Origin: a virus
Virus record (IMG/VR): IMGVR_UViG_3300037242_000417
Coordinates: 1 to 29,498 of that record
DNA length: 29,498 nt
Reading direction: 5' to 3' (one strand)
In this document: piece after piece, positions 1 through 29,498 of the stretch
Layout: every line of letters starts with the position of its first letter
Numbering within the stretch: position 1 is the first letter of the stretch
Program-made: the position numbers and the translations under genes
Notes under the pieces: generated by a model
Seen by the model: only the letters and a program-made list of their open reading frames with translations
Told to the model about the DNA's origin: nothing
The model's database searches: none

Positions 1-180
1 GTTGTCTGTGGAGTAGAGCGGGTGACGCGTGGGTTCGCGCAGAGGATATTCGCGGCCGCGCAGATTCGCCGCAGCACAAGTGCGGCACACGGCGCGTCCG
101 CATTTTTCAATCTCCGCCGCGCGCCCGCACAAATTGAAATAAAAACAAGGAGGCGGCGCGTAGCTTTGCGCACCACGCAT
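1..180 (-). CDS. Partial small Cys-rich (zinc-finger-like) protein, runs off the left edge
   Basis: An open frame starts at an ATG (178-180 on the complement) and continues without a stop to base 1, so only the first 60 codons are present. The product has Cys residues spaced like a metal-binding finger: Cys12, Cys18, Cys27, Cys32 and Cys35, with a CxxC at 32-35, followed by a basic stretch. The upstream frame stops at 185-187, four bases before this ATG, which is typical of a coupled pair. The stretch GGAG lies in the last codons of the upstream gene and may serve as the ribosome site. I do not recognise the family. A small zinc-finger phage protein is the likeliest reading; the function is unknown. 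Confidence 0.5.
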   Translation of the reverse strand, partial: MRGAQSYAPPPCFYFNLCGRAAEIEKCGRAVCRTCAAANLRGREYPLREPTRHPLYSTDN

Positions 181-184
181 CGCG

Positions 185-475
185 TCAATCGACTCCGCAA
201 GCCGCCGCGCTTCGCCGGCCTGCGCGGCGCGCGTTGGTTTGCCGGTCTGCGCGGCGCGCGCTGATTTGGACGAGAACTCTTCGGGTGGGCGAGACCTCGG
301 AGGGGCGATTCGTGCGGACGGCGCTGCCCTTCTCGATCGCTTGGAGCGCCCAGTTCGAGAGGACCGTGAGCGCATCCAGGCCAAGAGAAAATTCCTTCGA
401 TTGCGGGGAATGTATTCGATCCGGAAAGTCAAAAGATGTGTCGCCCCCTGCCTGCCGGCAGGCAGGGGGCGGCAC
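185..475 (-). CDS. Small hypothetical protein, 5' end lying in a repeat
   Basis: The frame has an even, GC-rich codon use from about residue 30 onward and ends four bases before the Cys-rich frame at the left edge, which argues that it is a real gene. The central part looks like an amphipathic helix followed by a basic tail. The tail contains a 9-residue tandem duplication encoded by a 27-bp DNA repeat at 211-264. The only conventional in-frame start is a GTG at 473-475, inside a family B repeat fragment with a 20-bp palindrome, so the first 20 or so residues are repeat-derived. Either the start is wrong or the repeat has replaced the original 5' end. I do not recognise the family. Confidence 0.35.
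   Translation of the reverse strand: MPPPACRQAGGDTSFDFPDRIHSPQSKEFSLGLDALTVLSNWALQAIEKGSAVRTNRPSEVSPTRRVLVQISARRADRQTNARRAGRRSAAACGVD
211..264. repeat. 27-bp tandem duplication
   Basis: Two imperfect 27-bp units lie head to tail at 211-237 and 238-264, sharing TGCGCGGCGCGCG. The period is nine codons, so the minus-strand frame stays open. Confidence 0.6.
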
Positions 476-478
476 AAA
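433..478. repeat. Family B repeat fragment with nested palindrome
   Basis: The segment reads from GATGTGTCGCCCCCTG through the perfect palindrome CCTGCCTGCCGGCAGGCAGG (447-466) to GGGGGCGGCACAA. Together these form a hairpin whose outer arms match the ends of the family B elements at 4164-4456 and 12207-12478. The rest of the gap between the genes ending at 185 and 610 shows nothing else I can support. Confidence 0.75.
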
Positions 479-609
479 ATCGCGGGACTCTGCAAAGGTC
501 GGCGAACGAACTCGATCGAGGTGCTACTTCAACCGAGGCGCGATCCTGCGGCCGACAAATTCTAAATCGCGATCTCGAAATCGCCATTCGCGCGTATCCC
601 GCGCGCCGA

Positions 610-1461
610 TTAATGATGCGCGGCGATGGCGCCGGCGACGGCTCCCGTGGCGGCGCCGATCGCGAACCATTTCGCGCCGCGGCGAAATCGCGTCCAGAAA
701 CGTCCACTCTGCGCGCTCGCGCTCGAGACGGCGGCGTTGCGCGCGCTCGTCAGCGCGGTGACTTGCGTTTGCGCGTCGGCCAAATCTTTTTTCGCGGTGT
801 CGAGGCCGAGCGTGGTCGCCTGGCAATTTTCAAGATAATCGTAGAGCGGCTGGAGATCGGCCTGGGGGATGTTGGCCACCACCGGGGCGAGTTCGGTCGG
901 AACACTGGGCGCTGCGGGACTCGCGCCTTGTGCGCCCGGGCTCGCGGCAGATTGCGCCGCCGAGGATTGCATGCCAGGTTTCATCGCCGCGATTTGTGCT
1001 GCGGCGGATTGCGCGGCGCCCCGGGCGTCAGCGGAATTGGTCGCCGCGAAATTCGTCGCGCTCGAGGATTGATTCCCTGCCCCGGGCGTCTGCGCGTTAG
1101 CGGAATTGCTCGCTTCGGATGAAAGGCCGGCCGGCACGGAAGACAGCGTGATCGGAAGCGGCAGCGCTGGCAGCGCTCCCGGCAGCGCGGCCAGCGCCTG
1201 CTGCGGCGTCTGGACCTGTTTTTCGAGCGCGGCGATCTGCGCTAGCTGCGTCGCGAGCTGCGCATCGCGCGCTTTCTCGCTAGCCGCGGCCGCGGCCACT
1301 TGCTGCTGCGAAGTCGCCAGCGTGGCCGCCAGCGCCGCCGCGGAACGATGCGCGGAAAACCACGCCTGCGCCACGATCGCGCCGGCCGCGATCAGCACGA
1401 AAATCGCAATCGCGCGCCAATGCTTCCAAGCAAGTTCGCCGAGTGAGGTCAAAATTGACAT
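610..1461 (-). CDS. Membrane-anchored coiled-coil protein, possible spanin-like or structural
   Basis: The 283-aa product has one clear N-terminal membrane segment at about residues 14-34, with few charged residues before it. A Gln/Ala heptad-like stretch follows (about 40-90), then a long Ala/Ser/Pro/Gln low-complexity linker (about 95-195), a second helical region (about 205-250) and a Gly/Ala-rich hydrophobic C-terminus ending His-His. GGAGAG precedes the ATG, supporting the start at 1461. An N-terminal anchor with a periplasmic coiled coil, encoded beyond an endolysin gene, recalls inner-membrane spanins (Rz-like). At 283 residues it is much longer than a typical i-spanin and there is no obvious outer-membrane partner. 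The spanin role is inference; a DNA-ejection or other virion protein is also possible. Confidence 0.7.
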   Translation of the reverse strand: MSILTSLGELAWKHWRAIAIFVLIAAGAIVAQAWFSAHRSAAALAATLATSQQQVAAAAASEKARDAQLATQLAQIAALEKQVQTPQQALAALPGALPALPLPITLSSVPAGLSSEASNSANAQTPGAGNQSSSATNFAATNSADARGAAQSAAAQIAAMKPGMQSSAAQSAASPGAQGASPAAPSVPTELAPVVANIPQADLQPLYDYLENCQATTLGLDTAKKDLADAQTQVTALTSARNAAVSSASAQSGRFWTRFRRGAKWFAIGAATGAVAGAIAAHH

Positions 1462-1668
1462 GATGGCGCTCTCCGGAGCGGCGCGGTGTCGCGCGCTCTT
1501 GTGTCGTCTCCCGCGAGGCTCGAGCCGGGTCTACCGCTCGTTTCAATTGGGAAAATGCGATTGAGTGCCCGCCGAAACTCCAAAAGTACCGTCGGATTGG
1601 TACTACAAGCTCATTGCCACAGCCGCGCTCGATAGCCAAAATGGTTCACGTCAGGCAGGAGGGTTCTG

Positions 1669-1920
1669 GTGACAACGTTCGCGGTGCCAATCGTGGTGCG
1701 AGAGACTGAAATTACCGAGTTCGGTTCCGAAAGAGCGATACGCAGCGCAATTGAAAAGATCGAAAGCGCCCAAGTGCTGGCTCATTGCCGCGCGAATAGA
1801 GTGATCGTCGTTCGCGCCGTAAACGAGCGCATGGCCGAAATGATGGTCAATCGGCACTGCAAAGATAATCACCTGCACGCCGTCAGAATCGACCGCCCCA
1901 TCGAAGCCGAAACGCTCTAG
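1669..1920 (+). CDS. Small soluble protein on the opposite strand (possible moron)
   Basis: The frame starts with GTG at 1669, five bases after AGGAGGG (1657-1663), one of the best ribosome sites in the window. The 83-aa product has a mixed, globular-looking composition: alternating beta and helical segments, two Cys and no membrane segment. Codon use is less GCG/CGC-heavy than in the flanking minus-strand genes. It lies divergently from the gene starting at 1461 and convergently to the endolysin gene ending at 2207. The overlapping minus-strand frame (1651-1998) has no comparable ribosome site and a less protein-like composition. I do not recognise the family. It could be a phage moron or a relic of host sequence. 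Confidence 0.55.
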   Translation: MTTFAVPIVVRETEITEFGSERAIRSAIEKIESAQVLAHCRANRVIVVRAVNERMAEMMVNRHCKDNHLHAVRIDRPIEAETL

Positions 1921-2011
1921 CGCAGAGCGCCGCGAAATCCGCCGCGCGGTAACAGTCGCGTGGTGAGCGAGGCGGTCGGCGATATTGACTCGCCCCACGG
2001 TAATCGGAAGT

Positions 2012-2036
2012 GCCGCCCTAAAAGGGCGGCGCTACA
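2012..2036. repeat. Family C-type hairpin with trailing GCTACA
   Basis: A perfect stem GCCGCCCT / AGGGCGGC with a three-base loop (2012-2030) is followed by GCTACA, the signature end of the family C repeats. It lies between the plus-strand gene ending at 1920 and the family A half at 2085. Confidence 0.6.
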
Positions 2037-2084
2037 TAACCCGCAACCACGCGACGCGCGATGTTTTTTCCGGCCGTAGCTTTT

Positions 2085-2132
2085 CCGGGTGCCCCATCCT
2101 TGCGGTTTTTGCAAGGGTGGGTCTTTGTCCTT
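2085..2132. repeat. Family A repeat, left half
   Basis: CCGGGTGCCCCATCCTTGC, a short loop, then GCAAGGGTGGGTC forms a hairpin. Its inverted partner is not close by as at other junctions. It lies at 2676-2719, on the far side of the endolysin gene. Confidence 0.85.
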
Positions 2133-2206
2133 CTCCGATTCCGCCTCATATTTTCTGTCAGCGTTCTAATCGCCGCGCCGCATAAGCTATCGTTGCGCGC
2201 ACACTT

Positions 2207-2650
2207 TCATTTGTATCGCGCCACGCGGGCCAAAACTTCCGCCGGATAATCGCGATTCGATCCGCCGTTCCACGCAAGCAGCGCGCGCGTTTGGTCTCCT
2301 TGATTCGCATCAAACTTCGCGCGCAATTGCCGGCAGCCGAATTCCAGACCCGTCGCCGGATCGCACAATTCCGCCAGCGAAGCCGCTTGGCACCCGAGTT
2401 CGCGCGCCACTTCCCCCATCAGTTGCATCAGTCCCCAGGAAATCGATCGCGTGTAAGCTTCGGTCGCCGAAATTTTCCCCGCGTTGTAAAGCGGTGCAAC
2501 GTAGCGCGCCAGAAATCCCGGCTCGTAGCGCACCGCCCAAGTGTTCCACGCCGATTCCTGCTCGACCACAGCGCACACCAGCGCCGGATCGAGCGCATGC
2601 GCAACCGCCGCAGCACGAGCAAGCGCGATCAGTGCGGCCGATGCCGGCAT
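2207..2650 (-). CDS. Phage endolysin: lytic transglycosylase (SLT/lysozyme-like fold)
   Basis: The 147-aa protein has the hallmarks of a soluble lytic transglycosylase domain. The segment VVEQESAW (about 28-35) carries the candidate catalytic glutamate (Glu32 in the ES motif). SWGLMQLM follows at about 71-78, then AWNGG at about 126-130, equivalent to the usual AYNAG. Such enzymes cleave the MurNAc-GlcNAc bond of peptidoglycan to give an anhydro sugar. There is no signal peptide or SAR anchor, so it should accumulate in the cytoplasm and need a holin. The ATG at 2650 is the first start after an in-frame TGA, although no good Shine-Dalgarno precedes it. The gene is bracketed by the left (2085) and right (2676) halves of a family A repeat. 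A virion-associated role is an alternative. Confidence 0.85.
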   Translation of the reverse strand: MPASAALIALARAAAVAHALDPALVCAVVEQESAWNTWAVRYEPGFLARYVAPLYNAGKISATEAYTRSISWGLMQLMGEVARELGCQAASLAELCDPATGLEFGCRQLRAKFDANQGDQTRALLAWNGGSNRDYPAEVLARVARYK

Positions 2651-2675
2651 CGGAGAGAATCGCGGAGAAGATCAC

Positions 2676-2719
2676 AGACCCACCCTTGTCCTCCGCGGCA
2701 GACAAGGATGGGCCACCCG
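2676..2719. repeat. Family A repeat, right half
   Basis: AGACCCACCCTTGTC...GACAAGGATGGGCCACCCG forms a hairpin with a GC-rich palindromic tip. It is the inverse of the half at 2085 and lies about 26 bp upstream of the endolysin start. Confidence 0.85.
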
Positions 2720-2724
2720 CCAAT

Positions 2725-2916
2725 TCAAAAGATGTGTCGCCCCTACGGGGCCAAAAGATTTGAGGAATAAATCTATTTGCGCATGCATACCCAGGGCTTA
2801 CGCCCTGGGTACGCGGCCCAACAATTTTTTTTTGTTCTCAAATGTTTTTCCGGAGCGCCGTAGGTGCGACACAAACGCGCGCGGAAATTGTATTTGACCA
2901 AGAAATTCAAAACATG
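2725..2916. repeat. Family B repeat, partial element
   Basis: In order it contains GTGTCGCCCCTACGGGGC, the hairpin CCCAGGGCTTACGCCCTGGG (2789-2808), a T tract, TTTTTCCGGAGCGCCGTAGG with GCGACACAAACG, and an AATTCAAAACATG end. The same blocks occur in the full-length copies at 4164-4456 and 12207-12478. The element fills the gap between the endolysin start and the small membrane-protein gene; I see no gene in it. Confidence 0.75.
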
Positions 2917-2928
2917 CGCTGCCCCATC

Positions 2929-3174
2929 TCACTCGTGCCGCTTCGGATCGGTGAGGTCGATGAAGCCGATCGGCGGCGGATCGTCGACGTGGATTCCGAG
3001 ATGATCGGAGATCATGCGCAGCCCGTGATAGATGTGCGGCAGATGATTGAAGGCCATCGCCGTCACGAACGCACGCCGAATTTCATCGTCACGCATCCGG
3101 CGATGGATCCAGCGCATGAACACAGAGAATTGCGCCAGAATCGTGAACGCGACGACGACCCAGTACGGGTTCAT
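2929..3174 (-). CDS. Small single-pass membrane protein, holin candidate
   Basis: The open frame extends upstream to 3366, but the ATG at 3174 follows GGAGGACGAC, a strong ribosome site, so I use that start. The 81-aa product begins with a hydrophobic segment (about residues 4-21) followed by an Arg-rich cytoplasmic-type stretch, an amphipathic region with several His, and an acidic/Pro-rich tail. Its position directly upstream of the endolysin gene in transcription order suggests a lysis role such as holin or antiholin. There is no family signature, so this is inference from size, topology and neighbourhood. Confidence 0.65.
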   Translation of the reverse strand: MNPYWVVVAFTILAQFSVFMRWIHRRMRDDEIRRAFVTAMAFNHLPHIYHGLRMISDHLGIHVDDPPPIGFIDLTDPKRHE

Positions 3175-3384
3175 GTCGTCCTCCGATCTGATCTGGCGTG
3201 GGGCGAACCGAGCCGGCGCTGGATTTGCTCGCCGTCCGCTCGCGCACCCTGCATTCTGTGGCGCGCTCAGATTTCGGGCGAAAGCTCCGAGTCCCGCGCG
3301 AAAATCCTCGGCATCAGGAACTTTCGCGGTAAGCGAGACAGAGAACTTTCGCCGTACAGCTGTCAAATAAATGTCACATTGTTT

Positions 3385-3939
3385 TTAAATCGCGCCGCCG
3401 ATGCCGGCCGTGAGTCCGTTCGGTCCGATGCCGAGATTGAAACTGTTGCTCGGCGCCGCGGCGCGTTGCTGCACGCCCAAAATATCGCTGGGAATTCCGA
3501 GCGCGCGTCCGAGCAGCGAAGAATTTGTGCCGTACAAACCGGCCAAACCCTGCAGCGCGGCGAGCTGATCGGATTGCTGCTTATTCGCAAACGCGATTTG
3601 CGCATTTTGCGCGACCGTCGCACCGCTGGTGCCGTATTGCCGCGCGAGCGCGTCGAGCGTGCTGTTGTAACCGGCGTTGTTGTTGGTCGCGGCGGCGCGC
3701 GTGGCGGCGTTGTTCATCAGCGAGTCGAACGTGCTGCCGAGCGCGCCCATGGCTTGCCCCGTGATCGCCGATTGTTGCGCCGGCGTGTAGCCCGGATTGT
3801 TCAGCAAATTCTGGTAGCCCGGCAGTAATTGGCTGTAGAGCGATTGATTCTGGCTATTGAGCTGCGTGTTGATCGCGTTCTGCGACGCAAGCTGCGCGTT
3901 GGTCGCCGCAACAGTTTGCCCTTCTGATCCGCGCCCCAT
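3385..3939 (-). CDS. Ala/Asn/Gln-rich phage protein, possible internal virion or ejection protein
   Basis: The ATG at 3939 follows GGAGG with eight-base spacing, so the 43 upstream codons, which are repeat-derived, are excluded. The 184-aa product is rich in Ala, Asn, Gln, Ser and Gly. It is predicted largely helical, with short Asn-Gln rich linkers and a Pro/Gly C-terminus. No enzymatic motif, membrane segment or signal peptide is visible. It lies downstream of the large stem protein, where P22-like phages encode ejection proteins (gp7/gp20/gp16), and its composition is compatible with one. That assignment is positional; a minor structural protein is equally possible. Confidence 0.7.
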   Translation of the reverse strand: MGRGSEGQTVAATNAQLASQNAINTQLNSQNQSLYSQLLPGYQNLLNNPGYTPAQQSAITGQAMGALGSTFDSLMNNAATRAAATNNNAGYNSTLDALARQYGTSGATVAQNAQIAFANKQQSDQLAALQGLAGLYGTNSSLLGRALGIPSDILGVQQRAAAPSNSFNLGIGPNGLTAGIGGAI

Positions 3940-3960
3940 GTGACACCTCCGTTTTGTAAT

Positions 3961-3980
3961 GGCACGCTTTCGAGCGTGCC
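3961..3980. terminator. Perfect hairpin with TTCG loop
   Basis: GGCACGCT-TTCG-AGCGTGCC is an eight-base perfect stem with a stable UUCG-type tetraloop, 21 bp upstream of the start at 3939. No T tract follows on the minus strand, so a terminator role is unsure. It may be another dispersed hairpin or an mRNA stabiliser. Confidence 0.4.
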
Positions 3981-4038
3981 GAATGCGATTCAACGAATGT
4001 GGTTCTGCGTTTGCGAATTTGCCGTGGCCTTTGTTTTT

Positions 4039-4078
4039 GCGGGTGCCCCATCCTTGCGCAGTTTGCAAGGGTGGGTCC
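4039..4078. repeat. Family A repeat, left half
   Basis: GCGGGTGCCCCATCCTTGC...GCAAGGGTGGGTC hairpin. Its inverted partner is at 4519-4562, and a whole family B element sits between the two halves. Confidence 0.85.
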
Positions 4079-4163
4079 GTCGATTTTGTTTTTGGTTATT
4101 CGCGATTTACGCGAGCGAAATCCAGCAGTCCATTTGATTTTGGTAGGCCCGCAACGCGATCAA

Positions 4164-4456
4164 TCAGTCCCGTAGCCTGCCTGCCGGCAGGCAGGGGGCG
4201 GCACAATCTAGCCCAGGGCGGAAGCCCTGGGTACCATCACCCAATTATCTTTCTCAAATGTTTTTCCGGAGCGCCGTAGGCGCGACACAAACGACCGCGC
4301 AAATTGTATTTGATCTCACAAATTCAAGAGATGTGTCGCCCCTACGGGGCTAAAACATTTGAAGAATAAATTTATTTTTGCATTCGTTCCCAGGGCTTCC
4401 GCCCTGGGCTAGGCTGTTTCGCCCCCTGCCGGCCGGCAGGCAGGCTACGGGGCTGG
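4164..4456. repeat. Family B MITE-like element, full length
   Basis: This element of about 290 bp has complementary ends: AGTCCCGTAG at the left and CTACGGGGCTGG at the right. Each end carries the CCTGCC/GGCAGG palindrome and an adjoining hairpin made of CCCAGGG and CCCTGGG arms. The centre holds CCGGAGCGCCGTAGGCGCGACACA and its counterpart GTGTCGCCCCTACGGGGC. It has no coding capacity that I can support. It lies inside the spacer of a family A pair (4039/4519), suggesting later insertion. Confidence 0.8.
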
Positions 4457-4518
4457 TTCGTGACGACGCGGCGATTATCGATTTTGTTTGGCGCGCGAAG
4501 AGCTAAAACCAAAATCGA

Positions 4519-4593
4519 CAGACCCACCCTTGTCCGCCGCGGCGGACAAGGATGGGGCACCCGCCTTCGCCAAGGCTTCGGCGGGCAGGCCCG
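4519..4593. repeat. Family A repeat, right half, with an attached GC hairpin module
   Basis: GACCCACCCTTGTCCGCC...GGACAAGGATGGGGCACCC (to about 4562) is followed directly by CGCCTTCGCCAAGGCTTCGGCGGGCAGGCC. The second module recurs in the same relative place at 10573-10601. The stop of the gene at 4633 lies about 40 bp away. Confidence 0.85.
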
Positions 4594-4632
4594 GAAAACC
4601 AACGACCCAAACGTCTGCGCGTGGAATTGTGT

Positions 4633-5154
4633 TTACGAATTTCCGCCAACCGTCGTCTTGCCGAATCCGGAGCCGCCGGAGCCGCCGCTCGCGGTCCCGC
4701 TGCCCGACGACGCCTGCGGCGCGGGACCCGCGGCGCCTCCGCCGACCACCGGCGTTGCCGGCGCGCCGAAGACGACCGCACTCGATGGCTGCGAGCCGAG
4801 ATATTGCGAATACCCGCGCCAATACAACGTTTGATTGCCGAGCGAAACGCGCAAATTCCGCGAGCTGCCCAGAAAATAAACGTGCGGCGCGGAAAAGCCG
4901 GGCGTCGAATCCGATTCCGCGAAATAATAAATCCCGCGATTCACCGCGGAATTATCCGTGATGGCCACATCGAAGATTCCGTCCGCCGCGACCACCGAGA
5001 TCCCGCCGATCGGCGCGGGCGCCGCGATCTCTCCGGAGGGATCCACGCCCGTCGCCCGCCCAATCGAATTCACCGCGGAGACAACCTGCGTGAGCGCCTC
5101 ATACGTGTACGGCGATTCCGATTTGATCCGCGCGAGTTGTGAGAGCGTGAGCAT
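4633..5154 (-). CDS. Hypothetical phage structural protein
   Basis: The 173-aa product has an N-terminal helical part (about 1-35), a beta-rich middle with aromatic residues (about 50-120) and a C-terminus dominated by Gly, Ser, Pro and Ala (about 130-173). The sequence resembles a minor virion protein with a flexible tail rather than an enzyme. The ATG at 5154 has only a weak GGGGA about nine bases upstream. It lies between the GNAT-like gene and the Ala/Asn/Gln-rich protein, in the stretch after the stem protein where podoviruses carry neck and ejection genes. I cannot name the family. Confidence 0.7.
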   Translation of the reverse strand: MLTLSQLARIKSESPYTYEALTQVVSAVNSIGRATGVDPSGEIAAPAPIGGISVVAADGIFDVAITDNSAVNRGIYYFAESDSTPGFSAPHVYFLGSSRNLRVSLGNQTLYWRGYSQYLGSQPSSAVVFGAPATPVVGGGAAGPAPQASSGSGTASGGSGGSGFGKTTVGGNS

Positions 5155-5180
5155 TGTCGATTGGTCCCCGATTTGCCTTT

Positions 5181-5260
5181 GTAGCGCCGGCCTTCAGGCC
5201 GGCATCGCGGCGGCGCGACAAACGCCAGAAAAGTCTGCCAGGCTGAAGCCTGGCGCTACA
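5181..5260. repeat. Family C hairpin pair
   Basis: GTAGCGCCGGCCTTCAGGCCGGC at the left and GCCAGGCTGAAGCCTGGCGCTAC at the right are each self-complementary and also largely complementary to each other. They fill the gap between the genes starting at 5154 and ending at 5287. Confidence 0.8.
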
Positions 5261-5286
5261 AATTCAAATCCTTCGGGCCCGTTGAA

Positions 5287-5688
5287 TCACGCGACGTCGA
5301 CTTTGCGCGTGAAACACGGCCACGGATCGCGGCGCCAGCCTAGACGCGCGAGACGCCGGCCGAACGCGCGCGCGACCGGCGGCGGCAGAAACGCCTGCGC
5401 GTCGTCGAGCCCGCGCGCGGCGGCGTCGCGGCGCGTGGCTTCGTGCATCACCAGAAAACGCTGCCAGCGATCGCGCGGCGTGCCCGCGCGCGGATCGTGT
5501 AGCAAATAAGTTTCGGCCGTCAGCCGCAGCAGCACGGCCATCGCCGGCGCCCCGGAATCGTCCTCAAGCACCAATTTTGAAATGAACAGCGGATTCGATA
5601 GATCCGGAAACGGATAATTGAAACCTTGCGCAGCGTGAAGTCGACGCAACGCGTCGAGATCGGTTTCTTTATATTCGCGGATCAACAT
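5287..5688 (-). CDS. GNAT-fold N-acetyltransferase-like protein
   Basis: The 133-aa protein opens like many GNAT domains: MLIREYKETDLDAL, a helix, then beta strands ending LVLEDDSG and APAMAVLL around residues 40-53. A C-terminal part with a helix and the GRRLARLGW segment resembles the usual last GNAT strand/helix. The acetyl-CoA-binding R/QxxGxG/A motif is not evident where expected; the region around 70-95 has only DPRAG and a charged helix. It may therefore be a catalytically dead or structural relative. GNAT-like genes occur among phage structural operons. The start at 5688 is the only reasonable ATG but lacks a clear Shine-Dalgarno; a family A repeat lies about 50 bp upstream. Confidence 0.7.
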   Translation of the reverse strand: MLIREYKETDLDALRRLHAAQGFNYPFPDLSNPLFISKLVLEDDSGAPAMAVLLRLTAETYLLHDPRAGTPRDRWQRFLVMHEATRRDAAARGLDDAQAFLPPPVARAFGRRLARLGWRRDPWPCFTRKVDVA

Positions 5689-5737
5689 CTGTGGTGCCGA
5701 ACGACGCGCCGATTCCGCGCGGGGGTTTCGGGCGTTT

Positions 5738-5853
5738 CCGGGTGGCCCATCCTTGCGTCTTTCGCAAGGGTGGGGCTTTTGAATTTGTGATTACGCGCAG
5801 AAATCACAATCGACAGACCCACCCTTGCAGAAAGCGCAAGGATGGGCCACCCG
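5738..5853. repeat. Family A repeat pair (inverted halves)
   Basis: The left half lies at 5738-5779 and the right half at 5814-5853, separated by 34 bp. Each half is a hairpin (CCTTGCG...CGCAAGG) and the halves are mutual inverted repeats. The right half begins 50 bp after the stop of the stem-protein gene (5903) and the left half ends 49 bp before the GNAT start. Confidence 0.9.
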
Positions 5854-5902
5854 AAAAAGCAACGGCCACGGCAACAATGACGCCGCAACAAAACCGCCGG
5901 CG

Positions 5903-8818
5903 CTAATTCACGCCGCGAACGATCGCCCACGGATCGGGCATGAGCGACGGGATGAACCGCTGCATTTCAAACCACGCGCCCACCGCATTGGTGCCGAATT
6001 GGAAGGCGACGCGCTCGGCCAAAACATTTATCGGCAACTCCAAATCTTTCGGCGAGGGCGAGACGAGCGGCAGCGTGGGTAGCGCTGTAGCGAACGCTTC
6101 GTTAGCCGCGAAGGCGGTGAGATTCAACGTGCCAGCGCCTTCCGCATACAAAGTGAGATACGAAAATAATTTGCGATGTGCGCGCACGTCGTACTGCTGC
6201 TCGAGATCGTGGCTCAGAAAGAAAAATGTGGTGTAGTAAGCGTCGATCGCGGCGCCGTCGTCGGAATATTGCGCGTCAAGCATTTGATAGATCTTTCCGT
6301 TCGCCGTGCCGTTGCCCAAAAAAAGTTGCGCCGTGCCATCCGCGCGCTCGGCCAGCGTGGCGCAATTCGCCACGATGCTCCACGGGCACCAGCGGCGCGA
6401 GCGCCCGGCGGAAAACAACTTTCCGCTGATCGTGGAAAAGTGATACGGGCCCAGCGCCGCGATTTCGCTCGACGAAAAGCAACTGCGGTAATCGAGCATC
6501 AGCACGATCGAAGGAGTGGTGGCCGAGCCCAGCGGCACGCCGCACAAAATGCGGCGATTGTGCGTATCCACGCGCACCCACAGCGTGTGCGCCGCGGCCC
6601 AATTGATTTGGTCCCACAGCGGCTGAATTTCCTGCGAGATTTTCGTGGGCTCACCGCCATCATATATATAGAGGCCCTGCCGCGCGGCGATCACCGCCCA
6701 ATCTTCGCCAATGTCCACGCCGTTCACGGACGGCGTGCCGATGGTGCGCGAAATTTCGGTGACGGTCCACGAAGCGGGTTCGTTGCCGCTGCTGTCCTGC
6801 GTGGAATACAAGCCGTGATCCTTCGCGAAATATAAAATGCCGCGCAATTCAAACGCAGCGCGCACGGCTTGACCATCGCCGTCCGCGATTTCAAGCAAGC
6901 CGGTGACGCCGTCGTAGCTTTCCGGGCTGCCCGCGCCGGAAGCGCGCACCACGCTGGTGTTGTACGGCTCGGCGGTGGGAAAAATCTCAATGTTGTCGAC
7001 GCCGAATCCGCCGCCCACGCTCGGCGTGCCGTCGGCAAAAACGCGCAGCACCAAATCCGCCGGCACGGTGGACATCGCGGCCGTGAGCGGCGCGATAAAT
7101 TCCTGCCACGCGCTGGTGGCTTGCGCCGCGGTGACTTCAATGCCGGTGGTATTGATGCCGCCCGACGCGCTGTAAAGATGAATGTGCAGCGTGCCCTGCG
7201 TGGCCGGCGGCGAACCGACAGCGCGCACGCGCGCGCGCACTGAGTACGCAGTTTGCACCGCGATGCGCGTGACGCCGAGAGGATCGGCCACCGCGCTCTG
7301 CGTGATCAGTCCGCGCGTGGCGGTCGTGCCATTGCCCAAGATGTCGTACGCGCCGCCCCACACGCCGTTATCGCGCTGGCCGCCGGTGTAAAACGTCGCG
7401 TCGGGAGTCCATCCGAGAGGCACGCCGCTGGTGGGATCGAAGCCGCCGTCGAAAGTGAGATTTTGCCAGTTCGATAATTTATTTCGCTCGCCCCACCAAA
7501 ACATTCTGTCGGAATATCCGATGCCGCCGGCGCATTCGCCGAGCTCAACCAAATTAAAAAGTGGATCGGCCAGCGTGCCGGCCAGCACTTGCGAATCCGA
7601 AAAATCCACGGACCACGTGGTGGTCACGGTGTCATTGATCTGCATTTGCGGCGAGCCTTCATCGCCCGTGGTGTAATAAAACGACGCGCCGCCCGACGCC
7701 GTGAACATCAAAATTCGCGCCACGATGTTCACCAGATTCAGCGGCAGCGGAATGCCCGTCACTTGCGCGCGGCAATTCCCTATCGAGGTCCACGAAATCG
7801 CCGGCGATGGCTGCGTGATGTAGCCCTGCCGCGTGATGAACGCGACCGCGACTTGATGCGTGCCCGCCGCGATTGAGCCGAGCGGACTCGCCGTGCCCGC
7901 GTAGTCGGATTCATTCACGCCCGCTTGCGCGAAAGTGAATTGCGTGCCGCTCGAGATCGACGCGACCGCAAATGTCCCGTTCAAATCCGATGGCGCGCCG
8001 GCCGTGCCGCTCGCGCCGGCTTCGTCGTCGCCGATTTGCACCCAGGTGAAAATTGTGTTCGTGCCATCCACGGTGGCCACGATGTATTCGCCATTGAAAT
8101 CCGTTGTGCCGCCGGTGACGCCGGCGACCAGAATTTCCGCGCCGGCGGCGATCGCCAGTGCCGCGGAAGCGTTCGCGGTGACCACGTCGCCCGAGCGCTG
8201 AATCGTCGCGAGCGCGATCGGCGCGGCGGTGGTCACGTTCGCGATCACAATTTGGTCCGAGCTATCGAGATTGTGCGCCGTGGCCGTGTTCACGGTGACC
8301 ACATTCGACGCGCGCGTGATGCTCGAAATATTCGCAATCACGTCGGCCACCGCCGCGGGTCCCGCGCCCGGACCGACCTGGCTCACGCGATCGAAATAAG
8401 TTCCGTCATATTGACGCGGCAGATCGAGCCCAAATTGCCCGTCGCCAAACGCCATGTATTCGCGCCCGAATAAAGTAGCGGAAGCAGCGCGCGCCCCGGC
8501 CACGATGCCCGACGCAATTTCCGTGAGCACGCCCGGCGCCGAAGAAAGTTCTCCCCACAGCGTACCGTTTGAATCGAGTGCCAGCAGCGTTTGCGCGAGA
8601 TTCTGCTGAATGTACGTTTTCAGATAATTCACGGTGGGATTTCCCGCGATCGGCGTGTAAACCGATTGCAGCCCCGGCCGCGTGCGCACCGCGCCATTCA
8701 AAAACGAAATGTCCTGGCAATCCGGCGAGCAGCCAAACGGCAAATCCGGCGCAGCCATATCGGTGACAAGCCCGCCAAACAAATCCAGCGGAACGTCGGT
8801 TGTGCCTGCGATGCTCAT
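5903..8818 (-). CDS. Large phage neck / tail-stem protein (P22 gp10 or T7 gp12 type, tentative)
   Basis: I place the start at the ATG at 8818, because the 26 extra upstream codons are hydrophobic and not phage-like. The product is 971 aa. The N-terminus has the pattern PLDLFGGL, a cluster of Pro/Cys residues, and DISFLNGAVRTRPGL. I associate such a segment with large stem or DNA-stabilisation proteins of short-tailed phages. Beta-rich repeats follow, including two consecutive modules with DFNGEY and DLNGTF cores (genomic 7889-8107). The C-terminal half has propeller-like strands such as LYIYDGGEPTKI and RRILCGVP. The gene follows the adaptor gene, as in P22 and T7, where the equivalent protein plugs the portal and joins the tail. 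The function is from order and length; the ATG has no clear ribosome site. Confidence 0.75.
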   Translation of the reverse strand: MSIAGTTDVPLDLFGGLVTDMAAPDLPFGCSPDCQDISFLNGAVRTRPGLQSVYTPIAGNPTVNYLKTYIQQNLAQTLLALDSNGTLWGELSSAPGVLTEIASGIVAGARAASATLFGREYMAFGDGQFGLDLPRQYDGTYFDRVSQVGPGAGPAAVADVIANISSITRASNVVTVNTATAHNLDSSDQIVIANVTTAAPIALATIQRSGDVVTANASAALAIAAGAEILVAGVTGGTTDFNGEYIVATVDGTNTIFTWVQIGDDEAGASGTAGAPSDLNGTFAVASISSGTQFTFAQAGVNESDYAGTASPLGSIAAGTHQVAVAFITRQGYITQPSPAISWTSIGNCRAQVTGIPLPLNLVNIVARILMFTASGGASFYYTTGDEGSPQMQINDTVTTTWSVDFSDSQVLAGTLADPLFNLVELGECAGGIGYSDRMFWWGERNKLSNWQNLTFDGGFDPTSGVPLGWTPDATFYTGGQRDNGVWGGAYDILGNGTTATRGLITQSAVADPLGVTRIAVQTAYSVRARVRAVGSPPATQGTLHIHLYSASGGINTTGIEVTAAQATSAWQEFIAPLTAAMSTVPADLVLRVFADGTPSVGGGFGVDNIEIFPTAEPYNTSVVRASGAGSPESYDGVTGLLEIADGDGQAVRAAFELRGILYFAKDHGLYSTQDSSGNEPASWTVTEISRTIGTPSVNGVDIGEDWAVIAARQGLYIYDGGEPTKISQEIQPLWDQINWAAAHTLWVRVDTHNRRILCGVPLGSATTPSIVLMLDYRSCFSSSEIAALGPYHFSTISGKLFSAGRSRRWCPWSIVANCATLAERADGTAQLFLGNGTANGKIYQMLDAQYSDDGAAIDAYYTTFFFLSHDLEQQYDVRAHRKLFSYLTLYAEGAGTLNLTAFAANEAFATALPTLPLVSPSPKDLELPINVLAERVAFQFGTNAVGAWFEMQRFIPSLMPDPWAIVRGVN

Positions 8819-8914
8819 GATGTTTGGTCTCGAAGTGTGAGAATTATTCCAACCGAGCACAGTTAAGAGTGCCTGCGCCACAAATGCACAAATCAACCGC
8901 GATGGTTTTGATCT

Positions 8915-9000
8915 TGGAGGGCCAGGCTTTAGGCCGGCATTGCGAATCCCGCCATGAACGCGGTGAAATGAAAGATGCCAGCCCGAAAGCTCGCGCTACA
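8915..9000. repeat. Decayed family C hairpin pair
   Basis: GGCCAGGCTTTAGGCCGGC at the left and GCCAGCCCGAAAGCTCGCGCTACA at the right match the family C pair at 5181-5260 with mismatches. The gap 8819-9074 contains nothing else I can support. Confidence 0.55.
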
Positions 9001-9074
9001 ACTGCCGGAGCAGCGGTCGTGAGGCGCCAAGTTATTTGAAATCGGTTTCTGAAAGACGAAGTTGCGGAACTACC

Positions 9075-9185
9075 CTATATCGGCCGGTCCTTGAATGTTG
9101 TGGGCGGGCGTTTCTTCGGAGCTCGGAGACCGAGCAGAATCATTCCCGTGCAAATTCCGCTAAAGATCAGAATCGGAAATATCAT
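9075..9185 (-). CDS. 36-aa small membrane protein, overlapping the upstream gene
   Basis: A 36-codon frame starts at the ATG at 9185, nine bases after AAGGAG, and stops at 9075-9077. It overlaps the end of the 96-aa membrane protein gene by 26 bp, so translation could be coupled. The peptide is one hydrophobic segment (MIFPILIFSGICTGMILLG) followed by a short basic tail with the sequence RAPKKRPP. This is the layout of a single-span membrane microprotein. The function is unknown; a partner of the upstream membrane protein or a lysis regulator are possibilities. Confidence 0.5.
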   Translation of the reverse strand: MIFPILIFSGICTGMILLGLRAPKKRPPTTFKDRPI

Positions 9186-9450
9186 CTCGAAGGTCTCCTT
9201 CTCTGCCCTCTAACGTGGCGTTTGCTTCTATCTTGATCCGAAAGTATAGCAGAGTGATTCCCGCGACAGCGAAGAAAAGCTCTACCCAGAGCGTTAAAGG
9301 TAGCCATCGGAGCCAGAACATCGAGTGAGAGTAAACGTACTGGTCGGCGGTTCTATCGTGCAACACCATATCCAGCGGAACGAATACGAGAACCAGCACA
9401 CCAATCTCTCTAAGGGATTCTCCCAACAGCCTTCTGTGAATACGATTCAT
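9160..9450 (-). CDS. Two-span small membrane protein
   Basis: The 96-aa product has a short basic N-terminus and two hydrophobic segments (about residues 16-30 and 47-71), the second very rich in Leu, Trp and Phe. A charged acidic tail with several Asp follows. The DNA here (about 9040-9600) is visibly less GC-rich and less GCG/CGC-biased than the structural genes, suggesting a moron or host-derived insert. The start ATG overlaps the stop of a tiny upstream frame by ATGA. No family is recognised. A holin role is conceivable, but the gene lies far from the endolysin. Confidence 0.65.
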   Translation of the reverse strand: MNRIHRRLLGESLREIGVLVLVFVPLDMVLHDRTADQYVYSHSMFWLRWLPLTLWVELFFAVAGITLLYFRIKIEANATLEGREGDLRDDISDSDL

Positions 9451-9500
9451 GAAGAGCGCCGGATTCTGCAGGTGAATCTCGGTCGGCCACGCTTCTTCAT
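9447..9500 (-). CDS. Possible 17-aa basic micro-ORF (AT-hook-like core)
   Basis: MKKRGRPRFTCRIRRSS would be encoded here. Its ATG overlaps the stop of the frame above by ATGA, and its TGA overlaps the ATG of the 96-aa membrane gene the same way. The KRGRP core resembles an AT-hook. At this length coding is very uncertain; it may be a leader peptide or chance. Confidence 0.2.
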   Translation of the reverse strand: MKKRGRPRFTCRIRRSS

Positions 9501-9633
9501 TCCAGGGCCCTCATTGCTTTCTTCTTGAAGAGCTTCGTTTTCAGAAGCATGCCTCCGCCGTCATCGTGCAGAGCGTAGAGTACCAACTGCTACCGTACAC
9601 TGCAAATAATCAGTACAGTTTGGGATTATCTGC

Positions 9634-9972
9634 CTACAACAATTTCCGGAACGCGGCCTCGAACTGAATGTTGGTGTCGCCGGAAATGCGGGCGGGATAT
9701 GTGCTGGCGGCGAGCTCGGTGGCCGACGCGGTGCTGATTTTTATTTTGCCGTTATTCAGCGCGCTGCCGGGAATCCAGCCGTAGTTGTCGCCGGTCGTGC
9801 CGCCGGCCCACAACTGCACAGGCGTCAAACTCGCGCCGATTTGCCCGGCGACGGTGGTGAAGTCGAGTGTGTCTCCACCAGTCGAGTAGCTGCCCGACGG
9901 CGTTAGCTTGCCAAAAACGTAAATGTTCCCCGTGCCGGTATCCACGTCCGTGATCGTGATTGCGAGCGCCAT
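9634..9972 (-). CDS. Small phage structural protein (beta-rich)
   Basis: The ATG at 9972 is preceded by GAGGAG, a good ribosome site. The 112-aa product is beta-rich, starting MALAITITDVDTGTGN, with many Gly, Thr and Ser, almost no Cys and no hydrophobic span. A C-terminal helix resembles those of decoration or minor virion proteins. It sits between the head-tail adaptor and the large stem protein in transcription order, so a head-tail joining or decoration role is plausible. I cannot name a family. Confidence 0.75.
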   Translation of the reverse strand: MALAITITDVDTGTGNIYVFGKLTPSGSYSTGGDTLDFTTVAGQIGASLTPVQLWAGGTTGDNYGWIPGSALNNGKIKISTASATELAASTYPARISGDTNIQFEAAFRKLL

Positions 9973-10042
9973 GAGATCTCCTCTCGTTGCAATGATTGCG
10001 ATGATTGTTGGTTTACGGTTTTCGGTTTATGACGTTGGGTTG

Positions 10043-10072
10043 TGTAGCGGAGGCCTTCAGGCCTCCGCTACA
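10043..10072. repeat. Family C hairpin
   Basis: TGTAGCGGAGGCCTTCAGGCCTCCGCTACA is a perfect palindromic hairpin with a small loop, between the start at 9972 and the plus-strand membrane gene at 10135. Confidence 0.85.
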
Positions 10073-10134
10073 AAAGGCTTTTCGCGCGCGACGAAAACAA
10101 TTTAGTCCGTGATAGATTGCGATATGGACATCGG

Positions 10135-10383
10135 GTGACAACTACTCGAAAATTCGCGCATCTTGTCCCGATCCTGTGCATCGCCGCGCAGATGGCAGTG
10201 TTTTCCATCGAATTTCACCATTGGTTGCCAATCACGAATGTATGGAACGCCGATATGATCGCAACTCTCGTGGCCGTCGTTGGCAGCGTCTACGCCGGCG
10301 TAAAAGCGAATCGGTGGTGGTTCGTGTTGACCGGCATCGAAGCGCTGATTGCGATCTTGCTCGCCGTCGCGCTGGGCGGGTAA
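10135..10383 (+). CDS. Three-span small membrane protein on the opposite strand (holin-like or moron)
   Basis: The 82-aa product from the GTG at 10135 has three hydrophobic segments, roughly residues 8-25, 38-56 and 61-82, the last two separated by a short loop with Lys, Asn, Arg and Trp-Trp. That membrane topology is very unlikely by chance in this GC-rich, Arg-rich sequence background. A TTG at 10117 in the same frame is an alternative start; neither has a strong ribosome site. The gene is on the plus strand, divergent from the gene at 9972 and convergent with the adaptor gene. Class I holins are about this size with three spans, but other small membrane proteins also fit. The function is unassigned. 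Confidence 0.55.
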   Translation: MTTTRKFAHLVPILCIAAQMAVFSIEFHHWLPITNVWNADMIATLVAVVGSVYAGVKANRWWFVLTGIEALIAILLAVALGG

Positions 10384-10423
10384 GCGCCCGCCAGGAATAC
10401 GGTCCGCGGCCGCGCATGGTTTT

Positions 10424-10601
10424 CCGGGTGCCCCATCCTTGTCCGCCGCGGCGGACAAGGGTGGGTCTTTCTTTTCTCCGTCGCGATCGACGCTACGACG
10501 AAACAAAACATCGACAGACCCACCCTCGCCTGCCTGCCGGCAGGCAGGCAGAAAACGCGAGGATGGGGCACCCGCCTTCGCCGAGGCTTCGGCGGGCAGG
10601 C
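10424..10601. repeat. Family A repeat pair with nested palindrome and GC module
   Basis: The left half lies at 10424-10468, with a GTCCGCCGCGGCGGAC tip. The right half lies at 10515-10573 and carries CCTGCCTGCCGGCAGGCAGG (10529-10548) in its loop. The CGCCTTCGCCGAGGCTTCGGCGGGCAGGCC module follows to 10601. The adaptor gene stop is about 32 bp beyond. Confidence 0.9.
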
Positions 10602-10632
10602 CCGCAAAGGCAAATTCCGGAAACGCTGCGCG

Positions 10633-11358
10633 CTAAATTATTGGGCCATACCCCGCGCGCCAGGAATACGGCCGTCGACGCCGCGCGCTTTGCTGCTCGC
10701 GCAACACGGCGCGCGAAATTAAATCTTCGAGCGCGTCGGAGCCGGCGTCGTCCCAGCGCTCGGAGAGCGGCGAGCCGCGTGCGCCCGAGGCCAGCGCCGC
10801 GGTGAAATACGCGATCGGTTCCTGCGCGTTGCGAATCAGCACGGGACTGGTTGCGTCGGTCAAATTCGGCAGCGAAGCCTGATAGCGCAAGCGAATCTGC
10901 GTGTCCTGCGTGGCGCCAAGGAACCACAGGCCGTCGGTGCGCCACTCCCAAAATCCCAGCGCGATTCCCTGCTCTTGCGAAGGCAGGCCGCCGTGATCGG
11001 TGAGGTCGATCATCTCGGCGAAATCGTCGGTGGAACCGTTCGCGCGCTCCCACAATTTCACCGGCACCAGCAAATCGAACGGCAATTGATTCGGCGGCGC
11101 CGTCGCGTCGGTGATGGAAACCTGCAACGAGGGATCCACCGCGCCAACGGCCGGCACCACGAGCAGCACGTCGTCAGTGATGAACGAAGCCGAGCCGACA
11201 TTCGCGAGCGCGCGCTGCACTTTGCGATACGCGGCGTTCGCGTACGGCAGCAGCAGCGTGTCGGTGAAAAGATTGCCCGCGGCGTCGTTCAGCAGCGAAC
11301 GCACGAGCGACGTGATTTGCCCCGCAGTGTTGTAAGCGCTGGTGGCAACGACCGGCAT
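10633..11358 (-). CDS. Head-tail adaptor / connector protein (tentative)
   Basis: The ATG at 11358 follows AAGGAG. The 241-aa product begins with a helical region of the type TAGQITSLVRSLLNDAAG...LLPYANAAYRKVQRAL (about 10-50). A beta-rich middle follows that includes WERANGSTDDFAEM and GFWEWRTDGLWFLG (about 100-150), then a helical, Arg-rich C-terminus. This arrangement is typical of adaptor proteins that bind beneath the portal in short-tailed phages, as in the gp4/gp11 roles of P22 and T7. Its place just before the large stem-protein gene fits. The assignment is by pattern and context; no sequence search was possible. Confidence 0.7.
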   Translation of the reverse strand: MPVVATSAYNTAGQITSLVRSLLNDAAGNLFTDTLLLPYANAAYRKVQRALANVGSASFITDDVLLVVPAVGAVDPSLQVSITDATAPPNQLPFDLLVPVKLWERANGSTDDFAEMIDLTDHGGLPSQEQGIALGFWEWRTDGLWFLGATQDTQIRLRYQASLPNLTDATSPVLIRNAQEPIAYFTAALASGARGSPLSERWDDAGSDALEDLISRAVLREQQSARRRRPYSWRAGYGPII

Positions 11359-11464
11359 GGTTTTCTCCTTCTATAAGTTTTTCGCGGGGCCGCGGATTTC
11401 TTATCGGCGACCGAGCTCGCCCCGGGTCGCTCAGTGATCGCTAACGTTTCGGCGCGGTTGGTTT

Positions 11465-11605
11465 TCCGGGTGCCCCATCCTTGCGGTTTTGGCAAGGGTG
11501 GGTCCGGCAGTTCTGTTCCTGCGCGGCGGAAACAAACTACCCTCGATAGCATGCCGGAAAAAGAAAGACCCACCCTTGCAGAGTGCGCAAGGATGGGGCA
11601 CCCGG
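11465..11605. repeat. Family A repeat pair
   Basis: The left half is at about 11465-11504 and the right half at 11567-11605, separated by 62 bp. The right half begins 44 bp after the stop of the 59-aa membrane gene. The rest of the 11359-11648 gap shows no gene. Confidence 0.9.
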
Positions 11606-11648
11606 TAAGGCAAATTCACAAATACGCGCGCGATTGGGCGCGGTGTCC

Positions 11649-11828
11649 CTACCCGCGCAGTTTCTTGCCGATGTACACCGCTGCGGCGCCGCCGACGATG
11701 CACGCGGCGATCGCGTAGTGATGAATGCTCAAAATACCTCCGGCGATGAACGCCCCAAATCCGGCGAGCTCGACGATCTCTCCAATTTTCTTCGCTTCCG
11801 TGGTTGCAGCGGTGGCAGTCATGGTCAT
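11649..11828 (-). CDS. 59-aa two-span membrane protein
   Basis: The open frame runs upstream through a repeat, but the ATG at 11828 follows AAAGGAG, so this start is chosen. The 59-aa protein has a short Thr/Ala N-terminus and a helical EAKKIGEIVEL stretch. Two hydrophobic segments (about residues 21-36 and 38-54) are joined by a tight Ser-Ile-His-His-Tyr turn, and the end is basic (GKKLRG). It could be a small holin or pinholin-like protein, or an accessory membrane protein. It lies between the zinc-ribbon gene and the adaptor gene. No family recognised. Confidence 0.65.
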   Translation of the reverse strand: MTMTATAATTEAKKIGEIVELAGFGAFIAGGILSIHHYAIAACIVGGAAAVYIGKKLRG

Positions 11829-11922
11829 GATGTTCTCCTTTGGTTCGGATTTCGGATTCCGGAACGCGAGCGCCGCGAAAATATTGTGCGCGAGGCCGGC
11901 GCCGGCGTTCGGTTTTGGTTTT

Positions 11923-12075
11923 CCGGGTGCCCCATCCTCGCGGTTTTTGCCTGCCTGCCGGCAGGCAGGCGAGGGTGGGTCTGTCGGTTTTGTTTCTCGT
12001 CGTGATGTCAGATGAAATGCCGGAGAAAGAAAGACCCACCCTTGTCCGCCGCGGCGGACAAGGATGGGCCACCCG
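11923..12075. repeat. Family A repeat pair with nested palindrome
   Basis: The left half (11923-11982) has CCTGCCTGCCGGCAGGCAGG (11950-11969) in its loop. The right half (12032-12075) has a GTCCGCCGCGGCGGAC tip. The two halves thus use different loop modules on the same outer arms. Confidence 0.9.
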
Positions 12076-12206
12076 TAAAAGCGAATTCCGGAAATCCCGC
12101 ACGCAAATACGGCGTGTGGCACACCACGGGATTACCAATTGCGGATATGTAATCGCGTGACGACCCGCGACGGCAAACCTTCGGTCGCGCGGCGAATGTC
12201 GTTGTC

Positions 12207-12478
12207 CAGCCCCGTAGCCTGCCTGCCGGCAGGCAGGGGGCGGCACAATCTAGCCCAGGGCGGAAGCCCTGGGTAACGGAGACCTAAGTAATCTTTCTCA
12301 AATGTTTTCTGGAGCGCCGTAGGTGCGACACAAACAATCGCGGAAATGTAATTTGATCTCACAAATTCAAAACATGTGTCGCCTCTACGGTGCTTAAACA
12401 TTTGAAGAACAGATCTATTTGCGGATGCGTCCCAGGGCTGACGCCCTGGGCTAGGCTGTTTCGTCCCTGCGGGGCTGG
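12207..12478. repeat. Family B MITE-like element, full length
   Basis: This element of about 272 bp has inverted ends CAGCCCCGTAG and CTGCGGGGCTGG. The inner hairpins have CCCAGGGC/GCCCTGGG arms, and the left arm contains the 20-bp palindrome (12218-12237). It is the closest relative of the element at 4164-4456, colinear through almost all its length. Its right end overlaps the last codons of the zinc-ribbon gene (12451-12478). No gene is supported in 12076-12450. Confidence 0.85.
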
Positions 12479-13272
12479 TTTGTTTGCGCGCCGCGATCCT
12501 GGCCTGGAGCAGCTGCCGGAACATTCCTGGGCGCGACCGGCGGCGCGGGTGCGGCGGACCGTGTTGCTGACGACGCATTCGCGGCGGCGGACGTTTCGCG
12601 CGCGGGCGTTGCGATCGGCGTTGCCGTCGCCGCATCCACCGGCTCGCTCCACAATCCCAGCGCCTTCGCCTTCTCGCGATCCAAAATCGCGCCGCAGGAT
12701 TTGCATACAGCCACGTGCGGTTTCACGCGATCGCCGCAGCCAGGGCATTCGGATGTTTCGTGCAACTGATAATTCCATTCGCGCTCGAGCCCGAGCTCAT
12801 GCGCGCCGCGTCGCTGCACGTCGTCCAAGAACAAATACGAATGCGAGCGCGCCCATTCGCGATCGGCTTCGGCGACTTTGCGTCGATAAAAGGCTTCGAG
12901 ACGCCGGCGCGCGTCGGTGATCTCTTCGGCCGTGGGCTCATCGCCGGCGCAAACGAACGCTCCGAGAAAGGAATCCTCGCCCGCGTCGCCATTGATTTCG
13001 CGGCACAAATCGGCGGCGATATCTCGCGCGGAAATATTTATGTCGATGGAGCGCTTATCGCCCATATCGATCACCGCCTTGCGCGGAGTGACGCGCGTGA
13101 GCGACGGCAACGGCGCGCTCGACACCGCGCCGCCGGAGTCTTCATCGGCAGCCTGGGCAGAAGGATGCGCTCCGGCAACGTCAGCGGCGCGAATAAAAAA
13201 CGCGCCGTAGTTGCGGTGCAAACTCCAACTCTGCGCGGTCAGATTTGCGATCACAGCAGTTTCTTCGGACAT
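12451..13272 (-). CDS. Zinc-ribbon phage protein with repeat-derived C-terminus
   Basis: The ATG at 13272 follows GGGAGGAAAC, a strong ribosome site, so the 12 upstream codons are dropped. The product is 273 aa. Residues about 30-140 are of unknown type, with a helical, charged stretch near 115-140 (TAEEITDARRRLEAFYRRK). A four-Cys zinc ribbon follows at Cys176, Cys179, Cys190 and Cys193 (CPGC...CKSC). The remaining 75 residues are Ala/Pro/Thr-rich low complexity. The final residues and the TAG are encoded by the right end of a family B repeat, so the natural C-terminus may have been lost. The role is unknown; it lies in the head-completion part of the block. A structural or DNA-binding protein is possible. 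Confidence 0.75.
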   Translation of the reverse strand: MSEETAVIANLTAQSWSLHRNYGAFFIRAADVAGAHPSAQAADEDSGGAVSSAPLPSLTRVTPRKAVIDMGDKRSIDINISARDIAADLCREINGDAGEDSFLGAFVCAGDEPTAEEITDARRRLEAFYRRKVAEADREWARSHSYLFLDDVQRRGAHELGLEREWNYQLHETSECPGCGDRVKPHVAVCKSCGAILDREKAKALGLWSEPVDAATATPIATPARETSAAANASSATRSAAPAPPVAPRNVPAAAPGQDRGAQTNQPRRDETA

Positions 13273-13544
13273 TTCGTTTCCTCCCGATTCCCCGTTTCCG
13301 TTTGGCATCGACTTCGTGGCGCAGACTTTCCTGACTGTGTGTCTCGCAGCATGTGAAACTGTTGTGCTGGGCCGAATGTTTACTACTGTGGTCTGGTCTC
13401 ACGATATTTACTTGGCCAGATCTAACTAACCCTGCAAACTTGCGCTATCGAGTAGATCGAGGCGTTGTGTACCGCCGCCGTTTGCCCGATGAAGATCTTG
13501 CGACACAGGACGCAGTGCTTTTTCGCGACACGGCTGGAGGCGAG

Positions 13545-14099
13545 ATGAACGCACGCTTTAGATTGCTGCTCTGCACGTTGGTCCTACTGTTCGCAGGTTC
13601 CGCGGCCACCGCTCCCATGGCGGATGCCCGTCACAACACTCCCAAAACTTCTTCGACTTGTTTCGCCGGATTCCCTCAGGGCGTCTTTCACGGTTCGCCT
13701 TACGACGTCACGAACGCCCAGCTCGCGTTCTTCTTGACGGCGTCTTACACCCTTAAAGACCCGACCCTGGCGCATACGAGCATGCCCGGCCTTCTTGTTG
13801 CGGACATGAATCCCGTTACCCCGAAGGTCGCATACTCGGTGGCGGATGGAAGTGCGGGCAACTTCTCCATCCATTTGAATGTTTTTCAGGACGATACCCA
13901 AGATCATTACGGCATGACCGTCGTCGTAAACGGTCCGCCCACGGTGAATTTCAATGGTTACGACGCGTCGCACACTCAAACCGACGTGCAGTACTTCGGG
14001 TTTACGCTGCCGGCCCAATACGTTTCTGGATCGCAGTTGATCCAGGATGCCGGCACGAAAATCGCGACGTATCTATATAGCGGCTGGACGTGTAACTGA
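13545..14099 (+). CDS. Secreted protein of unknown function on the opposite strand (moron candidate)
   Basis: The open frame extends to 13353, but the ATG at 13545 follows GGAGG with four-base spacing. It begins a textbook Sec signal peptide: MNARFRLLLCTLVLLFAGSA, with likely cleavage after the Ala-rich segment near residues 22-28. The mature part, about 155 aa, is beta-rich, lacks membrane spans and contains two Cys, one near the N-terminus and one two residues from the end. These could form a disulphide. Codon use is less GCG/CGC-biased than in flanking genes. It is divergent from the zinc-ribbon gene and convergent with the gene ending at 14204. A secreted product inside a head-gene block suggests lysogenic conversion cargo, but that is inference. 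No family is recognised. Confidence 0.7.
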   Translation: MNARFRLLLCTLVLLFAGSAATAPMADARHNTPKTSSTCFAGFPQGVFHGSPYDVTNAQLAFFLTASYTLKDPTLAHTSMPGLLVADMNPVTPKVAYSVADGSAGNFSIHLNVFQDDTQDHYGMTVVVNGPPTVNFNGYDASHTQTDVQYFGFTLPAQYVSGSQLIQDAGTKIATYLYSGWTCN

Positions 14100-14203
14100 A
14101 GATTCTTTCGTCAGCCCGCCGTTGTACGATCACTACTTTCTGGCTCGACCGATCGCTTCTGTGTTTCCGCCCGAACGAAATTCAGTCATCACATTGAAAA
14201 CCT

Positions 14204-14797
14204 TCACGCCACCGCGACGAACGGCACGCCGTGGAATGCGGGCGCGGCATCGGAGAGCACGGCGTCGGCAAACGAATCGTAATCGCGATCTTCGTGCGCG
14301 TCGCGGCGATCGAGCGCGGCTCGGCGTTCGCCGGAACGCAGGCCGCGGCTCCATTCAATCGCGCGCGCGACGTGCGCGAGCGCCGCGGGCGTTAGCGGAA
14401 TGAAATCTCCGCGCGGAGTTTCGAGCGTGAGGCAATGCTCGTATTCGCCGCGCGAAGGATAAGGACCGAGCGCCGGAATCGCGCGGCCGTCTTCCATCTC
14501 CATCGTGTTGCGAAACCAATCGCGCGGAGCGCCGTAAAATTCCGGCGGCGCCCAGCGTTCGATGTGCCAGCGATTCACGGCGGGATATTTCGGTTCGCGG
14601 CGCAGTTCGATGGCTTCGCGAATCAGCGCGCCCGAGGAGTCGCGATCCTCAAATTTGCCGCCGACCCACGCGAGTCGATTCCATCCCCACACCGCGCGGA
14701 AATTCGCTTCGCCGAAACGATTGATCCCGCCGGCCGCTCGGAGCACGCCCGCGGCCCATGCCGGCGTTTCGTGCGTTTCGCGCGTGACGCGGATCAT
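14204..14797 (-). CDS. Hypothetical phage protein downstream of the major capsid gene
   Basis: The 197-aa product has a Trp/Arg-rich N-terminal half (for example FRAVWGWNRLAWVGGKFED around 33-51 and NRWHIERW near 75-82). A middle with GDFIPLTPAALAHVARAIEW follows, then an Asp/Arg-rich acidic stretch (about 160-180). No catalytic motif, membrane span or signal peptide is visible. It is next after the capsid gene in transcription order, where head-completion or protease/assembly helper genes lie, but I cannot assign one. The start ATG at 14797 lacks a ribosome site; a family C hairpin begins only about 11 bp upstream, so the leader may have been altered. Confidence 0.7.
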   Translation of the reverse strand: MIRVTRETHETPAWAAGVLRAAGGINRFGEANFRAVWGWNRLAWVGGKFEDRDSSGALIREAIELRREPKYPAVNRWHIERWAPPEFYGAPRDWFRNTMEMEDGRAIPALGPYPSRGEYEHCLTLETPRGDFIPLTPAALAHVARAIEWSRGLRSGERRAALDRRDAHEDRDYDSFADAVLSDAAPAFHGVPFVAVA

Positions 14798-14807
14798 GGT
14801 GGTTTTA

Positions 14808-14890
14808 GTAGCACAGGCACTCTTGCCTGTGCGCAGTTGGGTTTTTTATTGTCGATCACAAAAGCACACAGCCAAGAGTGGCTGTGCTAC
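14808..14890. repeat. Family C-like inverted pair (CACAGGC type)
   Basis: GTAGCACAGGCACTCTTGCC and its counterpart CCAAGAGTGGCTGTGCTAC stand inverted around a 30-bp T-rich centre. Each side is also a local hairpin. The left end is 11 bp from the ATG of the gene at 14797. Confidence 0.8.
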
Positions 14891-14908
14891 GAAAACCGGT
14901 TTTGACTT

Positions 14909-15040
14909 TCCGGGTGCCCCATCCTCGCGGTTTCCGCGAGGGTGGGGCTGTCGGTTTAGTTTCCGCCGTAATGCCGATCATGAACGGGAAAAAAAAGACC
15001 CACCCTTGTCCGCCGCGGCGGACAAGGGTGGGCCACCCGG
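14909..15040. repeat. Family A repeat pair
   Basis: The left half is at 14909-14953 and the right half at 14997-15040, with 43 bp between. The right half begins 52 bp after the stop of the major capsid gene. Confidence 0.9.
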
Positions 15041-15092
15041 AAAGACGAAACGCCGGAAACGCGGCGCGATCACGATCGTGACCGCCCGCGCT

Positions 15093-16367
15093 CTAATACC
15101 CGCTCGGTCGCGCCAGCGTATCGATGTAGCTTCCGCTGCGCGGCGAATCGTCCCAGACCTGGAAGCCGGTGTCGAAATAAAATATGAACGCCGCGGAAAC
15201 GCCGCCAGACGCGCCGTAAATCGGAAACACGGTTTGCCCGCCGACCTCGAAGAAATCGATGTCCTTCATGACCGCGCGGCCCCAGTGCGAAAGATCGAGA
15301 AAATCCACGCGCGTCTGATTGGCGTTGATCGAAGATTTGATCGGCACGCCGGACATGGTTTTGCGGCCGGTGAAAAGCAGATCGAGATCGCTTGCGCGTC
15401 CGCCGCTGCCGCCTTCTTTGATCACCTGGCTGATGGTGATGCCAAGATTCTCCCAAGCATGTTCTTGCTCGACCGATGTGTACGCGATCAGCTTGCCGAG
15501 CTGCGAAATTCCCAACGCCTTGCGCACTTTGTTGATCGCCAGACGCACATAGCCGGGCACGAGCGCGGAATTTCCCGCGTTCACGCGCGGCGTCGCGAGT
15601 TGCTGCGGATACGTGGCGCGATTCAAATTCAGCCACGTGCCGGTGGTCGCGTTGTTCTGATGATACGGCACGCCGTAAAGCGAAACCGGCTGCGCGCCGG
15701 TGAGGCCGTCGTGCACGATCACGTCATTGGCGCTGGTGCCGGCGGGCACGTTGTCGACCACAATCGTTTGCGTCGAGCTGATCGGATCGGCTTGCAGCAC
15801 GGTGGTGGTCACGCTCGCGGCCGTGTTGCGATTGGTGGTCAGCGTGGGATCGTAAATCTGAATCACTTGGCCAACGTACACGAGCGCGGCGCCGGGCGGC
15901 ACGTTCATCGTGAACGTCGATCCCGAAATCGAACCGATCGTGCCGAGCACGCCGTTGCCGCCGGTCTGAATAACTTTGTCGAGGAACGAGCGGAATTGTT
16001 TCATGCCGTTCGCGACTTCGCGTTTCACGGCGTTCTCGATTGCTTTTTCCTTGTTGTTCGTGGCGTATTCGACGAGCTTCGAGATTTCCACCGCGAACCG
16101 GAAAAAGATCGGCGAAATTTGCGCCACGTCGTAGCTGGTGCCCGAGCCGCGGCCCAGATCTCCGCCATCGGGATTATAACTGCCGGCCAATCCGCCGGGA
16201 TTCACTTGCAACGGCAGCCGCATATTTCGCGAGCTGACGCGTTCCACGTCGCCGCGCGCCTGGATCATGGTGAGCAGCACGTCGTCCCGTTCGTAAAGCA
16301 GCGGCACTTTGTCCCGCACCTTTTCCAGTTGCAACGCGATGGTCTGCGCATTCTGCATTTGTGCCAT
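15093..16367 (-). CDS. Major capsid protein (HK97-fold, P22-like insertion domain; tentative)
   Basis: The 424-aa product follows GAGGTGA. The N-terminus (about 1-60) has AQTIALQLEKVRDKVPLLYERDD followed by a segment of the type SSRNMRLPLQVNPGG. An acidic/aromatic region reading SPIFFRFAVEISKLVEYATNNKEKAIENA (about 85-115) matches the spine-helix region of HK97-type coat proteins. A beta-rich insertion of about 100 residues (about 140-235) resembles the insertion domain of P22-like coats. The C-terminus ends in strands with VFPIYGASGG and FYFDTGFQVW. The gene follows the scaffold-like gene, the usual order portal-scaffold-coat. It should form the icosahedral shell. The family assignment is by pattern and order, not by search. 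Confidence 0.85.
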   Translation of the reverse strand: MAQMQNAQTIALQLEKVRDKVPLLYERDDVLLTMIQARGDVERVSSRNMRLPLQVNPGGLAGSYNPDGGDLGRGSGTSYDVAQISPIFFRFAVEISKLVEYATNNKEKAIENAVKREVANGMKQFRSFLDKVIQTGGNGVLGTIGSISGSTFTMNVPPGAALVYVGQVIQIYDPTLTTNRNTAASVTTTVLQADPISSTQTIVVDNVPAGTSANDVIVHDGLTGAQPVSLYGVPYHQNNATTGTWLNLNRATYPQQLATPRVNAGNSALVPGYVRLAINKVRKALGISQLGKLIAYTSVEQEHAWENLGITISQVIKEGGSGGRASDLDLLFTGRKTMSGVPIKSSINANQTRVDFLDLSHWGRAVMKDIDFFEVGGQTVFPIYGASGGVSAAFIFYFDTGFQVWDDSPRSGSYIDTLARPSGY

Positions 16368-16471
16368 GATTCACCTCGCCCCCGTTTTTGTTTTGTGTGC
16401 GTTATGGAATGAAAGATACGCAGCCACCCCGGCCGCGCCAGATCTAGAAAATTGTTTTTGTTTTCGCCTTT

Positions 16472-16600
16472 GCGGGTGTCCCATCCTTGCGGTTTGTGCC
16501 TGCCTGCCGGCAGGCAGGCAAGGGTGGGTCTTTTGTTTTCTTCTGCTCTTAAGCCACGTCGCGAAGTACGAAAAATCGAAAGACCCACCCGCCGCGAAGC
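16472..16600. repeat. Family A repeat: intact left half, eroded right half
   Basis: The left half (16472-16530) carries CCTGCCTGCCGGCAGGCAGG (16499-16518) in its loop. The right half begins GAAAGACCCACCC at 16579 but degenerates after about ten bases. It is the only clearly decayed right half among the family A pairs. Confidence 0.75.
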
Positions 16601-16663
16601 GCAACGACAATGCACGCTTCACGAACGACAGCCAAAACTGTTGGTCGCGCGATGAATGTTGTT

Positions 16664-16776
16664 GGCCAGCCCCGGAGAGGCGGCAGAGCTTAGCCCAGGG
16701 CGTAAGCCCTGGGTACGCGACCCAACAAACTCTTCTAATCAAATGGTTTTTGAGCCCCGTAGGGGCGACACATGTT
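16664..16776. repeat. Family B repeat, half element
   Basis: GGCCAGCCCCGGAGAGGCGGC, the hairpin CCCAGGGCGTAAGCCCTGGG (16694-16713) and GAGCCCCGTAGGGGCGACACATG correspond to one half of the full elements at 4164 and 12207. It fills the space before the scaffold-like gene stop; no gene is seen in 16368-16793. Confidence 0.75.
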
Positions 16777-16793
16777 TTCGTCGGGCGCAAAAC

Positions 16794-18029
16794 CTACATC
16801 GCGAAAATATCGTCGTCGCTCGTGCGCGCGTAATCAATTTCGCGCGGGCGAAGTGCGCGCGCCGCGCCACGACCGGCCGCATCGCCGCTCGCCGCTGCGC
16901 CGACGTCCACGCGGCGCGCGGCAGCTTCCGACCGCGTGGCTCGAGTGCGCGCCGTGGAGAGCACCGAATTCGTCCACTCGCCGATCACGCGTCGCGCCAC
17001 CGACGGCAGAATTTGCCGCGCGCGTCCGGAGAGCAACGACGCCACCTGCTGCTGTTCCGCCACGCCGAATCGCCAGCCGCGCAGCGATTCGCCCACTTGC
17101 GCGGAAAGCTGCGCGTCCGCCGCGAGCAATTTGCCAACTTCGCCGAAAATATCTTCGCCGATGCGCTTCACCGCACCCGCGGCCACGCCTTCCGGCAACA
17201 CTTGCTCGAGCGTCCGCGTGATCGCGCCGCGCACATCGCGCGCCACAGCTTCGTTAGTGGAATTCTCGAACGCACGATACGATTCCGCGGGAAAGCTCCC
17301 TTGCGCCGCGGAAGTCCCTTGCGAATTCGCGGCGTTAGCCGCGCCGGTCAGCGCATCGCGATCCGCACGGATCGCTTTCCGTGAATCGTTCTGGCCGTTG
17401 GCGTTTCCTGCGGGGGCATTGCTCTGCCTGTCGTTGTCAACAAGAGCCGGGGTGGGCCCATGCGCAGCCGCCTCGCGGGCATCGCCGTTCCGTCTCTCGT
17501 TGGCTTCCCTGCTCGTTCCATCGCGTTGCGCGGCGGTGATGCCGAGCAGCCGCGCAGCCTCATCGAACATCGCGCGAAACGCTGCCGGGTCGCTAGCGAA
17601 AAGCGATTGCGCGAGTGCGGTGCGCGATGCGGCGTCTCCGGAATAGTAGCCGGCGTCGAATTCGGCGAGCGACGTGACCGGCAGCGTGCGCTCAGCATTC
17701 GCATCGCGTTTCGTGTGCGATTCTGATTCCGGTTTGGCGGCGCGTTCCTCTGCGTCGGGCGCGTTATCATCGTCGCGCCGATCGTCGTCGCGCGAATCTT
17801 CCGCGCGCTTTTCTTCCCTGCTGTCGTTGCGTGGGCGTTCTTCCGTCTCGCGGTTTTCCGCGCCAGGCGCCGTATCGCGCGACGCGAATTCCGCTTCGAT
17901 CGCGTCCCCCGCGCTCTGCGAATCGGAGCCGCGCGCCGCCGATGCCGATTCCGCCTCAATCCCCAGAATCGCCTCATCGGAAAGCGGCGCCGTTTCCGTT
18001 GGCGGTGCAATTTGCGCTGTCGGTGTCAT
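16794..18029 (-). CDS. Scaffold-like protein between portal and major capsid genes
   Basis: The 411-aa product is strongly charged and Ala-rich. Residues about 45-115 are an Asp/Glu/Arg-rich region with almost no hydrophobic residues. A folded-looking segment (about 117-165, TSLAEFDAGYYSGDAASRTALAQSLF) is followed by another low-complexity stretch. The C-terminal part (about 255-380) is helical, ending in a basic/acidic tail. High charge, helical termini and the place between portal and coat genes are typical of capsid scaffolding proteins, which are needed for procapsid assembly and leave before or during packaging. There is no sequence motif to prove it. The start ATG follows GAGG. A head protease fusion was considered, but no catalytic triad is visible. 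Confidence 0.65.
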   Translation of the reverse strand: MTPTAQIAPPTETAPLSDEAILGIEAESASAARGSDSQSAGDAIEAEFASRDTAPGAENRETEERPRNDSREEKRAEDSRDDDRRDDDNAPDAEERAAKPESESHTKRDANAERTLPVTSLAEFDAGYYSGDAASRTALAQSLFASDPAAFRAMFDEAARLLGITAAQRDGTSREANERRNGDAREAAAHGPTPALVDNDRQSNAPAGNANGQNDSRKAIRADRDALTGAANAANSQGTSAAQGSFPAESYRAFENSTNEAVARDVRGAITRTLEQVLPEGVAAGAVKRIGEDIFGEVGKLLAADAQLSAQVGESLRGWRFGVAEQQQVASLLSGRARQILPSVARRVIGEWTNSVLSTARTRATRSEAAARRVDVGAAASGDAAGRGAARALRPREIDYARTSDDDIFAM

Positions 18030-18063
18030 CGAATCAACCTCGCGGGATCGTGCATTTGCTCTT

Positions 18064-18180
18064 CCGGGTGCCCCATCCTTGCGGTTTGGGCAAGGGTGGG
18101 TCTGTCGGTTTCATTTCTTCTTAGCATTCGGGAACAGAAAGACCCACCCTTGCAAACGGCGCAAGGATGGGGCACCCGGA
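18064..18180. repeat. Family A repeat pair
   Basis: The left half is at 18064-18104 and the right half at 18140-18180, only 35 bp apart. The right half begins 15 bp after the portal stop and the left half ends 35 bp before the start of the scaffold-like gene. Confidence 0.9.
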
Positions 18181-18195
18181 AGAGCAACGCCCGCG

Positions 18196-20958
18196 CTAAC
18201 GCGATTTCGTTTTATTGCGCCCCGGAGCCGCGGCGGCGTTTGCGATCGCGGCGGATTGCTGTTGCGCCACCAACGCGCGTTCGTGCGCGGCGGCGTGCGC
18301 GCGCACATTCGCAAAGCCCAGCGGATTTTCCATGCGCGCCGCCTGACCGGTTTCCGTCGACGCCCAGCGCCGAATTTCTTCGAGCTCCGTCGCGTGGTCG
18401 TCGAGCAAATCGTCGACCGGCACGGACGGCAGAATAATTTCGCCCGCGATAATTTCGCCATCCCCCGCGCCCGCGATCGCGGCCGGGGACGGCAGCGCGG
18501 CCGCCGCGTCGCCGTTCCTGGGAGCGCCATTCGCCTGAATGGCGCCTTGCGCGTTTTCATTCGGCGGCGAAGAGCGGGCGGAGTCGAACTCCGCCCCTGC
18601 AGAAGACGACTGTACTGCGGAAACATTACGATCCCCGCGCGGCGCGACCGGCACCCGCACCGGCACAATCAACGGCGCCGACGTGAGGAGCTGCTGAGTC
18701 TCGCGCATCTGCTTCACGCGCGCGTCTTCGCCGGGCACCACAAGCTCCGAGAGCCCGAGGCAACTCTTGATGTAGCCGATATTCGCGGGATCGGTGAGCG
18801 CGCGCTGCACCATCGGATCGTTCACCGACATCAATTGTTGAATCACGGCGCGCTGCTGCGATTTTTGACGCGGAAACGCTTCGTCGCTCTCCGGATGCGC
18901 GAAAATGTTGCCTTTCAAATCGGCTAGGCGAATCCAGCGCGAACGAAAAATGCCGTCTTCGCCGAGCAGCGGAATTTCCACGTCGTCGGGCCGATTCTTC
19001 CTGAAGCAATCGACGCCGAGCAGCATCACGTCGGAATAAAAGTTTTTCAGCCTCCGCCACACCAGCCCCAATCGGCCGAGCGCTTGATCGCGCGCCATGG
19101 CGTATCCCGTGGCGGTTTTCTGCGATTCCATTTCGCCGCCGAACACCGCGGGAAATAGTCCGGAAAGAAATTGCGGGATCGGCCCCATCAATTCTTCCTG
19201 ATGACGCAGCATATCGGGCGGCACTTGCGCCGGCGCGGGCTGGAAAAAACTCGCGGCCAGCGGCTGACCCGGGCGCGCGCGCGCCGGATAATGCGCGGCG
19301 GGCTCGGCAGTCTGCTGTTGCAGCGCGTCGAAATCGATCACTTGCGGATCGGCGTAAATCGGCGGAATGCCGTACTCGTAAGTTTCCGCCTGAATATTCG
19401 AGAGCGTGTTGTAACGCTCCTGAATTTCCACCAGCGAGCTGCCCACGGCCGGGCGATTCTGACCGTCGCCGGGCAGCGCGTGCAGCACGCGCCAGCGATC
19501 GTCCATCGTTTCGCTGCGCGATTCGCAATACGTGTCGCCGGCGAATCCGGCGTAGCAGCCGTCGGGGAAAAGTTGCAGCAGCGCTTCGCGCACCGCGGCG
19601 TCTTCAATCGCGTGAAAAGCCCACGGACGAATCCAGGTGCGCGAAAAAGTCACAAGATTTACCAGCGCGTCGCCGGGCAGCGTTGTCGGCATGCCCTGCG
19701 CGATCGAAACGCGCGAGGCGCGCGCGTAAACGTCGTCGGCTTCCGCGGGACCGCCCATTTCGATTTTGTCGGCGGCGTGCGGATACGCGGCTTTCAATTT
19801 CGCGCGATGCACTTCCATCTGCCATTGCAGATAGGGAAATTCGTGCATCTCGTTGGCCCACACCGGCGTGTTCAATTCCAATCCGCCGACGATGGAAATT
19901 ACCTCTTGTCCATTCGGCACGCGCCGCGAGCCAACCACACGCGGCACGCAAACCGTTTCCGCCGTGTGCAAATCATCGGCCGTGAGCGCCGCGCCGCATG
20001 CCGAGCACGCGGTCTCGGTCTCTGCGCGACTCCGCGAACTCTGCGTCTCAGCGTTATCTTTCTCCGGCAGCTTCCCTGCTGCTGAAGCCTCTGTAATTCC
20101 TCCGGCTGCCGGCGTTTCGATTCCGCATTGCGGGCAAACGTAATAATCCGGGCCGAGCGCGATTTCAACCGGCTCGATATTCGGTTCATCGTGCCAACCG
20201 AAACGTTGCGCGTCGGCCACGTAGCGCACATAGCCGCCAACTTTGCCGTCGGTCCACAGAAAAAATGCAAGCGCCGTGAGCATGCGCTCGACGTGATTGT
20301 TGCGCTCGACCAAATCCGCGACTTCGCTCGCGACGCGCGCCGCCGATAAATCCAGCAGCGATTGCGCCGACTGCGGATAAAAGCGCGTAGTCGGCACATC
20401 CTGACTGAGCACCGAAATAAACGAGAGCCCGAACGCCTGGTACAAATTGGTGACGAATTGATAGCGCGGCATGTCCTCCGAAGATTGCCCATTGTGCGCG
20501 CCGACTTCCGTCGGCAAATGCCATTGCTGATCGCCCGGATTCCACCACGCGTATTGCATGCCCTGCCAAAAAAGTCGCGCCTGGCGAATACGCCGAATTT
20601 CGTAGCGTCGCGCGGAAAGTCCCTCTTCTCGATACTGAACCACCAGGCTGCGCAGAGCGTTCACGATCCGCGGCGCGAGTTCTTCCAGGCGCTCGTTGTT
20701 CGGACCGAGTTCGTCGGCCGATGGCAGCGCGATCGCGGGCGCATTTGCTCCGGGAGATGGCGCGTTGTCGCTCGGCGGCACAACGCCGGGATTGCTCCCA
20801 TCGCGCTCGACAATTTCGCCCGGCGCATTCGGCGCAGCGCCGCCGCCGTTACCCGCCGCGCCACCATTCGCCGCGGCGTTCGCTCCACTTGTCGCAGAGG
20901 CCGACGCACCCGACGTCAGCGCAGCCCATGCATCTTCGAGATTAATCGCTGTCGACAT
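18196..20958 (-). CDS. Portal protein (P22-like podovirus type) with a zinc-ribbon insertion
   Basis: The 920-aa product is the longest head protein here and larger than the roughly 725-aa P22 portal. After an Ala/Gly-rich N-terminal extension (about 1-80) comes a portal-like helical region (about 85-240, including LFWQGMQYAWWNPGDQQW). A zinc-ribbon-like insert follows with Cys275, Cys278, Cys318 and Cys321. The core (about 345-720) includes QERYNTLSNIQAETYEYGIPP and ESQKTATGYAMARDQALGRLG, the latter typical of portal stem/wing segments. A long low-complexity C-terminal tail completes it. Twelve copies would form the packaging channel that engages the terminase. It lies downstream of terminase and upstream of the scaffold-like gene, as expected. 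The identification is by motif, size and order. Confidence 0.85.
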   Translation of the reverse strand: MSTAINLEDAWAALTSGASASATSGANAAANGGAAGNGGGAAPNAPGEIVERDGSNPGVVPPSDNAPSPGANAPAIALPSADELGPNNERLEELAPRIVNALRSLVVQYREEGLSARRYEIRRIRQARLFWQGMQYAWWNPGDQQWHLPTEVGAHNGQSSEDMPRYQFVTNLYQAFGLSFISVLSQDVPTTRFYPQSAQSLLDLSAARVASEVADLVERNNHVERMLTALAFFLWTDGKVGGYVRYVADAQRFGWHDEPNIEPVEIALGPDYYVCPQCGIETPAAGGITEASAAGKLPEKDNAETQSSRSRAETETACSACGAALTADDLHTAETVCVPRVVGSRRVPNGQEVISIVGGLELNTPVWANEMHEFPYLQWQMEVHRAKLKAAYPHAADKIEMGGPAEADDVYARASRVSIAQGMPTTLPGDALVNLVTFSRTWIRPWAFHAIEDAAVREALLQLFPDGCYAGFAGDTYCESRSETMDDRWRVLHALPGDGQNRPAVGSSLVEIQERYNTLSNIQAETYEYGIPPIYADPQVIDFDALQQQTAEPAAHYPARARPGQPLAASFFQPAPAQVPPDMLRHQEELMGPIPQFLSGLFPAVFGGEMESQKTATGYAMARDQALGRLGLVWRRLKNFYSDVMLLGVDCFRKNRPDDVEIPLLGEDGIFRSRWIRLADLKGNIFAHPESDEAFPRQKSQQRAVIQQLMSVNDPMVQRALTDPANIGYIKSCLGLSELVVPGEDARVKQMRETQQLLTSAPLIVPVRVPVAPRGDRNVSAVQSSSAGAEFDSARSSPPNENAQGAIQANGAPRNGDAAAALPSPAAIAGAGDGEIIAGEIILPSVPVDDLLDDHATELEEIRRWASTETGQAARMENPLGFANVRAHAAAHERALVAQQQSAAIANAAAAPGRNKTKSR
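18576..18596. repeat. Palindromic repeat inside the portal gene (C-terminal tail)
   Basis: GGGCGGAGT-CGA-ACTCCGCCC is a perfect nine-base inverted repeat. It lies in the Ser/Ala-rich portal tail and preserves the frame. Confidence 0.6.
20010..20060. repeat. Repeat-like segment in frame within the portal zinc ribbon
   Basis: Read on the minus strand this contains AACGCTGAGACGCAGAG followed by further GAGTCGCGCAGAG repeats. Sequences of this type (AACGCAGAGACGCAGAG) are, from memory, dispersed repeats in Acidobacteria-like genomes. It encodes DNAETQSSRSRAETE between the two CxxC pairs of the portal ribbon. Confidence 0.45.
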
Positions 20959-21026
20959 TTATTTGTCCTTACGCGGAATCGTGCGGGCGCGGTGGTGTAG
21001 TGCGGAGCGGCCTTCTGCGCAACGAG

Positions 21027-21515
21027 TTAAAAATAGCGTACTGCTTTTTCGACGATCTTCGTGGCCTTGAAATGATTCGCGACGTTCGCGATCAGTGCGT
21101 CGTTGCGCGTCGTGATGGCCCAAAAACCGGTGTCGACAGCTTGCACGACGATTTCAAACGCCGGATTGTTCAGGTCGAGCGGCTCGGCAGGCGGCGTGGC
21201 GCCGGGATTAACCGCGATTAGGTTGGCCCATTCCGTCTGCAGAATGTTGCGCGCGAATTCTTTCAGCGTGTCCCATTCGATAGCGACAATTTCCTTGCTG
21301 TCGGCGAGCGTGCTCCGAAGCCCGAGAACCCACGCGGGGATGGCGTCCTTAATCTCCGACGTCCCGTTGACGAGGCACACAATCTCGCATCGCGCGATAT
21401 ACCAACGAAGACCCGTCGCGAATGGCTCGATCAATTGCAGAATATCGACCATGTCGAACGCCAGGATGCGGCGCTCGTCGAGATCGAAGATTTGGATCGT
21501 CGGCATGGACGACAT
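21027..21515 (-). CDS. Hypothetical 162-aa protein between portal and terminase genes
   Basis: The product has a balanced, globular composition unlike the Ala-rich virion proteins. A beta-strand start (TIQIFDLDERRILAFDM) is followed by helix-rich parts (DILQLIEPFATGLRWYIARCEIV and VAIEWDTLKEFARNIL) and a C-terminal helix containing NDALIANVANHF. There is no membrane span or signal peptide. The start could be the ATG at 21515 or the one at 21506; neither has a good ribosome site. Upstream lies the coiled-coil gene ending at 21531. It resembles a moron-type insert rather than a head component. A toxin, immunity or host-interaction role is possible but not supported by any motif. I do not recognise it. 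Confidence 0.6.
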   Translation of the reverse strand: MSSMPTIQIFDLDERRILAFDMVDILQLIEPFATGLRWYIARCEIVCLVNGTSEIKDAIPAWVLGLRSTLADSKEIVAIEWDTLKEFARNILQTEWANLIAVNPGATPPAEPLDLNNPAFEIVVQAVDTGFWAITTRNDALIANVANHFKATKIVEKAVRYF

Positions 21516-21530
21516 TTTGCTGCGAAATTC

Positions 21531-21839
21531 TCAGGCTGTCGAGCCGATCATGCGAGCGTCCGGTGTCTTGGTGTGCGAGGCGCGGGCGGCGGCTTGGCGC
21601 GTGGCTTCGCGCTCGCGCATCATCGCGATTTGCGGCCACGAGCGTCGCCGCACGACCGGCTCGGATGATTTGCGCGCGGCGTCAGCGCTTTCACCGACGG
21701 CGAGCGGCGGAAATCCCGCCGTGCCGAGCAGCGAATTCGTCAGCGCGCGATTTTCCGCGCGCAGCCGCGCAACTTCTTCTTCCAGCATGCGCACATATCG
21801 CCCACGCCACGCCCGCGCAATCGCGCGCCACAATTCCAT
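21531..21839 (-). CDS. Small coiled-coil protein next to the large terminase gene
   Basis: I start at the ATG at 21839; a GTG some 25 bp upstream is an alternative. The 102-aa product begins MELWRAIARAWRGRYVRMLEEE, an amphipathic and then heptad-like helix up to about residue 35 (EEEVARLRAENRAL). The middle is Ala/Pro-rich and the end a basic stretch with RRRSWPQIAMMRERE. No DNA-binding helix-turn-helix is obvious, so I do not call it the small terminase subunit. Its position immediately after the large terminase gene, plus a coiled coil, is suggestive of a packaging or head accessory. The frame extends further upstream, but that part is repeat sequence. Confidence 0.55.
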   Translation of the reverse strand: MELWRAIARAWRGRYVRMLEEEVARLRAENRALTNSLLGTAGFPPLAVGESADAARKSSEPVVRRRSWPQIAMMREREATRQAAARASHTKTPDARMIGSTA

Positions 21840-21900
21840 CAGTCGTTCCGTCACAGTTGTCACCAAGCGCGCAAGCGATCTCGTCGCGGCCTTTGCCTTT

Positions 21901-22047
21901 CCGGGTGCCCCATCCTTGCGGTTTTTGCAAGGGTGGGTCTGTCGATTTGTTTTTCGTTCGGGCGTCGACCTGCCGGTCGCCGGGTGTTGATCGCAAACGG
22001 AGAAAGAAAGACCCACCCTTGCACACTGCGCAAGGATGGGGCACCCG
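21901..22047. repeat. Family A repeat pair
   Basis: The left half is at 21901-21940 and the right half at 22009-22047, with 68 bp between. The right half begins 43 bp after the stop of the large terminase gene. Confidence 0.9.
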
Positions 22048-22089
22048 CAAATGCAAAAGCCGGAAACCCCGCGCGAACACTCGGCGCGA

Positions 22090-23670
22090 TCACCATCTCC
22101 GCGGCAACGGCGCGGGGGCGCGTCCGGCGCGCGCTTCGCCGGCGAATTTGCGCAGCCAAATCGCGCGCGACGTCGGATCCTGCGCGGGAATGCGCGCGGC
22201 GAGCGCCATCTCGACGGGCATGCGCGCGGGATCCATGCGCGATTTCAAACCGTAGCGCGCGGAATCGGCGGGATCATCCCCATCGATTTTGCGAATGTCT
22301 TCCACGTTCGTGGTGTCGCGCGTGAGCGTCGGTAAGCATTCGAGCAACCGCTCGCACGCGCTGGAAATTTGCCACTGACCGGTTTCCATCATTTGATACA
22401 TGAGCATCCACCCGCCCACGCGATCGTTATCCGCCGGCGCGGGGCGCGGCAATCCGGCCGCGGCCAGACCGTCGCCCAATTGTTCGGCGATCGAAGCGTC
22501 GGCCGTGCGCTCGGCGAACGCGTCCGGCGAAAGAAATATTTCGGAGATGCGTTCCGGTTGCCCCTCGCGTCCCACGCTGCGTTCGGCGATCGCCGCGGCC
22601 AGCATGCGCGGCGATAGATGATTTTGCACCAGCTCGCGGTACGTGAGCGTTGATCCATCCGGCCGCGCGGTGTGCCAATAAACCGCGCTGGGATGCTCGA
22701 ATCCCCAATCGATCGAAATCCAGCGCGGCCACCACTTTTCAAATTGAATGCTGTGCGAAGCCACCACGTGCCGCGCGTGATCGAACGAATCGAAATATTG
22801 ACCGGCGAAAAGATTCCAATCGCCCTCGAGAAACGCCTGCCGTAAAGCCCGCGGCAGCGAGCGCAGCGTTTTCAAATATCTTTCGTCGTTCGCGTAGATC
22901 GGGTTGTCGCGAACCGTGGCGGGTATGAAATCGTAGTCACCGGGATCGTATTCGTCCGCATCTTCCATGCCCGGCGCGGCGCGCTTATCGATCCACAGCG
23001 CTTTCACCCAGGCGTGCCCCGTGTTGCCGGGGTTCGTTGCGCCGGCCATTCTCGGAATCGCATCCGCCAGCCGGCAGCGATTTCGCGACGTCAGAAATTG
23101 CCACTGTCGCAGCGTGAAGTGCGTGAGCTCATCGATGCCGATGAAAACGTACTCCGCGCCCTGATATTGATAAATATCGTTCTCGCTGGCCGAATATCCG
23201 AAGCGCGTCGTGGAACCGTTGTTCCAGGTGACGATGTGCTTGGTGTCGTTGTAACGAAGATACAAATCGCGCGGAACGTCGCGCCGGAAATAAGTCAGCA
23301 GCGAACTTTCAAGCTCCGGAAACGTGCGCCGCAAAAGCAGCGTGTCCACGCCCTTATATTTGTTGGCCTGGTAGATCGTTTCGTACAACAGCGCTTTCGT
23401 TTTGCCGGGTCCCGCCGCGCCGCCGAACAATCGGTATTTCGCCGGAGATTCGTGAAATTCTTTTTGCCGCGGATGTGGGTCGTAAAGAGTGGCGATTTCG
23501 ATCGCGCGCGCCGGCGTCTCGCTCAGCTCAGGCGCGTGTTTTCCGCGCTGCTTGGACGAAGCATCACCGCGCTCCTTCTTCGGCGCTGGCTTTTTCTTTC
23601 CCTTGCGCTCCACGTGTGGCCGCGATTCATTTCTGGTTTTGGTGTGCCTTTGCTTTTCCGGGCGCCCCAT
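22090..23670 (-). CDS. terL: Phage terminase, large subunit (ATPase + nuclease)
   Basis: The motor that packages DNA into the procapsid. The 526-aa product carries a Walker A motif GGAAGPGKT (about 83-91), a Walker B strand ending VFIGIDE (175-181) and the coupling motif ATNPGN (211-216). A C-terminal RNase H-like nuclease domain follows, starting at WISIDWGFEHP (Asp321) with further acidic residues such as Asp383 and Asp416 in suitable places. The length is normal for a podovirus or siphovirus TerL. The N-terminal 50 residues are Lys/Arg-rich and atypical. The nominal ATG at 23670 lies inside a family A repeat half and has no ribosome site; a GTG at 23613 is an alternative. It precedes the portal gene through two small genes. 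Confidence 0.95.
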   Translation of the reverse strand: MGRPEKQRHTKTRNESRPHVERKGKKKPAPKKERGDASSKQRGKHAPELSETPARAIEIATLYDPHPRQKEFHESPAKYRLFGGAAGPGKTKALLYETIYQANKYKGVDTLLLRRTFPELESSLLTYFRRDVPRDLYLRYNDTKHIVTWNNGSTTRFGYSASENDIYQYQGAEYVFIGIDELTHFTLRQWQFLTSRNRCRLADAIPRMAGATNPGNTGHAWVKALWIDKRAAPGMEDADEYDPGDYDFIPATVRDNPIYANDERYLKTLRSLPRALRQAFLEGDWNLFAGQYFDSFDHARHVVASHSIQFEKWWPRWISIDWGFEHPSAVYWHTARPDGSTLTYRELVQNHLSPRMLAAAIAERSVGREGQPERISEIFLSPDAFAERTADASIAEQLGDGLAAAGLPRPAPADNDRVGGWMLMYQMMETGQWQISSACERLLECLPTLTRDTTNVEDIRKIDGDDPADSARYGLKSRMDPARMPVEMALAARIPAQDPTSRAIWLRKFAGEARAGRAPAPLPRRW

Positions 23671-23703
23671 CCGTGCCCGCTGCGGCGGACAAGGGTGGAT
23701 CTG
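23658..23703. repeat. Family A repeat, left half (solitary)
   Basis: CCGGGCGCCCCATCCGTGCCCG...GGACAAGGGTGGATCTG is a variant left half without a right partner nearby. It overlaps the apparent start of the large terminase gene. Confidence 0.75.
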
Positions 23704-23770
23704 TCAATCTCGTTTCGACGCGGGCGTCGGCCTGCCGGTCGCCTTGAATTCGGATGGTCCACATCACGAT

Positions 23771-23893
23771 GAACCAGCCCCGTAGGGGCGGCACAATTTA
23801 GCCCAGGGCGTAAGCCCTGGGTACGCGCCCCTAATTTATTCTCCTCAAATCTTTTTCCGAGCCCCGTAGGGGCGACACATCTTTTGAATTTGT
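23771..23893. repeat. Family B repeat, half element
   Basis: CCAGCCCCGTAGGGGCGGCACAA, the hairpin CCCAGGGCGTAAGCCCTGGG and GAGCCCCGTAGGGGCGACACAT match the half at 16664-16776 closely. No gene is seen in 23704-23938. Confidence 0.8.
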
Positions 23894-23919
23894 AGCCTTT
23901 GCGCGAAGATAACGATCAT

Positions 23920-23942
23920 GGAGGCCTGAAGGCCTTCGCTAC
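23920..23942. repeat. Family C hairpin overlapping a stop codon
   Basis: GGAGGCCTGAAGGCCTTCGCTAC is a hairpin like the one at 10043. Its terminal CTA is the stop codon (TAG on the minus strand) of the membrane-protein gene ending at 23939. Confidence 0.75.
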
Positions 23943-24319
23943 GACGACTTCTGAACGCGCGCGTCGCGATTGTCATGTTGTTGCGCACGGACGGCTTCGT
24001 CGTCGTGAACATCATGCTGATCGCTATCGTCGCGCGCGTCGCGATCATCGCCGTCGCGCGAATCCGCCGGCAGTGGCGATTGTTTCAGATACGCAGCGAC
24101 GCCGATGATCCCGCTCATCGCCGCGCTGATCATCGCGATCGCGAGCGTGGCGCGCAATCCAGCCTGCAAATTGAAATGCATCGGATCGATGCCAACCGCC
24201 GCGAAGCCCGTAATGATTCCGTTTGCCGAACCCGCGATCGCCGCCGCGATAATTCCCTTCGCCCACGCTTCCCAAATGACAAATGTCGAGTCGTCGGAAT
24301 GTGAAATGTCCCGCGTCAT
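23939..24319 (-). CDS. Two-span membrane protein with charged tail, holin candidate
   Basis: The 126-aa protein has two Gly/Ala/Ile-rich hydrophobic segments (about 21-43 and 57-79) separated by a short polar loop. A long C-terminal tail rich in Asp, Arg and His follows (about 84-126). Two spans plus a highly charged tail is the layout of class II holins, and the gene precedes the terminase gene as holins often do. No family signature is seen. The start ATG overlaps the previous stop as ATGA, so translation is probably coupled. The stop codon lies within a family C repeat, so the tail may be altered or extended relative to relatives. Confidence 0.7.
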   Translation of the reverse strand: MTRDISHSDDSTFVIWEAWAKGIIAAAIAGSANGIITGFAAVGIDPMHFNLQAGLRATLAIAMISAAMSGIIGVAAYLKQSPLPADSRDGDDRDARDDSDQHDVHDDEAVRAQQHDNRDARVQKSS

Positions 24320-24537
24320 TGCGTAGCGTCCGTTTGTTGTGGCGCTTGGAGCACCGGACGTAGCGCCAGTTCTCTTCCCGCTCGCTTTCGAGCCCGCTGC
24401 TCGTCGTACTTCCGCCAGTGCGTGCGATTCGCCGCAATCACGCGCCGCACGAGAATTCTCTGCGCCATCGCTGCGAAGCGTGCGAACGGATCCTCGGCCG
24501 GAATGTGCTCGCTGCGCCAGGTTTCGCGGTGGCTCAT
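24316..24537 (-). CDS. Small basic protein in an overlapping operon
   Basis: The 73-aa frame from the ATG at 24537 overlaps both neighbours by four bases (ATGA): its start overlaps the stop of the tail-fibre-like gene and its stop overlaps the start of the membrane gene. This explains the choice of start over longer frames. The product is helical and Arg-rich, with DPFARFAAMAQRILVRRVIAAN in the middle and no Cys or membrane span. The tight packing argues for a real phage gene. No function can be named; a tail-assembly helper or the missing small terminase subunit are speculative options. Confidence 0.65.
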   Translation of the reverse strand: MSHRETWRSEHIPAEDPFARFAAMAQRILVRRVIAANRTHWRKYDEQRARKRAGRELALRPVLQAPQQTDATQ

Positions 24538-26372
24538 CGCGTCACATTCCACGTGATCTGCGCGTAATCGATCAGCGCGCCCGCGGCGCCGGTGTCGTAC
24601 ACCGATTCCCACGCGATGCTTTGCAGCACGCCGCTAGTCATCGTCGCCGAAAGCGAGCCGCACACCTGCGTGCCATCGATATAAAACGCCGGCGTGGTCG
24701 TGGCGTTAAAAGAAATCTCCAGCACGTGAAATGTTCCGCTGCCGGTCGATGTGTATGCCGCGGTCACTCCCGCGCTCACCGAAGTCGCCGTGCCCGAATT
24801 GCTGATCACGCAATTCCAATTCGGCGCGGTCGTGGTGCCCGTGCCATCCTCTTCAAAATATGCGGCGGTGTTCGGCGTTTTTTGATTCATCGAAGTTGAA
24901 TCGAACACGCCGAATCGAATCGTGCCCTCGTAATCGCTGCTGGAAATGCTGTTATTGGTCAGATCCGCGTAAATCGAAAAAGTGTTCGCCGTCGGATCGA
25001 CTTCCGGATTGTTTTGATTTCCCAGAATGTAATATTCCCAATCGCCGCTGCTGCTTCCCGAACTCAGTTGCACCATTCCCGGATGATTCGTGAAGCGCTG
25101 CCCCGCTCCGGTCGGCTGCATGCTCACGCTTCCGCCGCCGCCGTTGGCCACCCAGCCCAGCACGGAGAGCGCGTTGTTGGACATAAAATCGTCGAACAGC
25201 GTCGCGGTCGCCGCCGTGAACGTCGCAGCCGCCGGAGTCGAGCAATTCGCGTTGCCGCTCGCGGCGATTCCCTTCGCGAATTGCGTGCCGGAACATTGCG
25301 TCGGCGTTGCGGCGAGCGCGGTAGCCGTCGCCGCGTTTCCAGTTGTGTTCGCCGCGTTGTTCGGAATGTCCGCGGAGCCGAGCGATTCGTAGCCCGGCGC
25401 GGCCGTCGATCCCGTGTTGTTTCCCCACCACTGATGCGCGCCCGCCGCGCCCAGCGCCAGAGTGACCGCTCCTGTAGAAGCGCTATTGGTAGCAAATGCG
25501 CCGTCGCCAGTGAAGGAGCTAACGCCGCCGCCGCTCGCGGAAATCGTTGCGCCGAACGGCCCGCGCGCGATCGTAATATTCGTGCCCGCGGTCCACGGCA
25601 AATCGCCGCACGTGTCGTCCCAAACGCTGCCCGCCGGATCTACGAGCAGCGAGCACGATTGCCCCTGCGCGACGACCAGAGCTGCGCTGCCGGTGGAGCT
25701 AAAAGTGTAGGAACCCGCCGCGGTCACGGTCACAGCCGTAGCCGAGCCGGAAGTATTGTTGACAAGTCTTACGTAGAAGCCGCTGTTGCTAAGCGTGGCC
25801 GGCGCAGGCAGCGCAGTGGCCACCGCGACCGAACCTTTATATTCGATGATCGCATCGCTGTACAAAATCGTGTCGGTGGACGTCGCACCCGTAACCGAGC
25901 GCGGCGTCAGCGCATTCAGCCAGCACGCGGGCGCGACCGCCGCGGAAGCCGTCACGTTGTAGCCGCAAAAATATTCGCCATCGCTCGTGGGGGGCGCGGG
26001 ACCTGAGCTGATCGCCGTGCCCGACGCCGCAAATTCGCCGAACGCAAATTGCGTTCCCGAATTCACCGTGCCGCTTGCGCCACCGCTGCCGCCAATCGCG
26101 AACGGCGTCCAGGTGTTCGCCGCCGAACAATATTTCGGCGTGGACGAAGTGAGATTAAACTCGACGTTGCCCTCGGAGCACGCGCTCGGATCGGAAACGC
26201 GCGCCACGAAAGTGTAAGCCTCGCCGATTCCAACGGTGCCCTGCGGCGCGGGAAACAGTCCGGTAGGCAGGAATGCCGTCGCGCCGGAATTCGTGCGCGT
26301 CGATTGCGCGGCAGCCGGAATCGCAAGCAGCATTGACGCGAGCGCCCACGCGGAGAGTCGCCGCGCGTTCAT
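24534..26372 (-). CDS. Tail-fibre-like protein with signal peptide and jelly-roll-like C-terminus
   Basis: The 612-aa product opens with MNARRLSAWALASMLLAIPA, a convincing Sec signal peptide with probable cleavage after residue 22, which is odd for a virion component. The rest is Ser/Thr/Gly/Ala-rich with repeated beta motifs, typical of fibres. The C-terminal third (about 395-612) has FDDFMSNNALSVLGW, EYYILGNQNNP and a run of beta strands with TFHVLEISFNATTTPAFYID, resembling LamG/concanavalin-like jelly rolls that bind glycans. It begins four bases within the end of the upstream tail gene (ATGA). Receptor binding is likely if it is virion-borne; a secreted surface protein is the alternative. 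Confidence 0.7.
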   Translation of the reverse strand: MNARRLSAWALASMLLAIPAAAQSTRTNSGATAFLPTGLFPAPQGTVGIGEAYTFVARVSDPSACSEGNVEFNLTSSTPKYCSAANTWTPFAIGGSGGASGTVNSGTQFAFGEFAASGTAISSGPAPPTSDGEYFCGYNVTASAAVAPACWLNALTPRSVTGATSTDTILYSDAIIEYKGSVAVATALPAPATLSNSGFYVRLVNNTSGSATAVTVTAAGSYTFSSTGSAALVVAQGQSCSLLVDPAGSVWDDTCGDLPWTAGTNITIARGPFGATISASGGGVSSFTGDGAFATNSASTGAVTLALGAAGAHQWWGNNTGSTAAPGYESLGSADIPNNAANTTGNAATATALAATPTQCSGTQFAKGIAASGNANCSTPAAATFTAATATLFDDFMSNNALSVLGWVANGGGGSVSMQPTGAGQRFTNHPGMVQLSSGSSSGDWEYYILGNQNNPEVDPTANTFSIYADLTNNSISSSDYEGTIRFGVFDSTSMNQKTPNTAAYFEEDGTGTTTAPNWNCVISNSGTATSVSAGVTAAYTSTGSGTFHVLEISFNATTTPAFYIDGTQVCGSLSATMTSGVLQSIAWESVYDTGAAGALIDYAQITWNVTR

Positions 26373-26761
26373 CGGCTAAAACTCCCGGTGATAGTCACCG
26401 CGTTTTGCAACGAGACAAGTTTCAGCCTCGCGAATTTCGCGGTCACAAACGGCGCGTCGAGATGCGCCGAAAAGTTCGCATTCACTTCCGCGATCGCGCC
26501 GTCGTTGGTCGTGCCCTGATCGAGCGTGTAGTAGGCCGAATCCTGATCCACGTTCGCGACTTGCACGTCGACCTCAAACGTGCCGGGATTCGCGCTAAAT
26601 TGAATGTCAGCGGAAAACGGACTTCCGCCGCGACTATCGCGCTCGCCGAGCGCCACCTGCTGGCTCGCCGAGCCGGCCGTGTGCGTTTCGGCGCTCCAAA
26701 CGGTCTGCGAATCGCCCGGCCAAATGGCATACGGCGGCGAAATCGTATTGTAAGCAGGCAT
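26369..26761 (-). CDS. Small tail or fibre-associated structural protein
   Basis: The ATG at 26761 follows AGGAGG with a seven-base gap, an excellent site. The 130-aa product is beta-rich (YTLDQGTTNDGAIAEVNANFSAHLDAPFVTAKFARLKLV), with no Cys, membrane span or signal peptide, resembling small beta-sandwich virion proteins. Its motif SPPYAI also occurs in the tail-spike protein encoded just upstream. It lies between the spike and fibre-like genes and overlaps the latter by ATGA. A fibre adaptor or tail-tip role is a reasonable inference. Confidence 0.7.
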   Translation of the reverse strand: MPAYNTISPPYAIWPGDSQTVWSAETHTAGSASQQVALGERDSRGGSPFSADIQFSANPGTFEVDVQVANVDQDSAYYTLDQGTTNDGAIAEVNANFSAHLDAPFVTAKFARLKLVSLQNAVTITGSFSR

Positions 26762-26856
26762 GCAGCGCCTCCTCGGTTCCGGCGTGAATTTGTTTGTCAG
26801 GATGTTTCGGAATTCAGTTCGATGCGAATCTAATTCGCGGTCGCGCGTGGCGCGGC

Positions 26857-29496
26857 CTAATTCGGATTGCCAACGACGATGTAATCAAACGCGTCGCTCG
26901 CGCCCGTGCAAATCACCGCGAACGACGACGCCGATTTCGCGCTCAAGCTCGCGCCGCCGTGCGTGGTTTCATCGAAAATGATGATCACCGGCGTCGAAGA
27001 ATACGCGTTCGCGAACACGATGGTCTGCGCGCCGGATGAGCACGCCGACACGCCCGCGAAATCGCTGTTCGCCGCGGACTGATTCATGTGCCCGCCATTG
27101 ATAAATCCGCCCTGCCCGCGAATAAAATCGCCGGCCGCGTCGACCACATGCTGCGGCGCGGCGGTGCCGAATCCAGTGTTGCCCTGCAGCACATAATGAT
27201 TTCCATTCGCGGTGAAGCGCACCACAGAAGCGTTGCCCGCCTCGGTGCCCGGGTTCGGCGGAAGACTCGCGGTCAGCGACGCGCCGGTATCCACAATTGT
27301 CGGTGAAGAATTCGCGATATACCCCGTGATGCCGGACGCGCCGCCCGCGCGCCCGTAAAGTTTGTAGCTCGCCGCGCCCGAGCTGGCCGCGCACGCGACG
27401 GAAACTTCGCCGTGCCCGCTGCCACCCGAAACTGTCGCGCTCACCAGCGGCGACCACCACGATTCGTACGGCGTCGAAGTCGTCGGCACATCAAGACCGT
27501 TCAGCGCGGTCATTATATAAGTGTAAGTTCCATCGGCCAGCGTTCCGCCGCTGGTCGCCGGAGTCGCCGTGCAGTTGCCCGGCGCTTGCAATCCGACATT
27601 CAGCGATCCGCCCTGCTGCCCCGCGCTCGCCGCCTGATTGTCCGTCGCGGTCACGCGACTCGCACCGAAGCCCGCCGTTCCGAGGCTGGTCATGAATCCG
27701 CACGAGGTCGCCGTGCCCTGAAAAATCTGCGCGCTCGGTCCGCTGAGTATCGTCAGGCCATTCACGCACGGATTTCCGCCGAATACTCCCAGCACCGACG
27801 AGCCGATGAACGGCGTCTCGCCACCGCCGCCCTCATTCGCAATGTTGATCACGACGTCCTGAATGGGCGTGTAATAGCCGACGATATTGATGAACGGAAT
27901 GTTGCTGCCCGCGGAATCCGAAACGGCGTCACTGTCGATCTCGATCAAATCGAAAGATTGGTTCCGCGAGTCCATGTCGATTTGCGAAGTCGGCGCGGAT
28001 TCCATCAGCACGTCCGCGATGTGCACGCTGTTGAAATTCGGTCCCGTGGAATAAGTTTCGCCGCGCAGCAAAATCCCGCCGTTATAAAGTCGCGCGCCAT
28101 TCACATAGTCCAGATTCGATGGCGTATTCACGCCGTTCCATCCCTCGAACGCGATCGGATCGTCGATGCCGCGCGGACCGCCTTGATCGTTTCCGATGTA
28201 GCTGCCGCCGGTGATCCAGTTCGAGCAGCAGCTGTCCTCAAATTTCACCAGCGCGCCCGCACCGCCGTCGAACCCGGTCGAATTCATTTTCACTTGCACG
28301 TTCACCAGATGATTCTCGGCGGAAAATGGGCCGGCCTCGAAGTACGCGCCGTTGGTCGTTCCGCCGTAAAGATTCTGCAGCGTGACGGTGCCGCCCACAC
28401 TGAGCCAAACCGGATACGTTCCCGCACCGGAATCGCTCGCCCGCCAACTCGCGTTCGGCGCCTGCGCATACGAGAGCACCAAATTTCCGCCGCCAATGCC
28501 CTCGAACGCCCAGCCCTGATTCACTACCGACGTGTTCGCCGCAAAAACAGTGCCGATAATATCGACGGTACAAGGCGAGCCTTCCGCGCCGGCAAACGTC
28601 AGCGTTCCGAAAATGTTGTAGACGCCGTGCGGCACATAAATCAATCCGCCGGCCGCGGCCACGCATGCGGAGTCAGCCGCGTTCGCCGCAGCGGTGTCGT
28701 CGTGCTGGATCGCGGCGGAGCTAGCGACGGCAGTCGTCGTCGCCGGCGAAACCGTGAGCGTCGTGGTTCCCGCGCCCGACGTGATCCCGCCGATGTAGCG
28801 CTCTGCTGTCGCGCTAGAGGATGGAGACGTCGGCACATTCGACGGCCATTGCGCCAGCGCGCCCGCGCCGCGATCGAACCACGGAATCGGCTGCGCGATC
28901 GAACCCGCGGTTTCTGTGGCGTTTGTGCCGCTCGATGTCCAGTTCAGTTGCAGGATGTCGCCGGAAACATAACTGATCGATGTCACCGTGAACGTGCCGT
29001 TGAAATTCGTGGTGCCGGAGACCGTCACCTGGCTGCCGACAATGGCGTAATTGCACTCCGGACAATATTGATTCACCGTCGCGGTCACGGAAGATCCGCC
29101 AGTGCGCACGATGCTTGATGCCGGCGATTGGCCGATGGCGTATGGCGGCGACGCTTCGGCGGAAAATGTGTCCCACGGCGCGCCGTCTTTATAGATCGCG
29201 AAAAATGCCGTGCCGGATTCTGGATTCACCGCGCCTTGCACATAATCGTTCGGTGTAATCGTGGCGGGCGCGCTCGTAGTCGTCACGGTTTCGACGGCGC
29301 TACAACCGCGCAGCGAATCGCACGCCGAGATTTTGTATGTGTGCGATGTCGAGCCGGCGGTTCCCTGAATAATCGTCGCCGCGCCGGTCGGCGTCGCGAG
29401 CGAGGTCGTAGCCCCGGCGCCGTTGATCGCGATTCCCTCGCCGTCCGCGAAATCGATCGCGGCGGTAAGCGGAATCGTTGTGCTCGATGCGGCCAC
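26857..29496 (-). CDS. Tail spike with pectate-lyase-like beta-helix (partial or at window edge)
   Basis: At least 879 residues are encoded, and the frame is open to the edge, so the true N-terminus may lie outside. Residues about 157-200 hold a beta module with NFNGTF. From about 265 the sequence reads DDTAAANAADSACVAAAGGL, then IYVPHGVYNIFGTLTF, the typical entry to a right-handed parallel beta-helix of pectate-lyase type, as found in spikes that bind or degrade surface polysaccharide. The middle is rich in short Asn/Gly/Val strands. The end (SSTPVIIIFDETTH...) forms a small C-terminal domain, possibly for trimerisation or binding. No catalytic residues can be assigned with confidence. A host-range determinant is the likely role. 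Confidence 0.8.
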   Translation of the reverse strand: MAASSTTIPLTAAIDFADGEGIAINGAGATTSLATPTGAATIIQGTAGSTSHTYKISACDSLRGCSAVETVTTTSAPATITPNDYVQGAVNPESGTAFFAIYKDGAPWDTFSAEASPPYAIGQSPASSIVRTGGSSVTATVNQYCPECNYAIVGSQVTVSGTTNFNGTFTVTSISYVSGDILQLNWTSSGTNATETAGSIAQPIPWFDRGAGALAQWPSNVPTSPSSSATAERYIGGITSGAGTTTLTVSPATTTAVASSAAIQHDDTAAANAADSACVAAAGGLIYVPHGVYNIFGTLTFAGAEGSPCTVDIIGTVFAANTSVVNQGWAFEGIGGGNLVLSYAQAPNASWRASDSGAGTYPVWLSVGGTVTLQNLYGGTTNGAYFEAGPFSAENHLVNVQVKMNSTGFDGGAGALVKFEDSCCSNWITGGSYIGNDQGGPRGIDDPIAFEGWNGVNTPSNLDYVNGARLYNGGILLRGETYSTGPNFNSVHIADVLMESAPTSQIDMDSRNQSFDLIEIDSDAVSDSAGSNIPFINIVGYYTPIQDVVINIANEGGGGETPFIGSSVLGVFGGNPCVNGLTILSGPSAQIFQGTATSCGFMTSLGTAGFGASRVTATDNQAASAGQQGGSLNVGLQAPGNCTATPATSGGTLADGTYTYIMTALNGLDVPTTSTPYESWWSPLVSATVSGGSGHGEVSVACAASSGAASYKLYGRAGGASGITGYIANSSPTIVDTGASLTASLPPNPGTEAGNASVVRFTANGNHYVLQGNTGFGTAAPQHVVDAAGDFIRGQGGFINGGHMNQSAANSDFAGVSACSSGAQTIVFANAYSSTPVIIIFDETTHGGASLSAKSASSFAVICTGASDAFDYIVVGNPN

Positions 29497-29498
29497 GG

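Follow-up and report, generated by a model that had tools for sequence, protein, structure and literature searches.

In IS608-type elements the ends are subterminal hairpins that are asymmetric and lack inverted repeats. Among the Y1 transposases (TnpA_Y1), subclass 1.2 is defined by the motif Y---Q--HH, an HUH motif, a WQ motif and a length of ~148 aa; its members come mostly from Cyanobacteria and Bacteroidetes, and the subclass was recorded as 'REP: no' and as generally devoid of IS200 end structures (Quentin 2018, PMC6006769). All 26 TIRYT examples were assigned to class 2 (20 of them to 2.1), with the motif GGGGWSAS (Quentin 2018, PMC6006769). REP-type repeats have been described mostly from chromosomes, and REP-poor stretches have been named REP deserts (PMC3390384). 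The palindromic element analysed here, family B, is carried by a virus and is very probably a non-autonomous, REP-like or MITE-like repeat derived from the ends of a subclass 1.2 Y1 transposon.

The window, by which we mean the whole IMG/VR virus record of 29.5 kb, encodes a terminase large subunit, and its match to a major head protein is weak. Relatives of the terminase are located in Acidobacteria MAGs, and the host of the phage is therefore most likely an acidobacterium. A search of all 29,498 nt for a Y1 transposase detected none, in agreement with the initial annotation. When the full family B element was compared with 298 genomes, the matches were confined to the ~50-bp ends, indicating that the host species of the phage is not sampled in this set; none of these genomes yielded an autonomous unit whose ends are identical to those of the window. 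A tRNA-Leu (CAG) predicted by ARAGORN at 27469-27561 overlaps the big ORF 26857-29496 on the opposite strand and is possibly false.

Two full copies with complementary ends and inner hairpins, and partial copies at 433, 2725, 16664 and 23771, had been described in the initial annotation. Both full copies (4164-4456 and 12206-12478) were confirmed. They are colinear, with 69 nt matching at 99% and 129 nt at 84%, and each of them, folded as RNA or as DNA, forms a single long imperfect palindrome. This palindrome is nearly complete: the ends CCAGCCCC...GGGGCTGG (in copy 2 exactly at 12206 and 12478, respectively) are followed inwards by the CCCAGGGC/GCCCTGGG hairpins at 4212, 4389, 12254 and 12431, and AGCGCCGTAGGTGCGACACA and TGTGTCGCCTCTACGGTGCT make up an additional inner pair. 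Each end of the element consists of three tandem hairpins, namely hB1 with a GNA triloop, hA of the CCCAGGGC/GCCCTGGG type and hB2 (Table 1). Of the four partial copies, the last two are clean halves, the one at 2725 proved to be rearranged, and the first was reduced to one weak hairpin. The exact inner-element pattern had no match in viral contigs, and a narrow hA pattern, searched in 2.9 million viral contigs, retrieved only 18 stretches, of which several are AT-rich and probably have no relation to the element. A 285-aa ORF (12451-13308, minus strand) terminates within the right hairpin of copy 2, so that insertion of the element may have supplied its stop codon; a search for relatives of this ORF found none.

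Table 1. Positions of family B elements, their modules and family A sites in the window
Feature	Position	Strand	Remarks
Family B, full copy 1	about 4164-4457	.	Same module order as copy 2
Copy 1, RF01687 match	4389-4454	+	37.4 bits
Copy 1, RF01687 match	4174-4231	-	33.9 bits
Copy 1, 20-bp palindrome family	4176, 4425		In both hB1 loops
Family B, full copy 2	12206-12478	.	hB1-hA-hB2 ~ hB2'-hA'-hB1', ~273 bp, without transposase gene
Copy 2, left end, RF01687 match	12208-12273	-	40.6 bits, above cut-off; hB1, linker, hA 12254-12273
Copy 2, nested 20-bp palindrome	12218-12237		Inside left hB1
Copy 2, left-end hB2	12314-12326	+	Third hairpin, GCGCCGTAGGTGC
Copy 2, right-end hB2'	12381-12393	-	GCACCGTAGAGGC on minus strand
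Copy 2, right end, RF01687 match	12431-12476	+	49.5 bits; hA' 12431-12450, hB1' 12463-12475
Family B, clean half-element	16667-16795	+	hB1-hA-hB2; RF01687 at 16668-16713 (-)
Family B, clean half-element	23775-23885	+	hB1-hA-hB2; RF01687 at 23776-23821 (-)
Family B, rearranged copy	2722-2873	+	Inner modules flanking one hA: hB2'-hA-hB2; RF01687 2790-2810, 23.1 bits
Family B, weak remnant	~433-470	+	One hB-type hairpin with nested 20-bp palindrome
Family A sites	2073-2137, 4027-4091, 5726-5874, 10417-10574, 11454-11634, 11908-12085		
Family A sites, continued	14898-15049, 16457-16542, 18052-18207, 21889-22076, 23651-23705		

The window contains a second, larger repeat family (family A), whose CCGGGTGCCCCATCCTTGC...GCAAGGGTGGGTC hairpins lie between many genes, often as inverted pairs. 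It is partly shared with the contigs L008 and L009 and was not seen in other close relatives. Two short palindromes always occur within hairpin loops of family A or B: the perfect 20-bp palindrome CCTGCCTGCCGGCAGGCAGG (447, 4176, 4425 as a variant, 10529, 11950, 12218 and 16499) and the 14-bp palindrome TCCGCCGCGGCGGA (4533, 10442, 12045 and 15009). None of 60 genomes from the order contained the former; in viruses it occurred in 30 stretches, in most of them standing alone. One unrelated viral contig (L266:2239-2330) has it, at 2284, within a tRNA-Met gene, where it appears to occupy the variable loop; the tRNA called by ARAGORN measures 72 nt without the palindrome and 92 nt with it. It is conceivable that the 20-bp palindrome is a mini-insertion targeting hairpin loops.

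Copies of family B are patchily distributed among near-identical phage contigs. The hairpins are absent over the compared stretches of the colinear relatives L010, L011, L012 and L021 (80-90% identical) and of L043. The half copy at 16.7 kb (16667-16795) is common to the window and L008 and is missing from L021, and the half copy at 23.8 kb (23775-23885) is missing from L009, in which the terminase is 94-95% identical and the spacer measures ~133 nt versus ~312 nt. Neither an exact empty site nor a target duplication was established. In L021 (~5430-5720, corresponding to window 16463-16788) and L009 (~60-160) we observed other palindromic repeats, of the GTAGCGGAGGCCTTCAGG...CCTGAAGGCCTCCGCTAC type; since these occupy the same intergenic spots, distinct phage lineages hold distinct repeat families.

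The ends of family B match the Rfam family RF01687 (Acido-Lenti-1), for which the gathering score of the covariance model is 37 bits. Five window matches exceeded this cut-off (top scores 61.3, 52.1 and 49.5 bits; best E 2.4e-15), and a default Rfam scan placed three above it (12431-12476 on the plus strand, 16668-16713 and 23776-23821 on the minus strand); the remaining element ends matched with lower or gapped scores. RF01687 had no match in 14 control genomes. Within each full copy the two matches are head to head, minus strand at the left end and plus strand at the right, which places hB1 outermost at both sides. Most likely, the RF01687 'RNA' is the hB1-hA part of a transposon end. We found no report in the literature linking Acido-Lenti-1 to transposases. 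Group II introns are known as associates of RF01687; the loci of 10 introns in 8 genomes yielded one weak end match (E 0.12), and this link was discarded as unsupported.

Of 60 genomes from a single acidobacterial family, 43 contained RF01687 and 52 contained Y1_Tnp, and many Y1 genes were directly flanked by inverted RF01687 matches, minus on the left and plus on the right. A Y1 gene with matching ends, which the initial annotation had proposed to look for, was thereby found in related genomes. The order of the transposon unit is hB1-hA-hB2, a ~147-aa HUH/Y1 gene and hB2'-hA'-hB1'; read through the flanks, it is hB1-linker-TAG-hA-spacer-hB2-gene-hB2'-hA'-hB1', usually 613-626 bp in length. 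The stems vary from unit to unit but match between both ends of one unit, where 39.9 of 46 positions agree, versus 27.1 of 46 between units. The window copies share the hB1-hA-hB2 order and the sequence types of these autonomous units, as a MITE would, and a 16-mer of the window hB2, GAGCGCCGTAGGTGCG, is identical in hB2 of a transposon (L096) of genome G263. We added 60 further Y1 genes with their flanks, classed all genes by motif and counted the ends with a sequence-only profile. At the threshold used, 32 of the 54 uncut subclass 1.2 genes had both ends, 11 had one and 11 had none, i.e. at least one expected end was present at 43 of 54, compared with none of the 24 RAYT-class and none of the 3 IS200-class genes. 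The orientation was the expected one for 76 ends and wrong for 5 (Fisher p ~5e-12 and binomial p ~2e-17 for the end and orientation tally), and the chance expectation was ~0.01 end copy per random gene neighbourhood.

RF01687 is also a multi-copy extragenic repeat, present in tens of copies per genome and tied to the Y1 gene. All 26 genomes with a 1.2-type gene contained it, with a median of 23.5 copies, compared with 17 of the 34 genomes in which such a gene was not detected (median 0.5; p = 6.5e-6 for the contrast). For 31 of 64 dispersed copies the nearest sequence was a transposon end of the same genome, whereas 500 shuffles gave a mean of 2.5 and a maximum of 20. By genome, the own-genome matches were 17/19 in G263, 9/10 in G351 and 1/18 in G079; given the last value, the source transposon of G079 may be unsampled. 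The dispersed copies are mostly single or tandem ends, which makes the host population REP-like, and the two window palindromes are its paired forms. Only 1 of 76 host loci was a gene-less inverted pair, so the paired form in the window is unusual. The term MITE from the initial annotation accordingly suits the two full window copies, but not most of the host copies.

The filing of Acido-Lenti-1 as an RNA suggests another explanation, namely a true small RNA or cis-RNA motif whose link to the transposase is secondary, e.g. as an RNA regulating the transposase gene. The stems do covary: 99.7% of the cells are paired, and 49 cells are double-changed versus 10.8 in shuffles. Compensatory changes of this kind had been named in advance as evidence against a mobile element; they are present, yet DNA hairpins predict stem covariation as RNA hairpins do. 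Among non-Watson-Crick stem pairs, counted in copies gathered by sequence alone, G-T outnumbers A-C (25 vs 13, p = 0.07; 75 vs 50 at a looser cut), as expected for RNA, but this wobble excess is modest by the standard of structural RNAs and at a strict cut falls to 14 vs 9 (p = 0.4). The two copies that bracket the gene are oriented head to head, which puts one of them on the antisense strand. Copy number follows the transposase, the sequence follows the resident transposon in two of the three well-sampled genomes, and the patchiness among phage contigs also speaks against this explanation. On the strand opposite to that of Rfam, the hB loop always reads C-GNA-G. REPs and REPINs are recognised by a GTAG or GGAG tetranucleotide at a palindrome's foot; the invariant C-GNA-G lies at the hB loop and not at the hairpin foot. 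GNA triloops are very stable in DNA; the ViennaRNA energies of the DNA GNA-loop strand and the RNA strand showed no useful difference. We consider a primary RNA identity improbable, and Acido-Lenti-1 may have a secondary RNA role.

The flanked proteins (~147 aa) carry the motifs D/NHxH, WQ and Y---Q--HH, and in motifs and length the transposase fits TnpA_Y1 subclass 1.2. NCBIfam classed them as IS200-type (model NF033573, 79.9 bits, cut-off 55), and the match to the ISDra2/IS608 structures was weak. In the tree, the split between subclass 1.2 and IS200 (1.1) was not clean because just three IS200 rows, all long-branched, were included. The initial annotation had suggested a 'MITE or RAYT-type' element, and its non-autonomous character with Y1 ends held. 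That family B might be a classical REP/REPIN moved by a RAYT (class 2 TnpA_REP) is in keeping with its palindromic, intergenic and repeated nature, with a GTAG adjoining the hairpin and with the presence of RAYT-class genes in the same genomes. None of the 24 RAYT-class genes, however, had these ends, and several had different inverted repeats of their own. The flanked proteins have Y---Q--HH rather than YxxNP and reached 28.6 and 18.2 bits with the RAYT model NF047646, below its cut-off of 80, and the RAYT class forms a separate branch with support of 100/100. The enzyme was therefore not retained as a RAYT, and movement of family B by RAYT is very unlikely. The RAYT-class genes of these acidobacterial genomes (L171-L198) are often bordered by strong inverted repeats of other kinds, as in L196, L177 and L186, pointing to further repeat systems.

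Outside the Acidobacteriota, a gene with the motif YIQNQKFHH on a plasmid of Persicobacter (Bacteroidota) has the same order of end modules on both sides: CCCC-AAA-GGGG, TTATTAGC, a GCGATGGGT/ACCCATCGT hairpin, CCCTGAAGGGG and the gene, followed by the mirror image. The left end is repeated at nine sites on this plasmid. A relative from Bernardetia has hairpin doublets upstream only. The three-hairpin architecture thus appears, on the evidence of one clear case (Persicobacter), not to be limited to one phylum.

Least probable of all is that the ends were pre-existing intergenic target hairpins between which a transposon inserted: insertion sequences that target REPs have been published (PMC1525189), but here the ends are fixed in inverted orientation at near-constant spacing, the left and right ends of one unit are far more alike than other ends, and on either side hB2 is internal to the unit, whereas a target would show one orientation on both sides.

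The derivation of family B from the ends of a subclass 1.2 transposon draws on direct observations: the anatomy of the element, the association of the ends with genes, their restriction to one transposase lineage, the co-variation of left and right ends, the similarity of dispersed copies to own-genome ends in two of the three genomes with good sampling, and the variable occurrence among phage relatives. By analogy, we infer that family B is mobile, probably in trans. The autonomous source would be a small single-gene transposon of Acidobacteriota with inverted three-hairpin ends. If its transposase acts like the IS200/IS605 and RAYT enzymes, it would bind the hairpins as single-stranded DNA and cleave near hB1, and single or paired ends could then be copied or moved in trans. 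The phage might have gained its copies while residing or replicating in an acidobacterium with this transposase. On balance, we lean towards regarding subclass 1.2 as a separate REP-propagating system of at least two phyla, with compound three-hairpin ends, one of them listed as Acido-Lenti-1, and with gene-less copies able to enter phages.

An Rfam family known solely as a covarying motif thereby gains a concrete identity, with the caution that an 'RNA' motif which covaries can be the end of a DNA transposon. A Y1 lineage reported without cognate ends is supplied with them, so that binding and cleavage become directly testable. A phage contig with several REP-type repeats constitutes a natural presence/absence record of their movement.

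Acido-Lenti-1 (RF01687; Weinberg 2010, PMC2864571), filed as an sRNA, here forms the inverted ends of a transposon and likewise those of repeats that lack a gene. As in REP/REPIN-RAYT systems (Nunvar 2010; Bertels and Rainey 2011, PMC3116915; Di Nocera 2013, PMC3733652), a resident Y1 gene is flanked by palindromic repeats and accompanied by a gene-less population; the differences are the other transposase lineage, the compound three-hairpin ends and the long palindromes formed by two window copies. TIRYT/TIRtrons (Di Nocera 2013, PMC3733652), which include examples from Acidobacteria, likewise have Y1 genes flanked by long inverted repeats, some of which recur in the genome, but TIRYT genes are class 2 and the present ones class 1. 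With IS200/IS605 elements (IS608, ISDra2) the HUH/Y1 catalytic domain is held in common, whereas here the ends are inverted and compound and the copy number of the gene is low. Compared with subclass 1.2 as published, mostly from Cyanobacteria and Bacteroidetes and without REPs or typical IS ends, the genes described here belong to Acidobacteriota, have clear ends and are accompanied by many dispersed copies of them.

Follow-up and report, generated by a model that had tools for sequence, protein, structure and literature searches.

An open reading frame that runs against the strand of a phage head-gene block, and whose product looks as if it were made for export, raises the question of whether it is the cargo of a temperate phage or a part of something else. 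P0001 is such a frame. It encodes 184 amino acids followed by a stop codon and lies in a window of 29,498 bases, the whole stretch of DNA analyzed here, which is an IMG/VR virus record without flanks. A sequence-only reading had placed the gene exactly where we find it and had described it as a secreted protein and suggested that it is lysogenic-conversion cargo. The features that bear on this question are collected in Table 1, where the functions of the scaffold and portal genes are assigned by position (and, for the latter, size). We use g14204, zr, scaffold, portal, and gnat as working names. The start of the zinc-ribbon gene was set at 13272 rather than 13308 because a ribosome site precedes the ATG there, and the product of the putative portal gene matched no portal family in Pfam or PHROGs searches.

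Table 1. Features of the window that surround or belong to P0001
Feature	Position	Strand	Basis or remark
SLT transglycosylase (endolysin-like)	2207..2650	-	Pfam and PHROGs family match
Large block protein g5903	5903..8896	-	Conserved among related loci
SU10-type adaptor protein	10633..11358	-	Just below Pfam cut-off
Conserved block gene with weak zinc-ribbon match, directly after the gap	12451..13272	-	Start at 13272
Gap holding P0001, 931 bp	13273..14203		Shorter in most relatives with this gene order
Ribosome-binding site GGAGG, 4 nt 5' of the P0001 ATG	13536..13540	+	Sequence
P0001, orphan gene, predicted 184-aa exported protein	13545..14099	+	ORF, codon signal, no relatives
Signal-peptide-like N-terminus of P0001, to A28; cleavage after A23 also possible	13545..13628	+	Sequence, heuristic
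Conserved block gene g14204, directly before the gap	14204..14797	-	No NCBIfam match
Two of the window's 20 REP-like repeats, next to the capsid gene	14898..15048		Repeat search
Major capsid protein	15093..16367	-	PHROG 14242, E 1.2e-4; NCBIfam capsid_maj_Podo below cut-off
Putative scaffold gene, between portal and capsid genes	16794..18029	-	Conserved; function by position
Putative portal gene, large and conserved, between terminase and capsid genes	18196..20958	-	Position, size
Terminase large subunit	22090..23670	-	Pfam Terminase_6N, PHROG 979

Several lines of evidence indicate that P0001 is probably a real gene. The length of the frame is only moderately unlikely by chance, as an ATG-initiated frame of at least 184 aa arose in 14 of 1,000 dinucleotide shuffles of the gap. 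The codon signal is stronger. In frame, P0001 scores +0.10 bits per codon, whereas the other five frames score from -0.42 to -0.85 and the best of 500 shuffles reaches -0.09. Measured against 125 windows of 184 codons drawn from seven structural genes, its score is an outlier (none of the 125 is that low; mean 0.42, minimum 0.18), and its GC3 of 0.679 is mildly low, with 14 of these windows equal or lower. Because the signal exceeds that of the other frames and of the shuffles and yet falls outside the range of the structural genes, we read P0001 as a gene whose codon use is unlike that of the block, a difference that had been claimed beforehand and that holds for codon score more than for GC3. 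The open in-frame stretch just upstream (13353-13544) scores -0.19, which supports the ATG at 13545 as the start, and the ribosome site that had been called clear is indeed present in front of it. As to the suggested expression independent of the late genes, no sigma-70-like promoter site was found for P0001 (0 sites), with the caveat that Acidobacteriota promoters may differ from such a model, and the one terminator-like site was at chance level.

The N terminus, MNARFRLLLCTLVLLFAGSAATAPMADA, is organized like a Sec signal peptide, with a charged part, a hydrophobic part, and an AxA motif, as judged by eye and by a crude script of our own, consistent with the signal peptide proposed earlier. 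Two cysteines, C39 and C183, fall in the predicted mature part, again as proposed, and a third, C10, lies in the predicted signal. An AlphaFold model made without an alignment had a mean pLDDT of 37, a value that says nothing for or against a real gene and that would make any fold match meaningless. These observations bear on the simplest alternative, that P0001 is a chance open frame in an accessory stretch and is not expressed. Such a frame would accord with the 14 shuffles of equal length, with the lack of a detectable promoter, and with the absence of a homologue from every collection searched, but we consider it quite improbable, given a codon signal beyond that of 500 out of 500 shuffles and clearly the best of six frames, and given that a GGAGG at normal spacing and a coherent signal-peptide layout meet at the same start.

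The searches for relatives of P0001 found none in Pfam, PHROGs, NCBIfam, PADLOC, or PDB sequences, so the earlier statement that it belongs to no recognized family stands for the first four of these. None was found in viral or genome contigs, by scans able to detect close relatives only, and phages and plasmids gave three matches each at E values of 5-8, which we take as chance. At E <= 1, 85 of 396 genomes from the phylum gave a match, and the best one (0.006, 16 bits) contained internal stops; in the 15 of these genomes that we inspected, every alignment was short and partial, to other proteins or to stop-containing frames, and none was a full-length relative. There was no match at 0.01 in the 89 genomes of the likely host family, none at 10 in six named genomes, and no tblastn match at E <= 0.01 in 151 related loci, refetched duplicates included.

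Of these loci, 79 reach across the gap from g14204 to the following block gene, and all 79 lack P0001, which is therefore not a conserved virion part. The sequence-only reading had named the contrary finding, presence at the same locus in all relatives as a virion component, as one that would count against it. A protein associated with the particles of a single sublineage, such as a decoration protein or a secreted particle accessory, is a narrower proposal, and in its favor P0001 sits inside the structural block and, once particles are released, a small secreted protein could conceivably coat them. We regard this as very improbable, however, because P0001 has a Sec-type N terminus, unlike a cytoplasmic assembly protein, differs from the block in codon use, is absent from relatives, and is encoded, as had been stated, on the strand opposite to the block genes on both sides of it.

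The gap itself appears to admit unrelated genes. In 37 of the 39 loci with the same gene order, the distance from g14204 to the zinc-ribbon gene is 25-570 bp, and in the window it is 895 bp between match ends (one contig is counted twice in this comparison, as L015 and L075). The two longer gaps contain a family 2 glycosyltransferase gene (L008) and an ExbD-type gene (L145), both on the strand of the block, and the same gap has been filled by three unrelated genes in three lineages, the window among them. Because of the unrelated genes in L008 and L145, we read P0001 as a private insertion at this place.

Antisense genes are also present in block gaps of other loci. Counting the window, 24 of 101 loci yielded 42 such genes, of which 12 encode an export-like N terminus; refetched duplicates and terminase-only loci were left out of this survey, and some of its viral and genome contigs may be one organism. 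Five of the ten antisense genes scanned with Pfam matched a family (NHL, TonB C-terminal, Hcp, MFS, and one weak match). The idea that exported antisense genes are a special trait of this family of loci was dropped. At a lax threshold, export-like N termini were present in 14 of 48 antisense genes versus 28 of 171 sense accessory genes, but at stricter thresholds (5/26 versus 22/111 and 3/13 versus 20/73) the antisense share was no higher. One of the antisense genes, L144:11700-12416 (-), lies between the capsid gene and g14204 and encodes an Hcp-family protein (PF05638) with an export-like N terminus. The window has a second small antisense ORF at 10192-10383 (+); its codon score is positive, and its partly hydrophobic 63-aa product matched no family. 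A 96-aa membrane-type ORF at 9160-9450 (-), which has a GC content of 0.48, scores negative under the codon model of the block, and matched no family, is perhaps another foreign insert.

Whether the block is a mobile phage was approached through its distribution. With the capsid protein as query, we retrieved 68 viral loci from IMG/VR and 30 from Acidobacteriota genome contigs. In the family of genome G001, 43 of 89 genomes had a capsid match, some as fragments only, and the order as a whole gave 44 of 95, while an even draw of 396 genomes across the phylum gave G001 and one remote match only. The family includes G003, Candidatus Acidiferrum typicum, which NCBI places in Candidatus Acidiferrales.

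For nine genomes chosen for their long contigs, together with the window, we compared some 50-100 kb surrounding the capsid gene and found the flanks to be common to most of the nine. NCBIfam matches over cut-off confirm the flank genes nuoI (NuoI), ypdA (YpdA), nadE (NAD+ synthase), erpA (ErpA), and icd (isocitrate dehydrogenase); three further genes we take to be ctaB, ccmF, and dnaE, and a ParA match was below its cut-off. Across the family, nuoI is located 13.4-43.4 kb upstream of the capsid gene on the same strand in 12 of 12 genomes that have both on one contig; for nadE, 14 of 15 such genomes have it downstream, at a distance of 17.5-29.3 kb and on the opposite strand. Wherever the three genes share a contig (10 genomes), nuoI and nadE enclose the block, also in the most diverged of these genomes, G443, whose capsid protein is 58% identical and which has 11 block genes behind nuoI in the order of the window. 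In 15 genomes without a capsid match, nuoI and nadE are 1.8-17.7 kb apart, with the reservation that MAGs may be incomplete. The three of these empty sites that were examined (G422, G426, and G446) have nadE, nuoI, and one or two common neighbors, with no block gene.

A site fixed in all genomes was rejected as a universal rule, since the block is off-site in at least three. In G440, nadE is 129 kb away and on the wrong side; in G447 and G470, it is on another contig although tens of kilobases of contig follow the block. No integrase was seen among the non-block genes of G447 and G470 in the 25 of 60 matched Pfam families listed. Close to nuoI, L202:4722-5120 (-) encodes a 132-aa protein that is 52-78% identical to matches in five other genomes, and it is possible that this protein and its homologues are a part or a regulator of the locus.

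The block has also diverged along with its hosts. In seven genomes, the pairwise identities of block proteins correlate with those of flank proteins (six genomes for the nadE correlations, which rest on 15 non-independent pairs). Capsid and nadE trees were built for the 29 of the 43 genomes in which both genes are full length, and they have 15 of 26 splits in common, compared with a mean of 0.2 and a maximum of 3 over 500 label shuffles. The Mantel correlation between the two proteins in these 29 genomes is 0.70, a value that none of 10,000 permutations reached. Of the supported capsid splits, 14 of 18 are present in the nadE tree and 4 are absent, and the capsid protein evolves at about 0.56 times the nadE rate. 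The dN/dS values of block genes in five genome pairs are 0.03-0.23, indicating purifying selection, with dS of the same order as in the flanks; two block comparisons were lost to saturation.

The content of the interval is consistent with this history. Between nuoI and nadE of G003, 30 of the 34 called proteins were scanned, and they include terminase, major head, SU10 adaptor, and endolysin families as well as GYD, CarboxypepD_reg, and zinc ribbon domains. No integrase, replication, or repressor family was found in these 30 proteins, most of which match no family, so that control genes could be missed. Likewise, no integrase (PF00589) appeared between nuoI and nadE among the matches listed for the 10 two-flank genomes. 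Because the block keeps mostly to one site, between nuoI and nadE, and has diverged alongside its host, the locus looks domesticated in this family rather than like a mobile lysogen, and it fits an old, mostly vertically inherited locus of phage origin. A phage with strict site specificity could produce the same fixed place, but would not readily produce the co-divergence. Inside the G003 block, the sense-strand gene L216:13223-16672 (+) encodes a 1149-aa protein with an export-like start and has matches in four other compared genomes; it is probably the source of the carboxypeptidase-regulatory-like hit.

Mobile relatives do exist. Of 18 related viral records, three have an integrase (L045, L066, and L067) and may represent mobile phages related to the fixed locus; in L066, the zinc-ribbon gene and g5903 stand before the adaptor gene. 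None of the 18 carries nadE, so that the viral records give no proof of a chromosomal origin. In the midpoint-rooted capsid tree, the window groups with viral contigs L002 and L003 and then with L005, L007-L010, and L014-L016. The next clade out contains genomes with the block on-site, namely G001 (nuoI only), G480 (nadE only), and G481 (both). Closest to all of these as an outgroup is the integrase-bearing L067.

Morons, or lysogenic-conversion genes, are single accessory genes between structural genes, with deviating codon use and an export-like product. P0001 resembles them in each of these respects and in its absence from relatives, and it could be a classical moron, the cargo of an active temperate phage that is expressed from the prophage and alters the surface or periplasm of the host. 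The antisense orientation, the accessory character, the integrases in 3 of 18 viral relatives (L067 being the closest outgroup to the window's clade), the window's lack of host flanks, and its nearest relatives being viral contigs are all compatible with this idea. We nevertheless judge it unlikely, if well short of negligible. The nearest genomes with usable flanks (G001, G480, and G481) carry the block at the common host site, the block co-diverges with its host under purifying selection, and no integrase or replication family was detected in the 30 of 34 proteins scanned between the G003 flanks. P0001 differs from morons in that its carrier looks mostly host-fixed and in that no promoter or terminator of its own was found. 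Of the cargo interpretation put forward by the sequence-only reading, the accessory, antisense, and export-like nature of a gene absent from related loci is upheld, while lysogenic conversion is doubtful for a block that is mostly fixed between nuoI and nadE and that diverges with the host in the nearest genomes.

Taken together, we think it rather probable that P0001 is a real, lineage-private gene for an exported protein in a permissive gap of an old, mostly host-fixed locus of phage origin. According to this interpretation, P0001 would have been inserted against the grain into a gap of a head, packaging, and lysis-type locus that has been kept, mostly by vertical inheritance, in chromosomes of the one Acidobacteriota family that contains Candidatus Acidiferrum. 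The window's own copy would likewise be chromosomal, a placement taken from its nearest relatives with genomes. P0001 would presumably be transcribed from its own promoter and, to go by its N terminus, exported through Sec as a mature protein of about 155-160 residues, in which a C39-C183 disulfide may tie the two ends together. It would then act for the host in the periplasm or outside the cell and would have no role in particle assembly. P0001 alone is one more orphan; its locus matters more.

A mostly fixed, host-diverging block of phage origin under purifying selection across a family of soil bacteria is how a domesticated system would be expected to look, and the closest known comparison is with gene transfer agents (GTAs). 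Judged on its genes, through which it is known here, the block shows in most genomes the hallmarks of a GTA that can be recognized at the sequence level. Like RcGTA and its analogues, it combines genes of the head, packaging, and lysis type, no integrase or replication family was found among its scanned proteins, and it is mostly vertically inherited under purifying selection. RcGTA is long-tailed. The block differs from these systems in its occurrence in Acidobacteriota, in its SU10-like adaptor and a capsid that weakly matches a podovirus model, and in its spacers with host-type inserts. We propose tentatively, with somewhat less than even confidence, that the window is part of an undescribed GTA of Acidobacteriota (Candidatus Acidiferrales) that would have a podovirus-like head and a short-tail-type adaptor, would have been locked between nuoI and nadE since the ancestor of the family and lost in several lineages, and whose gaps would be a landing place for host genes, P0001 included. 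The block is a concrete GTA candidate with a named site and an empty-site comparison.

In the portions of Fogg 2024 (PMC11841831) drawn on here, GTAs appear to have arisen several times, so that a lack of homology to a known one would not exclude a GTA, and finding those distant from the Rhodobacter type is described as an open problem in which GTAs and prophages are confused with each other in both directions. GTA clusters are often taken for prophages according to the same account, which also explains why such elements escape notice, and the window is likewise filed in IMG/VR. The acidobacterial prophage clusters 140 and 153 of Eichorst et al. 2018 (PMC5900883), found mostly in Granulicella and Terriglobus with 35-38% amino-acid identity, are similar in being prophage-like clusters common to several acidobacterial genomes. 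That comparison is by description only, and the part of the description available here differs in that it does not mention a fixed chromosomal site. In Sphagnum metagenomes, one shared phage-like contig aligns to an Acidobacteriaceae genome, and the authors, in the sections concerned, consider prophage-derived host regions and name GTAs as one possible outcome (PMC12142844). Compared by description only, that case differs from ours as a single contig in another family, with neither a fixed site nor co-divergence described in those sections. GTAs have also been named, in an excerpt of a study of soil viromes, as a possible source of non-viral reads (PMC6172770). Our own results suggest that some of the 68 IMG/VR matches may represent host chromosomal DNA and not viruses. 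Among the titles and abstracts listed from open-licence PMC papers, we found no report of acidobacterial GTAs, domesticated prophages, or Acidiferrales phages.

The spacers of the window are marked by REP-like palindromic repeats, GGGTGCCCCATCCTTGC...GCAAGGGTGGG and the reverse, of which there are about 20 copies between 2073 and 23712. All are in spacers (including 14898-15048, 18052-18193, and 21889-22062), and none is inside a called gene. Elsewhere, L124 has 7 copies and 31 other sequences (the nine genome stretches and 22 further loci) have 0-3 each, with none in G001. We had considered the repeats as proof of chromosomal residence, and these low counts reduced them to a hint. Finally, ARAGORN calls a tRNA-Leu (cag) at 27469-27561 (+), antisense inside the large ORF at 26857-29496, which is possibly a false call or a decayed insertion mark.
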